64,000 nt of DNA, from positions 4,278,001 to 4,342,000 of the forward strand of contig NZ_JNIM01000001.1 in NCBI RefSeq assembly GCF_000702505.1, written 5' to 3'. Below the pieces are notes generated by a model. That model saw nothing but the letters and a program-made list of their open reading frames with translations, searched no databases and was not told the DNA's origin. The stretch is from Thermogemmatispora carboxidivorans. GTDB taxonomy: Bacteria > Chloroflexota > Ktedonobacteria > Ktedonobacterales > Ktedonobacteraceae. Positions 1-64,000 of this stretch are shown in pieces. Position numbers and translations under genes: made by a program. How positions within the stretch are numbered: the first letter of the stretch is position 1; every line of letters starts with the position of its first letter.

Positions 1-2
1 CC

Positions 3-602
3 TGGACGCTGGATGTGGCTGAGGAGGATCAGGTACGGGCTGCTCTGGCTGAGGTGGCTGCGCGCGAGGGTCGGCTGGATATTCTGGTCAATAATGCTGG
101 CGTCAGTCATGTGGGCAATGTTTTGGAGACGTCGCTAGAGGATTGGGAGCGGGTGATGCGCGTCAATGCCCGCGGCGTCTTTCTCTGTGCCCGCGAGGGA
201 GTACGCCAGATGCTGGCCCAGCAGCCGCCCGGTGGGGTGATCATCAATCTGGCCTCGGTGGCGGCGCTGATCGGCGTGGAGCGTCGCCTGGTCTATAGCG
301 CGAGCAAAGGGGCGGTGCTGGCCCTGACACGCACCATTGCCGCCGATTACGTGAAGCAGGGCATTCGCTGCAACGCCATCTGCCCGGGCACGGTGCATAC
401 GCCGTTTGTGGAGGGCTACCTGGCGCGCGATTTTGCGGGCCGCGAGGATGAGGTGCGCCAGCAGCTCCATGCGCGTCAGCCGTTGGGGCGCATGGGACGG
501 CCCGAGGAGATTGCGGCGGCGGCCCTCTACCTGGCCTCAGATGAGGCGGCCTTTGTGACCGGCTCTGCGCTGGTGATCGATGGCGGCTGGACGGCTATCT
601 GA
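3..602 (+). CDS. SDR-family oxidoreductase, C-terminal part (5' end outside window)
   Basis: The reading frame is open from the window edge, so the N-terminal Rossmann glycine motif is missing. Visible short-chain dehydrogenase features are the NNAG motif, a Ser in INLASVAAL, the catalytic YSASK (Tyr-x-x-x-Lys), a CPGTVHTPF segment and the usual ASDEAAFVTGSALVIDGGW ending. The family oxidises or reduces hydroxyls with NAD(P)H in the cytosol. The next two genes encode an aldo/keto reductase and a lactonase-type amidohydrolase on the same strand. A role as sugar-acid dehydrogenase (for example 2-keto-3-deoxy-L-fuconate dehydrogenase) is therefore plausible, but it is inference from context. Confidence 0.9.
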   Translation, partial: WTLDVAEEDQVRAALAEVAAREGRLDILVNNAGVSHVGNVLETSLEDWERVMRVNARGVFLCAREGVRQMLAQQPPGGVIINLASVAALIGVERRLVYSASKGAVLALTRTIAADYVKQGIRCNAICPGTVHTPFVEGYLARDFAGREDEVRQQLHARQPLGRMGRPEEIAAAALYLASDEAAFVTGSALVIDGGWTAI

Positions 603-761
603 CGGCTTTCAGGCTGTGCCACCCAGCGCAGCAGACGCGAGACGGCCAACTCTCCAGAGAGCGGCCTGAGTGGTCAGGTCAGTCGCTAGCTGAGTCGGGC
701 CGTCCAGGCGCTGCCACCCCTGTTCCTGAAGAGCGAACGTCAGAGGAGGTATGTTGTAGCT

Positions 762-1733
762 ATGACGTCTGCAATGGGGGCTGCGGCCCCGCTGCCGCGG
801 CGAGCGCTAGGTCAGACTGGTCTGCAGGTGACGCCGATCTGCATCGGCTGCGCACCGTTGGGCAATATGCCGGAGACCTTTGCCTACGAGGTGCCCGAGG
901 AACGGGCTTTAGCGACGATCCGCGCGATCTTTGCCAGCCCACTCAATTTTCTTGACACGGCGGCGGCCTATGGTGATGGCGAGAGCGAGCGCCGCATTGG
1001 CGTTGTGTTGCGCGAGCTGGGTGGCCTGCCGCCCGGCTTCGTCCTGGCAACGAAGGCTGACCGCAATCTGCAGACGGGCGAGTTTAGTGGCTCCCAGATG
1101 CGCCGTAGTGTGGAGCGTAGCCTGCGCCTGTTGGGTCTGGAGCGGCTACAGCTGGTCTACCTGCACGATCCTGAGTATATTCCTGATCCGACACAGGACC
1201 CGTTCGAGGTGATGATGGCCCCGGGTGGGCCGGTCGAGGTCTTGCTCCAGCTGAAGGAGGAGGGTCTGATCGAGCACCTGGGCATCGCCGGCGGCCCGAT
1301 CGAGATGATGACGCGCTTTGTGGAAACTGGCCTCTTCGAGGCGGCCATTTCGCACAATCGCTATACGCTGCTTAACCGCGAGGCTGATCGTTTCTGGGAC
1401 CTGTGCCGCAGCCGTGGGGTGGCTACGGTGAACGCCGCTCCCTACGGCAGTGGCTTGCTGGCGAAGGGGCCAGAGGCGTATCCACGCTACATGTACGGCG
1501 AGGCGAGCGCGGAGCTGTTGGAGAAGGCCCGGCGCATGCAGGCCGCCTGTGCGCGCTATGGGGTGCCGCTGGCAGCGGCGGCTTTGCAGTTCTCGCTGCG
1601 CGATGAGCGCATTGCCTCGACCATCGTTGGTGTGACGCGGCCCGAGCGCATTGCCGAGACGCTGGCCCTGGCTCAGCAGCCGATCCCAGCGGAGCTGTGG
1701 CCGGAGCTGGAAGCTATCTATCAGGCTTCGTAA
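762..1733 (+). CDS. Aldo/keto reductase (L-fucose/D-threo-aldose dehydrogenase-like)
   Basis: This 323-aa protein has the normal aldo/keto reductase length. The catalytic tetrad is visible as Asp65 and Tyr70 (LDTAAAYGDGESE), Lys98 (LATKADR) and His135 (VYLHDPE). The N-terminal LGQTGLQVTPICIGCAPLG is typical of the D-threo-aldose 1-dehydrogenase/pyridoxal dehydrogenase branch, which oxidises sugars to lactones with NAD(P). A strong GAGGAGGT lies about 12 nt before the ATG; a second ATG 11 nt upstream opens only a two-codon frame. The downstream amidohydrolase resembles L-fuconolactonase, which would open the lactone product. The substrate is inferred, not shown. Confidence 0.9.
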   Translation: MTSAMGAAAPLPRRALGQTGLQVTPICIGCAPLGNMPETFAYEVPEERALATIRAIFASPLNFLDTAAAYGDGESERRIGVVLRELGGLPPGFVLATKADRNLQTGEFSGSQMRRSVERSLRLLGLERLQLVYLHDPEYIPDPTQDPFEVMMAPGGPVEVLLQLKEEGLIEHLGIAGGPIEMMTRFVETGLFEAAISHNRYTLLNREADRFWDLCRSRGVATVNAAPYGSGLLAKGPEAYPRYMYGEASAELLEKARRMQAACARYGVPLAAAALQFSLRDERIASTIVGVTRPERIAETLALAQQPIPAELWPELEAIYQAS

Positions 1734-1750
1734 TACCTGGTGAGTGAGGG

Positions 1751-1790
1751 CAGACAGACAGACAGACAGACAGGCAGGCGGGCGGGCGGC
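1751..1790. repeat. CAGA tetranucleotide tract grading into CAGG/CGGG
   Basis: Five CAGA units are followed by CAGG and GGCG-type units in the spacer between the aldo/keto reductase and the lactonase. A near-identical tract occurs at 5180-5203. Confidence 0.85.
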
Positions 1791-1875
1791 GGCGCCAGGC
1801 CAATCGGCCAGGGCCAGATCCACGGAACGGAGTGCTTCCCAGCGTAGACAGGCACAGAAAGGAGCGAGAGCCGCC

Positions 1876-2766
1876 ATGCGCGATCTTTCTCTCTCTTCCT
1901 CTGTGGGAGCCGATGAGCTGCTCCCCATCATCGATGCCCATGTCCACTTTTGGGACCCGCAGCGCTTTCGCATGCCCTGGCTAGAGGGGCATCCACAGCT
2001 CAAGCGCGCTTTTGGGCCGGAGGACTACCGGCGGGAGACGCAGGGTCTGCCGATCGAGGCTCTGGTTTACGTTGAGGTGGTGGTTGCGCCCGAGGAGGCG
2101 CTACGTGAGGCCGCCTGGATTGTCGAGTTAGCACGGGAAGAGCCGCGCCTGAAGGCCATTGTCGCTGCGGCCCCCCTGGAGCAGGGCCTGGCGGTGCGCG
2201 CCCACCTGGAAGGGCTGCAAGCGCTCTCGCCCTTGATCAAGGGGGTACGACGCAATATCGAGAACGAGGTGGAAGACGACTTCTGTTTGCGCCCGGCCTT
2301 CATCGATGGCGTGCGTCTGCTTGCCGACTATGGTTTCTCCTGTGATCTCTGTCTGCGCCATCAGCAGCTCGCGAGCGTCGTCGAGCTGGTGCGACGCTGC
2401 CCCGATACACGTTTCATCCTTGATCATCTGGGGAAGCCGCCGATTCGCACGCATGAGCGCGAGCCGTGGCGGCAACATATCCGGGCCCTGGGCGAGCTGC
2501 CAAACGTGGTCTGCAAGGTCAGTGGCATGGTCACGGAGGCCGATCACCAGCGCTGGAGCGCCTATGATTTGGTCCCCTATCTGGGGACGGTCATGGCGGC
2601 CTTCGGCCCTGAGCGCCTGCTCTTCGGGGGCGACTGGCCGGTTGTTCTGCTGGCCTCCAGTTATCGGCGCTGGTATGAGACGTTGCAAGCGATGCTGAGC
2701 GCCTATCCGCTCTACGAGCAGCGTCTGCTGTGGTCGGAGACCGCACGTCAGGTCTATCGTCTCTAA
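1876..2766 (+). CDS. Amidohydrolase family 2, L-fuconolactonase/L-rhamnonolactonase-like
   Basis: I place the start at the ATG at 1876, which has a GAAAGGAG ribosome site just upstream. The frame is open back to 1744, but that extension runs through the tetranucleotide repeat and looks non-coding. The 296-aa product begins with IIDAHVHFWDP, the metal-binding HxH of this TIM-barrel family. It carries DHLGKPP and a C-terminal FGGDWPV with the catalytic Asp. Relatives hydrolyse aldonolactones (L-fucono-, L-rhamnono-lactone). Following an aldo/keto reductase and an SDR, it completes a plausible oxidative deoxy-sugar route. The exact sugar is uncertain. Confidence 0.88.
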   Translation: MRDLSLSSSVGADELLPIIDAHVHFWDPQRFRMPWLEGHPQLKRAFGPEDYRRETQGLPIEALVYVEVVVAPEEALREAAWIVELAREEPRLKAIVAAAPLEQGLAVRAHLEGLQALSPLIKGVRRNIENEVEDDFCLRPAFIDGVRLLADYGFSCDLCLRHQQLASVVELVRRCPDTRFILDHLGKPPIRTHEREPWRQHIRALGELPNVVCKVSGMVTEADHQRWSAYDLVPYLGTVMAAFGPERLLFGGDWPVVLLASSYRRWYETLQAMLSAYPLYEQRLLWSETARQVYRL

Positions 2767-2825
2767 TTCAGCCGTCCCGCACTCGCTGGTCAATGCCCTT
2801 GCTCAGCGGTACGGTAAGTTTAACG

Positions 2826-2881
2826 GCAGCGAGCCGACGCAGTTTCAGATGAGGAGGCTCCGGCTCGCTGCTTCTTCTCTA
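2826..2881 (+). terminator. Possible terminator hairpin after lactonase gene
   Basis: Perfect 11-bp inverted arms GCAGCGAGCCG (2826-2836) and CGGCTCGCTGC (2861-2871) are followed by a pyrimidine-rich TTCTTCTCT. It lies between convergent genes. The 24-nt loop is long for an intrinsic terminator, so this is moderate evidence. Confidence 0.5.
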
Positions 2882-2940
2882 CTTGTATACTTGCTCTGGC
2901 GGGCGCCGCTTCGCGGGGAGAGGACTCTCAGCCGCGGCGC

Positions 2941-3774
2941 TCAGACGGCCTGGCCGGGGCGCAGGGCCTTGAAGCGACGGGTGGTCTCGGTAATGGCGAT
3001 CTCGGTCGGCAGGCGCTCCATGCTGGAGGCCCCAAAGAAGCCGACGACTCCGCGCGTGCGCGCCAGCACATAGGCAGCATCCTCCGGTTCGGCGATGGGG
3101 CCGCCGTGGCAGAGGACCAGAATATCGGGGTTGACAGCCCTGGCGGCGTCGCGCATGGCCTGGATGCGCTCAACGCACTGGTCCAGCGTCAGGGCGGTCT
3201 GGGCGCCGATGCTCCCCTTGGTTGTCAGGCCCATGTGAGGGACCAGTACATCGGCTCCAGCTTCGGCCATCGCGCGCGCCTGTTCGGGGTCGAAGACATA
3301 GGGTGCGGTCAACAGATCCAGCTCGTGTGCCTGACGGATCATCTCGACCTCCAGGGCGAAGCCCATGCCGGTCTCTTCCAGGTTCTGGCGGAACACTCCA
3401 TCGATGAGGCCGACGGTGGGGAAGTTCTGGACGCCAACAAAGCCCATCTCCTTGAGCTGGCGCAGGAAGTAGGGCATGACGCGGAAGGGATCGGTACCGC
3501 AGACGCCGGCCAGAACGGGCGTGTGCTTGACAATTGGCAGAACCTCGCCGGCCATTTCAACGACGATGGCGTTGGCATCTCCATAGGGGAGCAGACCCGC
3601 CAGGGAGCCGCGTCCGGCCATGCGGTAGCGGCCCGAGTTGTAGATGATGATCAGGTCAACGCCGCCGGCCTCAGCGCACTTGGCCGATAGGCCGGTCCCG
3701 GCACCGGCACCGATAATCACTCCTCCCTGTTTGACGGTTTCTCGCAAGCGCGCAAGTGCCTCTGCTCGATTCAT
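2941..3774 (-). CDS. Phosphoenolpyruvate hydrolase family protein (TIM-barrel signal transduction-like)
   Basis: This 277-aa protein matches the TIM-barrel family annotated as PEP hydrolase/TIM-br_sig_trns. Conserved stretches include [20 protein letters not shown] near the N-terminus, [57 protein letters not shown] and [14 protein letters not shown]. The family is thought to bind and process a phosphoenolpyruvate-like compound; its physiological role is poorly known. The ATG overlaps the stop of the upstream UPF0261 gene by 4 bp (ATGA), so the two are translationally coupled. These two families are neighbours or fused in many genomes, which supports joint function. Confidence 0.88.
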
Positions 3775-5072
3775 GATACTGCTCCTCCTTCGTTGGGCGC
3801 TTGAGTCTGGTGAGTCTGAGCGTGCATGCTCTCAGTTTGCTCGCCGGCCAGGCGCCGCTGTTCCTGGATCAGCTCATCAAGGCGGCGGGCCATTGCTTGA
3901 GCGAAACGCGGGTCGTTGATGTCCATGTCCAGCTCGTGGACCTCGATATGGGGCTGCAGGTCGGCCTTGAGAGCACCGATGAGAGCCTGGTCTGCAGCGG
4001 GATCGTAGAAGGGCTGCCCCTCGGTATCGATGAGTGAGACGCCGCGCAGCGGAATGAAGAGGACCGTTGGACCGCGCGCCTGGTTAAGCTTGCGCGCGAT
4101 GATGTGGCCAAGAGTGGCACACTCTTCGGGGGTGGTGCGCATCAAGGTGACGGTCGGATTGTGCTTGTAGAGGCGTCGCGAACGGAATTTGTCGGGGACC
4201 GTCTCTATGGGACCGAAGTTGACCATATCGAGGGCTCCGAGCGAGACCACCTGTGGCAGGCCCGCCTGACCAGCGGCCTCGAGGCGCTCGGGGCCAGCGC
4301 TCAGGACACCGCCCACCAGTTCATCGGCCAGCTCGGTCGTGGTGATATCCAGGACACCAGCCAGAAAGCCACCCCGCACGAGGGCTTCGAGCGACTGACC
4401 GCCGGTACCGGTGGCGTGGAAGACCAGTACTTCGTAGCCGCGCTCTTCGAGGGAGCGCCGCGCCTCCGTCACGCAGGGTGTGGTGACGCCAAACATGGTG
4501 GCCCCGATGAGCGGGCGGCTGCTCGGCGTCGGCTGGAAGGAAGCGTAGGTACGAGCCATGCCGGCAATGGCGGCGGCGGCGTTGCTCAGAATGCGTTCCG
4601 AGAGGCGATTGATCCCAGCGATGTCGACGACCGAGTACATCATGGCGATGTCAACGGCCCCGACATAGGGACGGGTGTCGCCCGAGGCGAGCGTTGAGAC
4701 CATCAGCTTGGGGACTCCGATGGGCAAGGCGCGCATGGCCTGGGTCACCAGGGCCGAGCCACCGGAGCCACCCAGGCCCAGCACTCCATGCAGGCGGCCC
4801 TGAGCAAACAGCTCTGTGAGCACGACGGTGGCCCCACGAGCCATTGTCTCGATGGCCACGCCGCGATCGCCGCGGGCCACTAGCTCCGCCAGATCGGCCC
4901 CGGCAGCACGCGCCACCTCCTCGCGGCTGATGTCCGGCTGCGTCAACGGCGCCCCCTTGACACCGGCGTCGACGAGCAGCACATCGCAGCCCTCAGCTCG
5001 CACTCGCTGGCGCAGATAGGCATATTCCTGCCCCTTCGTATCCAGGGTGCCAACCAGAACAACGGTAGCCAT
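3771..5072 (-). CDS. Tm-1-like ATP-binding domain protein (UPF0261)
   Basis: The 433-aa protein starts [20 protein letters not shown], the signature of the UPF0261/Tm-1-like family. It continues with [61 protein letters not shown] and a C-terminal [11 protein letters not shown]. In tomato Tm-1 the matching region binds ATP. The bacterial substrate is unknown, although a metabolic role in sugar-acid or aromatic degradation has been suggested. The last ~25 residues are Gln-rich and look like a flexible tail. It forms a two-gene operon with the PEP-hydrolase-like gene downstream. Confidence 0.9.
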
Positions 5073-5179
5073 AACATCTTCGTCCTTTCCTCTGTCATCC
5101 TGCCCTGGCCTGCTCGCGCCGGTGGGCCTGTCTGGGGGGGTATTCTCCCATCACTGGCCTCAGAGCCGATGCGCAGTCG

Positions 5180-5203
5180 CAGACAGACAGACAGACAGGC
5201 AGG
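5180..5203. repeat. CAGA tetranucleotide tract
   Basis: Four CAGA units followed by two CAGG units, about 105 bp upstream of the UPF0261 start. It is the same microsatellite type as at 1751-1790. Confidence 0.85.
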
Positions 5204-5506
5204 CCAGACTCTGCCCGGCCCCCCTGGAGGGAGGATAATACTTGTGGACAGAGCATGACGAGCTACGCGGATAGCCCAGGCAGCTCAGCCTGCTTGAGAA
5301 CAGGACTACCCGCCCACACGAGTAGTCTACTCACCTCCGCCTGCAGGCGTCAAGAAAGCAAGCAAGCGATGTTTTCCCCGCGCTCGCAGGAAAGCAGAGC
5401 GAGTGGACCTGGAGTAGGGGACGGCGCAAGCAGAGGAGAGCGGCCTCAAGCCGGCGCTGGTGGAGAGGGGCGAAGACGAAGCGGGCGGCGAAGAGAGGGG
5501 TTCAGG
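5204..5506. other. Intergenic stretch, no gene seen
   Basis: Between the UPF0261 start and the groEL terminator. Frames here have repetitive Arg/Gly/Ser-rich translations with no recognisable family, so I call nothing. Confidence 0.6.
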
Positions 5507-5548
5507 CAAGAAAGACGCCCCTTCCCCCTGGCTGGTGGGGAAGGGGCG
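5507..5548 (-). terminator. Intrinsic-type terminator downstream of groEL
   Basis: Perfect 12-bp arms CGCCCCTTCCCC (5516-5527) and GGGGAAGGGGCG (5537-5548) enclose a 9-nt loop. Read on the minus strand, the stem is followed by TCTTTCTTG, a T-rich tail. It lies about 83 nt beyond the groEL stop. Confidence 0.75.
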
Positions 5549-5630
5549 ACAGGCTTCAGGGAGTCTCCTCGAGGTATCCAGAGCGGAAGCGCCAAGGCTA
5601 TGGATAGCCCGCCTGCTATAGACGAGACGA

Positions 5631-7316
<1,686 letters not shown>

Positions 7317-7430
7317 TCACTTGCTTGTCCACCTGCCTATCTCGACAGGCTGCTCTTCTCGCGCCAGCGCTCCCGTTGCCTCCGAGCATCTTATGCAGCG
7401 CAGGCAAGCGCTGACTCAAGACAAGCGATC

Positions 7431-7450
7431 AGAAGAAGAAGAAGAAGAAG
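7431..7450. repeat. GAA/TTC trinucleotide tract in groES-groEL spacer
   Basis: A 20-nt run of AGA/GAA units sits in the middle of the spacer between groES and groEL. Confidence 0.85.
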
Positions 7451-7542
7451 TAACGCTGTGCTTCGGTTTCCTCACCAGAGCAGATCAGACAATGAGAAGA
7501 AGAGAGATGAGCGCGATCTCGCGCGGCGCCGTTCAACACGGT

Positions 7543-7833
7543 TCAGCTCAACACGGCCAGAATATCGCTCTCTTTGAGGACCAGATATTCCTCGTTGTCG
7601 AGCTTGAACTCGGTGCCGCCGTACTTGGCAAACAAGACGTGATCGCCCTCGTGCACCTCGATGGGCACCCGGTCCCCGTTATCGAGCAGGCGCCCGCTGC
7701 CGACGGCGATCACTGTGCCTTCTTGCGGCTTCTCCTTGGCTGTATCGGGGATGACGATCCCGCTCTTGGTCACTTCTTCCTTCGGAAGCGGCTTAACCAC
7801 GACGCGGTCGCCTACAGGACGAATCTTCGCCAT
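7543..7833 (-). CDS. groES: Co-chaperonin GroES (Hsp10)
   Basis: This 96-aa protein is the heptameric lid of the GroEL chamber. It shows [17 protein letters not shown] at the N-terminus, the mobile-loop region [16 protein letters not shown] and the C-terminal [13 protein letters not shown] start at the ATG at 7833, which has GGGAG nine nt upstream; a GTG two codons earlier is possible. It is first in the groES-groEL pair. I searched the upstream region by eye for the CIRCE/HrcA inverted repeat and did not find it. Confidence 0.98.
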
Positions 7834-7853
7834 GCGCACACACTCCCTTCGCT

Positions 7854-7981
7854 GTTCGTTCGTTCGTTCGTTCCGTCAGTCAATCAGTCGGTCGCAAACA
7901 CCTGCCAGCGGAAGAAGCAGGCTTACAAAAGGACGGCAGGAGCAGGCCCGGCTCTGGTCTGCCTGCCGTCCGCGCAGCGCG
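7854..7981. other. groES leader: GTTC tetranucleotide tract and 10-bp inverted repeat
   Basis: Five GTTC units occupy 7854-7873, just upstream of the groES ribosome site. Arms GGACGGCAGG (7931-7940) and CCTGCCGTCC (7972-7981) form a 10-bp perfect inverted repeat with a 31-nt loop that would fold in the groES 5' leader. No known RNA element was recognised. Confidence 0.55.
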
Positions 7982-8091
7982 GCACGACAGGGCACAAGGC
8001 GCTGACCGCTGCTCACCGTCCGTTACTCGACCTCGACCGTTTCGTGACTCTCTTCTTGGCTGTGTTATCCTGTCCTGGGTTCTCTCCGCCT

Positions 8092-8173
8092 ATACTAGAT
8101 GCCACAGCCGCCGTTAGAACAACACAAGAGAAGCGTTAGAGTTCCGTAGGAATTGTGTTAGAGGAATGTTAGA
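8092..8173 (-). promoter_or_regulatory. Phased GTTAGA direct-repeat array with candidate groES -10
   Basis: GTTAGA occurs at 8113, 8135, 8157 and 8168, giving spacings of 22, 22 and 11 bp. Weaker half matches fall on the same 11-bp lattice at 8124 and 8146. On the minus strand the array reads TCTAAC and ends at the -35 position of a TAGTAT -10-like hexamer (8097-8092) facing groES. Direct repeats with an 11-bp period overlapping a poor -35 resemble PhoP/PhoB-type activator sites. Which gene it serves (groES, or moaC on the other side) is inference. Confidence 0.55.
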
Positions 8174-8241
8174 ATCCTGGTCTGGCTCCAGTGGACAGCG
8201 ACCTCATGGCGCCGCTGGCCCTGCCGCTGCCCGTTGAGGCA

Positions 8242-8250
8242 TGATATACT
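8242..8250 (+). promoter_or_regulatory. Extended -10 candidate for moaC
   Basis: TGATATACT is an extended -10 (TGn plus TATACT), 87 nt upstream of the moaC ATG. There is no good -35 at 17 nt. Confidence 0.45.
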
Positions 8251-8336
8251 GCCGGCAGGACAGGGTAAGCAGCCTGGCTCGGTGCTCTGGATGGAGAGGC
8301 CGGGGGGAAACTGCCACAGAAAGGGGGAATTGTGCG

Positions 8337-8858
8337 ATGCCGATACCTGGGCCAGAGGAACCCTCTGCTCAGCTGAGCCATGTGGACGCCAGCGGCCACG
8401 TGCGGATGGTCGACGTGAGCGAGAAGGCGGAGACGCGGCGCGAGGCCACCGCCCGGGCCCGTGTGCGCCTGCAGCCGCAGACGTTGGCGCTCATCGAGCA
8501 GAATCAGATTGCCAAGGGCAACGTATTGGAGGTGGCACGCATCGCCGCCATCATGGCCGCCAAGGCAACGCCGCAGCTGATTCCGCTCTGCCATCCGCTG
8601 CCGCTGACGCACGTCGGCGTCACATTCGAGCTGCAGCGCGAGCAGGGGCTAATCCTGATCGAGACAAGCGCACGCACCACTTACAAGACCGGCGTCGAGG
8701 TAGAGGCCCTGACAGCAGCAACGGTGGCCGCCTTGACCATCTACGATATGTGCAAGGCGGTCGACCACACGATTACGCTGGAGCAGGCTTATGTGGCGCG
8801 CAAGAGTGGGGGCCAGCACGGCCTGGTCGAGTTCTCGCCGGAGACATCCGCTTCCTAA
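8337..8858 (+). CDS. moaC: Cyclic pyranopterin monophosphate synthase MoaC
   Basis: The 173-aa enzyme converts the MoaA product into cyclic pyranopterin monophosphate, an early step of molybdenum cofactor synthesis. Family signatures are KATPQLIPLCHPLPLTHV, YKTGVEVEALTAATVAALT and MCKAVD with the catalytic Lys. I start at the ATG at 8337 with AGGGGG upstream. The frame is open back to 8241, but those 32 residues lack family similarity. It stands alone but lies next to an operon encoding a molybdenum hydroxylase, which would need its product. Confidence 0.96.
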   Translation: MPIPGPEEPSAQLSHVDASGHVRMVDVSEKAETRREATARARVRLQPQTLALIEQNQIAKGNVLEVARIAAIMAAKATPQLIPLCHPLPLTHVGVTFELQREQGLILIETSARTTYKTGVEVEALTAATVAALTIYDMCKAVDHTITLEQAYVARKSGGQHGLVEFSPETSAS

Positions 8859-8939
8859 CGGACGACAGCGGGCCGCGGTCTGATCCGGTCCGCCGTCGTC
8901 CGTCCATCGACCGAGCGAGAGCGACGGACCGGACCGGAT

Positions 8940-8964
8940 CGCACCGCACCGCACCGCACCGCAC
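8940..8964. repeat. CGCAC pentanucleotide tract
   Basis: Five tandem CGCAC units lie in the convergent spacer between moaC and the histidine phosphatase gene. Confidence 0.85.
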
Positions 8965-8974
8965 TGCTGGTCAC

Positions 8975-9718
8975 TTAGGTCAGGACGCGCTGGCGCTGGC
9001 GATAACGGATGCAGAAGGTGCCGTCCGTCTGGTTTTCGATGTCAATAGCTTCGCCGTACTCGGGTTCTCCCGGGTCGACTCCGTCAAAGAGGTAGTGGCG
9101 CAGAAAAGCGCGCAGGAGCGGCGAATGAGAGACGCAGAGGTAGCGCCGCGGCTGGCGAGACAGGTCGTCGGCCAGGCTGCGCGCGAAGGTCCACAGGCGT
9201 CGCGCCGCGCACAGCGAGTCTTCGCCCGGTGGATCAGCCAGCCTGACCCAGTAGCCAATGCGGTCGGGTGTGTTCCAGAAGCCCTGCCAGAAGGGATGCC
9301 GCCCGAGGTCTTCGGCGCTGAGGCCGCAGTCGGGCGGCAGTTGCTCCAGCAGGGCGGCGGCGCTGCTGACCATCTCGACGCGCGTGCCGGCCAGGTAGAG
9401 ATCGGGCGTGCGCAGGGCGTCGTTGCGCCGCGGCGCGTGGACGACAATGCGCTGCTCCGACGTGGTCATCTCGCTGGCGCGGGCGGCACAGGTGCGACTC
9501 AGCACCTCGTAGAGGACCTGAGCGGTCTCGCTGGCGCGCCGGGGTGCAGCGTGCAGGATGATCACTTCTTCTCCAGGCAGCAAGCGGACGGCCAGCGCCT
9601 CCGCCAGGCGCGCGATCTCTTGCTTGCCCTCCTCGGTCACGGGGATATCGCCGCGATGCGAGGCGACGCGCCCGTGACGCAGGAGCTGGATCATCAGCGG
9701 CGCGGGCCGCTCACTCAT
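8975..9718 (-). CDS. Histidine phosphatase family protein
   Basis: This 247-aa protein of the phosphoglycerate-mutase-like superfamily has the RHG motif (LLRHGRVASHRG, phospho-accepting His near residue 15), an Arg/Glu pair in APRRASETAQVL and a second catalytic His in CVSHSPLLRAFL. Such enzymes remove phosphate from small metabolites, sugars or proteins. Its ATG overlaps the stop of the upstream cyclase gene by 4 bp, with GGAGGAG just ahead. It is the last gene of the eleven-gene minus-strand operon. A phosphatase in the same operon as a dikinase suggests a phosphorylated intermediate, but the substrate is unknown. Confidence 0.88.
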   Translation of the reverse strand: MSERPAPLMIQLLRHGRVASHRGDIPVTEEGKQEIARLAEALAVRLLPGEEVIILHAAPRRASETAQVLYEVLSRTCAARASEMTTSEQRIVVHAPRRNDALRTPDLYLAGTRVEMVSSAAALLEQLPPDCGLSAEDLGRHPFWQGFWNTPDRIGYWVRLADPPGEDSLCAARRLWTFARSLADDLSRQPRRYLCVSHSPLLRAFLRHYLFDGVDPGEPEYGEAIDIENQTDGTFCIRYRQRQRVLT

Positions 9719-10428
9719 GGCTGCTCCTCCGGGATGAGGGCGAAGGCCCGCGCTGGGGCGCTGTCGATGCCGGCGAAGTGGTAGAAGGGGGCGAAGAACT
9801 GGCAGCGTGGCGGCAACTGCGCCAGGTTGACCAGCCCTTCAATGAGGGGAATGCCCGCCCCGAGAATGGTACGATGGACCACGAACTGATCGGCGGTCCA
9901 GCCCTGCTCACGGGCCGCCGGCTCCTCGAAGAAGTCGCAGCCGATGCTCTTGGGCTGCTTAGCGACCAACCAGCGAGCTGCCGCCTCGGTCAGGGCCGGC
10001 GAGCGTGGGAAGTAGACGGGCGTGCCGATGGCGCGCTGGGCCCAGTCGCTGCGCAAGAGCAGGATGTCGCCGGGGCGAATGGCTTCCCCGCGAGCGTGCA
10101 GGCGCTCAAGCGCGCGCTCTAGCAGCGGGACGTCGATGAGCATGCGCTCCTCAACGGGCGTCAGATCGAGGACGACGGCGCTACCGATGACGCGTTCAAG
10201 GGCCACCTGGTCGATGGCCTCGCCGCGCTCGAAGCAGTGCAGGGCCGACTCGACATGACAGCCCGTATGCAGGCTCATGGTCACCTGACCCGACTGCCAG
10301 TAGGGCCGCTCGCCCACAGCCCCTTCACCGACTTTGGTACGTACTTCAAAGTGAACGCCGATATTGGTTGACGGTGGTCCCTTGAAGCCTTCGGGGACCG
10401 CTGGCGTCAGATCGACAATTTTCGTCAT
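9715..10428 (-). CDS. Cyclase family protein (kynurenine formamidase-like)
   Basis: This 237-aa metal-dependent hydrolase belongs to the cyclase/kynurenine-formamidase fold. The usual HxGTHxDxxxHF zinc motif appears here as HTGCHVESALHCF, near residue 54: the His residues remain, but Thr is Cys and Asp is Glu. The C-terminal IPLIEGLVNLAQLP matches the family block. Members hydrolyse N-formyl or cyclic amide bonds in tryptophan, cyclohexyl or heterocycle degradation. It is coupled by a 4-bp overlap to the phosphatase gene and has GGAGG before its ATG. The altered motif may reflect a different substrate or metal. Confidence 0.85.
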   Translation of the reverse strand: MTKIVDLTPAVPEGFKGPPSTNIGVHFEVRTKVGEGAVGERPYWQSGQVTMSLHTGCHVESALHCFERGEAIDQVALERVIGSAVVLDLTPVEERMLIDVPLLERALERLHARGEAIRPGDILLLRSDWAQRAIGTPVYFPRSPALTEAAARWLVAKQPKSIGCDFFEEPAAREQGWTADQFVVHRTILGAGIPLIEGLVNLAQLPPRCQFFAPFYHFAGIDSAPARAFALIPEEQP

Positions 10429-10562
10429 AGCCTCCCTCGCCTTCGTTCTCCTCTATGGATTCCTTTTATATTTATGGGATGGGCTGCAGGCCAGCCCACC
10501 AGATGGGCAAGCCAGCCTGCATGCAGGTGGGCGCTGCTTCCTTTCCACGCGGACGAGGCTGA

Positions 10563-10850
10563 TCAGAGCGTCCAGAAAAAGTGGCGCTCGCGGCTCTCCA
10601 GATTGGGAATGGCCTCACCCTTGACATATTGTTCGAAATGAGGGGTGGCCATATGGGCCTCGTAGGCCGCCTCGTCAGCATATTGCTCATAGATAAAGAA
10701 GAGGCGCGGGTCGTCTGGCGAGCGATGCGGCTGGTAAAAGAGACAGCCAGGCTCCTGGAGCGACAGGGGGGTCATGATCTCCAGGACGCGGCGAATGGTC
10801 TCCTCCTGACCTGGCTTGGCGCGCCAATAGGCAGCAACAATGTAGGCCAT
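10563..10850 (-). CDS. Putative quinol monooxygenase, ABM domain
   Basis: The 95-aa protein has the antibiotic-biosynthesis-monooxygenase (YgiN-like) ferredoxin fold: GQEETIRRVLEIM, then EPGCLFYQPHRS, FFIYEQYADEAAYEAHMATPHF and a closing aromatic strand. These dimeric cofactorless enzymes oxygenate quinols or degrade small aromatics. It follows the FAH-family gene by 8 nt. A clear paralogue (58838-59167) sits beside another FAH-family gene, so the pairing is recurrent. A 134-nt AT-rich gap separates it from the cyclase gene. Confidence 0.88.
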   Translation of the reverse strand: MAYIVAAYWRAKPGQEETIRRVLEIMTPLSLQEPGCLFYQPHRSPDDPRLFFIYEQYADEAAYEAHMATPHFEQYVKGEAIPNLESRERHFFWTL

Positions 10851-10858
10851 AGCTTGTG

Positions 10859-11707
10859 TTACGCTCCTCTCTTCTGCTGTTTTTTGCCGATGCGGTTCCG
10901 CAGAACGCCGATACCTTCGATCTCCAGCTCGACCACGTCGCCTTCGCGCAGCCAGCGATCCAGCTCCAGCCCAGAGCCGCCGGCGGCGGTGCCGGAGCCG
11001 AAGACCTCGCCAGGATAGAGGGTCTGGGCCTGGGAGGCGTAGGCGATCATGTCGGCAAAGGTGTGGTGCATATGGCCCGAGTTGTCCTCACCCCAGACCT
11101 CGCCGTTGACGCGCACGACCATGCGCAGGTTGCCCGGATCGATCTCGTCGGCGGTGACGATGCAGGGTCCCAGCACGTTGGAGCCATCCCAATCTTTGGC
11201 CTTGCACGGTCCCATGTTGACAGGCAGCTCGCGCGTCTGCACGTCGCGGGCCGACACGTCGTTCCAGATGGTGTAGCCAAAGATGTAGTGCATGGCCTCC
11301 TCTTTAGGGATGTCCTTGCCACGCCGTCCGATGACGGCGGCTAGCTCCAGCTCGTGGTCGAGGCGCTCGGTATAGGCCGGCCAGGGGATCTCTTCGTCGG
11401 GGCCGATGACGGTATCGGGCAGCCCTTTGTAGTAGGCCGGCACCGTGTACCATTCGGGGGCGATGGGTCGTCCGAGGCGCCCCATTGCATTCTTGAGGTG
11501 GCCCTCAAAGGCCAGAAAGTCGCGCAGGGAGCGAGGACGTAGCGGCGCCAGCAGGCGCGCCCCGCTGACAGGCTCTCGTCGGGCAATAGGGGTCCCGGCT
11601 TCGATGAAGGCCACCATGTCGCCTGCGAAGCCCACATCAAAGATCTGCTCTCCTTCGAGTAAGCCGACACGTGGTCCCTGGCCCGCATCGTACGTCACAA
11701 ATTTCAT
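10859..11707 (-). CDS. Fumarylacetoacetate hydrolase family protein
   Basis: The 282-aa product starts MKFVTYDAG at an ATG with GGGAG nine nt upstream; an in-frame TTG three codons earlier is less likely. The catalytic region includes ITGPDEEIP-like VIGPDEEIPWP, LDHELELAAVIGR (metal-binding Glu residues), YTIWNDVSARDVQ, GSNVLGPCIVT and the terminal ELEIEGIGVLRNRI. The family cleaves or hydrates beta-diketo acids in aromatic and sugar-acid catabolism. Adjacent genes encode the hydroxylase upstream and the ABM monooxygenase downstream, so a late ring-cleavage or hydration step is likely. Substrate unknown. Confidence 0.93.
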   Translation of the reverse strand: MKFVTYDAGQGPRVGLLEGEQIFDVGFAGDMVAFIEAGTPIARREPVSGARLLAPLRPRSLRDFLAFEGHLKNAMGRLGRPIAPEWYTVPAYYKGLPDTVIGPDEEIPWPAYTERLDHELELAAVIGRRGKDIPKEEAMHYIFGYTIWNDVSARDVQTRELPVNMGPCKAKDWDGSNVLGPCIVTADEIDPGNLRMVVRVNGEVWGEDNSGHMHHTFADMIAYASQAQTLYPGEVFGSGTAAGGSGLELDRWLREGDVVELEIEGIGVLRNRIGKKQQKRGA

Positions 11708-11754
11708 GGTTGGCAACTCCCGATTCTCTCACACTAAGGATAACAGAGACGACA

Positions 11755-12261
11755 TTACGAGACAGGGGCGGCTCCAGGCCCCGGTTGAGGTCGCCGTTCT
11801 TCGGCCAGCAGGGCCGCAGCGCGCTGGGCAGCCTGCACAATCTTGAGATAGCAACCACAGCGGCAGAGATTGCCCCCGAGCGCGCGCCTGATCGTCTCCT
11901 CGTCTGGCTCAGGCTCCTCCTCCAGCAGGGCCTTGATGGTCAGAATCATGCCGGGGGTGCAGTAGCCGCACTGAAAAGCCTGCACCTCTTCAAAGGCACG
12001 CTGGACGGGATGATGGCCACCGAGGCCCTCGACGGTGGTGATCTCGCAGCCCTCGGCCAGCGGCGCCAGCAGAATGCAGGTTGAGATAGGCTGGCCGTTG
12101 AGCAGAGCCGTGCAGGCGCCACAGATGCCCAGGCCGCAGGTCTCGCGTACGCTGCGCAGGCCCAGCTCGCGGCGCAGGACCTCCAGCAGCATTTCATCCG
12201 GCTCGGCCTGCACGGCGACCGGCTGGCCGTTGAGCGTGAAATGGATCTCCATTGCTGCCAT
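11755..12261 (-). CDS. Molybdenum hydroxylase small subunit, [2Fe-2S] (CoxS/XdhC-like)
   Basis: This 168-aa iron-sulfur subunit of the xanthine dehydrogenase family passes electrons from molybdenum to FAD. The N-terminal plant-type cluster is bound by CGLGICGACTALLNG plus a later Cys; the second cluster is bound by FQCGYCTPGM and CRCGCY. I start at the ATG at 12261, which has GGAG seven nt upstream; the frame continues upstream only by overlapping the large-subunit gene. Gene order is FAD subunit, Mo subunit, FeS subunit. Confidence 0.95.
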   Translation of the reverse strand: MAAMEIHFTLNGQPVAVQAEPDEMLLEVLRRELGLRSVRETCGLGICGACTALLNGQPISTCILLAPLAEGCEITTVEGLGGHHPVQRAFEEVQAFQCGYCTPGMILTIKALLEEEPEPDEETIRRALGGNLCRCGCYLKIVQAAQRAAALLAEERRPQPGPGAAPVS

Positions 12262-12304
12262 GATGGCGCTCCTTCCCTTCTTCCTTCTGCCCCTCCGCCC
12301 TGGT

Positions 12305-14422
12305 TCAGACCGATGCGGCGCTGTGGACACTGCGGCGCTCGCTCGCTTCAAGGACGCGCTCGGGCGTGAGCGGCAGGTCGCGCACGTGGATGCCGAGCGA
12401 GAAGAGGGCATTGCCAATGGCGGCGGGCACCGGCGGCAGGGCGGTCTCGCCTAGCCCGTGGATCTCGGCGCCGGGTCGCTCGATCAGGTCGTAAGTGATG
12501 CGCGGCAGATCATCCGCCGCTGGGATGTTGTAGTCAGAGAGATTGGCGTTAGTGATCTGGCCATCGGCAAAGGTGATCTCTTCAAAGAGGGCACTGCCGA
12601 GGCCCATAATCATCGAGCCTTCGTTTTGCAATTGGGCCGCCGGCGGATTGACGATGCGCCCGGCGTAGATGGCGGTATGCAGGTGAACGACCTCCAGCTT
12701 GCCGGTCTCTTCGTCAACGTGCACCTCGGCGGCGGCGGCCCCCTGATGCCAATGGGTTGAGGCAATGCCCTGGCCTGTGTCGGGATCAAGGCCGCCTTCA
12801 TTGACGCACTCGCCGTAGCCCAGCTCACCATTCTCCTTGAGCTGGCGCACAGCCTCCACTAAGGCCCGCCCCATCATATAGGTCGAGCGGCTGGAGGTAG
12901 TGCGGGTATCGTAGGGGACGATGTCGGTATCCGGTACGGGAAAGTGTACGCGCTCGACAGGCACGCCGAGCTGTTCGGCGGCCAGCATGCGGATGGCTCG
13001 CCAGGCCCCCTGGCCCATCTCGGCGGTGGCGCAGTGGACCGTGTAGCTGCCGTCCTCGTTGGCCTCGACGACGATCGAGGCCCGGCTTGGCGTCTGCATG
13101 CCCTTGAGGAGGACGGCCAGGCCCTTGCCGCGGCGTCCGCGTTGCCAGCCGATCTGCCCGGCCACTGCCTTGAGGCAGTCGGCGAAATGGACATCGTGCA
13201 TGATCTCGCCCGTGCAGTAGCGATCGCCGTCAACGAGGACGTTCTTGAGGCGTAGCTCCAGCGGGTCCAGACCCAGACGCTCGGCCAGCAGATCCATCGT
13301 GCGCTCCGAGGCCCAGACGGCCTGGGTGGCCCCGTAGCCGCGGAAGGCCCCGTTAGATGGCAGGTTGGTATAGACGCAGTAGGAGTCGACCCAGACGTGA
13401 GGGATGCGATAGGGACCGGGCGAGGCGAAGCCCATTTTCTGGGCGACGCCGGGGCCGCAGTCGGCGTAGGCTCCAGTGTTGGCCCAGCACGTGACCTGCT
13501 TGGCGACCAGGGTGCCATCGCGTTTAGCTCCAAGCTTGACGTGGATGGTCGCCGGATGGCGGTTGAGGGTCAGCCATTCTTCGTCGCGCCGCAGGACGAG
13601 CTTGACGGGGCGCCCGGCTTTGCGCGCCAGTCCGGCGACGATGGCCTCGTAGCGCACGAAGGTTTTGGAGCCAAAGGCGCCGCCCATCGGCGGGGCGATG
13701 ATGCGAATGCCCTCCTGGGGCAGACCAAAGATACCGGCCAGGTCCATGCGCAGGTTAAAGGGCGTCTGTGTTCCCGTCCAGACCTCCAGGCGCCCGTCGG
13801 CAGTCCAGCGCGCCAGGCAGGCATGGGGTTCCATTGGAACATGCTGGGCGCTGGGCGTGCGATAGGTCTCTTCGACGATGATCTCGGCCTCGGCAAAGCC
13901 CTGCTCGATGTCGCCGTGGCGAATGCGAAAGTGGTGGCAGACGTTGCGCTGTGGTTCGGGGCGCATGCCGAAGTAGGCGGCGTCGTTCTCGGAGATAGCC
14001 AGATCGGGATGGAGAAGCGGCGCCCCGGGCTGCATCGCTTCCACAGCGTCAAAGACTGCTGGTAGCTCTTCGTAATCAACCTCGATCAGCTCGGCGGCCT
14101 CGCGCGCGGCCCGCGGCGAGGCGGCGGCCACGGCGGCCACCGGATCGCCAATATAGAGGGCGCGCTCAACGGCCAGGACCTGCTGATCTTTCATCTGGCA
14201 GCCATAGAGACCGAGCGAGCGCACATCGTCTGGTGTCAGGGCGACGACGTCGACAGGCAGAGCAGAGGTGTCGACGCGCAGCACGCGGGCATGAGCGTAG
14301 GGCGAGCGCACAACACAGGCATAGAGCATCTCGGGTAGCTCGACATCCTGGGCGTAGCGGATGGTCCCGGTCACGCGCGGATCAGGCTCAGTATAATGGG
14401 CGTTGCCGCCTGGCTCAGGCAT
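12305..14422 (-). CDS. Molybdenum hydroxylase large subunit (xanthine dehydrogenase/aldehyde oxidase type)
   Basis: The 705-aa subunit binds molybdopterin and carries out hydroxylation. It shows MGGAFGSKTF for cofactor binding, GAFRGYGATQA, and the active-site Glu in GLGETALPPVPAAIGNAL near the C-terminus. The GAFRGYG form is of xanthine-dehydrogenase/aldehyde-oxidase type and lacks the AYRCSFR loop of true CO dehydrogenase. I start at 14422 (MPEPGG), with AGGAGGGAG upstream and 8 bp overlap with the FAD-subunit gene. An upstream in-frame extension antisense to nothing recognisable is rejected. Likely substrate: an N-heterocycle or aromatic compound; this is inference. Confidence 0.95.
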   Translation of the reverse strand: MPEPGGNAHYTEPDPRVTGTIRYAQDVELPEMLYACVVRSPYAHARVLRVDTSALPVDVVALTPDDVRSLGLYGCQMKDQQVLAVERALYIGDPVAAVAAASPRAAREAAELIEVDYEELPAVFDAVEAMQPGAPLLHPDLAISENDAAYFGMRPEPQRNVCHHFRIRHGDIEQGFAEAEIIVEETYRTPSAQHVPMEPHACLARWTADGRLEVWTGTQTPFNLRMDLAGIFGLPQEGIRIIAPPMGGAFGSKTFVRYEAIVAGLARKAGRPVKLVLRRDEEWLTLNRHPATIHVKLGAKRDGTLVAKQVTCWANTGAYADCGPGVAQKMGFASPGPYRIPHVWVDSYCVYTNLPSNGAFRGYGATQAVWASERTMDLLAERLGLDPLELRLKNVLVDGDRYCTGEIMHDVHFADCLKAVAGQIGWQRGRRGKGLAVLLKGMQTPSRASIVVEANEDGSYTVHCATAEMGQGAWRAIRMLAAEQLGVPVERVHFPVPDTDIVPYDTRTTSSRSTYMMGRALVEAVRQLKENGELGYGECVNEGGLDPDTGQGIASTHWHQGAAAAEVHVDEETGKLEVVHLHTAIYAGRIVNPPAAQLQNEGSMIMGLGSALFEEITFADGQITNANLSDYNIPAADDLPRITYDLIERPGAEIHGLGETALPPVPAAIGNALFSLGIHVRDLPLTPERVLEASERRSVHSAASV

Positions 14423-15308
14423 GGCTCTGGCTCCCTCCTCTCGCGGCAATGATCCGATTGAGTTCTTCCAGGGCCCGGCGCACTTCGACCGCGATGACGC
14501 GCCGGCGGTAGTGGGACGAGCCGCGGGCATCGCTGATGGGATCAATGGCAGCGGCGTAGCGCTCGCCGATTTCGCGCGCCAGCTCTGCCTCGATGCTTGC
14601 CTGGCCTCTGGCCAGCGCGCAGATTTCGGGAAAATACTGTGGGCGCTCGGCGACGGCGCCGACGGTGACGCGCAGGCGTCCCTCACGACGCACGGCGGCG
14701 ACGGCCACGCAGGGGCGGTCTTCGCTGGAACGCGAGCGGAATTTACGGTAGATGGCCCCCTCGATTCCTCCGGGAACCTGGATTTCGGTGAGCAGCTCGT
14801 CGGGGCGCAGACTGGTCTCGTAGTGGCCGATGATCAGCTCCTCGACGGAGATCAAACGCTGACCGTGGGGACTGCGCGCGACGACGCTAGCGCCCAGAGC
14901 ATGAAGCAGGGCTGGCGGGTCGGAGGCGTAGTCAGCGTCGGCCAGGACGCCCCCAACGGTGGCCTGGTTGCGGACGCGCGGACTGGCAACCAGGGCAAAG
15001 GTGCTGGCCAGCACCGGCCAGCCGCGCTGGACCAGCGGCGAGCGCTCCAGGGCGCGGTGAGTGGTCATGGCGCCGATGCGCAGCAGGGGCTTGCCGCTGG
15101 CAGTGGCATCCTCGACGCGGAGGTAGGTCAGCGCCGCTATCTGGCGCAGGGTCAGCAGGGCTGTCGGCTGCAGCAGGCCCTGATTGATCAGAATGCCGAC
15201 AAAGGTGCCGCCGGCTACCACGGTCGCCTCTTCACCGTAGCGGGCGCGCAGCTCCAGGGCCTCCTCCAGGGAGGTCGGAGCAAGCCACGCAGGAATTGGT
15301 CTGGCCAT
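14415..15308 (-). CDS. Molybdenum hydroxylase FAD-binding subunit (CoxM-like)
   Basis: This 297-aa subunit carries the FAD domain of a three-subunit molybdenum hydroxylase. Recognisable blocks are VVAGGTFVGI near residue 31, LLRIGAMTTHRAL, and ATVGGVLADADYASDPPALL, followed by the CO-dehydrogenase-flavoprotein C-terminal domain ending in the IIAARGG region. It is first of the three subunit genes and overlaps the large-subunit start. The 233-nt spacer upstream contains pyrimidine/purine-rich repeats and a GGAAG weak ribosome site. Confidence 0.94.
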   Translation of the reverse strand: MARPIPAWLAPTSLEEALELRARYGEEATVVAGGTFVGILINQGLLQPTALLTLRQIAALTYLRVEDATASGKPLLRIGAMTTHRALERSPLVQRGWPVLASTFALVASPRVRNQATVGGVLADADYASDPPALLHALGASVVARSPHGQRLISVEELIIGHYETSLRPDELLTEIQVPGGIEGAIYRKFRSRSSEDRPCVAVAAVRREGRLRVTVGAVAERPQYFPEICALARGQASIEAELAREIGERYAAAIDPISDARGSSHYRRRVIAVEVRRALEELNRIIAARGGSQSHA

Positions 15309-15541
15309 AGGGCTTCCAGCTTCTTTCTAGCTCGCTCTCGCGCTCTCTTACTTGCTTGTACGTTCGTTGGCCGACAGGCGGTGCTTTGCTGCCTCTCTCG
15401 GGAGGGGTTCGGCACTGGCCGTTCCACCCGCTCGCCCGCCCCGCCCTGAGCCGGTCTCACCCCCAGGAGGGGGACCGCCGCGGCAGGGCGGGCGAGCCTG
15501 GTAAGAAAGAAGAAGAAAAAGAAGAAGCAGCGCACCGCCGC

Positions 15542-16384
15542 TCAGAGGGTGGTGATGGGCCGCGACTGGAGCAGATAGAGCTGTCCGTTTTCGATGGCCC
15601 ACTCGATATCTTGGGGGACGCCGAACAGCTCCATCAGGTGCAGGCCCAGCTCCGTCAGGCGGCGAATCTCCTCCGGCTCAAGCACGCGCTGGGCCCCGAC
15701 GATCTGTTCACGCTTCAGGCTGCCGGCGCGGTCAACGACATAGTGATCGGGGGTGACCTCGCCCGAGACGACCTGCTCGCCGAGACCAAAGACCGCCTCG
15801 ATGATCAGGCGATCGCGGCGCCGGTTGACCGGGTCAACGGTAAAGAGGACGCCGGACTTTTCGGGGGCCAGCATCTTCTGCACGACGACAGCCATGCCGA
15901 GGTCGTGCAGCGAGCCTTTGCGCGCCCGGTAGAAGATGGCCCGCTCGCTGAAGAAGGAGGCCCAGCAGTCGACGACGCGGCGACAGACCTCGTCGGCTCC
16001 ATGCACGTTGAGGTAGGTCTCCTGTTGGCCGGCGTAGCTGGCCGCTTCGGAATCTTCGGCGCAGGCCGAGGAGCGCACGGCGACCAGGCCATTGCCGGGC
16101 GCAAGCCGCTCGTAGGCAGCGACGATGGCTTCGCGCGGCGCTTCGGCCTGGCGTACCAGCTCCTGAGCTTCGGTGTGGCGCTGGGCCAGGGTCAGCTCTA
16201 GCAGCCGCTCGCGGTCGACCGACTGCTCCAGAACGTAGGCCGGGATGACGAAGCCCGGCGGCACCGGGAGACCCTGGGCGGTCATCGTTGCCAGGCTGGC
16301 CCCCTTGCCACCGGCCTGGCGCACGTCACAGCAGGCTTCCTCGTCAAACCAGAGGATCGCCCCCTGCTGCACTTGCTGTCGCAT
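15542..16384 (-). CDS. PEP/pyruvate-binding (PPDK N-terminal, ATP-grasp) subunit of a split dikinase
   Basis: This 280-aa protein matches only the N-terminal nucleotide-binding part of PEP synthase: VRQAGGKGASLATM, GLPVPPGFVI, VAVRSSACAEDS, ASYAGQQETYLNV, a YRARKG stretch, MVLAPEKSGVLFTVDP-like VVQKMLAPEKSGVLF, EAVFGLGEQVVSG and the terminal DIEWAIENGQLYLLQSRPI. It stops there, with no phosphohistidine or PEP domain. The missing phosphohistidine domain is supplied by the 577-aa protein encoded three genes upstream. This split resembles phenylphosphate synthase of anaerobic phenol degraders, in which this type of subunit uses ATP to phosphorylate the partner His. Start at ATG 16384 with GGAGGGC. 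Confidence 0.9.
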   Translation of the reverse strand: MRQQVQQGAILWFDEEACCDVRQAGGKGASLATMTAQGLPVPPGFVIPAYVLEQSVDRERLLELTLAQRHTEAQELVRQAEAPREAIVAAYERLAPGNGLVAVRSSACAEDSEAASYAGQQETYLNVHGADEVCRRVVDCWASFFSERAIFYRARKGSLHDLGMAVVVQKMLAPEKSGVLFTVDPVNRRRDRLIIEAVFGLGEQVVSGEVTPDHYVVDRAGSLKREQIVGAQRVLEPEEIRRLTELGLHLMELFGVPQDIEWAIENGQLYLLQSRPITTL

Positions 16385-16428
16385 GATAGATGCCCTCCTT
16401 CTCTCTCGTCGCTCGCTGACTGGCAGTG

Positions 16429-17154
16429 CTAGCCCTCGTTCTCGATGATGCCGACGGCGCGCACAGGGGCCCCGGTGGTACCGACCCATTTGATGGGGAA
16501 GACGGCCACTTTGAAGTTGCAGGGCGGCAGCTGATCAAGATTGACCAGGTTTTCCAGGTGCCAGTAGTCCTCTTCTTTCATGACCAGGTGGGCCTCCCAG
16601 AACTGTTTGCGCTCGAACATGGCCCAGACGGGTGGGTCGAAGGTGGGGGCATCGGTCCCCATCATGCGCACGCCCTGCGAGATCAGGTAGCGAGTGGCCT
16701 CGGCGGTCATGCCGCAGTGGTCGGTGAGATAGCGCGGCTCGGTGTTGTAGGCTGAGGCGCCGGTCTGGATCAGGACGATGTCGCGCGGCTTGAGGGTGTA
16801 GTTGATTTTGGCCAGGGCCTCCTCAATGTCGGCGCGCGTGATGCCGTAGCCGTAGGGTTTGTTGCGGAAGTCAAGGACGACGCCGTCGGAGTAGCAATAT
16901 TCCAGCGGGATGCCCTCGGGTCCGGGGGCATCGGGACCGCGCACGTGCTTGAGGGCATCGCAGTGGGTCCCGATGTGGTCGCCCTGGATGACGAGGTAGG
17001 AGGCCGTCAGCCAGGTGGCTCCGTACTGGGCGGCGCCGATGCCTTCGGCGAATTCTTGCCAGGTCTCGTACATCAGCAGGGCCGGCGGGACGACGCGCGG
17101 GAAGGTCATCATGCCCTTGTGCACCGGCATCGAGAGATCGACAAGGCGGGTCAT
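16429..17154 (-). CDS. Cyclase family protein (metal-dependent hydrolase)
   Basis: This 241-aa protein has the intact zinc motif HIGTHCDALKHV near residue 60, unlike its degenerate paralogue at 9715-10428. It also has the family C-terminal blocks DAPTFDPP and NLVNLDQLPPCNFKVAVFP. Members hydrolyse formamide or cyclic amide bonds. Its ATG overlaps the GntR gene stop by 4 bp, and the dikinase ATP subunit follows 44 nt later, so it is embedded in the same transcript. The two cyclases in one operon probably act on different intermediates. Confidence 0.9.
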   Translation of the reverse strand: MTRLVDLSMPVHKGMMTFPRVVPPALLMYETWQEFAEGIGAAQYGATWLTASYLVIQGDHIGTHCDALKHVRGPDAPGPEGIPLEYCYSDGVVLDFRNKPYGYGITRADIEEALAKINYTLKPRDIVLIQTGASAYNTEPRYLTDHCGMTAEATRYLISQGVRMMGTDAPTFDPPVWAMFERKQFWEAHLVMKEEDYWHLENLVNLDQLPPCNFKVAVFPIKWVGTTGAPVRAVGIIENEG

Positions 17155-17792
17155 GCGTGTTCTCCTTTCAAGACCAGTTCCCCGAAGAATTCGACATGCT
17201 GGCGCAGCAGGCGGCCTGCCAGGTCACCGTCGCCGGCGCGCAGCGCTTCCAGAATGGGACGGTGCATGTCGGCCAGGTGGTGCGGCTCGATTTCGGTTTT
17301 GACGACGCTGATAAGGGTGCGGGCCTCGATGCGCAGCGAGCGCCAGACTTCCTGCAGGACGCGGTTGCCGCAGGCGTCGACGATCAGGCGATGGAAGGCG
17401 ACGTCGTGGCAGACCTGGGCATAGAGGTCGCCGTCGTCGGCAGCGCGGTGCATGGCGGCGATCTCGGCCTCCAGGGCGCTGACGTCGCCGGCCAGACGGG
17501 CCGCCGCCGTCCGGGCCGCCACCTCTTCGATGGCAGCGCGGACGGGGTAGACTTCGGCCAGTTCCTGCTGCGAGACGGCTCGCACGCGCGCGCCGCGGTA
17601 GGGGACCGACTCGACGAAGCCGAGGGCCTCTAGCTCGCGCAGGGATTCGCGCACTGGTGCTTGACTGGTGCCGAATTCCTGGGCGATCTGCAGCTCGATC
17701 AGACGGTCGCCGGGTCGGTACTCGCCCTGCAGGATGCGCGTGAGCAGGATCTCTTTGATCTGCTGGCGCAGGCTCTTGCGTGTCAGCGTCAA
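17151..17792 (-). CDS. GntR-family transcriptional regulator (FadR/FCD subfamily)
   Basis: This 213-aa protein has an N-terminal winged helix (LRQQIKEILLTRILQGEYRPG, FGTSQAPVRESLRELEALG, VPYRGARVRAVS) and a C-terminal helical FCD domain with metal-site residues in HDVAFHRLIVDACGN and HRPILEALRAGD. I choose the TTG at 17792: it has GGAGG seven nt upstream and overlaps the preceding stop as TTGA. The frame upstream is a shadow of the dikinase gene. It probably senses a carboxylate pathway metabolite and controls this operon. Confidence 0.93.
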   Translation of the reverse strand: MTLTRKSLRQQIKEILLTRILQGEYRPGDRLIELQIAQEFGTSQAPVRESLRELEALGFVESVPYRGARVRAVSQQELAEVYPVRAAIEEVAARTAAARLAGDVSALEAEIAAMHRAADDGDLYAQVCHDVAFHRLIVDACGNRVLQEVWRSLRIEARTLISVVKTEIEPHHLADMHRPILEALRAGDGDLAGRLLRQHVEFFGELVLKGEHA

Positions 17793-19522
17793 GCAAGGAC
17801 CTCCACTACGCCGGTGGCACCGTTGACGCGGATGCGGTCGCCCGTCTTGATGCGCTGGGTGGCGTCGGAGGTGCCAACCACTGCCGGGATGCCGAACTCG
17901 CGCGAGACGACCGCCGGGTGCGAGGTCACGCCGCCGGCGTCGGTGACCAGACCAACGATGCGCGTGAAGAGGACGACCCAGGCGGGATTTGTCATACGGC
18001 AGACGAGGATGTCGCCTTCGCGTACCTGATCGAATTGCTCCAGCGAGAGGACGACGCGCGCCGGTCCTTCGATGACGCCGGGCGAGGCGGCCAGGCCGCG
18101 GATCTCGTCGCTCTTCTGGGCTGGCTGCTTGTAGAATTTCTCCGGGAAGCCCCAGAGGGCGTTGTAGGGGAAGGCCAGGGCCGTCTTGGTGGCGGTGCCG
18201 ACCCATTCGCGCGGGCGAATGTTGTAGGCGCGCTCGCGCTCGTCGCGCCGCTGCGAGACCAGTTCGCGGGCGGGAACGGCGCCGGGATTGGTCATGAGCA
18301 GGCGCAGCTCGTTGTAGTGCAGGTACATGACGTCTTCGGGGTCGTCGAGCAGTTTGGCCTGAACCAGCTTCTTGCCGATGGCGATGAGCACCAGGCGCAG
18401 GCGGGCATTGGTCCCCTGGTCAATGTAGAAGTGGTGATCAGGGGTGAGTGGGTTCATGCGCAGCGAGAGGTCAAGGGCCTGCTGCAGGCGCTCGCGCCCT
18501 TCGCCGGGCGGGACGTCGTCCATCAGTTCGTGAATGGCGCGGTCGAGGTCTTCGCGTACGCCCTGGATGGTGCGCGGATAGTCGTAGTCGGTCTCCAGGT
18601 AGCCGCGCAGGATCTCGATGATCGGGGTGGCCTGCTCCTTCCAGGTGGGGAAGGCAAATTCGTGGGACCAGATCGATTTGTAGCCAAATTCTTGCTGATA
18701 GGGTTCGATGCGCTCGCGAATGAGCTGCTGGCCGCGCGAGGATTGTTGTAGGGCGCGCCAGATGTCGGCGGCGGTTTCGCCGCGCTTGAAGAGCTGGCGC
18801 AGGTCGTCGTCGGCCTTGATCTCTTCTTTGATGCGCCAGAGGGCCTCGATGGAGTCCCAGTTACGGTCGGCCAGCGAGCTTTGCAGGCGCCCCATCAGGT
18901 TGGGGTCGACCTGGCCTTTGATTTCTTGGATGAGGGCGTTGAGGTTGAGGGTCGAAGAGAACTGGGCAAAGTTGAGCATCCAGTGGATTTTCCAGTGGCG
19001 GTCGTGGATGTCGATGGCGTCCTCCAGGAGGACGGCTAGCTCGACGAGGCTGGCGTGCTCGGTATCGTAGTTGTCGAGATAGGCAAAGTTGCGCTCCATT
19101 TCGGGGCGCAGGCGCTGCTGCCACCAGTCAAGGAAGTTGTGGGCGTAGTGGGGCAGGACGGCGTTCATGTAGGCGCCGATTTTCTGGGGATAGTCGGGAT
19201 CGCGGGGGACGCGCGGGACGTAGCGCGCCTGGTATTCGGTGGCTTCGGAGTGCAATGCAGAGTCGGCAGGTACGGCGGCGGTGTAGACGTAGCCGTTGAT
19301 GTTCTTGGCAATCCAGTCGCTGGCGAAGGGGGTGCCGAAGCGGCGGAACATGTGGTCGCAGGTGAGCCACCAGCCGCCGATGTCGAAGAACATGGGCGAG
19401 ACGGGGTTAGGGATGTGCAGGTCGTCGTAGATCCAGAATAGTTCTTGCTCGCCCTCTTCCCAGGTGATGGGGAAACTTTCGTCGCCGTAGAATGTGCCCA
19501 GGACTTCGTCGTTGCTGCTCAT
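17789..19522 (-). CDS. PEP-utilizing mobile-domain (phosphohistidine) subunit of a split dikinase, phenylphosphate synthase-like
   Basis: This 577-aa protein ends with the swivelling phosphohistidine domain of PEP synthases (AASPGVIEGPARVV, GDILVCRMTNPAWV, DAGGVTSHPAVVSREFGIPAVVGT, with the phospho-His in TSH). About 480 N-terminal residues are not the ATP-grasp domain and presumably bind the acceptor substrate. There is no C-terminal PEP/pyruvate TIM barrel. Together with the 15542-16384 product this gives an ATP-dependent dikinase split in two, as in phenylphosphate synthase. It is first in the operon, with GAGGAAGG eight nt before the ATG and a good promoter 250 nt upstream. The substrate is unknown. 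Confidence 0.87.
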   Translation of the reverse strand: MSSNDEVLGTFYGDESFPITWEEGEQELFWIYDDLHIPNPVSPMFFDIGGWWLTCDHMFRRFGTPFASDWIAKNINGYVYTAAVPADSALHSEATEYQARYVPRVPRDPDYPQKIGAYMNAVLPHYAHNFLDWWQQRLRPEMERNFAYLDNYDTEHASLVELAVLLEDAIDIHDRHWKIHWMLNFAQFSSTLNLNALIQEIKGQVDPNLMGRLQSSLADRNWDSIEALWRIKEEIKADDDLRQLFKRGETAADIWRALQQSSRGQQLIRERIEPYQQEFGYKSIWSHEFAFPTWKEQATPIIEILRGYLETDYDYPRTIQGVREDLDRAIHELMDDVPPGEGRERLQQALDLSLRMNPLTPDHHFYIDQGTNARLRLVLIAIGKKLVQAKLLDDPEDVMYLHYNELRLLMTNPGAVPARELVSQRRDERERAYNIRPREWVGTATKTALAFPYNALWGFPEKFYKQPAQKSDEIRGLAASPGVIEGPARVVLSLEQFDQVREGDILVCRMTNPAWVVLFTRIVGLVTDAGGVTSHPAVVSREFGIPAVVGTSDATQRIKTGDRIRVNGATGVVEVLA

Positions 19523-19775
19523 AAAATAAGCCTTCCTCTCTGAAAACGGGTCCCGACCTCGGGCACAAGGCTGATTGGCTGCTGCACAGCGCTGGGCTGG
19601 CGCGCTCTCTGGCTATCCTGCCGGCCCTGGTCGGGTCTGAGCGTTCCTCGCGCTGAACGCTGGCCGGTCCGTGTGGCGCGTGCACACGGCTGGCGCACTT
19701 AGAAGCATGCAAGGAGTAAGAGCAGGTCCAGGCTAGCCAGGCCGGCACGTGTCTCTGTGCCGCTGCTCTCTATCA

Positions 19776-19804
19776 AGAATAAATTATCGATAAACGAAAG
19801 TCAA
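19776..19804 (-). promoter_or_regulatory. Sigma-A-like promoter of the eleven-gene operon
   Basis: On the minus strand TTGACT (19804-19799), a 17-nt spacer and TATTCT (19781-19776) lie in an AT-rich patch. They give a 5' leader of about 247 nt before the 577-aa dikinase subunit gene. Confidence 0.65.
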
Positions 19805-19912
19805 GCGGGTGAGGGGGGAAGGTCGGCGCCCAAGAGGGAGAGCGGTGGGGAGCCAGCCAGACCGCCCGCCAGGTCTATAGGCGAGAGGCAGCCAGGGATG
19901 GCTTGGCGTTGC

Positions 19913-19942
19913 TTGACGGGAGACGCTCGGGGATGTTATGCT
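19913..19942 (+). promoter_or_regulatory. Promoter candidate of the coiled-coil gene
   Basis: TTGACG (19913-19918), an 18-nt spacer and TATGCT (19937-19942) sit about 84 nt upstream of the ATG at 20026. Confidence 0.5.
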
Positions 19943-20025
19943 CACAGTGGGCGGCCTCGCTTTGAGCAGCCCATCTAGTAGGAAGAGGCCTGTGCCTTCA
20001 GTAAGGATGATGAGGAGATTGTCGC

Positions 20026-20370
20026 ATGCTAAGTCGGGAGGAAGTTGAGCAACTGATCGATCAGAAGCTAGCACCACTACAAGAGGAGATCGCGATGCTC
20101 AAAGCTGAGCTGGGCAAAGTCGATCTCCTGGCCCTTGATCATCGTAATATGCGCCAGGCGCTGACGCGCATTGAGACCGCCCAGGAGAGTCTGAAGCTCG
20201 ATTTCGAGCGCCAGGAGAAGCGCCTGATCCGCTTTGAGGAACGGACGCTTCGCTTCCAGGAGGAAGCAATGCAGCGTTTTTCTGCGCTTCAAGCCGATAA
20301 TGCTACGCTCAAAGAGCAGATGGCGCTCGTAATTAGCATGCTGCGCCGCGTGCTTCCCTCAGATCAGTAG
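20026..20370 (+). CDS. Small coiled-coil protein of unknown function
   Basis: The 114-aa product is almost entirely charged helix with heptad-like leucines (LIDQKLAPLQEEIAMLKAEL and onward), no membrane segment and no Cys. A GAGGAG site precedes the ATG and a plausible promoter lies upstream. I recognise no family. A structural or oligomerisation role is all that can be suggested. It lies between the catabolic operon and the CRISPR array. Confidence 0.7.
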   Translation: MLSREEVEQLIDQKLAPLQEEIAMLKAELGKVDLLALDHRNMRQALTRIETAQESLKLDFERQEKRLIRFEERTLRFQEEAMQRFSALQADNATLKEQMALVISMLRRVLPSDQ

Positions 20371-20825
20371 GGTTGCTGATCCTTCTTCTCTCTCACACGG
20401 CGACAGGCGCCGGACGGCGCGGCGGCTCGTTCGCTAGTGTTGCTTCTGCGCTGGCCGTGTGAGCCTCGGAGAGCAGGGCAGGAGCGACCCATCTACCGTC
20501 TATGGCCTGGCCTACGCCGGCAGTCGTTGCGGTTTCCTCCCATTGCTGACCGCTGGCTTGCGCTCACTGAATTACTCGCCTCACTCACATGCTTCGCCCT
20601 CTTCAGCACAGGGCAGTGACCTGCCAGTACTGCAGGGTCGAGCCATCTTGGACCCACGAACTAAAAATATCCTTTGCTCTCCTAGAGAGAGAAATATTCC
20701 TCAAGTCATTGTTGCCGTTGGTGCTCGTCGCTTCGAGCATCTCGGCACCCGGGATCTCACGCAGCGATCCTCGAATGGCTTTTCATGCGTCTCCAGGGCC
20801 ATAGTGGCTGGCATCATTACCGCGC
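20371..20825. other. Intergenic stretch, no gene seen
   Basis: Open frames in this 455-bp stretch have atypical compositions and no recognisable motif, and one of them runs into the CRISPR leader and first repeat. I see nothing functional apart from the terminator and promoter listed next. Confidence 0.6.
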
Positions 20826-20853
20826 AAAAACGGTCACTGATGACCGCTTTTTT
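20826..20853. terminator. Intrinsic terminator upstream of CRISPR leader
   Basis: An A-run (20826-20830), perfect arms CGGTCA/TGACCG around a CTGA tetraloop (20831-20846), and six Ts (20848-20853). It has terminator form on either strand and would shield the array promoter from upstream transcription. Confidence 0.85.
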
Positions 20854-20870
20854 GGGATGCTCGAAAAAGC

Positions 20871-20899
20871 TTGACAGAGGCCGCTCCAGATGCTACATT
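20871..20899 (+). promoter_or_regulatory. CRISPR leader promoter
   Basis: A consensus TTGACA (20871-20876), a 17-nt spacer and TACATT (20894-20899) would start transcription a few bases before the first repeat at 20912. Confidence 0.8.
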
Positions 20900-20911
20900 A
20901 GAGAGGGTGCT

Positions 20912-21392
20912 GTCAGAAAGACCCTTTAGCCCGTTTAGGGATTAGAACTGGTAATTTCCTCTGCTCCCTGGTCCAGAAATCTTCCCAGTCAGAAAGACCC
21001 TTTAGCCCGTTTAGGGATTAGAACCGGCACAAGGAGATCGTCCCGATGCGACAGCGCTTGGTCAGAAAGACCCTTTAGCCCGTTTAGGGATTAGAACATC
21101 AGCCGCTGGGGTATACCGATGCACAATAGCTGGCGTCAGAAAGCCCCTTTAGCCCGTTTAGGGATTAGAACGATCGTTAACACGGTACCGATCGCTAAGC
21201 CCTGGCTATTGTCAGAAAGCCCCTTTAGCCCGTTTAGGGATTAGAACCCATCAACTCACGCAGATCCTCAGCCAGAGCACAGCGTCAGAAAGCTCCTTTA
21301 GCCCGGTTTGGGATTAGAATGAGCAGCGCGAGGTCAAAGCGCTGGTTATCAGTGCGTCAGCAAGCCGCTTTAGCCCGGTTTGGGACTGGAAC
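20912..21392 (+). CRISPR. CRISPR array, 7 repeats of 37 bp, 6 spacers of 35-39 bp
   Basis: Repeats begin at 20912, 20988, 21061, 21135, 21211, 21284 and 21356. The consensus starts GTCAGAAAGACCC and ends GGGATTAGAAC. Spacers are 39, 36, 37, 39, 36 and 35 nt and unrelated to each other. The first three repeats are identical. From the fourth on, substitutions accumulate (A to C at base 10, then GGTTTG for CGTTTAG, then a divergent last copy), which marks the left end as the leader end. The 3' ATTAGAAC resembles the 8-nt crRNA handle of type I/III systems. No cas gene occurs in this window. Confidence 0.95.
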
Positions 21393-21407
21393 ATCAAGGA
21401 GACTAGA

Positions 21408-21483
21408 GGGCCTGCCTGGAAGCTGAGATCAAGCTTCAGCCTCTTGCTTCCCCTCCCTTTGGCCTGGCATCCCAGGCAGGCCC
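21408..21483. other. Large inverted repeat between CRISPR array and XRE gene
   Basis: Arms GGGCCTGCCTGG (21408-21419) and CCAGGCAGGCCC (21472-21483) are a perfect 12-bp inverted repeat. It could serve as a terminator for the array and for the convergent XRE gene, although it lacks a T-run. Confidence 0.5.
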
Positions 21484-21523
21484 CATCTTCATTACAGAAG
21501 CTGCTTGCCTCGCCCGGCCTGGT

Positions 21524-22819
21524 CTAGAGAGTGCGCCCGCGCCCGCGTCCCGGCTGGTTCAGCAACAACCGCAGGCGCGCCACCTCCGGCGCACTGCCAA
21601 ACGGCGAAGCCGCCAGCTGCTCCACGAGCCGGCGCGCCCGGTCCAGATTCACCTGACTACGGATCGCGTGCGCCACAGGTACCGCCTCCAGGCCCAGCGC
21701 CGCCGCCTGCTCATACTCGCCCAGCCGCGCATAGGCCTCCGCCGCCAACAGCTCTGCATAGACATTGGCGCGCGTCATACCGCTCAACTGGCGCGTTGGC
21801 AGACTATCCAACGCCTCCCGAGGCCAGTTGAGCGCCAACAGCACCGCGGCCCGATCAATCTGAAAACGCTCCCTACTCAAAGGCAGATGATAGTGATGAT
21901 CTCCTCCCGAGCCAGCCAGGGCCTCGCCCAGCCAGGCAGCCGCCTCATCCAATAGCACCAGTACCCTGCCTGGCCGGCGTTGCGCCTCCTCTGTCCGCGC
22001 CTGAGCCAGAGCGCCGCGCAGCAAGAGCGCGACCCGCAAATCCGCCGGCAGGTTCGGCAACAGCCGGCGGACCCGCAGCTCATCCTGTAACGCCCGCTCA
22101 ATCTGACCAAACTCGATCAGGGCCGTCATCCGCCGGTAGAGCGCAAAGGCCAGCAATGTCTCCTGCTGCAGCGAATTGGCCCAACCAACAGCCTTGTTGA
22201 GATGCTCCAGCGCTCGCTGCGGCTGCTGCTCATCGCGCAGTACCGAACCCGCCAGTGTGTGATAACCCACCAGCAAGCGTTTGAGGTGTGGCTGATCTCC
22301 TCTGGCAAACGGCAACGCCTCATACAGCCCGCCCAGGGTGGTCTCAACCACTGGCAGCTCCGGGCCAGCGGTACTGAGGTCCCCTTTGCGATTCAAGGCG
22401 GACAAACGTCGTGCCACCTGCTCCATATCAATGGCTGGACGGCTGATCACCGCAGGAGCTTGCAGCGTTGCAGTCTGCTGCCTCACACCCGGCAGCTCCG
22501 CCAGGCCCAACAGGACAGGAGGAATGGCCAGGATCTCTGCAAGAAATCGTCGTCGAGAGAAACTGTCAAAGCCTTCGTCGTGATGCTCCATGAGGTTCAC
22601 ATACCTTTCAGTGACGCCCAGCGCCCGCGCCAGGTCGGCTTGGGTCCAGCGCTTGCCATCAGGACGCCGCTTCAGACGCCGATAGTGACGGACCACCTGC
22701 CCCGGGCGAGGAAGGTGATCAGGCCCCGCCTCAAAAGGCGGATAGCCAAGCTGTACCCACCAGGGACAACCGCCAGCGCGATCAGGACAGCTCCCCAGCG
22801 ATTCAGACGTAGCAGCCAT
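21524..22819 (-). CDS. XRE-family regulator with helical-repeat sensor domain
   Basis: The 431-aa protein has an N-terminal segment (WWVQLGYPPFEAGPDHLPRPG), an HTH around residues 55-85 (WTQADLARALGVTERYVNLM), the RRRFLAEILAIPPVLLGL linker shared with its neighbours, and about 300 residues of TPR-like helices (ALEHLNKAVGWANSL, YAELLAAEAYARLGEYEQAAAL). I start at 22819 with AGGAGCG upstream; an earlier in-frame start is possible. It belongs to a local family (25889, 29851 and relics). HTH plus TPR recalls peptide-sensing RRNPP regulators, but no ligand is known. Confidence 0.85.
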   Translation of the reverse strand: MAATSESLGSCPDRAGGCPWWVQLGYPPFEAGPDHLPRPGQVVRHYRRLKRRPDGKRWTQADLARALGVTERYVNLMEHHDEGFDSFSRRRFLAEILAIPPVLLGLAELPGVRQQTATLQAPAVISRPAIDMEQVARRLSALNRKGDLSTAGPELPVVETTLGGLYEALPFARGDQPHLKRLLVGYHTLAGSVLRDEQQPQRALEHLNKAVGWANSLQQETLLAFALYRRMTALIEFGQIERALQDELRVRRLLPNLPADLRVALLLRGALAQARTEEAQRRPGRVLVLLDEAAAWLGEALAGSGGDHHYHLPLSRERFQIDRAAVLLALNWPREALDSLPTRQLSGMTRANVYAELLAAEAYARLGEYEQAAALGLEAVPVAHAIRSQVNLDRARRLVEQLAASPFGSAPEVARLRLLLNQPGRGRGRTL

Positions 22820-23087
22820 TGCTATCAGGCGCTCCTTTCCCTCTGCGGAAAACAGGGAAGCCACGTAAACGCTAGAGCCAGTATACGGAGGGAAGGAGAG
22901 CAACGCAAGAGCTTCCGAAGGAAAAGCAGAACCAGGAGTTCATCATCTCTTGATAGCGAGACTAGACCAGTGAAAAAGGCGAGCGATTGCTTTGACAATC
23001 GATGGCAAGGATCGATTCCCACTCTCGGGAACCATTGGGGGAAGCGCACTGAGGTCGTGGTAGGTGGCAGTCTCGTCAGCTCTGTCC

Positions 23088-23396
23088 TCATGCCCACGCC
23101 TGGCCTGCCTGGAGCCAGATATCCTCTTGCTCCCTTTGCTCCCGCTTCTCTCGCCAGGCCGGCCACCGACGGCAAAGGCTCTGCATGCTTACAGCGCGCG
23201 CCCGCGCCAGATCGGCCTGGGTCCAGTGCCTGCCGTCAGGGCGCCGCTTCAGACGCCGGTAGTAGCGGATCACCTGGCCCGGGCGAGGCCAGCCGTCAGG
23301 TCCTTTCTCGAAAGAAGGATAGCCAAGCTCTACCCACCAGGAGAGAGCCGAGGCATCAGCCGGATCGGGAGACTGCCGCTCCGCAGACGGCGACAT
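23088..23396 (-). pseudogene. Truncated paralogue of the 21524-22819 XRE regulator
   Basis: The frame opens at an ATG with GGAGAG in good position and reads WWVELGYPSFEKGPDGWPRPG then RYYRRLKRRPDGRHWTQADLARA, matching the N-terminus of the neighbouring regulator closely. Similarity then stops inside the first HTH helix, and the frame ends after about 35 unrelated residues. The sensor domain is absent. I read it as a gene remnant after duplication and deletion. Expression as a short DNA-binding-deficient peptide cannot be excluded. Confidence 0.75.
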
Positions 23397-23530
23397 TCTG
23401 TTCTCTCCTTCCATTCCCAGAAACACCATGTTCTTCCAGAGAGGGAGCTATCTTCAGTATAGAGAATATCCGGCGCATAGGCAATGACCAGGCAAGTCTG
23501 ACCAGAAGTGCAACTTCAACCTCGGACTAA

Positions 23531-23680
23531 CTATCGGAAAGAGGACAAGCGATACCCCTTGTGGTTGGTCACATGGTGGTCCTGCCCGACTACCACCTCG
23601 CTGATGCCGGCGATCTTCTGCCGCACCTCCTGCTCACTCGTCTCCGGCTTCGGCCTGAGCAATACCACGTACAGTATCAT
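23531..23680 (-). CDS. Possible 49-aa protein or remnant
   Basis: A minus-strand ATG at 23680 opens a 49-codon frame with a natural-looking composition (YVVLLRPKPETSEQEVRQKI, then GISEVVVGQDHHVTNHKGYR), alternating strand-helix-strand. There is no convincing ribosome site, only AGAGGCG too far upstream. I recognise no family. It may be a small gene or part of a decayed one. Confidence 0.35.
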   Translation of the reverse strand: MILYVVLLRPKPETSEQEVRQKIAGISEVVVGQDHHVTNHKGYRLSSFR

Positions 23681-23861
23681 AGGCTGTCTGATCGCCTCTT
23701 AAGAGCCTGGTCATTGGAAGCGCTGGGGAGCACAACAGTGCAGGGAGCCTGGCATCTGGCCGGTCATAATGAAGGCATTCATCGCCTGGGCTGTCAACGC
23801 GCTCCAGAGCAGCCCAAAGCTGCCATGCCCGCATCTGAGCTTTGGCAATTGCTCCCTATCT

Positions 23862-25034
23862 TTATGCAAGCATAGCTTGCCGCTCCTCACTTAATTCCCT
23901 GACAGCTTGTACAGAGTCGTATTTTTTCTTCAGAGCAGCCAGAACGCTATCCGCCTGCTCTAGGGCAGGCGGACTGCCCATTGCTTTGACCTGTCGATAC
24001 AGCTCCCGCAGCTCTTTCGCGCATGCTTCCACCTCGCCCAGCAGCAAATAGGCCCGCGCCCAATCCAGCGGCATCCAGGCAGCCACGCGCGTGCCCTGCT
24101 CTCGCTCAAGTACCCGCTTTATCTCCTCACGCAAGGCCAGCGTCTGGCGAGGCTGCCCGAGCAGTAGATAGCCCGCGCTGCGCTCAGCCAGAATGTTACC
24201 TAGCGTGTAGTAGACCTGGTCAGGGTCCTCGATAAAATCCTTCGCCAGGACGTGACTTAAACGCAGAGCCGTGTCGTTCGCTCTCAGAAAACGCCGCTCT
24301 TCTCCCGCACGGGCATAGGCTCGACTCAAGTAGGAATGAACAAGCACGCTCCAGGCCTTCGAAGCCTCTAGAGCACAATCACAGGCCTCTTCCAGATACT
24401 GGATGCCATGCTGTGTCTCGCCTCGACGATCGTACTCGACGCCCAGATTCATGAGAGCATGGGCCAGTACCGCCGGATCATTGAGCTGCCGGGCGAACTG
24501 CTCCATCTGTTGGTAGTAAGCAAGCGCTTGCTGATAGTGTCCGGCATCAACAGCCAGTACCCCCCGAATACAGTGATAGTCAGCCAGGAGGTGCCCGAAA
24601 CGAGCTTGATCCCGCTGCAGTAATGGGGATATTTCTTGCTGGAGTGCATCGAGCCACGATCCCAGGCGGGCCAGCACCTGACGAGCCTCCCTTAAAAGGG
24701 CCGCTTTGCGCAGTTGCCAGATCTGCCGTACCGTCAGCTCCATCAGATCGAAACAGCGAGTGAACGGGGATGCGCCGCTCAGGGCACCGCTGAGCGGATC
24801 ATACTCACTCAGTCCCACACGCCACAGCGGAATATTGAGTAAACCACAGACCTTGCGCAGCGTCGCCTGATCTTCAATGCGCTTGCGCCCACGTTCAATA
24901 TCCTGAATGTACTTCCAGCTCACTCCTTCGCCGCCCCCAAATCGGGCATGTCGTGGCCAGTGAGCGGCAAGCTCAGCCTGGGTCATGCCTGCACGCTCAC
25001 GATATTCGCGAATGAGGCGTCCAATTTGATCCAT
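23862..25034 (-). CDS. XRE-family regulator with TPR-like C-terminus
   Basis: The 390-aa protein has an HTH at residues 1-60 (IGRLIREYRERAGMTQAELA, then SWKYIQDIERGRKRI) and a long helical region with TPR-like repeats (HYQQALAYYQQMEQFARQL, AVLAHALMNLGVEYDRRGET, YTLGNILAERSAGYLLLGQ). It is more distant from the other three regulators here and lacks the RRxFLAxxLxIPPVLLGL linker. A weak AAGGGTG precedes the ATG. Its architecture matches sensor-regulators of the RRNPP type or of actinomycete/chloroflexi XRE-TPR proteins. The target is unknown. Confidence 0.87.
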   Translation of the reverse strand: MDQIGRLIREYRERAGMTQAELAAHWPRHARFGGGEGVSWKYIQDIERGRKRIEDQATLRKVCGLLNIPLWRVGLSEYDPLSGALSGASPFTRCFDLMELTVRQIWQLRKAALLREARQVLARLGSWLDALQQEISPLLQRDQARFGHLLADYHCIRGVLAVDAGHYQQALAYYQQMEQFARQLNDPAVLAHALMNLGVEYDRRGETQHGIQYLEEACDCALEASKAWSVLVHSYLSRAYARAGEERRFLRANDTALRLSHVLAKDFIEDPDQVYYTLGNILAERSAGYLLLGQPRQTLALREEIKRVLEREQGTRVAAWMPLDWARAYLLLGEVEACAKELRELYRQVKAMGSPPALEQADSVLAALKKKYDSVQAVRELSEERQAMLA

Positions 25035-25201
25035 CTCACCCTTCTTTCACCACATTGCACCGCCCTCAAAGGAGGTGCACAGGATGGCTCTTTCAGCCCG
25101 CGCCACCCCCACCGAGGTTGGTGTAAAACAAGATCTTCATACGCTATCCTTGTCTGTAGATCACAAGTAATGCTCCCTTTACATTCTACCATAGAACCTT
25201 A

Positions 25202-25468
25202 TCAAAGAAGAGTCAGGTACACAAGAGTAAGAGCCTCATGCAAGAGAGGAGCTGTAGTACATGGAATAGAACATGTCAGCGGAAGGAGGGCTTTTAGCAC
25301 GTTGGCTTTCTTCACCCATCCTGCTGCCCGCGCCAGGTCGGCCTGGGCCCAGCACCTGCCATCAGGGCGCCGCTTCAGACGCCGGTAGTAGCGGATCACC
25401 TGGCTCGGGCGAGACCACTCAGCAGCAGCCGCCACCGCAGGAGACTGCTGCCTGGAAGGCAGATGCAT
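25202..25468 (-). pseudogene. Relic of an XRE regulator N-terminus
   Basis: Within this frame RPSQVIRYYRRLKRRPDGRC and WAQADLARAAG match the HTH entry of the 21524 and 23088 regulators; the rest is unrelated. The ~75-bp homologous DNA (about 25326-25411) is closer to the 23088 relic than to the intact gene. It is a third copy of the same fragment, evidently a decayed duplicate. Confidence 0.7.
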
Positions 25469-25729
25469 CCAGAAATGGAATTTCAGCTTCGGCCCAGCTA
25501 CATAGCACAGGTCAGGAGCGGCCTCTTAGGATAGAAGCAGACCAATAAACAAGAGAAGACTGTGCCCGCCCTGGCCCCTGAATGCTTCAGTTCTACATCC
25601 TAAGTAAGCAAATAAGCTCTTATTGGAGAGAAGAGAGAGGAAGGAGATCAGATGTTTGTCCGTCTCCCTCGTTGGACCCCAGATCCTTGCAGGCCAGCCT
25701 CTTCCTGGGGACCTCCTCGCCCGCTGCTT

Positions 25730-25888
25730 CTACCAGGGAGCAAAGAGATCCTCCAGCGCCCCAATCTGCCGCTCATGCGGCCAGCGCTCCCGCAGACGCT
25801 CATAGACCTCTGCCAGCTTGTTGAAGTAGAGCCGCGACCCCAGCCGGCGCGCCAACTGCACCGCCTCAGCCACCACGCTGCCGCCAGT
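25730..25888 (-). pseudogene. In-frame C-terminal relic of an XRE/TPR paralogue
   Basis: Directly after the stop of the 25889-27151 gene, in the same frame, about 52 codons read as good protein: AEAVQLARRLGSRLYFNKLA, then EVYERLRERWPHERQIGALE, ending in a stop. This resembles the end of other members of the family (compare LYERLQERDSNN in the 29851 gene). It looks like the tail of a second paralogue left by recombination or an internal deletion, separated from the intact gene by one TAG. Confidence 0.7.
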
Positions 25889-27151
25889 CTACTCGTAACA
25901 GCCCAGCGCTATCCCCAGGCGCTCAACCGGCGGCAGCCTTGGACCCGCTACCTGCCTGAGCCTCCCATACAACCGCTTCAGCTCCCCTTCATATTTGCGC
26001 GACCCCATTTGTCGCGCCGCCTCCAGCGCTTGCAGAGCCGCCCGCGCACTCCCCTCTACCTCCCCAGCCGCCAGCTCCAGCTCCGCCTCCGTCAGGGCAA
26101 AGTGCACCTGCCACACCCGCAGCTCTGGCGTGAACTGCTTCCAGGCCGCCAGCAGCTCCTGCCTTGCCTCCCTCAGCAACTCCGGGCGTTGGCGCTGCCG
26201 AGCGAGCAGCAGCAGCAACTTGGCCCGATCATGATGCACTCCCGCCAGGTTGAGCTTGAGAAACGAGCCATCCGGCTCGATCCGCCGCTTGTACACCAGC
26301 GTGAGCGCCTGCTCCTGCCAACGACGTACCTGCCGCTCATCTTGCTCATCAGCAACCCCTGCCGCCGCCACTGTTGCAGCAGCCATCAGCAAGAGGTTGC
26401 CTTGCAAGGGCGGCTGAGCTTGGTCGAGGTGCTGCAAGGATGCCAGCGCCAACTGTCTGGCCAGACCATGACGGCCTTGCTCATGCTGCACATCAGCACG
26501 CATCGACAATGCATGAGCTTGCAGGGCTGGGAGATCCAGCATTTGCGCCAGGCGCAGCGCCTGAGCATTGTAGCGCAGTGCCCCCTGCCGATGACTCCCC
26601 TCCTGCCCTCGATGCCGCTCGATCTGCACCGCCAACAGATAGTATCGCCCCAACAACTCACGCCACGCCTCCTGCTCCGGTCCCACCGGCACCCTCTCCA
26701 CTATCCCCTCCAACTTCCTCAGCCGCCTCTCCATCCGATCCGCCACCACCAACAATCTCCCCTCATAGAACAGCTCCCACCCCAGGGCCAGCGTGTCCTC
26801 ATAGTGATAGTAGCTATCTGCCTCCATCCTCTCTGCTGCACTCAGCAGCCCCTCTTCATATCCCTGCGGCTCCTGCTCCCCGTAAACCTGGTACCACGTC
26901 AGTCCCAGCAACACTGGGGGAATCCTGAGCACCTTCGCCAGAAAAATGCGTCGTCCTGTGTCGCTGATCACGTCGCTCATCTCCCATTCGCGCACCGTGC
27001 GCCAACTGACACCGATGGCCTCCGCAAAAGCCTGCTGCGTCCAGTACCTCCGTCTCCGATAATCTGCCAGCACCTCGCCCATATGTGGCGAGTTGTAGGG
27101 ACCAGGCGTATACCGCCCGTAGCGGTACCACCACAGCTCTCCGTCCTGCAT
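25889..27151 (-). CDS. XRE-family regulator with helical-repeat sensor domain
   Basis: The 420-aa protein starts MQDGELWWYRYGRYTPG at 27151 with AAAGGA upstream. The HTH is WTQQAFAEAIGVSWRTVREW, followed by GRRIFLAKVLRIPPVLLGL and about 320 residues of helices (YYHYEDTLALGWELF, GSFLKLNLAGVHHDRAKLLL, VWQVHFALTEAELELAAGEV). It is a close paralogue of the 29851 gene, with the same motif order and length. A TTGCTG-N18-TACAAT promoter lies upstream. A long plus-strand frame across it is an antisense shadow. Ligand and targets are unknown. Confidence 0.87.
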   Translation of the reverse strand: MQDGELWWYRYGRYTPGPYNSPHMGEVLADYRRRRYWTQQAFAEAIGVSWRTVREWEMSDVISDTGRRIFLAKVLRIPPVLLGLTWYQVYGEQEPQGYEEGLLSAAERMEADSYYHYEDTLALGWELFYEGRLLVVADRMERRLRKLEGIVERVPVGPEQEAWRELLGRYYLLAVQIERHRGQEGSHRQGALRYNAQALRLAQMLDLPALQAHALSMRADVQHEQGRHGLARQLALASLQHLDQAQPPLQGNLLLMAAATVAAAGVADEQDERQVRRWQEQALTLVYKRRIEPDGSFLKLNLAGVHHDRAKLLLLLARQRQRPELLREARQELLAAWKQFTPELRVWQVHFALTEAELELAAGEVEGSARAALQALEAARQMGSRKYEGELKRLYGRLRQVAGPRLPPVERLGIALGCYE

Positions 27152-27188
27152 ATCACAACCATCCTTTCCCCACCCTGCAGGCAGCCTC

Positions 27189-27218
27189 ATTGTAGCATCG
27201 GCTTTTCCACTGCAGCAA
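27189..27218 (-). promoter_or_regulatory. Promoter candidate of the 25889-27151 regulator
   Basis: Minus strand TTGCTG (27218-27213), an 18-nt spacer and TACAAT (27194-27189), about 40 nt upstream of the start codon. The remaining ~250 bp up to the divergent gene at 27470 is AT-rich, with an AAGCTT direct repeat and no gene. Confidence 0.5.
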
Positions 27219-27469
27219 GCGCAGCCTGGGACACCCTTTGTCCGTTCCTGACACTGCCGGCAGGGGAGCATTGTTTCCTACCTTACAAAGACGTATCCTC
27301 CTCCAGAAGGTGACAAACCATATGATACGCAATCGATCTAGTAGAGTGCAAGCAAGGAGCCTCTGCAGCAAGAACCAATGAAGCTTCAAAGCTTGCAGCT
27401 TTTTCTATAAGGACCACAGAAACAACCTGTATTTCCGCCGATCGGATAAGAAAGGAGGAAAAAGAGACA

Positions 27470-27667
27470 ATGGCCACCGCACCCCAACCTGTTTCCTACC
27501 GAGCGCCCGGGCAGCTCGTGCGTCCTTGCGCGCGCTGTCGCCTGCGTGATCTCTGCCTCACCGCGCCGCAGCCCATTGTCCTGCCGCGCCTATCGCGCTT
27601 GCAGTGGGCTGCCCAGTTACGTCGCCTGCTCTCCCACCAGACCACAGAAGAGGAGGAGCGCGCATGA
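27470..27667 (+). CDS. Small protein with FNR-like CxxC-x5-C motif
   Basis: This 65-aa protein has an AAAGGAGG ribosome site and overlaps the following methyltransferase gene by 4 bp (ATGA). Its centre reads CARCRLRDLCLTAPQPIVLP: Cys-x2-Cys-x5-Cys-Leu, the spacing of the N-terminal [4Fe-4S] ligands of FNR-type regulators. A short amphipathic helix follows. No DNA-binding or cyclic-nucleotide domain is present, and the fourth FNR Cys is absent. A metal- or cluster-binding accessory protein for the operon is possible; this is inference. Confidence 0.65.
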   Translation: MATAPQPVSYRAPGQLVRPCARCRLRDLCLTAPQPIVLPRLSRLQWAAQLRRLLSHQTTEEEERA

Positions 27668-28530
27668 TTCGCCACTGGCTTACCCGTCTGCTCGGCTTCC
27701 CAGCCAGCCAGACCGCCCAGGCCGCCACCGGCTCCCTGGCTCCCAGCGGGCCAGACGATCCCTATGTCCTGCCTCGCTCCCGCCAGGAACAGGACCGCCT
27801 CGACCTGCAACACTTCGCCCTGCGCCAACTGCTCGGCACCCACTTCCTCGCCCCTGTCCAGCACCCGCAGGCCATCCTCGACGTCGGCAGCGGTACCGGC
27901 ATCTGGCTGCGCGAGGCCGCCCGGCACTGGCGCCAGGCCCGGCTCATCGCCCTCGACAAAGACCTCTCCCTCCTGCGTACTCCCCTGCCCCCACGCTGCC
28001 AATCCATTCAGGCCGACCTCCTCAGCGGCCTCCCCTTCCCTGACGCCTCCTTCGACTACGTCCATCAGCGCCTCCTCGCCGCCGCCATCCCCCTCACCGC
28101 CTGGCCCGGCGTCCTCGCCGACCTGCTGCGCGTCACCCGCCCCGGCGGCTGGCTCGAACTCGTTGAAGCCACCAACGAAGTCTTCCACGAAGGCCCACGC
28201 CATGCCCAGGTCCGCACCTGGTTCGAAGCCCTGGCCGCCCGGCGCGGTCTGCACATGGCCGCCTCCCTCCAGCTCCCCGACTGGCTGCGCAGCCTCGGCC
28301 TCGACCCGGTCGTACGCCACTGTCAAGCCCCCCTCGCGGGCAAAGCACATGGCGCCCCCCTCTTCCGTCAGGATCTGCTCGCCTCCCTGGAGAGCGTCGC
28401 CCCCGCCCTGGCCAGCGTCAACCAGGTCCCCCTTTCTCAGGTAAAGGAGACCCTGGCCGCCCTGCCCGCCGAATGGGAGCACCACGGCACACACTGCGGC
28501 CTTCTGACCGTCTGGGGGTGCAAGCCATGA
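27664..28530 (+). CDS. Class I SAM-dependent methyltransferase
   Basis: The 288-aa protein has motif I ILDVGSGTGIWLREAARHW, an acidic residue ending strand 2 (LIALDKD), QADLLSGLPFPDASFDYVHQ (motifs II/III) and RVTRPGGWLELVEATNEVF. This is the typical Rossmann methyltransferase order. It is translationally coupled on both sides (4-bp overlaps). The substrate cannot be told. The long C-terminal half after the core might hold substrate specificity. Third positions are strongly C-rich, unlike the flanking regulators. Confidence 0.88.
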   Translation: MIRHWLTRLLGFPASQTAQAATGSLAPSGPDDPYVLPRSRQEQDRLDLQHFALRQLLGTHFLAPVQHPQAILDVGSGTGIWLREAARHWRQARLIALDKDLSLLRTPLPPRCQSIQADLLSGLPFPDASFDYVHQRLLAAAIPLTAWPGVLADLLRVTRPGGWLELVEATNEVFHEGPRHAQVRTWFEALAARRGLHMAASLQLPDWLRSLGLDPVVRHCQAPLAGKAHGAPLFRQDLLASLESVAPALASVNQVPLSQVKETLAALPAEWEHHGTHCGLLTVWGCKP

Positions 28531-29072
28531 GCCGCCACAAGCACAAGAAGGAGCGCCAGTCAGCCAGGCGCCGCCGTCGCTCCACTCACCCCATCCTGGC
28601 CAACTCGCAACCATTCCCCGTACCAGGACTGTTAGAGTGGGTGCTGGCCGGGCGCACCCTCGAAGACCTCCAAACCCTGGCCAGCGAGCTGCTCTCACCA
28701 CACGCTCAGGCCCACTGGCAACGCTGGCGGGAGAACCAGCAGATCAGCGAGCTGGAAAGCCTCCTCCCCGATCTCAACCCTGACGACCACTGCATGCTAG
28801 AGATCCTGGTCGAACTGGAGCAAGGAATCACCCTGCTGCAGACCCGCACTCAGGAAACCCTGGAACATGACCCCAACTCTCCGCTCTATTTCAGCGAACC
28901 AGAGATTCGCCAGCTTCGCTGGCTGCTGGGCTTGAGCGAAAACGCCCTGCGCCGATTGCAGCGCTGCCGCAGTTTCCAGCCGTTCCCCCTGGAGCTACAC
29001 ATGGGCCAGCGCCTCATCCGCCATCTTGCCCGCACCTTACGCTATTACCCGCGGCGCGAGGGCCTCAATTGA
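28527..29072 (+). CDS. Hypothetical protein with basic N-terminus
   Basis: The 181-aa product starts with a very basic tail (MSRHKHKKERQSARRRRRS), followed by a helical, Glu/Leu/Gln-rich domain (LEWVLAGRTLEDLQTLASEL, LVELEQGITLLQTRTQETL). The start overlaps the methyltransferase stop as ATGA, so it belongs to the same three-gene operon. The tail could contact nucleic acid or ribosomes. I recognise no family. Confidence 0.7.
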   Translation: MSRHKHKKERQSARRRRRSTHPILANSQPFPVPGLLEWVLAGRTLEDLQTLASELLSPHAQAHWQRWRENQQISELESLLPDLNPDDHCMLEILVELEQGITLLQTRTQETLEHDPNSPLYFSEPEIRQLRWLLGLSENALRRLQRCRSFQPFPLELHMGQRLIRHLARTLRYYPRREGLN

Positions 29073-29259
29073 GCACCCTCCTCCGCCTGCGGTCAGACAA
29101 CCAGGAGCACAAGAAAGACGAAGCACAAGACCAGACAGAAAGGAGACCCAGATGATCCCCGCCAGCAGCCAGAGAAACAGACAACCGACGACAGGCCCAG
29201 GCTCCCGTCCAGCCTGGACTAGCCCAGCGACCCAGGCTCCCAGAAGAAGCCGCAGCCAG

Positions 29260-29583
29260 TCAGGCCAATGGCCGGCCCCCCGGCGCCGCGGTACCTCCAC
29301 CTTCCTCAGCGGCCAGCCGCCGATCAACCTCCTCCAGACGCACCTTGATCAGAGCCTGCGCCTGCGCCTCACCCAACAACTGGCCCAGCTCAGCCTGATA
29401 GGCCGTCACCGCGCACAGATGCGCCTCAACCAGCGCCCGACGGCTGTAGTCACACAAGGCCCGCGCCAACCCTCGACGCGCCGCCTCGTACTCCTCAGCC
29501 AGCTGCCGCAAGAGAGCATCCACCCGCTCAGAACGCGGACCGGAGCCATCGCCAGAAGCACTCAACTGACACTCACTCACCAT
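29260..29583 (-). CDS. Small helical protein of unknown function
   Basis: This 107-aa minus-strand protein starts at an ATG with GGAGAGGAG in front. It is mostly charged helix (VDALLRQLAEEYEAARRGLA, AELGQLLGEAQAQALIKVRL). A consensus TATAAT -10 lies about 135 nt upstream. A plus-strand frame across the same DNA (from 29152, also with an AGGAG) has an antisense-like composition and is rejected. A further minus frame to 29037 would encode two hydrophobic segments but has no start I trust. No family is recognised. Confidence 0.55.
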   Translation of the reverse strand: MVSECQLSASGDGSGPRSERVDALLRQLAEEYEAARRGLARALCDYSRRALVEAHLCAVTAYQAELGQLLGEAQAQALIKVRLEEVDRRLAAEEGGGTAAPGGRPLA

Positions 29584-29688
29584 CTGCTCCTCTCCTTCGC
29601 CTTCTGGCCCACACCCCAGGCCAGCGTCGCCGGGCACTGCGGACCAGAGGGCCGACAATCGAAGTTGAACCAAAATTCATAATTTAGT

Positions 29689-29746
29689 GAGTGATCATAT
29701 ATCGATCACTCTCCACAATTATAAGTCAGGAATGGCGTACTAACAA
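29689..29746 (-). promoter_or_regulatory. Consensus promoter with dyad operator
   Basis: Minus strand TTGTTA (29746-29741), a 17-nt spacer and TATAAT (29723-29718). Just downstream, GAGTGATC (29689-29696) and GATCACTC (29704-29711) form a perfect 8-bp dyad around the expected start site, as a repressor operator would. It serves the 29260-29583 gene. Confidence 0.65.
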
Positions 29747-29790
29747 TACCCAGAGCATGTCACTGGAGAAATGAGCACCATAACTACCGT

Positions 29791-29820
29791 CTTTTCAATT
29801 GAAAAGATTACGGTTATACT
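29791..29820 (+). promoter_or_regulatory. Promoter with 16-bp palindrome over the -35
   Basis: CTTTTCAATTGAAAAG (29791-29806) is a perfect palindrome containing a TTTTCA -35-like hexamer. A 17-nt spacer later comes TATACT (29815-29820), about 30 nt before the ATG of the XRE regulator at 29851. This suggests autoregulation or repression. Confidence 0.6.
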
Positions 29821-29850
29821 GCTTACAGTGAAGGGAGGAGGTCCAGACAG

Positions 29851-31104
29851 ATGATCACTGGCTCGTACTGGTGGTCTCGCTACGGCGACTTCCCGCCCGG
29901 CGACTACAACCAGCCGCATCACGGTGCGGTCATCGCCTGCTACCGCAAGCGACGTGGGTGGACGCAGCAAGACCTGGCCATTGCCGCCGGCGTCGAATGG
30001 CGCACGGTGCGAGAATGGGAGGCGATCGCCATGCTGAACGATACCGCGCGTCGGATCTTCCTGGCCAAGCTCCTGCGCATTCCTCCGGCCCTGCTCGGCC
30101 TCGACTGGCGCCTGCTCGGCTACCAGGACGCCCACGGCACGCCCACAGCCCAGGAGCCGCTCAGCGAGCTGGCTGCCGAAGACGCCTACTACCACTACGA
30201 GGACATCCTGGCCCTGGCCTGGCAGGCCCGTCGTCAGGGCACACTCGCCAACTACCTCTATCGTCTGAATCGCTGTCTGAGCCGCCTGGAGCTGGCCGTC
30301 CAGCAGTCCCCAGCCCACGATCGCGAAGCCTGGCAAGCCCTGCTCTGCCGCTACTACCGCCTGGCCGCCGAGATCGAGCGCGACCAGGGAGCCAGTGACC
30401 CCGCCGCTCGTCAGCGCGTGCTCCACTATTACGCCACGGCCCTGCGCCTGGCCGAGGAGCTAGAGGACCCACAGCTGGCCGGCGCCACCCTGATGAGCCT
30501 GACCGAAGCGCAGCTAGAGTACGGCAACCTCATCGAGGCCAAGCGGGCCGCTGAGGGCGCGCTGCGATACAGCGAGCGCGTTCAGCCGGTGCTCCGGGGC
30601 AACATCTACCTGGTGAGCGCCGCCGCCCACGCCCCCTTTGCCGTCGAGGACGAGCCGCTGCGCAGCCAGTGTCGCCGCTGGCAAGAACAGGCTGCCGCCC
30701 TGGCCTACCGCCGCCCCGCCGAAGACGACGGCTCGTTCCTGAAACTGAACCTGGCCGGCGTCCACCACGAGCGCGCCAAAACCCTGCTGACCTTCGGAGA
30801 GCAGCAGGGCGAGCGCACGCTCCTGCAACAGGCACGCGAAGAACTGGTTCTGGCCTGGCAAGCCCTCACGCCAGACCTCGTGCTCTGGCAGCTCTATTTC
30901 TCGTTGACAGAGGCACGCCTGCACCTGACGGCCAATGAACTGGAAGCCAGCGCCCACAGCGCCAAGGAAGCCCTGAAACTGGCGCTCTTCATGCAATCAC
31001 GCCAGGGCCGAGAACAGGTGCAACAGCTCTACGAGCGCTTACAGGAGCGCGATAGCAACAATCCCCATATCCTCCATTTGGGGGTCGAGCTGGGATTGTT
31101 CTAG
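29851..31104 (+). CDS. XRE-family regulator with helical-repeat sensor domain
   Basis: The 417-aa protein is the closest paralogue of the 25889-27151 regulator. It has YWWSRYGDFPPGDYNQPHHG at the start, the HTH WTQQDLAIAAGVEWRTVREW, the linker ARRIFLAKLLRIPPALLGL and a long helical C-terminus with GSFLKLNLAGVHHERAKTLL and LWQLYFSLTEARLHLTANEL. A strong GGGAGGAGG precedes the ATG. It is divergent from a small helical gene with an operator-rich spacer between them. HTH plus TPR-like sensor suggests ligand- or peptide-responsive control; targets unknown. Confidence 0.88.
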   Translation: MITGSYWWSRYGDFPPGDYNQPHHGAVIACYRKRRGWTQQDLAIAAGVEWRTVREWEAIAMLNDTARRIFLAKLLRIPPALLGLDWRLLGYQDAHGTPTAQEPLSELAAEDAYYHYEDILALAWQARRQGTLANYLYRLNRCLSRLELAVQQSPAHDREAWQALLCRYYRLAAEIERDQGASDPAARQRVLHYYATALRLAEELEDPQLAGATLMSLTEAQLEYGNLIEAKRAAEGALRYSERVQPVLRGNIYLVSAAAHAPFAVEDEPLRSQCRRWQEQAAALAYRRPAEDDGSFLKLNLAGVHHERAKTLLTFGEQQGERTLLQQAREELVLAWQALTPDLVLWQLYFSLTEARLHLTANELEASAHSAKEALKLALFMQSRQGREQVQQLYERLQERDSNNPHILHLGVELGLF

Positions 31105-31262
31105 CCGCCAGACCCTCTCTTCCCACCGGCACCACCGGCCTTGGTGCTGCATGCGGTGCTCTCTGCGCATGGGGCGCCCCGTCCTATCCTCTCGCCGCAA
31201 CGAAGCGGTCGAGAGAGAGGCGGGGCGCTCGCTCTCTCACACCCGCTTTCAACCCTCCTCCC

Positions 31263-31330
31263 TTGACTTCTGATATTAGGTAATGCTAATATCCTAGTAG
31301 TTCAGTAGGATATTAGCATTACCTAATATA
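31263..31330 (+). promoter_or_regulatory. Promoter overlapped by tandem dyad operators
   Basis: TTGACT (31263-31268), an 18-nt spacer and TAATAT (31287-31292). A 24-bp perfect inverted repeat (31273-31296 and 31306-31329, 9-nt loop) covers the promoter. Each arm is itself a dyad of the form ATATTAG-N6-CTAATAT, centred 37 bp apart. The TTAGG/CTAAT character resembles DtxR/IdeR-type metal boxes, which suits a siderophore-linked gene downstream. The AT-rich patch stands out in GC-rich DNA. Confidence 0.75.
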
Positions 31331-31406
31331 CAGCGAGCTGGTAGCCAGTGGAGTCCACGGACCCTGTCGCTGCCGCTACGCGAGCCAGGCAGGTGGAAGG
31401 AAGCCC

Positions 31407-32117
31407 ATGCCAGAACTATCGTCGTGGCTATCGAAAAGCTTTGAACGCTTCACCCTGGCAACGCTCACCGTCTCCTCGGTGGAAGTCTTGACTTCACGCC
31501 TGCGCCTCGTTCGTCTCGAGGGGGAAGCCCTGCAGCGGCGCACTTGGGAGCCGGGCCAGGAAGTCAAAATACGAGTCGGGGAGCGTGACTATCGACACTA
31601 TACGCCGATCAGCTACCGCCAGGAGCAGGGGGAGATGGAGATCATTTTCTATTTGAACCAGCGAGGGCCTGGTAGCCGCTGGGTGGAGCAGCTCCGCGTC
31701 GGTCAGCCAGTCCCTCTGGCGGGTCCAGCCAATGGCGCCCCCTTCATCCCGCTGCGTCTGCCTGCACTCTTCCTCGGCGACGAAACCGCCCTCGGCCTTG
31801 GCCTGGCCTTACAGGCCTCCCAACCACAGGCAGGCGCTTTCCAGTCGGTCATTGAAGTCTCTTCATCCGAACATTCGGATATCATGACCTTATTTCCTCA
31901 GCTCACCATTATCCCACGCCTCGAAGGCCAACCAGGGAGCGCGCACATCCGCTGGCTTGAGCAAGCCCCCATCGCTCTGGATCAACGGACATGCTATCTG
32001 GTCGGACATGCCCAGAGCATTCAAGCCATCCGTCAGGTCCTGATGCAGCGCTACCACCTCGAACGGCAGGGCATCAAAACGAAACCGTACTGGGCGGATG
32101 GCAAGCGCGGTCTATAG
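31407..32117 (+). CDS. Siderophore-interacting protein family (FAD-dependent ferric-siderophore reductase-like)
   Basis: The 236-aa protein has the ferredoxin-reductase-like FAD domain (WEPGQEVKIRVGERDYRHYT, with the R-x-Y-T flavin motif), a GPGSRWVEQLRVGQ segment, FLGDETALGLGLA and a C-terminal NAD-binding half ending KPYWADGKRGL, close to the YWRxGR ending of siderophore-interacting proteins. Such enzymes release iron from siderophores in the cytosol using NAD(P)H. The double-dyad operator directly upstream fits iron control. No siderophore transporter is visible beside it. Confidence 0.82.
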   Translation: MPELSSWLSKSFERFTLATLTVSSVEVLTSRLRLVRLEGEALQRRTWEPGQEVKIRVGERDYRHYTPISYRQEQGEMEIIFYLNQRGPGSRWVEQLRVGQPVPLAGPANGAPFIPLRLPALFLGDETALGLGLALQASQPQAGAFQSVIEVSSSEHSDIMTLFPQLTIIPRLEGQPGSAHIRWLEQAPIALDQRTCYLVGHAQSIQAIRQVLMQRYHLERQGIKTKPYWADGKRGL

Positions 32118-32274
32118 GAGGAGGGGAGACCAGGCCAGCAAGCAGACACCCTACCATCACCTCAGTCTGGGAGCCCCTTACTCTGCAGCTGAAGAGCGCG
32201 GCGCTCACCGTCTCGTGGGCGTCGCGCTCTTCGTCCTTTCTCCCTCAGCAACCAGTCAGTGAAGAGGTCGGCAG

Positions 32275-33435
32275 TCAGAATGGCGGCGTCAAGGTCAGCA
32301 GGCGCCACGTCCCCTCTCCGTCCTGCTCGACCACGGCCCGGTAGCTGCGCAAGACAAACAGCTGGAAGCGGAAGGCCATCAGCACCGTCGCCCCGGTCGG
32401 CAGATGGCGCCCGCGCGGCGGCTCTAACAAGCACTGATAATCGATAAACTGTGGCGGAGGAAAGCGCACCGTCACCGGAGCACTCTCTTCCAGCTCCTCG
32501 GGGCCAGTTCCGACCAGGGCCTGGCGGGCGTGAGCGCGGGCATAGAGTCCGCCGCCATAGGCCAGGGCCTGCCCCCCAGAAAGCTGGGCCGAGACCTCGC
32601 TGACATAGACTACCGCCGGCTCTTCCTCGCTACTACCAAGACTCTGCTCGGGCGTCGTGCCGGTCAGAGCATGGCCCGGCTCGCCGTGGCTGGCCCCGTA
32701 CTGTGCCAGCAGCGGCAGTACGCTCAGCGAGGTATTACCTGGCGCATTGATCTGCTCGATCGAAAAGCCGGCGGCCCGCAGCCGCTCCGCCGAGGTCACC
32801 AGGGCCTCCAGATTCGCCGTTGGGCGATAGCGGGTCGCCTCCTCGTCCCAGGTAAAACAGGGATAGCTCGTGACGCCGCTCAGGCGCAGGCCAGGCAAGC
32901 GAGCGATCGTCGTCGCCGCCGCCAGCACTTCCTCTGGCGCGAAACCGCCCTCCTGACCGGGAAAGAAGTCGCCACCGTTGATGCGCAAGAGCACCGACTG
33001 CACCCGCCCTAAAGCCAGCGCCGCTCTGTTCACTGCCTCCGCCGCCTCCAGATCGAGCAGTGTCCAGACCTCGGGCCGGGCCTGCGCCATCAGGGCCGGC
33101 ACCAGGCGCGCAGGTATCGGCACCAGATGCCCCACATGCTGCACCTTCGCCCCCTGAGCCAGCAGCGCCTCGGCCCCCATCCAGTCGACCGCTACCGCCC
33201 CTGGAATACAAGAGCGGATCGCCGCCACCAGCTGAGCATCGTAGGCAATCTGCTTGGCCATGTAGTAGAGATCCAGCCCCAGGGCCGCCGCCCGCTCCGC
33301 CAGGCGCTCCGCATTGCGCCGCACGGCGCCGCGGTCGAAGACAAAGGTATTGGGCGGGATCACGCCGCTGCGATGCAGCTGGGCTGCAAAGCGCAGCAGC
33401 CCGGGATTGCGCCGGCGCACAGCGTCGAGAAACAT
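32275..33435 (-). CDS. yhfX: YhfX family PLP-dependent enzyme (alanine racemase-like fold)
   Basis: The 386-aa protein has an alanine-racemase-type PLP barrel: FVFDRGAVRRNAERLAERA, LYYMAKQ with the probable Schiff-base Lys, LRINGGDFFPGQEGGF, SGVTSYPCF, INAPGNTSLS and GEPGHALTGTTPE. These match YhfX of the E. coli yhf operon. It probably interconverts or eliminates an unusual amino acid. It follows the YhfS-like gene by 4 nt and is the last gene of the operon. The natural substrate is not known for any member I can name. Confidence 0.88.
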   Translation of the reverse strand: MFLDAVRRRNPGLLRFAAQLHRSGVIPPNTFVFDRGAVRRNAERLAERAAALGLDLYYMAKQIAYDAQLVAAIRSCIPGAVAVDWMGAEALLAQGAKVQHVGHLVPIPARLVPALMAQARPEVWTLLDLEAAEAVNRAALALGRVQSVLLRINGGDFFPGQEGGFAPEEVLAAATTIARLPGLRLSGVTSYPCFTWDEEATRYRPTANLEALVTSAERLRAAGFSIEQINAPGNTSLSVLPLLAQYGASHGEPGHALTGTTPEQSLGSSEEEPAVVYVSEVSAQLSGGQALAYGGGLYARAHARQALVGTGPEELEESAPVTVRFPPPQFIDYQCLLEPPRGRHLPTGATVLMAFRFQLFVLRSYRAVVEQDGEGTWRLLTLTPPF

Positions 33436-33439
33436 ACGG

Positions 33440-34558
33440 TCATACCTCGCTCAGTGCCTCTTCCAAAATGGCAAGCACGGTCTCGGGACCGGCTCGCATG
33501 GGATTGATGCGCAGCCAATGCTGCGCTTCCTCGGTCCCCAGGCTGGCGCTCATGGTGCCCGAGACGCGGTAAAAGAGGGGCACCAGCTCATAGCGGGCCA
33601 TCGCCCCAACCGGGAAAGGCGCCGCCCCACAGGCCGCAGCCCGTGCCACAACCCGCTCCGCTACGGGCTGGCGCAGGCGTACCAGCACTACCGGCGACTG
33701 CAGACTGGCAACGTGCGCCTCAACAATGTGACGGGCACAGGCCGGCGGCGGCGCGGTGCGCAGGCGCTCCACCACCGCGTCAGCGCTCTCCTGGGTCAGC
33801 GCATTGGCCACAAAGGCCAGGGCCAGCCCCATCAAGACCTCCTGAGCCTGAAACCCCTGCACGCGGCTGCCACCCGAATACAGATCGGCCCGAATCGCCC
33901 GCGCTAGCTGCTGCGAGCAGAGCACGACCCCGATCCCCTCTGGCCCAAGCAGCTTGTAGGCCGAGAAGGCACTGACGTCCGCTCCCAGCTCGACGCCGAC
34001 ACGGGGCGTGTTGGCAACGGCATAGTTGTCGTCGACCACAATCGGCAGCTCCGGCCTGACAGTCCGCACCTCGGCAATGACCGCCCCCAGATCATAGTGA
34101 TCGTCCGGGCGCTGGCGCGCGTGCTGGAGATAGACAGCCTGCAGCCCCTCGCTGCTGAGGATCTGGCGCAGGCGCCCCAGATCGTGGAGATCGACGGGCA
34201 CCGCCACGTAGCCGGCGGCGCGAAAGGTGACCGCCGTGGTGGCATAGAGTGGAGCATCGTGTACGAGCAGACGACTGAGGGGCGGCAAGAGGGCAAAGAG
34301 GGCCGCGCGAATGGCTCCCGTGCCCGCTCCAGTTACCAGTACAGCCTCTTCGCTGCCGAAGAAGGTCGCCAGCACCTGCTCGACGCGGCGCGTGAAGCGG
34401 CTGCCCTCGCCGTCGACGCCTACCCCCAGCTCGCCCCGCGTCAGCCACTCCTGGCCGGGGAAATGGCGGCGCAGCGTCTCAATCAGACGAAACTGCAGGC
34501 GCCGCGCTTCCTCCAGCGTCAAGGGCGGCAGACGCGCCCCCACATGCACCATACTCAT
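33440..34558 (-). CDS. yhfS: YhfS-like PLP-dependent aminotransferase-fold enzyme
   Basis: The 372-aa fold-type-I PLP protein shows VTGAGTGAIRAALFAL (phosphate-binding turn), IVVDDNYAVANTP (Asp that pairs with the PLP nitrogen) and SAYKLLGPEGIGVVLCS with the Schiff-base Lys. Start at ATG 34558 with GGAGGTG; a second ATG two codons in is possible. Spacing to the neighbouring genes is 4 nt on both sides. With YhfX and the phosphotriesterase it forms the enzymatic core of the yhf operon. Function unknown. Confidence 0.87.
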   Translation of the reverse strand: MSMVHVGARLPPLTLEEARRLQFRLIETLRRHFPGQEWLTRGELGVGVDGEGSRFTRRVEQVLATFFGSEEAVLVTGAGTGAIRAALFALLPPLSRLLVHDAPLYATTAVTFRAAGYVAVPVDLHDLGRLRQILSSEGLQAVYLQHARQRPDDHYDLGAVIAEVRTVRPELPIVVDDNYAVANTPRVGVELGADVSAFSAYKLLGPEGIGVVLCSQQLARAIRADLYSGGSRVQGFQAQEVLMGLALAFVANALTQESADAVVERLRTAPPPACARHIVEAHVASLQSPVVLVRLRQPVAERVVARAAACGAAPFPVGAMARYELVPLFYRVSGTMSASLGTEEAQHWLRINPMRAGPETVLAILEEALSEV

Positions 34559-34562
34559 ACCC

Positions 34563-35525
34563 TTACACCTCCCTCCTTCCCAGGGCAGCAGCCAGAAAGC
34601 ACCGCGGATTCCGCACCAGCAGAGCCTCGATGGTGGCCGCCGGCAGACCCGCCGCCTGCAAGCGCGGCAGAAAGTCGCGCACGAGATAGGCATAGCCCTG
34701 CCCACCGAGGCGGCGCAGATAGCTGTTGCGCGAGATATCGCAGGAGAGCAGCAGGCGCCCGGCCAACCCTGCCTGGCAGAGGGCCACAATCCAGGCCAGG
34801 CGCCGCTCATCGGGGGCGTAGCGCTCCTTGCCAACAGTATCGAAGCCGATGTAGGCCCCCCGACGCGCTACGGCGAGCACGTCCTCCAGCGAGGGCGCCA
34901 GATCGAGATGACCGATCAGGATGCGCTCCGGCGTCAGCCCCTCCTCACTCAAGATCTGGAGCTGGCGCAACCCTCCCTGACCAAGATGGGCATGCGTAGC
35001 CACCACCACCGGCCACCGCCCGGCAACACGCGCCACGGCCCGCAGAACTTTCTCTTCGTCAGGATGGAGCACACTCCCCGAGCCACCGATCTCGCCCAGC
35101 ACCAGCGGACGCACCCCGGTGCCGTCAAGACCGACCCGCAGCTCCTCCTCCAGCAGGGCCGCGATCGCCTCCACACTCAGGCGCGCCAGCTCCGGCGGAT
35201 GAAAACGCCGATGATAGAAGCCAGTACTGGGAATGATCTGCAGGCCACTGATGAGTTGCAACTGACGCAGGCGCCCGACGTCACGCCCCATCCCACGACA
35301 GGTCTGCTCGATCAGTGCGGCCACCCCCAGCCGCTTCAGCTCGCTCAGCTCCTCGGCAATCAAATCCAGACGGTCCAGCTTGCCTTCTGGGTCCTCGGGC
35401 GTGGTCAGATCGAGCCAAAGATGCTCATGGGCATACACGAGGCCATCGGCCAGCGGCTGCACCCCGGCAGCCGTCGGCACCAGCAGCCGCTCAGGCACTC
35501 CCGCAGAGGCACTGGCCACAGACAA
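34563..35525 (-). CDS. php: Phosphotriesterase homology protein
   Basis: The 320-aa amidohydrolase-superfamily barrel has metal ligands in YAHEHLWLDL (HxH), the bridging position in LVLGEIGGSG (Glu instead of carboxylated Lys), THAHLG, IGHLDL and LLSCDISRN (Asp). The start is TTG at 35525 with AAAGGAG seven nt upstream. In E. coli php (yhfV) lies in the yhf operon; family members hydrolyse lactones or phosphoesters rather than pesticides. It is flanked here by the YhfT transporter and YhfS. Confidence 0.87.
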   Translation of the reverse strand: MSVASASAGVPERLLVPTAAGVQPLADGLVYAHEHLWLDLTTPEDPEGKLDRLDLIAEELSELKRLGVAALIEQTCRGMGRDVGRLRQLQLISGLQIIPSTGFYHRRFHPPELARLSVEAIAALLEEELRVGLDGTGVRPLVLGEIGGSGSVLHPDEEKVLRAVARVAGRWPVVVATHAHLGQGGLRQLQILSEEGLTPERILIGHLDLAPSLEDVLAVARRGAYIGFDTVGKERYAPDERRLAWIVALCQAGLAGRLLLSCDISRNSYLRRLGGQGYAYLVRDFLPRLQAAGLPAATIEALLVRNPRCFLAAALGRREV

Positions 35526-35637
35526 TGACTGCTCCTTTCCAGAGAGATGACCAGACTCCAGCGCCCAGGCCCCGGCCAGGCGGCACGGGAACCAGCCAGG
35601 CCAGAAACCTGGGCAAACAGGCCAACGGAATCCGGCC

Positions 35638-37029
35638 CTACTTGATCGGGATCGGCGTAAAGAGCTGGGCGTAGGCCAGCAGGTTCAGAGCTACGCCGGC
35701 GATAATCACACCAACCGGGCCAGCTGCCATGCGCACCACCGGTCGCCCAAGAACTTCGTTGAGGGCATAGAGGCCACCCACAATCGCAATCCCCAGGCCG
35801 CCGGCCATCGCATTGCCCGCCGCCAGCGAGCCGAAGAGAATGGCCACCTCCAGCGTCAGATTGATAGCGTTGCGAATGTTATCGGAAGCATCGCGGATCG
35901 TATGCAGGGCCGCGATGCCCCTGGCGATATAGCTCAAGATGAAGACCTCGATGCCGAAGAGCAAAGCCCCGGCAATGGCCGCCAGAATCGGGTTGGGCAG
36001 CAGATAGGCCACCGGGTAGATCAAGGTGAAACCCACGATCTGGAAGGCCCCAGAGGCTACCGCCGTTGTCACAATCAGAGGAATGAAACCAAGGGCGCGA
36101 TAAAAGTCGATCTGAGCAGCGTTGGCAAACTGACCTTTGGCGATGATGTAGCTGGTCGCTTCGCCGCCAGCGAACATATGCGTATTCACCAGCACTCCGA
36201 GCAGGAGGCCCATGATCATAAAATAGGGAGCATGACGACGCAGGCGCGCCGCATTGGCGGCAAAGATCGAGGAGGTCTCATCATCGGCCTCAGCGACGCT
36301 CGCCACTGCACTGGCCGCAGCCGGCGGATCGTCCCCCTCAGCCGGCTCGCTCGCCGCTCCCGCCGGGGCAACTTGAACCGCCTGGGCCTTGAGCCGCTCG
36401 CTGCGCGCGCGCGTCACCTCTTCAGCCACGGCGAAGGCTACCAGCAGAATGACGCCAATCGCCATCGTGGTGGCCCCAGGGAAAACCGAGGACAGCCACT
36501 TCATCGTGATCAGCATCACAAAGATGCTCACCACAAAGGTGATGATGCCCCGCAGGCGCCCAAATTGCATCGTCACAGCCACCGCCGGGAAGAAGGAGAA
36601 GAGATAGAGGATAGGCGTCGACATCTGCTGCATGGCCGTCAGGAAGTTCACCGGCAGACTGTTGGCAGCAGTGGTAGCAGCGCTGAGGCCGAAGACGACG
36701 ACCGCCCCCCAGGCCGCACCCAGGATAGGAGCAATCCACTTGCGCGGCGAGAGAATGCCAAGGATGTCCGACGGCAGAAAGAGAACCCAGGGATTGAGCA
36801 CACCAGAGGAGAAGGCCACGGGCACACCCAGGCCAAAGATGAAGCCCGCCGAGAGACCGAAGGCGATGGCCGTCATCTGCGGACGCGCCAGCTCGCCACG
36901 ATAAAAGTCGAGCAGGAAGGGCCGGACACCGTCGTTGAAGACGGCCAGGGCCATCTGCGAGAGGAGGGCGGCAAAGGCCGTTGCCAGAATGGTGAAGATA
37001 ATGACCAGGGGCGTCAGATGCAGACTCAT
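35638..37029 (-). CDS. yhfT: YhfT family membrane transporter
   Basis: The 463-aa protein has about a dozen hydrophobic segments (for example LVIIFTILATAFAALLSQMA, IAFGLSAGFIFGLGVPVAFS) and a charged central cytoplasmic loop near residues 200-260. This pattern and the position between yhfU and the phosphotriesterase match YhfT, a predicted inner-membrane transporter. It would import the operon's unknown substrate. AAGGAAAGG precedes the ATG. Substrate unknown. Confidence 0.88.
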   Translation of the reverse strand: MSLHLTPLVIIFTILATAFAALLSQMALAVFNDGVRPFLLDFYRGELARPQMTAIAFGLSAGFIFGLGVPVAFSSGVLNPWVLFLPSDILGILSPRKWIAPILGAAWGAVVVFGLSAATTAANSLPVNFLTAMQQMSTPILYLFSFFPAVAVTMQFGRLRGIITFVVSIFVMLITMKWLSSVFPGATTMAIGVILLVAFAVAEEVTRARSERLKAQAVQVAPAGAASEPAEGDDPPAAASAVASVAEADDETSSIFAANAARLRRHAPYFMIMGLLLGVLVNTHMFAGGEATSYIIAKGQFANAAQIDFYRALGFIPLIVTTAVASGAFQIVGFTLIYPVAYLLPNPILAAIAGALLFGIEVFILSYIARGIAALHTIRDASDNIRNAINLTLEVAILFGSLAAGNAMAGGLGIAIVGGLYALNEVLGRPVVRMAAGPVGVIIAGVALNLLAYAQLFTPIPIK

Positions 37030-37229
37030 AGCGATCCTTTCCTTTCACGACGTCCGCTTGCCCGCGCCCTAGACCCAGTGCCAGGACCAGAGAGCACAGG
37101 CGCGACCTGGCGCGGCGTCGTCTTCTATCTGCGCTTCGGGGAGCAAGCCGCTGCCGCTGGCGCTTGGCTTGCTGCGTTCGCTTGATCGCTGTCAGTGCTG
37201 GCCGAGATTGGAGACTGGGCGCTGCGGAG

Positions 37230-37601
37230 CTACGAGCGGGGAGGCTGGTAACTCTGGATGGCCTCGACCAACACGGGGACAACGGTAGTGATCTGGTCGA
37301 CAGAGACGCCAAAGGCGCGAATACCTGACGCGAGCAGCTTCTGCACCTCCTCGACGCTGACCCGCGCCTGCCTTCCAAAGGTGTGGCAGCGCTGCCGCCC
37401 AAGGAAGGCCATCAGGGCCCCCAGCGAGCCACCAGCCCCAGTGTGGCAGGTGCCGATGTAGTAGGCATCGCTGCGACGCTTGAGGAGCTGACCGGCTTCC
37501 AGATCGTTGCTGACAACAACGGTGAGCGTGGGATCGCGGCGCTGTTCCAGCAGGCGCTTGAGATCGGCCTTGCCAACGCCGCCGATGTAGATGGTTGCCA
37601 T
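37230..37601 (-). CDS. yhfU: YhfU family (DUF2620) protein
   Basis: The 123-aa protein begins MATIYIGGVGKADLKRLLEQ and contains YYIGTCHTGAGGSLGALMAF and SGIRAFGVSVDQI, matching DUF2620/YhfU. It has an excellent GGAGGTG ribosome site. It sits between YhfY and YhfT as in enterobacteria. Its role is unknown; the glycine-rich TGAGGS loop may bind a phosphorylated ligand or partner. The 200 nt to the next gene hold no other frame I accept. Confidence 0.88.
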   Translation of the reverse strand: MATIYIGGVGKADLKRLLEQRRDPTLTVVVSNDLEAGQLLKRRSDAYYIGTCHTGAGGSLGALMAFLGRQRCHTFGRQARVSVEEVQKLLASGIRAFGVSVDQITTVVPVLVEAIQSYQPPRS

Positions 37602-37779
37602 TGTTGCGCACCTCCTGCCTCTCTGATGGCAGCCTGACAGGCAGGCCCGTGCCAGGCTTTACTGTCGTCCGGTCATGTCATTGATCGACTGAGTCATTTG
37701 CCAATGATGGATTGCGCTCTTCACCTCCCTTGGTGACCTCTTCTGCCAGCAGCGACCTGGCCTGCAGCTCCTGCCTGTT

Positions 37780-38166
37780 TTATGACTCCTGACCGCGGAG
37801 CACCAAAGCCCCGAGATGGAGCAGGAGAAAGTCCTCTTCCTCGGCGGGCAGGCTCAGCCTAAGCTGTTGGAGGGCCTGGGCGCGAATCTGCCCGGCCCAG
37901 TCCTGCAGGTGGGGCAAGACCGTGAGGGCGCTGGCCTCCTCGTGCACGAGCGGACTCCAGGCTGAGCCGAGATCTTCGCCGCGTCGTACCCGCTCCAGGG
38001 CCAGCAGCAGGTGACTGGCCAGCGGCCCCATGTGCTCTTCGTCGCCGGGGCACTGCGCTGCTTGCTCCAGCCAGCCCAGAATCTGGCGCACAAAGGCGAC
38101 GATCGCCGGAGCGGCCAGGCCCTCACGCTCAAAGATGGTCAGGCGCTGCTCAAGATCTTGCTCCAT
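37780..38166 (-). CDS. yhfY: YhfY-like PRD-domain protein
   Basis: The 128-aa all-helical protein resembles a single PTS regulation domain: LTIFEREGLAAPAIVAFVRQ, GPLASHLLLALERVRRGE with the conserved His, and EDFLLLHLGALVL. YhfY in E. coli is such a protein. It likely modulates the neighbouring YhfZ regulator through a phosphorylatable His. It lies between yhfZ and yhfU; AAGGAG precedes the ATG. Confidence 0.8.
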   Translation of the reverse strand: MEQDLEQRLTIFEREGLAAPAIVAFVRQILGWLEQAAQCPGDEEHMGPLASHLLLALERVRRGEDLGSAWSPLVHEEASALTVLPHLQDWAGQIRAQALQQLRLSLPAEEEDFLLLHLGALVLRGQES

Positions 38167-38257
38167 CTCCTGCTCCTTCTTCGATCAAACCACAGGATAG
38201 GGCCGCTGCAGCTCCCTTCCCTGCAGCGCCGGCGGCCTGTCAGCCAGTCATAGCCGC

Positions 38258-39211
38258 TCAGTAGCGGGGCAGGCGTCGCTGATCGATCACTTCCTGCTGA
38301 GCAGTGGTGATCTCCTCGGGCACGAAGATGCTGGCGAGTACCTGGTAGACGGGGGCTTCGCGCAGAGCGACAATGGCAGCCTGCGTAGCCAGGGTACGCA
38401 GGTGCGCCGCGCCCTGCAGTGGCAGGAGCTGCAGAGCGGGGGGCAGGCTGCCCACTCCCTCGCGGTTCCAGATGATGGCATCAAACTGCCCTTCGCGCAG
38501 CAAATCGAGAACCTGCAGGCGCGTGGCCGGGACGCTCTCCCAGTCCTGGCGCCCGCGGAACTCCTCGGCAGTGAGCAGGATCTCATCGAGGGAGGTCTGA
38601 TCAACGCCAACGCGGCGGATCTGCTCGCGCGGTAGGCGGCTGATGAGGATGTGCTCGCTGACGTAGGAACCAGGGGGCAAGCTGGTGACAATGGCCAGCT
38701 CGGGATAGCGCTCCACCAGATGCTCGGCGGCCAGCAGCGACATGACGGCGTAGTGGTAGTGCCCCTGGCGCACCATCTCGGCCCGCGAGCGTGAGCCGCG
38801 CTGATAGGTCATGTTGAACGGCAGGCCCGAGACCTCCAGCCGATCGTAGAGGGCCGTGGCCAGCCCTTCGTAGCGCAGCGTGTAGGGCAAGGGCATCGAG
38901 CCAATGATCCATTCGTTGCCAGCATAGCGCCAGAGCAGCGGGTAGTTGACCTGCTCCAGGACGGAGCCTTGAGCACCATGCGCGGCTACAACAATGGCCC
39001 CCGCTCGCGTCAGATAGCTGAAGGCTTCCTGGACCGTGCCGTTTCCCGAGCGCAGCCGACGCGCTACATCGACCATACGCGGCAGCCGCTCGCCTTGACG
39101 ATAGCCTAACAGCAGACGCGCTAAGCCAATGGTCACTTTGCCTGTCTGGGAGAGAAAGTCTTCGGTGTCCGACAGGGCCATCGCGCTGGCGCTCTCTTTC
39201 GCTCTGCTCAC
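38258..39211 (-). CDS. yhfZ: YhfZ family transcriptional regulator
   Basis: The 317-aa protein has a GntR-like winged helix (LPRMVDVARRLRSGNGTVQE, AFSYLTRAGAIVV) and a C-terminal periplasmic-binding-like domain (GSMPLPYTLRYEGLATALYD and onward), the YhfZ arrangement. It is first of the operon. The start may be the GTG at 39211 or the ATG at 39181. A strong promoter with a dyad at the start site lies just upstream, consistent with autoregulation and control of the whole yhf operon. Confidence 0.85.
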   Translation of the reverse strand: MSRAKESASAMALSDTEDFLSQTGKVTIGLARLLLGYRQGERLPRMVDVARRLRSGNGTVQEAFSYLTRAGAIVVAAHGAQGSVLEQVNYPLLWRYAGNEWIIGSMPLPYTLRYEGLATALYDRLEVSGLPFNMTYQRGSRSRAEMVRQGHYHYAVMSLLAAEHLVERYPELAIVTSLPPGSYVSEHILISRLPREQIRRVGVDQTSLDEILLTAEEFRGRQDWESVPATRLQVLDLLREGQFDAIIWNREGVGSLPPALQLLPLQGAAHLRTLATQAAIVALREAPVYQVLASIFVPEEITTAQQEVIDQRRLPRY

Positions 39212-39224
39212 CTTATCCGCTCAA

Positions 39225-39273
39225 TATCCAGAATACTGGATAGAGTATAACCGACCAGCGAGCACCTTGTCAA
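39225..39273 (-). promoter_or_regulatory. yhf operon promoter with start-site operator
   Basis: Minus strand TTGACA (39273-39268), an 18-nt spacer and TATACT (39249-39244). TATCCAG-AATA-CTGGATA (39225-39242) is a perfect 7-bp dyad immediately downstream, over the expected start site: a classical repressor position. Confidence 0.8.
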
Positions 39274-39541
39274 GCCGCTCATCGCCGGTCAGAGAAAGGA
39301 CAGGAGAAGGAGAAGCAGAGCGGCGCATGAGGGAGGAGAGCACTGGGAAGTCAGGGAAAAGGGGAAGGCCGTGGGTGTTGGGGACGGCTCGCCGCAGGCA
39401 GCGCGGTCGGGACGGAACGCAGAATGCACTGACCGGCGGCGAATGCAGAGGTAGGGGCAGAAGCAGAGCCGTCAGCCCGCGACCTTCCCGTCTGCTTCGG
39501 GAGAGAACAGGCGCCCGCTGTATGTTGGTCGGGCCTGGGCT

Positions 39542-40542
39542 TTAGCGCGCAGTGGAGGAGCGGCGTGGCTCCGGTAGCCAGCCGGGCGGCTCGGGCTGGC
39601 CGATGCGATTGCGCAGCACGCCCAGGCCGCTAATCTCTAGTTCGACCACGGCCCCTGGTTGCAGGGAGCGCCCATGCTCGGCGCCGCTCCCAGTTCCGAC
39701 GGTGCCTGAGCCGAGCAGCTCGCCGGGCCAGAGGGTCTCACCGCAGGCGGCGTAGGCCACCAGCTCCTCAATCTTCCAGGTCAGGCTAGCGGTTGAGCCG
39801 CGCGACCACTCTTCTCCATCGACGCGCGCCACCATCGTCAAAGTATGCAGATCAAGTTCATCGCAGGTTGCAATCCAGGGGCCGAGCGCCGTCGCGAAGT
39901 CCTTGCCCTTGGCCGGGCCAAAGCCGCTGCTCATCTCCGGTCCCTGGACATCACGCGCGCTGAAGTCGTTGAGGATGGTCACGCCGAAGAGGAGGTCCAG
40001 GGCCTCCCCCGGCGAGACATTGCGTCCCTGTCTGCCGATGACCAGACCTATCTCTAGCTCGTAGTCCAGATGACGGGTATAGTGCGGCCAGGGGACCTCG
40101 GCCTCGGGGCCACAATGGTCAGAGGGTTGATCTTAAAGTAGGGTGGCCGCTGATAAAACTCGGGAAAGACACTGCCGCCCTGGCGAGCTGCCATATTGCG
40201 GACGTGTTGCTCAAAGGCCGTAAAATCGCGGATGGTTGGCGGATCAAGAGGGGGCAGCCAGCGTACGCTTGCCAGCGGGTGCACGGCTTCCTCCGCCGGG
40301 GCGGCGCTCGCCTCGGCAGCCGCCTCACGAAAGGCCTCGCCCAGGGCGATGGCAGCGCTCATGCTGGCCGGGAAGAGGGCCGTGGCCAGTCGGCGCGCCG
40401 CTTCGCGCGTCGCTCCCCGCTGTTCGAGGCGCAGGCGCCAGGCCGTGGCCAGATCGACGACGCGCTGGGCCTCCGGCTGCACAACGACCAGACGCGCCTC
40501 TTCTCCATCAACACCAGTGACAGCAATACGAGCAAATTTCAC
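39542..40542 (-). pseudogene. Fumarylacetoacetate hydrolase family gene with a -1 frameshift
   Basis: Two minus-strand frames together encode one FAH-family protein of about 333 residues. The first starts at GTG 40542 (VKFARIAVTG, with GAGGT) and runs to YFKINPLTIV. Inserting one G/C near 40110 restores the expected GPEAEVPWPHYTRHLDYELE and joins the second frame, GVTILNDFSARDVQGPEM to ELEISGLGVLRNRIG. All catalytic blocks are otherwise intact, so this is either a recent inactivation or a sequencing error in a C-run. It follows LivM by 85 nt. Confidence 0.85.
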
Positions 40543-40627
40543 AGCGACCTCTCTCCTCTCTGTCTCTCTCTTCCTGTTGAATGTTTCACATCGATCGCCT
40601 GTATCCGAGTGCGCTGGGCCGATCAGG

Positions 40628-41716
40628 CTAGCCGTCACTCAGGGTAGAGCGGCCTCTGACGGCCTCCTCGGCAGCCAGAGCGGTCGCCGTCGTCGTTGAC
40701 CCACTGCGATCTAAGCGGCTCACCAGGGCCTCGCCCAGACGGCGCCCCAGCTTGAGCGCCAGTGGCCAGAGTCCCTCGGGCGCCAGGCGAATAATCAGGA
40801 TCAGCAGCAGGCCAGTTAACAGGCTGCTGAGGGCCTGCGAATTCTGCAGCACCTGCTGCAGGGTAAAGAAAACCACCGCTCCCAGCAGCGGCCCGGTCGA
40901 GGTGGCAATGCCGCCGATGATCGTAATAATGATCATCGTAATTACCCAGTTCATGCTGAAGGCCGAGTCCGGCTCAATCTCCAGCTTATTGAGGGCGATC
41001 AGTCCGCCGGCCAGCCCGACAAAGAAGGCACTGATGGCAAAGGTCACCAGCTTCACCGGGAAACTATTGACGCCCAGCTCGGCGGCAGCCTCCTGATCGT
41101 CGCGGATGGCCATCAGGCGCAGGCCGAAGGGACTGCGCACCAGAAGCACGATTGTCAGGGTGGTCGCGACCAGCAAGCCGAGGGCCAGATAATAGAGTGT
41201 GGAATAATCCAGGGTCGCGGCAGGCGGCAGATTGAGGCCGCTGGTGGCGCCGGTGAAGGACCAGTTGAGCATCCAGGTCAGGGCCGCCATTGCCAGGCCG
41301 AGCGAGCCGATCGAGAAATAGGCCTCGCGCAGGCGCATCAGCAAGAGGGCTGCCAGTGTTGCCAGCGCCGCCGCCAGCAGACCGCTCAGCACGAGATCCA
41401 GCAGCAGTGGCAGCCCGCTATGCAGCAGCAGCACGGCAATGGTATAGGAGCCAGCTCCCACGAAGAGCGAATGACCTAGCGAGAACTGGCCGCCATAGCC
41501 GCCCAGCAGGTTCCAGGACTGGGCCATCGTCATATAGTTAAAGAGCGTAAAGGCCAGTACCAGGTCGAAAGCGCTCAAGTAGAGGGGCCCCAGCGCGGCC
41601 AGGAGGACCAGCACCCCCAGTACACCCCAGCCGAGCCAGGGAGCCAGACGGCTCAGGGAGCGCCACCAGGTCGCAGCCGGGGCGAGTCGAGCGGCGGAGG
41701 CAGGCGAGGTCTTCAT
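40628..41716 (-). CDS. Branched-chain amino acid-type ABC transporter permease (LivM-like)
   Basis: The 362-aa membrane protein has about nine hydrophobic segments and the LivM blocks MAQSWNLLGGYGGQFSLGHS, RLREAYFSIGSLGLA, SPFGLRLMAIRDDQEAAAEL, GLAGGLIALNKLEIEP and TGPLLGAVVFF. The ATG overlaps the LivH stop by 4 bp. The transporter sits with catabolic SDR and FAH genes, so it may import an aromatic or carboxylic substrate rather than leucine. Confidence 0.92.
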   Translation of the reverse strand: MKTSPASAARLAPAATWWRSLSRLAPWLGWGVLGVLVLLAALGPLYLSAFDLVLAFTLFNYMTMAQSWNLLGGYGGQFSLGHSLFVGAGSYTIAVLLLHSGLPLLLDLVLSGLLAAALATLAALLLMRLREAYFSIGSLGLAMAALTWMLNWSFTGATSGLNLPPAATLDYSTLYYLALGLLVATTLTIVLLVRSPFGLRLMAIRDDQEAAAELGVNSFPVKLVTFAISAFFVGLAGGLIALNKLEIEPDSAFSMNWVITMIIITIIGGIATSTGPLLGAVVFFTLQQVLQNSQALSSLLTGLLLILIIRLAPEGLWPLALKLGRRLGEALVSRLDRSGSTTTATALAAEEAVRGRSTLSDG

Positions 41717-42582
41717 TTTGCCACCCCCACGCGCTGGCCAAAGAAGCCCTCGGGCCGCACAATCAAAACGATCACCAGAAAAGCGAAGACGATCAGATCG
41801 CGGAACTGTGGCCCGACAATGCTGGCCGCCACCTCTTCCAGCACCCCAATAAGCAGGCCGCCGAGGAGCGTGCCCCAAAGCGATCCCATACCGCCCAGGA
41901 CGATCACCGTAAAGCTGCGCAGCAACCAGCTAGAGCCGGTTGTCGGACCGAAGCCGAAGGAGAGGCCAATCAGCGTGCCGCCCACGGCAGAAATGGCCGC
42001 CGCCAGACCGAAGGTGATCCCATAGACCAGCGGCACATTGATCCCAATTGAGGCCGCTGCCCCTGGATCTTCTGCCGCCGCCCGAATAGCCTTCCCCAGC
42101 GGCAGGTAGGTCAGCAACAGATGGGTTCCCACCACCAGGAACAAGGCCGCCACCAGGGCGATCACATAGATAGTGCGCACGGTATCGCCAAAGATAGTAA
42201 CGCCCGTCAGGGTATAGGAGGCGCTCAAGGAGAGCGTGTTATTGCCGTAGATCAGCCCAAACAGCGTCTCGGCTACCAGCAGCAGGCCAAAGGTCGCCAC
42301 CAGCAGCGTCTCCTGCCCGCGGGGAATGAGCGGATTGAGCAAGAGGCGCTGCACCAGGTAGCCGATGACGAACATGATGGGGGCCACCAACAGCAGGCAG
42401 AGTAGCGGGTCAAGATGAGTGAGGCTGGCGAGCGTATAGGTCAGGTAGGCGGAGCCGATCAGGACCTCGCCCTGAGCCAGATTGACCGTATTCATGACGC
42501 CGAAGACCAGCGTCAGCCCAAGGGCGATGGTCACGTAGAGGCCCCCGAGAAAAAAGCCATCGATCAGATGGTAGAGCACCAT
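41713..42582 (-). CDS. Branched-chain amino acid-type ABC transporter permease (LivH-like)
   Basis: The 289-aa permease shows LIDGFFLGGLYVTIALGLTL, FGVMNTVNLAQGEVLIGSAY, LGKAIRAAAEDPGAAASIGI, GTLIGLSFGFGPTTG and the terminal VLIVRPEGFFGQRV. It has about eight membrane segments and pairs with LivM. GGAGAGG precedes the ATG. The binding-protein gene is 226 nt upstream. Confidence 0.93.
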   Translation of the reverse strand: MVLYHLIDGFFLGGLYVTIALGLTLVFGVMNTVNLAQGEVLIGSAYLTYTLASLTHLDPLLCLLLVAPIMFVIGYLVQRLLLNPLIPRGQETLLVATFGLLLVAETLFGLIYGNNTLSLSASYTLTGVTIFGDTVRTIYVIALVAALFLVVGTHLLLTYLPLGKAIRAAAEDPGAAASIGINVPLVYGITFGLAAAISAVGGTLIGLSFGFGPTTGSSWLLRSFTVIVLGGMGSLWGTLLGGLLIGVLEEVAASIVGPQFRDLIVFAFLVIVLIVRPEGFFGQRVGVAK

Positions 42583-42808
42583 ACAGGTCCCTCTCCTTCC
42601 TTCCTTCCCTCTACAAACAGCGGCAGCGGCACGGACAGCACGGCGGCAGACGGGACCAGGCTTGATCGCTCTTGATCAAGCCCGGCCCCGCTGACATTCA
42701 CGCAACCAAATGGTAGGGCAACAGAGCACTGTGGGCGCATCTGCTCAGGCTCGCTCGCCACGTTCGTGCGTTCGTCCGCCGGTCGCTCGTCTGGTCGGTT
42801 GGGCCTGC

Positions 42809-44023
42809 TCAGGCCAGGCCCTTGGCAGGCGCCTCCAGGCTCACACCGGAGACCGGTGGATAGACCTGGACCGTCTCGCCGTTCTGCCATTGGAGCATAA
42901 TGGCCTGAACGGGATCAGCGTGATTGCTGCCAAAGTGAATCGGGCCAACAGGATAGGTCTTGTTTGTCTGGCCAATGGCCCGATTGATGGCCTCGGGATC
43001 GGTCGAGCCGGCGCGCTTGATGGCATCGAAGAGCACCTGGGTGATCGAGTAACCCATGATGTAGCCGGCCTGCTCGATGGTGGCCTTGATACCGGCCTTT
43101 TGCGCCCGCGCCGCCAGCTCCTGGCTGCCAGGATAATTAAAGGAGCGAGACCAGAAGTTGGCAATGAGCGCGCCCTCGCCGACGTTCCCGAGAGCCTGCA
43201 TCCAGGTGGTGGTCGAAGAGCCTTTCTCGCTTTCGGCGATTGTCGGATGGTAGCCCAGGGCCTTCATCTGCTTCCAGAGGGCCATCGCATCGGGCGGCGT
43301 CATCTGAGTAATCAGTACCTCGGCATTGGCGGCCTTGGCGGCGGCAATCTGGCTAGAGAAATTGGTGGTGCCAACGGGGAAGATTGCCCGGTAGGCAATG
43401 GTATAGCCGAACTGCGGCGCCTCTTCGGTCCAGAGCTTGCCCATCGTCACGCCATCTTCCTCGTTATCGGTGAAGAGAGCTACGCGCTTATTGGTCTTGA
43501 CCATGTTGGCTACCTGGAAGCTCATGCTGGTCTGTTGCTTCTCATCGAAGAAGACATCCCAGGCATACTGCCAGCCCGAAGGGCGCGCCGAGAGCCAGGC
43601 TTCAATGGGGGCCGTAGTTGAGATCAGGGGACGCTTGACACGCTCGGCCACCTGCGAGACTGGGATGACCAGCGGCGGCGTGAATGGTCCCAGGAGAGCC
43701 ACGGCGTTATTCTGCAAATAGAGGGTTGTCGCCTGGTTGCTAGCGGTATTGGGATCGGAGGTATTGTCGAGAATCACCAGGTTGACATGATACTTCTGTC
43801 CGTTGACCTCCAGTCCTCCAGCGGCATTGATGTCGTCAACGGCGGCCTGATAGCCGGCCTTCAGGAGGACGCCGACGGCGGCCAGCGCTCCTGTTAAGGG
43901 CAGCGTCGCCCCAATAACAATCGTCTGGTTGCTGGAGCCACCCGTGCCACCACAGGCGACCATGCTCAGGGCCAGCATGGCCATGAGAAATAAGGACCGC
44001 GCTGCCTTACAGACTGTGCTCAT
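42809..44023 (-). CDS. ABC transporter substrate-binding lipoprotein (Leu/Ile/Val-type)
   Basis: The 404-aa exported protein starts at ATG 44023 with GAGGAGGAG. A lipoprotein signal peptide ends at MVACGG (Cys about residue 24), then IVIGATLPLTGALAAVGVLL opens the type-1 periplasmic-binding fold. Other blocks: AVALLGPFTPPLVIPVSQVA, GNVGEGALIANFW and YIMGYSITQVLFDAIKRAG. It would be anchored outside the membrane and feed the LivHM permease. The ligand is unknown. Confidence 0.92.
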   Translation of the reverse strand: MSTVCKAARSLFLMAMLALSMVACGGTGGSSNQTIVIGATLPLTGALAAVGVLLKAGYQAAVDDINAAGGLEVNGQKYHVNLVILDNTSDPNTASNQATTLYLQNNAVALLGPFTPPLVIPVSQVAERVKRPLISTTAPIEAWLSARPSGWQYAWDVFFDEKQQTSMSFQVANMVKTNKRVALFTDNEEDGVTMGKLWTEEAPQFGYTIAYRAIFPVGTTNFSSQIAAAKAANAEVLITQMTPPDAMALWKQMKALGYHPTIAESEKGSSTTTWMQALGNVGEGALIANFWSRSFNYPGSQELAARAQKAGIKATIEQAGYIMGYSITQVLFDAIKRAGSTDPEAINRAIGQTNKTYPVGPIHFGSNHADPVQAIMLQWQNGETVQVYPPVSGVSLEAPAKGLA

Positions 44024-44233
44024 ATACTTCTCCTCCTCTGCAGTGTCTGTCTCTCGACCGGAGACGTTCGCCGCTGAACGCTGGCGACCTTCTTTGCTCG
44101 CGTGGGCGCTCGTTCGTAGGTTTGTTCGCCTGTTGCCGATATCCTTTCTTTTCTTTCCTTGCTTGTTTGACTGGTACTGGCGAGCCACAGCAGGTGGCAG
44201 GTGCGACCTGGCTGCGGTGGCCCGCGACCTGGC

Positions 44234-45934
44234 TCAGGAGCCCGAGACAGGATGCTGCTCGTGCTCGCTGGTTGCTGGCGAGCCGGCAGGGCTGGCAGGG
44301 GCCGCCGCGACGCCTAGATAGGCTTGCTGCAGCGCCGGGTGGGCGCGCACCTCGTCCGGCGTCCCGCAGAAGACCACGCGCCCTCGCTCCAGGACGTAGA
44401 CCCGGTCGGCCACTGCCAGTGAGCGCTGGATATGCTGCTCGATGAGGACGACGCTGATCCCCCAGGCCAGAATTTGGGGTAGGGCTGCAAAGAGTTGGTC
44501 GACGACGGCTGGCGCCAGGCCCAGCGACAGCTCATCAAGCAAGAGCAGACGCGGCTCCGCCATCAGCGCCCGCCCGATGGCGACCATCTGCTGCTGGCCG
44601 CCCGAGAGACGGCCCGCCTGGCTGCCGGCGCGCTCGCGCAGGACCGGGAAGAGATCGTAGACTCGCTCCAGGCGCTGGGCAAAGGAGGTAGTCGCGCCAC
44701 GAGTGGCGTAGACGGCGCCCAGCTCCAGGTTCTCGCGAACCGTCTGCTCGCGGAAGAGCCGCCTTCCCTCGTGACAGAGAGCGATTCCCAGGCGGGACCG
44801 CTGATGAGCCGGCAGGCGGGTAATCTCCTGACCGGCAAAGAGGATGCGACCTTCGCTGACGGGTACCAGGCCGCTGATGGCCTGGGTGAGGGTGGTTTTG
44901 CCAGCTCCGTTGGCTCCCACCACCGCCACAATCTCCCCTGTCCCAGCGCTGAAATCCAGCGAGCGCAGAGCGCGCAGCTTGCCGTAGTCGACGCTCAGGT
45001 GTTGCACGTCGAGCAGCGGCGGCGGGGAAGGCCGTACCGCCGCCGTCGACGTAGCTCGGGCAGAAGGGAGAGTATGTCTGCTGTCGCTCTCTCTTGCTGC
45101 AGCCATTGCAGCCGCAGGCTCGCTCACGCTCATGGTCTGATGGGCCGGCGCTTGCTCTCCCTGCTCGCTACCCAGATAGACGGCGATCACTTCGGGATGG
45201 CGGGCGATCTCCTCGGGCCGCCCTTCGGCGATTTTTCGCCCCCAGTCGAGCACGATGACGCGGTGGGCCAAGGCTCGCACGACGGCCTGTACGTGCTCGA
45301 CAAGGATAATGGTGACGCCGCGGGCATGGATAGAGGCAATGAGCTGGGTAATCTCCTCTATCTCCTGACCCACCAGGCCAGCGGCTACCTCGTCGAGCAG
45401 GAGCAGCCGCGGCCTCAGCGCCAGGGCGCGGGCCAGCTCCAGGCGCTTGAGGTCGAGCAGGGTCAGAGAGCCAGCCTGGCGATCTTTGCGGTCGAGCAGG
45501 CCGCAGAGGCGCAGGATCTCCTCAGCGTCGTCGCTGAGGCGTCGCCGGCCCGGGTCCTCGTTTCGCCGGGCGTGAACCGGAATCAAGACGTTTTGCAAAA
45601 CGGTCATGCGCCCAAAGGGGCGGGGGATCTGATGGGCACGCCCTATGCCAAGACGGGCAATAGCGTGCGCGGGTAGACGATCCAGACGCTGCCCGGCGAA
45701 GAGGATTTCCCCCTCGCTGACACGCTGGGCCCCAGAAATGAGGCTCAGAAGGGTGCTTTTGCCCGCTCCGTTGGGTCCAATGATGCCGAGCAGCTCGCCG
45801 CTGCGCACTGCAAAGCTGATATCGTTGAGGGCCGTGACCCCCCCGAAGCGCCTGGTCACATGACGCAGCACCAGCAGCGGGGCCTCGTTGGCCTGCTGCG
45901 GGCCTCCTCCCACAGTGGAAGCTGCTTGCATCAT
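44234..45934 (-). CDS. Fused LivG-LivF ABC ATPase
   Basis: The 566-aa protein joins both ATPases of a branched-chain-type transporter. Domain 1 (about residues 20-255) has GPNGAGKST, Walker B LLLLDE and an H-loop in ILVEHV, but the signature is LTLLDLKR rather than LSGGQ. An Ala/Ser/Pro-rich linker (about 255-310) leads to domain 2, with GANGAGKTT, an intact LSGGQQQM, LLLLDE and LIEQH. Normally these are separate proteins, so one polypeptide supplies the heterodimer. The first-domain signature variant also occurs in a LivG subfamily. GGGAGGGG precedes the start. Confidence 0.93.
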   Translation of the reverse strand: MMQAASTVGGGPQQANEAPLLVLRHVTRRFGGVTALNDISFAVRSGELLGIIGPNGAGKSTLLSLISGAQRVSEGEILFAGQRLDRLPAHAIARLGIGRAHQIPRPFGRMTVLQNVLIPVHARRNEDPGRRRLSDDAEEILRLCGLLDRKDRQAGSLTLLDLKRLELARALALRPRLLLLDEVAAGLVGQEIEEITQLIASIHARGVTIILVEHVQAVVRALAHRVIVLDWGRKIAEGRPEEIARHPEVIAVYLGSEQGEQAPAHQTMSVSEPAAAMAAARESDSRHTLPSARATSTAAVRPSPPPLLDVQHLSVDYGKLRALRSLDFSAGTGEIVAVVGANGAGKTTLTQAISGLVPVSEGRILFAGQEITRLPAHQRSRLGIALCHEGRRLFREQTVRENLELGAVYATRGATTSFAQRLERVYDLFPVLRERAGSQAGRLSGGQQQMVAIGRALMAEPRLLLLDELSLGLAPAVVDQLFAALPQILAWGISVVLIEQHIQRSLAVADRVYVLERGRVVFCGTPDEVRAHPALQQAYLGVAAAPASPAGSPATSEHEQHPVSGS

Positions 45935-46007
45935 GCCCCTCCCTCTCTTTTTGGCTTGCTAGTTTGTTTGCTTGCTATTGAGATAGTAGCTGGCTGGCTC
46001 GCTTGTT

Positions 46008-46051
46008 CGCCGGCTCGCCCGATTGTGACGATCCGTCAGCGCGAGCCGGCG
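46008..46051 (-). other. 11-bp inverted repeat downstream of SDR gene
   Basis: CGCCGGCTCGC (46008-46018) and GCGAGCCGGCG (46041-46051) form a perfect GC-rich hairpin between the SDR stop and the ABC ATPase start. It could attenuate transcription, but no T-run follows. Confidence 0.45.
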
Positions 46052-46108
46052 AGCCAGTTGCTGCCATGAGCTGCTTGTGTGGTTACTCTCTGGCTCTCTC
46101 GCCTGACC

Positions 46109-46870
46109 CTAGAAAGCGCTGGCCCCGCCATCGACGGCGAAGTCAGCCCCTGTGACCCATGAGGCTTCGTCGGAGGCCAGGTAGATGGCACAGAGCACTA
46201 CGTCCTCGGGTGTGCCTACTCGTTTGAGCATCAGCTTACGCATGATGCCGTCGAGGGCGCCAGAGCTGATCGCCCATTCGGTTTGTGGCGTACGTATGAG
46301 GGCAGGCGAAATGGTGTTGGCCCGGATGCCGTATTTACCTCCCTCGGCGGCGAGCTGGCGCGTCATAGCAATGACCGCGCCTTTGCTGGCGGCGTGGGCC
46401 AGGCCAGGTACATCTTCGCTGCCGAATTTGGCAGAGACGGAACCGACGTTGATGATGGAGCCGCCGCCACGGGCTACGAGGTGCGGCCAGGCGGCTTTAC
46501 ACATGTAGTAGACCGTATCTAGCTCGCTGCGCAGGGTGTCCTGCCACATACGGGTCGTCATCTGTTCGATTGGCGCGATCCAGGCCGTGCCGGCGTTGTT
46601 GTAGAGAATGTCGAAGCCGCCGTAGGTCTTGACGGCCAGCTCTACGACGTGCTGGGCCTGCTCGGGATCGCTCAGGTCGCACGGCTGCAGCGAGACCATC
46701 TCTCCGCCGGCCTCGCGCACCAGGCGTACAGTTTCTTCGGCTCCGGCGACGTTGAGGTCGCAGCCGACAATTTTGCAGCCCTCGGCGGCAAAGCGCAGGG
46801 CCGCGACGCGCCCCTGGCCGCTGGCTGTTCCCGTAATGATAGCTACCTTTCCTTGGAGTCGCCCGCTCAT
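46109..46870 (-). CDS. SDR-family oxidoreductase with His in place of catalytic Tyr
   Basis: The 253-aa protein has an N-terminal VAIITGTASGQGRVAALRFA nucleotide motif, YNNAGTAWIAP, a Ser in INVGSVSAKFG, and the C-terminal ASDEASWVTGADFAVDGG. In the active-site block it reads HAASKGAV, so His stands where the Tyr of YxxxK is expected. I start at 46870 with AGGAAGAG; the long upstream extension in frame is spacer. It heads the transporter cluster. A copy of the four-copy element (47102-47169) points at it. Confidence 0.9.
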   Translation of the reverse strand: MSGRLQGKVAIITGTASGQGRVAALRFAAEGCKIVGCDLNVAGAEETVRLVREAGGEMVSLQPCDLSDPEQAQHVVELAVKTYGGFDILYNNAGTAWIAPIEQMTTRMWQDTLRSELDTVYYMCKAAWPHLVARGGGSIINVGSVSAKFGSEDVPGLAHAASKGAVIAMTRQLAAEGGKYGIRANTISPALIRTPQTEWAISSGALDGIMRKLMLKRVGTPEDVVLCAIYLASDEASWVTGADFAVDGGASAF

Positions 46871-47101
46871 CGTTGTGCTCTTCCTCCCAGGCACATGCTC
46901 ACTCGTTGGCGCTCGTCCGCTTGGTCTCCGCTCCTGACCCCGTCGGTCAACAGACCACCAGGCCGCGTCACCGACAGCGGCAGGGGAAGCGGCTCGACTG
47001 CCCTGAGCCAGGCCAGGCTTGCACTGATCGCAGCCGGTGGCCTGCCGGTCGATGGACGTCGCTGGCTGGCCTGTGACCTGCCTGTGACTCTGTCTTTCCT
47101 G

Positions 47102-47169
47102 CAGTGTAGGAGAGGCGTAGGACAAAATCACTACCACTCGCTTCCGTTTTTCCTTTCCGGTCGCTTCCG
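47102..47169 (-). promoter_or_regulatory. Four-copy promoter-like element, copy a (towards SDR gene)
   Basis: Read on the minus strand: CGGAAGC, 16 nt, CGGAAGC, 4 nt, GGTAGTGA, 19 nt, TACACTG. TACACT could be a -10, with tandem activator sites upstream. It is about 230 nt upstream of the SDR start at 46870. Copies b, c and d have the same spacing. The rest of the 46871-47719 spacer holds no gene I can support. Confidence 0.65.
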
Positions 47170-47328
47170 GTTGAGCGCGCTGCTGTTCCAGGACGATCCC
47201 AGCGAGGGGACTGCTTTGAGCTGAGCGGCTGGGATAGCCCTTCGTTAGAGGGCCCTGGTCGGTCTCGCCCGGGCCGGCGACGGCGGCAGGGCCATGATGT
47301 GAGGGCCTCACGTCCTCAGTTGGCCACC

Positions 47329-47396
47329 GGGAAGCGAGCGGAAGAGAAAGTCGGAAGCAAGTGGTAGTGATTTCCTGGGCCTGGCCAGCTACACTG
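47329..47396 (+). promoter_or_regulatory. Four-copy promoter-like element, copy b (towards FAD oxidoreductase gene)
   Basis: GGGAAGC (47329), 16 nt, CGGAAGC (47352), 4 nt, GGTAGTGA (47363), 19 nt, TACACTG (47390), on the plus strand, about 325 nt before the start at 47720. It is back-to-back with copy a in the same divergent spacer. Confidence 0.65.
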
Positions 47397-47719
47397 CATG
47401 ACTGAGGGCAGGCGAGACAGCTTGCGCCGACGCGCGCCTCTCCCCCTTCCCCTGGTGCGGGCTTACTCCTCTCCCCGCATGGGAGAAGCTGGTAAGAGGG
47501 AGGAAGGTAGCGCAGAGGCCGGCGGGTAGCCGCCTGCCCCAGCCAGCCCTTGCCGGGCACACATAAGCAAACACCTACACACACACGAAAGCCTATTCTC
47601 TCCAAGAGTAAAGGTGAGGAGCCGAGAGGAGAGTACGCCATTATGAGCGGACAGTATTTCTGGAGGGCAGCCGTGAGAGTCGCTTGTCAGGTGAGCAGGC
47701 ACCCAGAAAGGCGGTGGCG

Positions 47720-49132
47720 ATGAGCGAGCAGAACAGCTGGGAGCGGGGCAGCACGCCAGAGAGGCTGCAGGGTCGTCTTTTCTGGCGGGGGGAGAGCGGC
47801 TACGAAGAGGCACGCTGCGGGCGTATCTTCAACGGGCGCCGCCCTGAGCGCTATCCCGCCGCCATCCTGTTAGCCAGCAGCGAAGATGATGTCGTGGCCG
47901 GGGTTCGTCTGGCGCGCGCGCACGGCCTGAAGGTCTCTGTGCGCGCTGGTGGCCATAGCTGGGCCGCCTGGAGCCTGCGCGACGAGGCTCTGCTGATCGA
48001 TCTGGGTGGCCTGCGTCAGATCGAACTGGACCGCGAGGCAGGCATCGTGCGCGTCAGTCCAGCGATCACGGGCAGCGAGCTGAATGGTCTGCTGACGCAG
48101 CAGGGTCTGATGTTTCCCGGCGGTCACTGTCCCGACGTCGGCCTGGGTGGCTTCCTGCTCCAGGGCGGCATGGGCTGGAACTGCCGTGGCTGGGGCTGGG
48201 CCTGTCAGCGCATTGAGGCCATCGACGCCGTGACTGCCGACGGCGAGCTGGTTCACGCCGACGCAGAGCATCATCCCGACCTGCTCTGGGCAGCGCGCGG
48301 CGCCGGTCCGGGCTTCTTTGCCATTGTCACGCGCTTCTATCTGCGAGTGCGTCCTCTGCCCGGGGCCTTAACGCGCAGCAGCTTCTTCTATCCCGCCGCC
48401 CTCTTTGACGAGGTCATGGGCTGGCTCTATGAGGAGCATCCTCGGCTGGCTCCCAGCGTCGAAGTGGTCGCCGTGGGCATGGGCAGCGGTGGCGAGCTGA
48501 CGAGCCAGGCCACGCCGGTCTTGCTGGTTCAGGGCCTGAGCTTCGCCGAGACGCCTGCCGAGGCGCGCGAGGCCCTGGCGCCCTTCGAGCGCTGTCCGGC
48601 GCGCTCGCGCGCCCTGCTGGAGCAGGTGCTGGTTCCCACAACCCTGGCCGAGGAATACGCCGAGCAGCGGCGTGCCAATCCCAAAGAGCACCGCTACGCC
48701 GTCGATAATGCCTGGCTCAACGCGCCAGCGGCGACGGCTATTCCCGCCCTGCGGGAGGTCTTTGTCAGCCTGCCCACAGCGCAATCGTTTTCGCTATGGT
48801 TCGGCATGGCCCCCCTGCACCCGCTGCCGGATATGGCCCTCTCGCTGCAGGCCGATGTGTATTTCGCCAGTTACGTGGTCTGGCAGCAGCCCGAGGATGA
48901 CGCCCGCTGCCGTCGCTGGCTGGCCGAGCAGATGCGACACATCGAGCCGATCAGCGAGGGTCTCTTTCTGGCCGATTCGGACTTTACCACGCGCCCAGCG
49001 CGCTTTATGGACGAGCAGCACTGGCAGCGGCTGCAGGCCGTGCGCGCTCGCTACGATCCGACGGGCCTCTTCCATTCCTATCTGATCCATCCCGAGACCC
49101 CCATCAACGTCAATCCCTGGAGCCAGTCCTGA
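47720..49132 (+). CDS. FAD-binding oxidoreductase, berberine-bridge-enzyme type
   Basis: The 470-aa flavoprotein has a PCMH-type FAD domain with RAGGHSWAAWSLRDEALLID (His for covalent flavin attachment), GGHCPDVGLGGFLLQGGMGW and ARGAGPGFFAIVTRFYL, and a C-terminal BBE domain (YDPTGLFHSYL). Relatives oxidise alcohols, sugars or aromatic alkaloid-like substrates with oxygen. I start at ATG 47720 with AAGGCGG; an upstream GTG at 47684 is possible. It is divergent from the SDR gene and shares its element-bearing spacer. Confidence 0.93.
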   Translation: MSEQNSWERGSTPERLQGRLFWRGESGYEEARCGRIFNGRRPERYPAAILLASSEDDVVAGVRLARAHGLKVSVRAGGHSWAAWSLRDEALLIDLGGLRQIELDREAGIVRVSPAITGSELNGLLTQQGLMFPGGHCPDVGLGGFLLQGGMGWNCRGWGWACQRIEAIDAVTADGELVHADAEHHPDLLWAARGAGPGFFAIVTRFYLRVRPLPGALTRSSFFYPAALFDEVMGWLYEEHPRLAPSVEVVAVGMGSGGELTSQATPVLLVQGLSFAETPAEAREALAPFERCPARSRALLEQVLVPTTLAEEYAEQRRANPKEHRYAVDNAWLNAPAATAIPALREVFVSLPTAQSFSLWFGMAPLHPLPDMALSLQADVYFASYVVWQQPEDDARCRRWLAEQMRHIEPISEGLFLADSDFTTRPARFMDEQHWQRLQAVRARYDPTGLFHSYLIHPETPINVNPWSQS

Positions 49133-49444
49133 CTGAACCAGGGTAGCGCCCGCACCGTTTAGCCCCTTGCCCCATGAAAGGCGGCTGGTCGTGGCCCACC
49201 TGGGCCGCCCGCCCCTCTCTCTGGCCCGACCAGCCCCATCCTTCTCTTCCTCTACTGCCTGCCTGTTCTGCCAGGTGAGCACGGAGAGGAGCACCTTCTA
49301 GCAACGGCGAGCGGACGGCGTGGCTTTAGCAGGAAGGCCAGTCGTCCGCCGTGGCGGGTTGACCTCCTGCTGCAGCCGTTCGCCGTCCGCTGAGGACCAG
49401 AAGGGGAAAGGGAGTCTGCAGCTCGGCAGCTCGCTCAGAGCCAA
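49133..49444. other. Convergent intergenic spacer, no gene seen
   Basis: A 312-bp GC-rich spacer between the convergent oxidase and amidohydrolase genes. Short frames here show no family resemblance, and I found no T-tailed hairpin. Confidence 0.6.
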
Positions 49445-50446
49445 TCAGGTCAGGTCAGGGCGCGCGGGCAGCAGATCAGCGTGACCGCTCAAGATCTGCT
49501 GGCGCTCCTGCGGGGCCAGGGCTGCTCCAAAGAGGGCCGTGGGGGCACGTGTTCCCATATCGAAAGGCAGGTCGGTGCCAAGGACCACGCGCTCCGCTCC
49601 CAGCAGCGTTACCAGATAACGCAGCGGCTCGGCCCCATGCACCAGCGAATCGACATAGAGACGTCGCAGCAGGTCGAGCGGCGTCTGATGCAGATGAGAT
49701 AGCTCGGGCCGGACCTGAGCCCCATGCTGCCAGCGTCCCACCACAAAGGGAGCTACCCCTCCGCCGTGGGCTGCCACAAAGCGGATCTGAGGATAGCGCT
49801 CCACTACGCCGCCGAAGAGCAACGAAGCCAGGGCAAAGGCCGTCTCCGCCGGATTCCCCAGCAGATTGCGCAGGTAGTAGCGTGTCAGGCGCTCGGAGCC
49901 CAGGACTTCCAAGGGATGAACGAGCACCAGGGCCTGACGGGCGTCCAGAGCCTGCCAGACCGGTTCCAGCTCGGGCGCATCCAGATTCCAGGCATTGACG
50001 CGCGTCAGAATCTCGATTCCCGCTAGATGAAGCCGATCCATCAGATGGGCGATTTCTTCCGCGGCCCGCTCCGGCTCCTGCAGCGGGGCCAGGCCCAGAC
50101 CGTGGAAGGAGCGCGGATAGCGACGCACGACCGCGGCGATCGCCTCGTTCTGCTCGCGCAGAAGGGGCGCCGCCTCTGCACCCGCTAGCTCGTAGAAGGC
50201 CATGAAGGGCGGAGGAGACAGCACCTGAAGATCGATGCCCGTTGTCGCCAGCAGCTCCAGACGGGCATCGAGATCGTAGAAATCCTCGGGGCGGCAGGCG
50301 CTGCCCAGAGGAATGCCGCCAGTCTCCAGGATCGCTTCCTTACCCTCCCCTCGCCAGCGGGCCCCCAGGATGCGCCCGTCGGGAGCGCGAGCATGCATCT
50401 GGAGATGCTCACGCGCCAGATAATGGGCATGGAAATCGATAATCAT
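49445..50446 (-). CDS. Amidohydrolase family 2 (ACMSD-like decarboxylase/hydrolase)
   Basis: The 333-aa protein starts MIIDFHAHYLAREHL at 50446 with the HxH metal site. It continues with LQVLSPPPFMAFYEL, GLGLAPLQEPERAAEEI, VLVHPLEVLG, FVAAHGGGVAPFVVGRW (metal His) and VVLGTDLPFDMG (Asp). This is the order of 2-amino-3-carboxymuconate-semialdehyde decarboxylase relatives, which decarboxylate ring-cleavage products or aromatic acids. It follows a FAD monooxygenase and an extradiol dioxygenase, so a meta-cleavage pathway step is likely. Confidence 0.9.
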   Translation of the reverse strand: MIIDFHAHYLAREHLQMHARAPDGRILGARWRGEGKEAILETGGIPLGSACRPEDFYDLDARLELLATTGIDLQVLSPPPFMAFYELAGAEAAPLLREQNEAIAAVVRRYPRSFHGLGLAPLQEPERAAEEIAHLMDRLHLAGIEILTRVNAWNLDAPELEPVWQALDARQALVLVHPLEVLGSERLTRYYLRNLLGNPAETAFALASLLFGGVVERYPQIRFVAAHGGGVAPFVVGRWQHGAQVRPELSHLHQTPLDLLRRLYVDSLVHGAEPLRYLVTLLGAERVVLGTDLPFDMGTRAPTALFGAALAPQERQQILSGHADLLPARPDLT

Positions 50447-50559
50447 ACTGCCTCTGTCTGCTGTTAGTCTCTGCACCACGGTTCCAGCCAGCCTGAGCAT
50501 CGAGCGGGTAGGCCCCACCGCGGGCCAGTGATTGGGTCTGTCGGTGGGCGCCTTGCCGC

Positions 50560-51699
50560 TCAGATGGGGGTCGCGGCAATCTCGAACGAGCGGCGCGTCA
50601 GACCCTCCACGTCGGCATCGGGCGTCTGATCGCGCTCCCACTGGCTCAGCTGTGACGAAATCTCGACCAGGGCCTTGCAGCGCTCGTAGCGCCGCTGCAT
50701 AAAGCGATCCAGAGCCTGCGGCAGCGGGTCGCCGCTCGCCACCTCCTCAGCCAGGACGATCGCATCCTCGATCGCCATCGCCGCCCCCTGCGCCACATGG
50801 GCTGTCATGGCATGAGCCGCATCGCCGATCAGTAGCACACGCCCCCGATACCAGGGCGAAGGCAGCAGCAGCGTCTCGAAAGGCCGATAGATCACCTCCG
50901 ACTCATCGGTAATGTAGCGATCGCGCACCAGAGCCACCGGCCCATCGAAAGGGGCGAGCCGCTCGCGATAGGCCGCCGGCAGGCACTCGCGCGGAAAGCG
51001 CGGCGGCGGTCCCGGAGGAGGCGTCTCCACCAACAGAATGTACATCAAGTCGGGAGCCAAGGGGATGAAGCCGGCCTTGCCGTAAGGGCCACCCTCGAAG
51101 AGCCAGCCCGTCGTAACGTCAGGCAAGCGTGGCACATTGCAGCGCCAGCAGACCTGGCCCACGTAGGTCGGCTGGTACTCCGAGCCAAAGACCAGGCGGC
51201 GCACCAGCGACTTCAGGCCGTCAGCCCCTACCACCAGGTCGTAGCTGGCAAAGGAGCCGTCGGAGAAGGTCACCGAGACCTCGCTCTCGGACTGCGCCAG
51301 GGTCGCTATCGTCAGGCCCAGACGGATCACCGCGCCGGACTGCCGCACAGCGTCCTGTAGAATGGCGTGCAGACGGGAGCGCGTGAGGCCATTCCCTGGA
51401 GGATAGCGCGGCCCCGCAATTTGAGGCTGGGGCACCTCGAAGAGAAAGGTCCCCTGGCGGTCGTAGAAGCGCACACCCCCCATCGGGTGCCCGGCGGCAA
51501 TGCACTTTTCGGCCAGGCCAATGCGATCGAGGGCCCGCAGAGCATTACCTTGCTGGATGATCCCCACCCCATAGACGGACCACTGGGGATTAAGCTCGAC
51601 GACCTCGACGTCGCAGCCGATCTGGCGCAGCGCCACTGCCGCCGTCAGGCCGGCGATGCCGCCGCCGACAATCAATATCTTCTGCGCGCTTTTGTCCAT
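50560..51699 (-). CDS. FAD-dependent aromatic monooxygenase
   Basis: The 379-aa class A flavoprotein has ILIVGGGIAGLTAAVALRQI (GxGxxG), a middle DLVVGADGLKSLVRR (DG motif) and RVLLIGDAAHAMTAHVAQGA (GD motif). I start at 51699 with GGAG nine nt upstream. It probably hydroxylates an aromatic ring using NAD(P)H and oxygen, delivering a diol to the dioxygenase encoded just upstream. The substrate is unknown. Confidence 0.92.
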   Translation of the reverse strand: MDKSAQKILIVGGGIAGLTAAVALRQIGCDVEVVELNPQWSVYGVGIIQQGNALRALDRIGLAEKCIAAGHPMGGVRFYDRQGTFLFEVPQPQIAGPRYPPGNGLTRSRLHAILQDAVRQSGAVIRLGLTIATLAQSESEVSVTFSDGSFASYDLVVGADGLKSLVRRLVFGSEYQPTYVGQVCWRCNVPRLPDVTTGWLFEGGPYGKAGFIPLAPDLMYILLVETPPPGPPPRFPRECLPAAYRERLAPFDGPVALVRDRYITDESEVIYRPFETLLLPSPWYRGRVLLIGDAAHAMTAHVAQGAAMAIEDAIVLAEEVASGDPLPQALDRFMQRRYERCKALVEISSQLSQWERDQTPDADVEGLTRRSFEIAATPI

Positions 51700-51752
51700 C
51701 GTAGGACACTCCATCTTTCGCTGAGGATTCTCCCACCGCCCGAGCGAGCTGG

Positions 51753-52784
51753 CTAGCCACGCCCGCGCCGACGGAAAGGATTGACCAGATCGGGATCGAT
51801 CTGTGTGCCCCCGGTGGCCGCCGGCTCGGGGAAGGAGCCGCCCGGCGCCAGTGGGAAGGACTCCGTCATCGAGTCGGGCATGGCGGCGTTGCGGTACATG
51901 GTGTTCGATCCCTGCGAGGGCACCCAGCGCACCGGCTCCCAGTCCGGAATGTAGTTGCGATAGCCGCCCGAGTTCAGCTCGATACGCATGCCGCCCGGCT
52001 CGCGGAAGTAGAGATAGTATTGCTCGCCCATACCGTGCTGGCCGGGACCATACTCCATGCTCAGCCCAGCCTCCAGCAGGATGTCGGTGGCCCGCAGCAG
52101 GTCCTTGATCTCCGGGAGGAAGAAGGCCACATGGTTGACACGGCCCGCGATACCCGAGAAGTCGGCGACAAAACCGAGATCGTGCGACTTCTCGTTGGTG
52201 GTGATCTGCGTGAAGACAACGATCTCTGGCATCTCGTCAGGAACGGTATATTCCATGAAGCGGAAGCCGAGGGTGTCGCAGTACCAGTGGGTGTCTCGCA
52301 TGACGTCGAGTGAAGCCACAGTGACGTGGTCGATCTGGCGCGGAGCCACGCCACGCCCGGTGAAGCGCTGCGGGCGAGCGGGATAGGTTGAGCGCAGCTC
52401 GGGCGGCGCGCTGTAGCGATCTACCTCCCAGAAGACTTCGTTGAGATGGCCACCAGGACCCCGGAAGCGATAGGCTGGGCCATGCCCCGGGCCGCGCTCG
52501 ATCCATTGACCTTGCTGGCCAGCCGCTTCGATCTCCTTGACGGCTTGCTCTAGCTCTTCCGGCCCCCAGGTACGCCAGCCGATATGGCCCAGGGCCGGCT
52601 GCTCTCCAGCGGTGAGCACCAGACTGTGATGATAGAACTCTCCCCAGCAGCGCAGGTAGCAGGAGTCCCCAACCCGCTCGCTCAGCTCCATCCCCATCAC
52701 CTCCGTGAAGAAGCGCAGAGAGTCCTCCAATGCAGGGGTCATGATCTCCACATGGGCCAGGTGGGCAAGCAAATGTTTGCTCAT
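51753..52784 (-). CDS. Extradiol (catechol 2,3-) dioxygenase, VOC superfamily
   Basis: The 343-aa two-domain protein has an N-terminal VOC repeat (HVEIMTPALEDSLRFFTEVM) and a catalytic C-terminal one with the metal triad in IDHVTVASLDVMRD, VNHVAFFLPE and MRIELNSGGY. It would cleave a catechol-type ring next to the diol using Fe(II) and oxygen. About 40 residues after the fold are Pro/Arg-rich. It is first in a three-gene minus-strand operon, and copy c of the four-copy element lies upstream. Confidence 0.93.
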   Translation of the reverse strand: MSKHLLAHLAHVEIMTPALEDSLRFFTEVMGMELSERVGDSCYLRCWGEFYHHSLVLTAGEQPALGHIGWRTWGPEELEQAVKEIEAAGQQGQWIERGPGHGPAYRFRGPGGHLNEVFWEVDRYSAPPELRSTYPARPQRFTGRGVAPRQIDHVTVASLDVMRDTHWYCDTLGFRFMEYTVPDEMPEIVVFTQITTNEKSHDLGFVADFSGIAGRVNHVAFFLPEIKDLLRATDILLEAGLSMEYGPGQHGMGEQYYLYFREPGGMRIELNSGGYRNYIPDWEPVRWVPSQGSNTMYRNAAMPDSMTESFPLAPGGSFPEPAATGGTQIDPDLVNPFRRRGRG

Positions 52785-53245
52785 GGTCTCGTTCTCTCCT
52801 CATTGGGTGGTCGATAGCACCAACAGCGGTAGCAGCAGCATGACGTCCGGCGCGGCCTCGTTCGTCTCCCCCAGGAGCAGCGCCGACGCGATCGGCACCA
52901 GCCCACATCGGCACCCTCCGGCCCGGGTCCCAATAAGTGCCTGTCTGTCCGTTCGTCTGCCTGCCAGTCGCTGCCACCAACGGTAGAGCTGGCTTCGATC
53001 CGCAGTCAAGCAAGCAAGCATATAAGCAGAAGAGGCGCCGCTCTTGATTGACGCTCAACCAGTTCTGTGCTACCATAACAGCCAGGACGCTGCAGAGTGC
53101 CCGTCATGCCTCTCACAACGCTGTGAAAGAGCCTGCCTGCTCATTTGCAAACGACGGGCATCGCACCTGGCGCCTCATCTGACCGAAGGCTGTGTCTGGT
53201 AGAGCGATCTGTCCGTTCCTCCCTCCCGTTCGCCAGACTCGCTCA

Positions 53246-53314
53246 CAGTGTAGCGAAGGGCGGGGGAAAGATCACTACCACTCGCTTCCGCTTTTCCCTT
53301 TCCGGTTGCTTCCG
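53246..53314 (-). promoter_or_regulatory. Four-copy promoter-like element, copy c (towards dioxygenase operon)
   Basis: On the minus strand: CGGAAGC (53314-53308), 17 nt, CGGAAGC (53290-53284), 4 nt, GGTAGTGA (53279-53272), 19 nt, TACACTG (53252-53246). It is about 460 nt upstream of the dioxygenase start, which leaves a long leader without other genes. Confidence 0.6.
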
Positions 53315-53394
53315 GTGAGGGAAAGCACCCGCTGCGCTCTGTCCACAAGAGGATACTGAAAGATGGAAGGACATCGATTTGGGAGCACGACGCC

Positions 53395-56300
53395 GTGGGC
53401 CATCACCGTCGGTATAAGCTCAAAGACGACCGCTTCGGTCTGCTGGCACTCACGCTGCGCGAGAAGGCCGGCCTGACACAGGCTGAGATCGCGACCATGC
53501 TCGGAGTGTCAGAGCGCACGATCCGTCACTGGGAGGGCGGCACGGCCTTCCCTACGAGCGAGAATCTGAAGAAGCTCATCGAGATCTATTGGCATTACGG
53601 CGCTTTCCATGAGGAGCACGCGCGCGACGAGGCCCGTACGCTCTGGCATCAGGCTGCCGAGAGCGCTGCCCGGCGTTCGATCCCCTTCGATGAGCTGTGG
53701 TTTGAGGAGCTACTCCAGACTCAGCGTCGCGTGCCCGCTCATCTCCGCCCCTCTTCTTCTGCCTTTGCCCCGGCTCCGACCCCTCCTGAAGAGTCGGCCA
53801 CTGTCCCCACTGGACCGCTCCCGGCTCAGCTCGCACGCTCGGCCTCCGTCCCTCAGCCGACGACCGAGGCACACGCTGAGTGGGGCGAGGCCCCCGACGC
53901 TTCGGCGTTCTATGGCCGACAGCAGGAGCTGGCCACCCTGGAGCGCTGGCTGCTCTCCGACCATTGCCGCCTGGTCGTTGTCCTCGGCATGGGCGGCATC
54001 GGCAAGACCACCCTGGCGGTGCGTTTCGCTCAACAGGTAGCGCCCCGCTTCGAGCTGATCCTCTGGCGCTCGCTGCGCAATGCTCCCCCGCTCGATGAGC
54101 TGCTGGCCGATTGCATTCAGGCCCTGACTCAGCAGCAGGGTCTGGCGCTGCCATCTCAGCTCGAAGGACGCATGACCCTGCTGCTCGATCAGCTGCGTAA
54201 GCGACGCTGCCTGCTGATCTTTGATAACATGGAGACCTTGCTGCAGTCTGGCAGCTTTGAGGGACGCTATCGCGAAGGCTACGAAGGCTATGGCCGCCTG
54301 CTTCGTCAGGTGGCGGAGTGCACGCATCAGAGCTGTCTATTGGTAACCAGCCGCGAGCTGCCCGGCGAGCTAGAGCCGTTGGAGGGACCGCTCTCGCCGG
54401 TGCGCGTCCTGAAGCTGTTCGGTTTGGAGCGTGAGGCTATTCAGCAGCTGCTAGAGGAGCGCCGCCTCTCAGGCACGCCGCACGCCTGGGACGAGCTGGT
54501 ACGCCACTACGCCGGCAATCCCCTGGCGCTGAAGATTGCCGCCGCTACTGTGCAGGAGGTCTTTGGCGGCCAGATCGAGGCCTTCTTGCGCGAGGGGCCG
54601 ATGCTGCTTCACACGGTGCGTCAGTTGCTCGACTACCAGTTCGAGCGCCTCTCACCTCTGGAGCGCGACCTGATGTACTGGCTGGCCATCGAGCGCGAGA
54701 TGGTCCCGCTAGAGGAGCTAAGCCAGGACCTGCTAGGAGCGGTCTCGCGGCGCGAGTTGCTGGCCGCGCTTAAGTCTCTGCGCTGGCGCTGTCTAGTGGA
54801 ACGCGCCGAGCAGGGGGCGATTTTTACGCTGCAGCCGGTGGTGATGGAATATGTCAGCGAGCGTCTGGTCGAGGAAGTCTGCAACGAGATCCTGCAGGAG
54901 CGCCCCCGGCTCTTGCTCTCGCACGCGCTGATGAAGGCCAACAGCCAGGACTATATCCGTGAGAGTCAGATGCGTATGCTGCTGCAGCCGCTGCTAGAGC
55001 GTCTGCTCTCCTTCTGCGGCGACGAGCAGCGGCTGGAGGAGCGGCTGATGGCTCTGGCGGGTAGCCTGCGCGGGCTGCCCTACACGGCCCAGGGCTATGG
55101 TGGAGGCAATCTGGTCAATTTAGTGGCCACGCTGAATGGCCATGTCCGTGACAAGGATTTTTCTGGCCTGGCCGTGCGTCAGGCTTATCTGCAGGGCATA
55201 GAGGCCCAGCGGGCCAGTTTTGCTGCCGCCTGGCTGAGCGACTCGCTCTTCACGGAGCCGGTTGAGAGCATCGCCTCACTTACTCTCAGCCCCGACGGGC
55301 ACCTGTTGGCTGTGGGCAGCTTCAGCGGGCAGATTCGCCTCTGGCACCTGACGGAAGGGCGCCCGCTATTGACGCTGCGCGGCCATAGTCGCATGGCCTG
55401 GGCCCTGGCCTTTAGCCCCGATGGGCGCCTGCTCGCCAGCGGGGGCTATGACCGCAGCGTGAAGCTCTGGCACGTCAGCGGCGAGGAGCGGGGGCAATGT
55501 TTTCGTCTCTTCCAGGGCCACGAGAAATGGGTGCGCGCCGTGGCCTTTAGTCCTGACGGGCGCCTGCTCGCCAGCAGCGGCATGGACCAGACGATTCGCC
55601 TGTGGGAGATCGAGACGGGCCGCTGCCTGAAGGTGCTCTATGGCCACATCGGACCCGTCTGGGATCTGGCTTTCAGCCCCGATGGTCGGTTCCTGGTAAG
55701 CAGCGGCAATGATGAAACGGTGCGCCTCTGGGAGGTTCAGTCGGGCGCCTGCTTACGCATTCTGCGCGGTCACAGCGGCGATATCATGGCGGTCGCCTTC
55801 CACCCACAGGGCGAGCTGTTCGCCAGCGGTGGCGAAGATGGCCTGGTCAATCTCTGGGACATGACCAGCGGGCACCTTCTGGCCACGCTGCGCCTGCATA
55901 CGACGCGCGCGGCCACCATCGCCTTTAATCCCGAGGGAACGCTGCTGGCCAGCGGCTGCGACGACGGCGCGGTCGAGATCTGGCAATTGAACGGCGAGGC
56001 CCAGCGGCTGCGCATTCTGCACGGACACTCTACCTTTGTGAGCGCGGTGGCCTTCGGTCCCGCCGGCCTGCTGATCAGCGTCTCCTACAGCGGCAAGGTC
56101 AAGCTCTGGGATGTGGAGAGCGGCAAGTGCCTGCGTACCTTGCAGGGCCACAGCAGCGTGGCCCGCTCGATGGCCTTCAGCCCTGATGGGCGCTACCTGG
56201 TGCACGGAGACGATAACGGGCTGCTCCGCCTCTGGCTCCTGGAGCCTGGCGGCCAGGCCCGCTGCCTGCGCGCTTTCCAGGGCCATGCCGGCCCGATCTG

Positions 56301-57213
56301 GTCGATCCTCTTCCGCGACAGCCAGACCTTTATCAGCAGCGGCGACGACCAGGCGATCCGTCTCTGGTCTCTGAGCGAGCAGGAGCAGGAAGGGACAACA
56401 CACTGCCTGCAAACCTGGCATGGCCATAGCGCCGTCATCTGGTCCCTGGCGCTCGCTCCCGACGGTCAGCTGCTTGCCAGCGGGAGCCACGATCGCACCG
56501 TCCAGCTCTGGGACCTGAGCCGCGAGGGCCAGGCCGCTTGCCTGAAGACTCTCCACGGTCATAGCTCGATGGTCTGGTCGCTGGCCTTCAACCCCGATGG
56601 CAGCCTCCTCGCTAGCGGCGATAACGACGGCGAGATCAAGTTGTGGGAGGTCGCCAGTGGGCGCTGTCTGCGGACACTGCAGGGCGAGGCCAGCCCTATC
56701 GGCGCCCTGACCTTCAGCAGCGATGGCCGCTTTCTGTTGAGCAGCAGCAACGACGGCAGCCTCAGTCTCTGGGAAGTAAGCAGCGGCTACCGCTGCCAGC
56801 GCTGGCCCGGCCAGGGGGCGCTCACCTGGTTTCGGGCAATTGCCTTTAGTCCCGATGCGCGCCTGCTCGCCAGCGGCGATGAGCATAGCCTGCGCCTGGG
56901 CCAGATCGACGGCCTGAGCTACCACCTCTGCGAGCAGGCGTTTGCCCGCCACCGTGGCCAGGTCTGGTCGGTGGCCTTCAGCACTGACGGCGAGCTGCTC
57001 GCCAGCGGCGATGACGACGGCGTGATTTTCGTCTCCCAGGCCAAAACTGGGGCCTGCCTCTACGTCCTGCGGAGCGAGCGCCCCTACGAGGGGATGAGCA
57101 TTCGCCATGTGCGCGGCCTCAGCGAGGCACAGAAAGCCTCCCTCAAAGCCCTGGGCGCCTGCGAAGGAGGCAGCGAGGCAACGCCGCCCACACCGCCTAC
57201 TCCCTCAAGCTAA
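53395..57213 (+). CDS. XRE-HTH / STAND NTPase / 14 x WD40 protein
   Basis: The 1272-aa protein has an N-terminal HTH (LTQAEIATMLGVSERTIRHW, about residues 26-45), a Pro/Ser-rich linker, a NB-ARC-like P-loop domain from about residue 175 (FYGRQQEL, GMGGIGKTTLAV, CLLIFDNMETLL, LLVTSRE, GNPLALKI), a helical winged-helix section, and from about residue 630 fourteen WD40 repeats of the FSPDGRLLASG...LW type. Two seven-bladed propellers are therefore likely. STAND proteins of this form act as ligand-triggered switches, often in signalling or defence. Start GTG at 53395 with GGGAG nine nt before. The minus-strand frames in it are repeat shadows. Confidence 0.95.
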   Translation: MGHHRRYKLKDDRFGLLALTLREKAGLTQAEIATMLGVSERTIRHWEGGTAFPTSENLKKLIEIYWHYGAFHEEHARDEARTLWHQAAESAARRSIPFDELWFEELLQTQRRVPAHLRPSSSAFAPAPTPPEESATVPTGPLPAQLARSASVPQPTTEAHAEWGEAPDASAFYGRQQELATLERWLLSDHCRLVVVLGMGGIGKTTLAVRFAQQVAPRFELILWRSLRNAPPLDELLADCIQALTQQQGLALPSQLEGRMTLLLDQLRKRRCLLIFDNMETLLQSGSFEGRYREGYEGYGRLLRQVAECTHQSCLLVTSRELPGELEPLEGPLSPVRVLKLFGLEREAIQQLLEERRLSGTPHAWDELVRHYAGNPLALKIAAATVQEVFGGQIEAFLREGPMLLHTVRQLLDYQFERLSPLERDLMYWLAIEREMVPLEELSQDLLGAVSRRELLAALKSLRWRCLVERAEQGAIFTLQPVVMEYVSERLVEEVCNEILQERPRLLLSHALMKANSQDYIRESQMRMLLQPLLERLLSFCGDEQRLEERLMALAGSLRGLPYTAQGYGGGNLVNLVATLNGHVRDKDFSGLAVRQAYLQGIEAQRASFAAAWLSDSLFTEPVESIASLTLSPDGHLLAVGSFSGQIRLWHLTEGRPLLTLRGHSRMAWALAFSPDGRLLASGGYDRSVKLWHVSGEERGQCFRLFQGHEKWVRAVAFSPDGRLLASSGMDQTIRLWEIETGRCLKVLYGHIGPVWDLAFSPDGRFLVSSGNDETVRLWEVQSGACLRILRGHSGDIMAVAFHPQGELFASGGEDGLVNLWDMTSGHLLATLRLHTTRAATIAFNPEGTLLASGCDDGAVEIWQLNGEAQRLRILHGHSTFVSAVAFGPAGLLISVSYSGKVKLWDVESGKCLRTLQGHSSVARSMAFSPDGRYLVHGDDNGLLRLWLLEPGGQARCLRAFQGHAGPIWSILFRDSQTFISSGDDQAIRLWSLSEQEQEGTTHCLQTWHGHSAVIWSLALAPDGQLLASGSHDRTVQLWDLSREGQAACLKTLHGHSSMVWSLAFNPDGSLLASGDNDGEIKLWEVASGRCLRTLQGEASPIGALTFSSDGRFLLSSSNDGSLSLWEVSSGYRCQRWPGQGALTWFRAIAFSPDARLLASGDEHSLRLGQIDGLSYHLCEQAFARHRGQVWSVAFSTDGELLASGDDDGVIFVSQAKTGACLYVLRSERPYEGMSIRHVRGLSEAQKASLKALGACEGGSEATPPTPPTPSS

Positions 57214-57246
57214 GTGTGGGCGCTCCCTGGTGGCCCCGCGCTTTTT

Positions 57247-57268
57247 TCCTTTCCTTCCTTCCTTCCTT
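57247..57268. repeat. TTCC tetranucleotide tract
   Basis: About five TTCC units just after the WD40 gene stop, in the 503-bp spacer before the epimerase gene. Confidence 0.75.
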
Positions 57269-57350
57269 CTTCATGCAAGGCAGCCACCGCGGCTGAGCTG
57301 GTCTCTTCTCCACTGGCGTTGCAGGAGCGCGGCGGAAGCGTCCAGTGGAC

Positions 57351-57419
57351 CGGAAGCAACCGGAAAAGCGAAAACGGAAGCGAACGGTAGTGAACTCTGA
57401 CCCCGGTCCAGTTACACTG
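57351..57419 (+). promoter_or_regulatory. Four-copy promoter-like element, copy d (towards epimerase operon)
   Basis: CGGAAGC (57351), 17 nt, CGGAAGC (57375), 4 nt, GGTAGTGA (57386), 19 nt, TACACTG (57413), about 300 nt before the ATG at 57717. The rest of the 57214-57716 spacer holds no gene I can support. Confidence 0.65.
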
Positions 57420-57716
57420 AGCAGCAGAGTGGAGGAACAGATGGCTGGTGCTCTGTGGACTGTGCCCGGGCCTGCGCTGCTTGCGGGTCACCGTCGTCGT
57501 TGGTGGCGTTCCTGCCGCTCTCGCTCCCCTGGAGCGGTCCCGTGCCGCATGGCTCCTGGGCGCCTCTCCCCCGTTCGGCAGCGCCCCAGGGGCCGGCGCT
57601 ACGGGCGGCGTCCCCTCGGCGACCGGGCACAGCGCCGAGCACCAGTCGACAGGCAGAGACTGTTCACCACGCTAGCGAAGCGAAGCGGTAGGCAGCAGAG
57701 GAGGAACAGAGCGAGC

Positions 57717-58718
57717 ATGGCCCAAGAACGCTTTCTTGTCACCGGGGCCCTGGGCTGCATCGGGGCCTGGATCGTGCGCAACCTTGTGCGCGAAGGCACC
57801 CCCGTGGTCGCTTTTGACCTGGGCCAGGACAGGCGGCGACTCAAGCTGATTATGGCCCCCGAGGAGCTGGCCCAGGTCACCTTCGTTCAAGGCGACCTCA
57901 GCGAGCTGGCAGTCGTGGAGCAGGTCATTGATCACTATGGGATCACCCACGTCATCCATCTGGCCGCGCTCCAGATGCCCGCTGTACGGGCCAATCCCCC
58001 GCTGGGGGCGCGCGTCAACGTCGTCGGCACCGTCAACGTCTTCGAGGCCTGCCGCCGCCGGACGGACCAGGTCCGGCGCATCGTCTACGCCTCCTCCGTG
58101 GCCGTCTACGATCCCAAGGCCGGCGGCCCGAGCGGCCTTGTCCAGCACGATACGCCACTGCGCCCTCACTCGCTCTACGGCGTCTTCAAACAAGCCAACG
58201 AGGGCACGGCGCGCATCTACTGGCAGGAGCACGGCCTTACCAGCATCGGCCTGCGCCCGGCGACCGTCTACGGCCCAGGCCGCGACCAGGGCCTGACCTC
58301 GGCTCCTACGCGGGCCATCCTGGCCGCTGTACTGGGGCAACCCTTCCACATTCCCTTTGGGGGACGGGGCGAGTTTCAATACGCCGATGATGTGGCCAAA
58401 ACCTTCATTGCCTGCACACGCGCCCCTTTCGAGGGCGCCGAGGTCTTCAATCTGCATGGGACCGTCGCCCACATGAGCGAGATCGTCACCCTCATCGAGG
58501 AACTGCTGCCCGAGAGCCGTGGCCTGATTACCTTCGCCGAGCCGGCCTTTCCTTCACCCGAGGCCTATTCCGCCGAGGCCCTGAGCCACGTCATCGGCGA
58601 GCCACCGCAGACGCCGCTGCGCGAGGGCATCGCCGCCACGCTGGCCCTCTTCCGCGAACGAGTCGCAGGCGGTGAGATCAACGAGCGCTCCCTACAGGAA
58701 GGCAGCGCCGGCAACTAA
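57717..58718 (+). CDS. NAD-dependent epimerase/dehydratase family protein
   Basis: The 333-aa extended SDR has FLVTGALGCIGAWIVRNLVR (GxxGxxG), VIHLAALQMPAVRANP, YASSVAVYDP with the Ser, YGVFKQANEG with the catalytic Tyr and Lys, LRPATVYGPGRDQG, and FQYADDVAKTFIACTRAPF. I start at 57717 behind GAGGAGGAA; the open upstream frame is spacer. It begins a plus-strand operon with lactonase- and FAH-type genes, so it may be a sugar or uronate dehydrogenase rather than a nucleotide-sugar epimerase. Confidence 0.9.
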   Translation: MAQERFLVTGALGCIGAWIVRNLVREGTPVVAFDLGQDRRRLKLIMAPEELAQVTFVQGDLSELAVVEQVIDHYGITHVIHLAALQMPAVRANPPLGARVNVVGTVNVFEACRRRTDQVRRIVYASSVAVYDPKAGGPSGLVQHDTPLRPHSLYGVFKQANEGTARIYWQEHGLTSIGLRPATVYGPGRDQGLTSAPTRAILAAVLGQPFHIPFGGRGEFQYADDVAKTFIACTRAPFEGAEVFNLHGTVAHMSEIVTLIEELLPESRGLITFAEPAFPSPEAYSAEALSHVIGEPPQTPLREGIAATLALFRERVAGGEINERSLQEGSAGN

Positions 58719-58837
58719 GCGGCAACTAAGCGGCCGCTGCGCTGAAGCTCTCCAGCAGCCCAACCACGCCAGTGCGGGAAGGCCAGGAGCTTCCCCACTC
58801 GAAGCAGTTTGTAGACGAGAAAGGAAGAGAAGCGCTG

Positions 58838-59167
58838 ATGATTGTGCTTGTGGCACGTTACTATGGCAAGCCAGGCCAGGGCGACGCCATCGAGGCCGCC
58901 CTCAAACAGATGGCGCCCCGGGTCGCTGCCAGTGAGCCAGGTTGCTTGCTCTATCACGCCTGCCGCTCGCAGGAGCACCCCGATCAGTTCCTGCTCTATG
59001 AGCAGTATGTCGACGAGGCTGCCCTGCAGCAGCATCGCGAAACGGAGCACTACCGCCAGCTTGTTGAAGGGACCATTCTGCCGCTGCTCGAGAAACGCGA
59101 GCGCGACCTCTATACACTGGTCGTTGGTCAGCCTCCAGCCTCCACAGAGCAGAGAGCAGGCGAGTAG
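58838..59167 (+). CDS. Putative quinol monooxygenase, ABM domain
   Basis: This 109-aa paralogue of the 10563-10850 protein shares EPGCLLYHACRSQEHPD, FLLYEQYVDEAALQQH and LPLLEKRERDLYT. It has the cofactor-free ABM fold. The ATG at 58838 has AAGGAAGAG upstream; the FAH-family gene follows after 3 nt, so the two are probably coupled. It probably acts on a quinol or a small oxidised intermediate; unproven. Confidence 0.87.
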   Translation: MIVLVARYYGKPGQGDAIEAALKQMAPRVAASEPGCLLYHACRSQEHPDQFLLYEQYVDEAALQQHRETEHYRQLVEGTILPLLEKRERDLYTLVVGQPPASTEQRAGE

Positions 59168-59170
59168 CAG

Positions 59171-60208
59171 ATGAGCACCCGATTTTTTGCCCTCGGTTCC
59201 TTTTCTATCGCCGGCTGCCCGCCATTTGCGGGCCTGGTTTTGGATGAGCGCGTGATCGCCGTCCACGCCCTGCAGCCACTTTGCGAGCGCCTCGGCCAGC
59301 CCCTGAGCGACGACGGGAGTGTCCTGGGTCTGTTGCAGCAGTGGGAGCGCAACCTGGCCGCCCTGCAGCGAGTCGTCGAGGTCCTGGCTGAGCCAGCCGC
59401 CGCCGCAGTCATCTCCGACCAGCACTGGCTCCCGCTGGCAGCCGTCCATGTTCACGCACCAATCCTCTACCCACGTCAGATCTTCTGTGCCGGCGCCAAC
59501 TATCGTCAGCACGTCATCGAGCTGGCCACCGCCCAGGGTCACGGCGCCCACGACACCCGCGACGAGGCCGAGCGCCGCGCCCTGGCCGAGCGCATCATGG
59601 ATGCCCGCATCGCCAACGGCATCCCCTACGTCTTCACCAAAATCCCATCGGCCATCACTGGCCCCTACGATCCCATTCCTCTGCCTGCCGACAGCACGCA
59701 ACCGGACTGGGAGCTAGAGCTAGGCGTCGTGATCGGACGACCCGCACGCCGCGTTAAGCGCGAGGAGGCGCTGGCCTACGTCGCCGGCTACACCATCGTC
59801 AACGATCTGACCTGTCGAGATCGCGTCTACCGTCCCGATCTGCAGGCCATCGGCAGCGACTGGCTGCGCAGCAAATGCCCGCCGGGCTTCCTTCCGACCG
59901 GGCCTTTTCTCGTGCCAGCCAGCTTCGTGCCCGATCCCCAACAGCTCCACCTGACCCTCAAACTGAACGGCCAGGTCATGCAGGACGAGGGGAGCGATGA
60001 CATGATCTTCGGCGTCGCCCGCCTGATCGAGTACATCTCTCACTACGTGCAGCTCTGGCCCGGCGACCTGATCTGCACTGGCTCGCCGCGCGGCAACGGC
60101 ATGCACTACCAGCGCTTCCTCCAGCCCGGCGACGTGCTAGAAGGCAGTATCAGCGGCCTCGGCACCCAGCGCAACCGCTGCATCGCCGAGGAGGAGAGCG
60201 ACAGCTAA
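59171..60208 (+). CDS. Fumarylacetoacetate hydrolase family protein
   Basis: The 345-aa protein has a longer N-terminal domain and the catalytic FAH core: FCAGANYRQHVIELA, TKIPSAITGPYDPIPLP, DWELELGVVIGRPARRV, YTIVNDLTCRDRVYRP, DLICTGSPRGNG and the C-terminal GSISGLGTQRNR. Members hydrolyse or hydrate 2,4-diketo or oxo acids. It sits between an ABM monooxygenase and an SMP-30 lactonase. A product-cleaving step of a lactone or aromatic pathway is likely. Confidence 0.92.
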   Translation: MSTRFFALGSFSIAGCPPFAGLVLDERVIAVHALQPLCERLGQPLSDDGSVLGLLQQWERNLAALQRVVEVLAEPAAAAVISDQHWLPLAAVHVHAPILYPRQIFCAGANYRQHVIELATAQGHGAHDTRDEAERRALAERIMDARIANGIPYVFTKIPSAITGPYDPIPLPADSTQPDWELELGVVIGRPARRVKREEALAYVAGYTIVNDLTCRDRVYRPDLQAIGSDWLRSKCPPGFLPTGPFLVPASFVPDPQQLHLTLKLNGQVMQDEGSDDMIFGVARLIEYISHYVQLWPGDLICTGSPRGNGMHYQRFLQPGDVLEGSISGLGTQRNRCIAEEESDS

Positions 60209-60247
60209 AGGCCGCCGGACCAGACCCAGGCAAAGGAGAGCAGCAGC

Positions 60248-61297
60248 ATGGTGTCCTCAGCCAACCCACTCAAAGACTGGCGGGTCGATCGCCACAGCAT
60301 CCGCACCATCGGCCATGATCTGCAGCGCCCGGAGTGCATCCTGGCCGAGCGAGATGGCACCCTCTGGGCCGCCGATGCCCGCGGCGGCGTCATGCGCATC
60401 AACCCTGACGGCAGCCAGCAGCTCATTTTGCCCGTGGTCGAGCGCGCGCCAGACGCGGAGCCGACCCAGGCACAGGAGGACGGCACCAGCTTCGAAGAGC
60501 GCTATGTCCAGGCTCAGGGATCGCTGCCCAACGGCCTGGCCTTCGCCGAGAACGGCGATATCATCATCGCTAATTGGGGGACCGACGCCGTCGAGATCAT
60601 GACGCGCGACGGGCGCCTGCGCACCCTCTACCGCGAGATCGACGGCCAGCCGCTGGGTAAGGCCAACTTCGTTCTGCGCGACAGCAAAAATCGTATCTGG
60701 CTCAGCGTCAATACCCGCGAGCACCCCTGGACCAACCAGCTCAACACACGCACCGCCGATGGCTACATCGCCCTCATCGACGAGCATGGCATCCGCATTG
60801 TCGCCGAGGGCTTCTGCGGGACCAATGAAATCCGCCTCGACGCGCGCGAGGAGTGGCTCTACGTTGTCGAAAGCACGGCCTGGCGCATCAGCCGCCTGCG
60901 CGTCCAACCCGACGGCTCCCTGACCGATCGCGAGATCTACGGTCCCTCACGCCTGCCCGGCTTCCCGGATGGCTTCGCCTTCGATGCCTACGGTAATCTC
61001 TGGGTGACGCTGATCTTTACCGACCAGCTCATCGCCATTACGCCAGAGGGCGAGGTCCTGACCCTGCTCGACGATAGCCATCCCGAGACGCAGGCGCGCC
61101 TCTTCGCCCACTACGAGAGCCACACGCTGACCCCCGAGATCCTGGCGGCCACCCACGGCACCATCGCCCCCTGGCTGGCTAGCCTGACCTTCGGCGGGCC
61201 AGACCTGCGCACCGTCTATCTCGGCAGCCTGCGCGGAACCACTATCCCCTATTTCCGCAGCCCGGTTCCCGGCCTGCCAATGATCCATTGGCACTAA
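60248..61297 (+). CDS. SMP-30/gluconolactonase/LRE family protein
   Basis: The 349-aa beta-propeller shows RPECILAERDGTLWAADARG, LPNGLAFAENGDIIIANWGT, CGTNEIRLDAREEWLYVVES, FPDGFAFDAYGNLWVTLIF and DLRTVYLGSLRGTTI. These are the metal-site Glu/Asn/Asp blocks of calcium-dependent lactonases. AAAGGAGAG precedes the ATG. With the FAH and epimerase genes it suggests oxidation of a sugar to a lactone followed by opening and cleavage. Substrate unknown. Confidence 0.92.
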   Translation: MVSSANPLKDWRVDRHSIRTIGHDLQRPECILAERDGTLWAADARGGVMRINPDGSQQLILPVVERAPDAEPTQAQEDGTSFEERYVQAQGSLPNGLAFAENGDIIIANWGTDAVEIMTRDGRLRTLYREIDGQPLGKANFVLRDSKNRIWLSVNTREHPWTNQLNTRTADGYIALIDEHGIRIVAEGFCGTNEIRLDAREEWLYVVESTAWRISRLRVQPDGSLTDREIYGPSRLPGFPDGFAFDAYGNLWVTLIFTDQLIAITPEGEVLTLLDDSHPETQARLFAHYESHTLTPEILAATHGTIAPWLASLTFGGPDLRTVYLGSLRGTTIPYFRSPVPGLPMIHWH

Positions 61298-61488
61298 GCA
61301 AAGCCACCGGCACAGCGCACAGAGGAGCCTGCGAAGGCCGCCGGACGCCAGGTCGCCTCTGGCCTGGCCCGGCAGCCGACCTGGCTTTCCTTTGCGCCCG
61401 GACAAAGAAGCATACGAGCACAAAAGCTGAGCCATTACCTACTCCTATCAGCATCATCATAATCATAAAGAAGAGAGGCCAAACACTT

Positions 61489-62031
61489 ATGTCCAGGCAG
61501 CAAAAACCGCCCTCCCTCGCTGCATTGACAGCAGCCGGCGCACGCTGGTTCCAGGTTGCCTACGCCGTCAACGATCTCGCCGAGGCCCAGCGCTTCTTTC
61601 AGGAGACGCTCGGCGTGCCCCGCTTCTTCGTCATCGAAGACATCCAGTTTCGGGCTTACACCTATCGCGGACAGCCGGCCTACTGCCGCCAGCATGTGGC
61701 CTTTGGCTACGCCGGTCCTCTGCAGATCGAGCTGATGCAACCGCTCGAAGGAGAGAACAGCCTGACCGCGTTCCTGCGCCAGCGCGGCCCAGGCGTGCAT
61801 CATCTGGGGCTGGAGGTTGATGACCTTGAGCAGGTGCTGGGGGCCCTTCAGGGAGCCTCAGCCCCCGAGGGAACAGAGAAGGTGACTATTATTGAGAGCG
61901 GGATCGCTGGCCAGGGCACCCGCTTCGCCTTCCTCGATACACTGGCCAGCAGCGGCACCTACCTTGAGCTGGTCACCCTCGACGAAGAGAATCGCGCCCT
62001 TTTCGAACGCATCCGCCGCGGCGACTTCTAG
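61489..62031 (+). CDS. VOC family protein (glyoxalase/dioxygenase-like)
   Basis: The 180-aa protein has two VOC half-repeats: FQVAYAVNDLAEAQRFFQET at the start, and GVHHLGLEVDDLEQV with a metal His, ending TYLELVTLDEENRALF with a metal Glu. I start at the ATG at 61489 (GAGAGG upstream); the frame is open further but non-conserved. It ends the epimerase operon after a 191-nt gap and may act as an isomerase or hydrolase on a pathway intermediate. Confidence 0.88.
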   Translation: MSRQQKPPSLAALTAAGARWFQVAYAVNDLAEAQRFFQETLGVPRFFVIEDIQFRAYTYRGQPAYCRQHVAFGYAGPLQIELMQPLEGENSLTAFLRQRGPGVHHLGLEVDDLEQVLGALQGASAPEGTEKVTIIESGIAGQGTRFAFLDTLASSGTYLELVTLDEENRALFERIRRGDF

Positions 62032-62302
62032 GCAGGCCAGAGCGCGGCGGTCCACCGGCAGACCGGACCGCATCACTCCCGAATTCAACCGATCAGGCGG
62101 CGATGGAGGGAGAGGAAAGCCACCTTCCTGTGGGGAGCAGCCTAACCAAGCGCCGCCGCGGCGTCGGCGGCTGCTTACCCCCAGCAGCCTTGCCTCTGCA
62201 GAGCAGGCGGGGGCAAGGGCCTCCTACGCGGCGGCGAGGCTACCGGTCAGACCACCCCCTCGGCTTCGCGCCACAGGAAGGATCTCCGGTCTTGCGGCGA
62301 CC
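62032..62302. other. Convergent spacer, no gene seen
   Basis: About 270 bp between the VOC gene and the convergent DUF5679 gene. GC-rich inverted sequences are present but no T-tailed terminator. Confidence 0.5.
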
Positions 62303-62461
62303 TTATTTCTTGCTCGCGCCAGGCAGAATGCGGTTCAGGCGCGTGCCACAGACGGGACAGGTACCCTGCAGCGCCGCCCGCCCATTCTTCATCGTCACCT
62401 GATGCGCATCCTTGATTTCCCGCTTCTCTTTGCACTTGACACAATACGCCATGTCTGCCAT
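62303..62461 (-). CDS. DUF5679 zinc-ribbon miniprotein
   Basis: This 52-aa protein (start MADMAYCVKCKEKREI) has two Cys pairs, CVKC and CPVC, separated by a basic stretch (HQVTMKNGRAALQGTC), then GTRLNRILPG. This is the DUF5679 zinc-ribbon pattern. AAAGGA lies ahead of the ATG. The family is small and common in Chloroflexota, often near translation or chromosome genes; its function is unknown. Confidence 0.85.
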   Translation of the reverse strand: MADMAYCVKCKEKREIKDAHQVTMKNGRAALQGTCPVCGTRLNRILPGASKK

Positions 62462-62491
62462 AACTTACATTCCTTTCCGTCTAAAGCTTAT

Positions 62492-62582
62492 GTACACGAC
62501 AAACGACCGTCAGTCACGGTAGTTAATCGTGCCCTGCCCCTCGTACTTCACGAAGGACAGAGGCTATCTAGGTACACGACAA
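62492..62582. repeat. Direct repeat GTACACGACAA upstream of the DUF5679 gene
   Basis: Two exact 11-bp copies, at 62492-62502 and 62572-62582, are 80 bp apart in the 350-bp divergent spacer between the DUF5679 and MFS genes. On the minus strand they read TTGTCGTGTAC and could be regulator sites. Confidence 0.45.
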
Positions 62583-62812
62583 TATTACTCTCTCTGGTTC
62601 ATTTCCCGAAAGCATAGGGCTGGATTGGCTATGCAAAGTGTCTCTCTCCCTGTGCTATAGTAAAATCCAGAGCCTTGCCGCCTGCCTGCCACAGCAGAAA
62701 GAAAGGCACAACGCACTTCATATCCAGAGAAACAGAGAAAATCATATATTATTATAAATAAAAGGCGGTAAGTGACTCTCCTGTCACTGTCGGCAAGATA
62801 CGAGGAATGTCT

Positions 62813-64000
62813 GTGAGGGATCTTGAACCAGAACGAGGCATATCTGAAGCCTCTAGCGGCGCGCAGGCTCGCCACGACCCCTATCGTGCCCTGCGCTACC
62901 GCAACTTTCGCCTGCTCTTTATTGGCATCTTTCTCTCTTCGATTGGCGAGCAGATGGTCACGGTGGCCATTGGCTGGGAGCTATACGACCGCACACACTC
63001 GGCATTGGCCCTGGGACTAGTTGGCCTGGTGCAGGTGGTGCCCGTGCTCTGCCTCTCGCTGCTAGCTGGCCACCTGGCGGACCGTCTGAATCGGCGCCGC
63101 ATGGTCATGCTGGCGCAGGCTGTCCTGGCCCTCTGCTCCCTGGAGCTGATGCTCCTCTCCTGGCAGCGCGGCCCGCTCTGGCTCATCTATGGTTGTCTGC
63201 TAATCATCGGCACGGCCACGGCCTTCAACGAGCCGGCCAGTGCGGCGCTCCTGCCCCAGACCCTGCCACCGGCCCTCTACGCCAACGCCGCCACCTGGGA
63301 GAGCAGCGCCTGGCAGCTGGCGTCAGTCGTTGGGCCGGCCCTGGGTGGCTTCCTGGTGGCTCTCTTCCAGGGCGCCACGCCTGTCTACGGTCTCAATGCC
63401 CTGGCCATTGGTCTCTATCTCGTCCTGCTGGCCCTGCTGCGCCTGCATCCGGCTCCAGCGGCGCCATCTCGGAGCGACGAGCAGAGCAAGGAGGGGACCC
63501 TGCGCTCGCTAGCCGAGGGCCTGCGCTTCTTGCGGCGTAGCCAGATCATTCTAGCAGCCATCACGCTCGACCTCTTTGCCGTTCTCTTCGGTGGCGCCAC
63601 CAGCCTGCTGCCGATCTACGCGCGCGACATCCTGCAGGTCGGTCCCACTGGTCTGGGCTGGCTCCAGGCTGCTCCATCGATCGGCGCCGTCTGTGTGGCC
63701 TTCCTGCTGGCCCACCTCCCGCCCTTTCAGCGAGCCGGGCGCACTCTCCTGCTAGCGGTGGCCGGCTTTGGCCTGGCCACCATCATCTTTGGTCTTTCGC
63801 GCTCCTTCTGGCTCTCGCTGCTCATGCTCTTCATCCTGGGCGGACTCGACAACATCAGCGTAGTCATTCGCGGCACCCTGCTGATGACGCGCACGCCGGA
63901 CCACATGCGTGGGCGCGTGGCGGCGGTCAATACCATCTTCATCGCCGCCTCCAACAAGCTGGGTGGCTTTGAGTCGGGTCTGGCCGCTCAGCTCTTCGGT
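62813..64000 (+). CDS. MFS transporter, N-terminal part (3' end outside window)
   Basis: The frame runs off the window. After a short polar N-terminus comes YRNFRLLFIGIFLSSIGEQM (helix 1). The cytoplasmic loop between helices 2 and 3 is GHLADRLNRRRMVML, the MFS signature. Further helices follow, with GTATAFNEPASAALLPQTLP and MTRTPDHMRGRVAAVNTIF, as in the ENTS/MFS-3 family of exporters. I prefer the GTG at 62813, six nt after GAGGA; an ATG at 62807 abuts the ribosome site. Likely an exporter; substrate unknown. Confidence 0.9.
   Translation, partial: MRDLEPERGISEASSGAQARHDPYRALRYRNFRLLFIGIFLSSIGEQMVTVAIGWELYDRTHSALALGLVGLVQVVPVLCLSLLAGHLADRLNRRRMVMLAQAVLALCSLELMLLSWQRGPLWLIYGCLLIIGTATAFNEPASAALLPQTLPPALYANAATWESSAWQLASVVGPALGGFLVALFQGATPVYGLNALAIGLYLVLLALLRLHPAPAAPSRSDEQSKEGTLRSLAEGLRFLRRSQIILAAITLDLFAVLFGGATSLLPIYARDILQVGPTGLGWLQAAPSIGAVCVAFLLAHLPPFQRAGRTLLLAVAGFGLATIIFGLSRSFWLSLLMLFILGGLDNISVVIRGTLLMTRTPDHMRGRVAAVNTIFIAASNKLGGFESGLAAQLFG

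Follow-up and report, generated by a model that had tools for sequence, protein, structure and literature searches.

A promoter-like element of two phased repeat pairs and its candidate STAND regulator in Thermogemmatispora

A stretch of 64,000 nucleotides of the Thermogemmatispora carboxidivorans genome (hereafter the window) carries four copies of an element of about 70 nt, each lying upstream of a catabolic gene, and the question raised by this locus is what the element does and which protein acts on it. The original prediction described the copies as promoter-like elements of a local regulon, and named a protein encoded between the third and fourth copies as a candidate regulator by position only.

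Architecture and promoter-like geometry of the element

On direct inspection of the sequence, the four copies (a to d) have the coordinates, strands and spacing originally predicted, and the order R1, R3, R4 and TACACT recurs with fixed spacing in all of them. The architecture of the element is CGGAAGC, 10 nt, CGGAAA; 13–14 nt; CGGAAGC, 10 nt, GGTAGTGA; 19 nt; and TACACT. R1 and R3 both read CGGAAGC(G/A)A, R2 is CGGAAA (CGGAAG in copy b) and R4 is yGGTAGTGA, with 34 columns invariant across 21 element copies. The starts of R1 and R3 are 23 nt apart in copies a and b and 24 nt apart in c and d (intervening gap 16–17 nt), while the distances from the CGGAAGC of R3 to GGTAGTGA (4 nt) and from GGTAGTGA to TACACT (19 nt) are the same in all four. 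Four stretches of the window match the string CGGAAGCNANNGGTAGTGA-N19-TACACT perfectly; after dinucleotide shuffling, no match was present in any of 100 sequences, even when three mismatches were allowed. The order CGGAAGC, CGGAAGC, GGTAGTGA and TACACT stands as first described, but a second upstream box, CGGAAA or CGGAAG, had been overlooked; since this R2 follows R1 by one helical turn (10 nt), the element consists of two phased box pairs.

Copy a (47102–47170, minus strand) comprises R1 at 47169–47163, R2 at 47159–47154, R3 at 47146–47140, the GGTAGTGA of R4 at 47135–47128 and the -10-like TACACT at 47108–47103, and faces a unit encoding an SDR oxidoreductase and a Liv ABC transporter. Copy b (47329–47396, plus strand), with R1 at 47329–47335, R2 at 47339–47344, R3 at 47352–47358, R4 at 47363–47370 and TACACT at 47390–47395, faces a gene for a BBE/EncM-like FAD oxidase. 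Copy c (53246–53315, minus strand) faces the extradiol dioxygenase unit, and has R1 at 53314–53308, R2 at 53304–53299, R3 at 53290–53284, R4 at 53279–53272 and TACACT at 53252–53247. The epimerase unit is faced by copy d (57350–57419, plus strand), in which R1 occupies 57351–57357, R2 57361–57366, R3 57375–57381, R4 57386–57393 and TACACT 57413–57418. From TACACTG to the gene start there are approximately 231 (a), 324 (b), 461 (c) and 298 nt (d), in agreement with the leaders of 230–460 nt claimed at the outset. No Rfam match was found within the window, and the leader folds are no more stable than those of shuffled sequences (z between -1.7 and 0.3).

TACACT is invariant and agrees with the -10 consensus at four of six positions. 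The -35 element had been placed in the GGTAGTGA region, which is upheld, although the best-aligned hexamer is GTGAyy (made up of the R4 end and the next two bases), inside the GGTAGTGA box and 17 nt from TACACT; it shares three of six positions with TTGACA, and four of six at the fifth genomic site described below. Activator-dependent promoters typically combine a weak core promoter with conserved boxes that reach -35 and extend as far as about -70. The element thus has the features of an activator-dependent sigma-70 promoter, namely a -10-like hexamer, a poor -35 at 16–18 nt and a box, R4, that overlaps the -35. The same motifs could also be read by an alternative sigma factor, for example of the ECF type, with CGGAAGC/GGTAGTGA as -35 and TACACT as -10, as GGAA-type -35 elements are typical of ECF promoters and the spacing is fixed. 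We consider this very improbable, because R3 lies about 31 nt from TACACT, which is the wrong spacing for a GGAAGC -35, because the second conserved pair at -60/-70 would be needless for a sigma factor alone, and because only five sites occur genome-wide.

Distribution, conservation and the fifth site

The census is based on pattern and profile searches. The pattern search of the 5.6-Mb genome returned exactly one more exact copy, at 3,135,155–3,135,222 (minus strand), 1.2 Mb from the window. A profile made from the 21 copies, with which the best 150 first-look candidates per genome were scored, recovered the same five copies at 61–72 bits, the next match reaching 12 bits. The expectation of further copies upstream of genes was thus borne out by this fifth copy, and all five genomic sites face the start of the next same-strand gene. 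The notion of a local regulon holds for the four units in the window, but not for the distant site, so that the regulon is not purely local.

Orthologous copies are kept in four other genomes: five of six Thermogemmatispora genomes hold 4–5 copies each in matching places, with five sites per genome and four in two relatives. Among 29 genomes of the family, the profile detected 23 sites with at least 61 bits, all in these five genomes, and the next match scored 17.8 bits. Across 47 genomes of the order, there were at most weak, chance-like matches beyond the genus, the other Ktedonobacteria being without the element. Among approximately 85,000 species genomes, clustered matches occurred only in Thermogemmatispora records (T. 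tikiterensis T81, T. aurantia A1-2 and a Thermogemmatispora MAG). One pattern match outside the genus, with two mismatches, was rejected, as it sits within an SDR coding region, and matches in Spirosoma, Bacteroidaceae, Acidobacteriaceae and Ulvibacter were set aside as approximately the number expected by chance in 257 Gb (about 7 by our own estimate).

When the five regions were aligned across genomes, identity was 87–97% in the element versus 16–69% upstream and 43–86% in the 200 nt downstream, so that each copy is a sharp conservation footprint. The high identity downstream of copy c is likely due to a plus-strand promoter at 53048–53076, which is discussed with the candidate regulator. 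The possibility that the copies are termini of mobile elements or a recently duplicated repeat draws on the approximately 70 nt common to them and on the inverted pair formed by a and b. The original prediction had spoken against this, and it now has almost nothing to recommend it: the boxes are identical between copies while the GGTAGTGA-TACACT spacers are unrelated, the copies lie at matching, unchanged positions in every one of the five genomes, each stands just upstream of a gene, and no transposase was seen alongside them in the gene calls.

The gene behind the fifth copy encodes a secreted-looking protein of 646 aa, which has a hydrophobic stretch near its N-terminus, matches no family, and gave no usable fold in its AlphaFold model (mean pLDDT 38). 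It is present in all three genomes with the fifth site, complete in G000 and G005 and split by contig ends in G003; in the genomes without that site, only a C-terminal piece remains (G001) or the gene is absent (G002 and G004). The fifth site and its gene are retained or lost jointly.

The units faced by the element

Unit a begins with the SDR oxidoreductase gene (46109–46870, minus strand), followed on the same strand, from 45934 down to about 39542, by genes for LivGF, LivK, LivH, LivM and an FAH-family protein, of which the Liv genes are read as a branched-chain-type ABC transporter. The target of copy b is the oxidase gene at 47720–49132 (plus strand). Unit c (49445–52784, minus strand) encodes a catechol 2,3-dioxygenase-like protein (51753–52784), an FAD monooxygenase (50560–51714) and an amidohydrolase (49445–50641), and unit d (57717–62031, plus strand) encodes an epimerase, an ABM monooxygenase, an FAH hydrolase, an SMP-30 lactonase and a VOC protein. 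Co-transcription of the downstream genes in each unit is assumed from spacing and strand. Judged by their predicted products, units a to d combined look like a system for taking up an aromatic or similar compound and cleaving its ring.

Several further observations concern these units. The FAH-family gene of unit a (39542–40638, minus strand) consists of two ORFs here but is uninterrupted in three relatives, where it encodes about 370 aa, and the split is read as a frameshift or sequencing error. In the leader of unit b, a segment of about 70 nt with partial inverted symmetry (47437–47508, plus strand; CTCTCCCCCTTCCCCTGGTGCGGGCTTACTCC...GGGAGGAAGG) is nearly invariant in four genomes, with poorly conserved flanks, and is possibly a dispersed intergenic repeat or an attenuator. 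The same leader contains a small ORF of 26–27 aa (47643–47723, plus strand; MSGQYFWRAAVR...PERRWR), preceded by a Shine-Dalgarno-like sequence and kept in four genomes with an in-frame 3-nt indel; since its stop codon and the ATG that begins the BBE oxidase overlap, the arrangement suggests translational coupling. Within 30 nt of the TACACT of copy d lies GGAGGAACAG-ATG (57428–57447, plus strand), which starts an ORF that remains open into the epimerase in T. carboxidivorans, and that ends earlier or shifts frame in relatives.

The candidate regulator and its proposed mode of action

Between copies c and d, in all five element-bearing genomes, sits a gene (53395–57213, plus strand) for a protein of 1272 aa. 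Its predicted DNA-binding effector domain is an XRE-type HTH at aa 21–64 (HTH_3, 2.4e-10), its STAND ATPase part matches both NB-ARC (2.8e-10) and NACHT (1.5e-09) past the Pfam cut-off, and its C-terminus contains 12 WD40 stretches, forming a repeat-built putative sensor domain. Searches with its N-terminal parts yielded orthologues (86–96% identity over those parts) in precisely the five element-bearing genomes; in the sixth genome, which is without the element, all that is found is a 46% paralogue whose N-terminus differs. YhfZ and GntR-FCD, the HTH regulators flanking the cluster, have orthologues of 89–90% identity in that element-free genome. The STAND protein is the best candidate for the regulator, as its phyletic distribution matches that of the element and that of the flanking HTH regulators does not, a match which rests on one element-free genome (G004, 89% complete) and is shared by all genes of the block deleted there.

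That block, 39498–62006 of the window, is absent as a unit from G004, which retains the sequence on either side together with the final 26 nt of the VOC gene. The G004 contig aligns to 28,387–39,253, with short matches to about 39,497, and continues with 62,006–62,031, which is the end of the VOC gene, and then with 62,132 onward. Missing are approximately 22.5 kb holding the four elements, the four catabolic units and the STAND gene, and the VOC remnant suggests that the block was once present and was then lost. In the gene calls, no HTH gene other than the STAND gene was seen in the lost block, although the deletion cannot separate the STAND gene from the block's non-HTH genes. Adjoining the block is a yhf-like gene set (32275–39211, minus strand; YhfZ regulator, permease-like, phosphotriesterase-like and aminotransferase-like genes), which is retained in the species without the block.

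Upstream of the STAND gene is a putative sigma-70-like promoter with an extended TG (53048–53076, plus strand; TTGACG-17 nt (TG)-TACCAT). It is the sole consensus match in 46800–57800 (shuffles 0.8 ± 1.0), and both hexamers are identical in five genomes. The predicted STAND transcript would cross element c in the antisense direction, its promoter facing that of copy c. The protein thus keeps the candidacy first given to it, but no longer by position only: the phyletic match, the co-lost block and the overlapping promoter arrangement at copy c now speak for it as well. For distant relatives of its HTH, at 25 loci in other Ktedonobacteria, the best mismatch counts of nearby boxes equalled those of shuffled controls. 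The genome also contains two more WD40-STAND-like paralogues, L059 and L067, each with a different XRE-like N-terminal HTH, and each might therefore have its own set of boxes. A defence-system reading of the STAND gene was rejected, PADLOC giving only a repeat-domain match and weak HTH matches.

It is conceivable, though on balance unlikely, that the element is a regulon promoter read by another protein, either encoded elsewhere or one of the flanking YhfZ and GntR-FCD. Position alone is no proof of a regulator, and both flanking genes are syntenic with the cluster in relatives; however, their orthologues remain where all elements have been lost, GntR proteins normally bind short palindromes, and a regulator encoded elsewhere would leave the joint loss of all sites and the block in need of a separate explanation. 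In our view, the element is probably a sigma-70-type promoter that depends on an activator and serves a dedicated regulon of five units, the activator most likely being the STAND ATPase. Under this activator model, TACACT would serve as the -10 and GTGAyy, 17 nt upstream in R4, as a weak -35, and the activator would sit on the two phased pairs, R1-R2 (about -70/-60) and R3-R4 (about -47/-36), recruiting RNA polymerase from a position overlapping the -35. The arrangement of the boxes as direct repeats makes binding by DNA-binding domains in a chain or oligomer likelier than binding by one palindromic dimer. An inducer, which may be an intermediate of the pathway or a protein that partners the WD40 part, would together with ATP bring about STAND oligomerisation, and the oligomer could let several HTH domains read the direct repeats side by side, by analogy with MalT. 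The STAND gene itself would be transcribed from its separate, ordinary promoter facing element c, and production of the regulator could additionally be held down when c is occupied or when its promoter fires. Counting against the activator model are that XRE-type HTHs commonly bind palindromes while the boxes here are direct repeats, that near the distant HTH relatives in other Ktedonobacteria such boxes do not exceed chance, and that the leaders of 230–460 nt are long. In addition, the WD40-STAND proteins that multicellular bacteria encode are frequently interpreted as conflict systems (PMC7159879, PMC10907252).

Among the closest parallels are the MalT regulons of E. coli, Klebsiella and Actinoplanes, which likewise have repeated asymmetric boxes, a box overlapping the -35 and several transcription units, with a STAND ATPase inside its own regulon in Actinoplanes as for the candidate here. 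With its inducer, MalT assembles into multimers and thereafter occupies its boxes in a cooperative manner (PMC4381067). Actinoplanes MalT is a STAND activator encoded within its 51-gene target region, and its motif, which also occurs in related genomes, overlaps the -35 upstream of 17 transcription starts (PMC7567727). In contrast, MalT has a C-terminal LuxR-type HTH, a TPR-like sensor and GGA(T/G)GA boxes, whereas the candidate has an N-terminal XRE-type HTH and a putative WD40 sensor, and the boxes here are CGGAAGC in two 10-nt pairs 23–24 nt apart. The features of the MalT family proper, a C-terminal LuxR-type HTH and GGA(T/G)GA boxes, are lacking; the type and end of the HTH differ and WD40 replaces the TPR-like part, so the protein would be a variant of STAND regulators and not a MalT. 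The SARP/AfsR regulators of Streptomyces resemble the present case in their helically phased direct repeats reaching the -35, and AfsR is also a STAND protein, the model of which the NB-ARC part of the candidate matches weakly. The SARP rule requires repeats 11 or 22 bp apart and a 3' repeat 8 bp from the -10 (PMC10936776), but the spacing here is 10 nt in pairs, 23–24 nt between pairs and 19 nt to TACACT, and the DNA-binding domain of SARPs is a winged helix rather than an XRE domain. The same paper presents GutR (glucitol/sorbitol) as a STAND activator of a catabolic operon that is activated by inducer and then ATP (PMC10936776); the comparison with the candidate is limited to these features.

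Among the open-licence papers searched, none was found on the five-site Thermogemmatispora regulon, nor one that assigns a DNA target to any large WD40-STAND protein of Ktedonobacteria or other multicellular bacteria, in which such proteins are common. From the sequence evidence, we find it an evenly balanced proposition that an XRE-HTH/NB-ARC/WD40 protein, although its class is generally suspected of conflict roles, acts here as the inducer-responsive master activator of a catabolic regulon, reading two phased direct-repeat pairs per promoter by oligomerisation and limiting itself via the face-to-face promoter at c. Such a transcription-factor role becomes directly testable where a WD40-STAND protein can be paired with fully enumerated sites, a strain that lost the block naturally, and promoters of clear geometry. 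The locus also defines a predicted regulon for an extradiol-type breakdown pathway of thermophilic Chloroflexota that has so far been uncharacterised.
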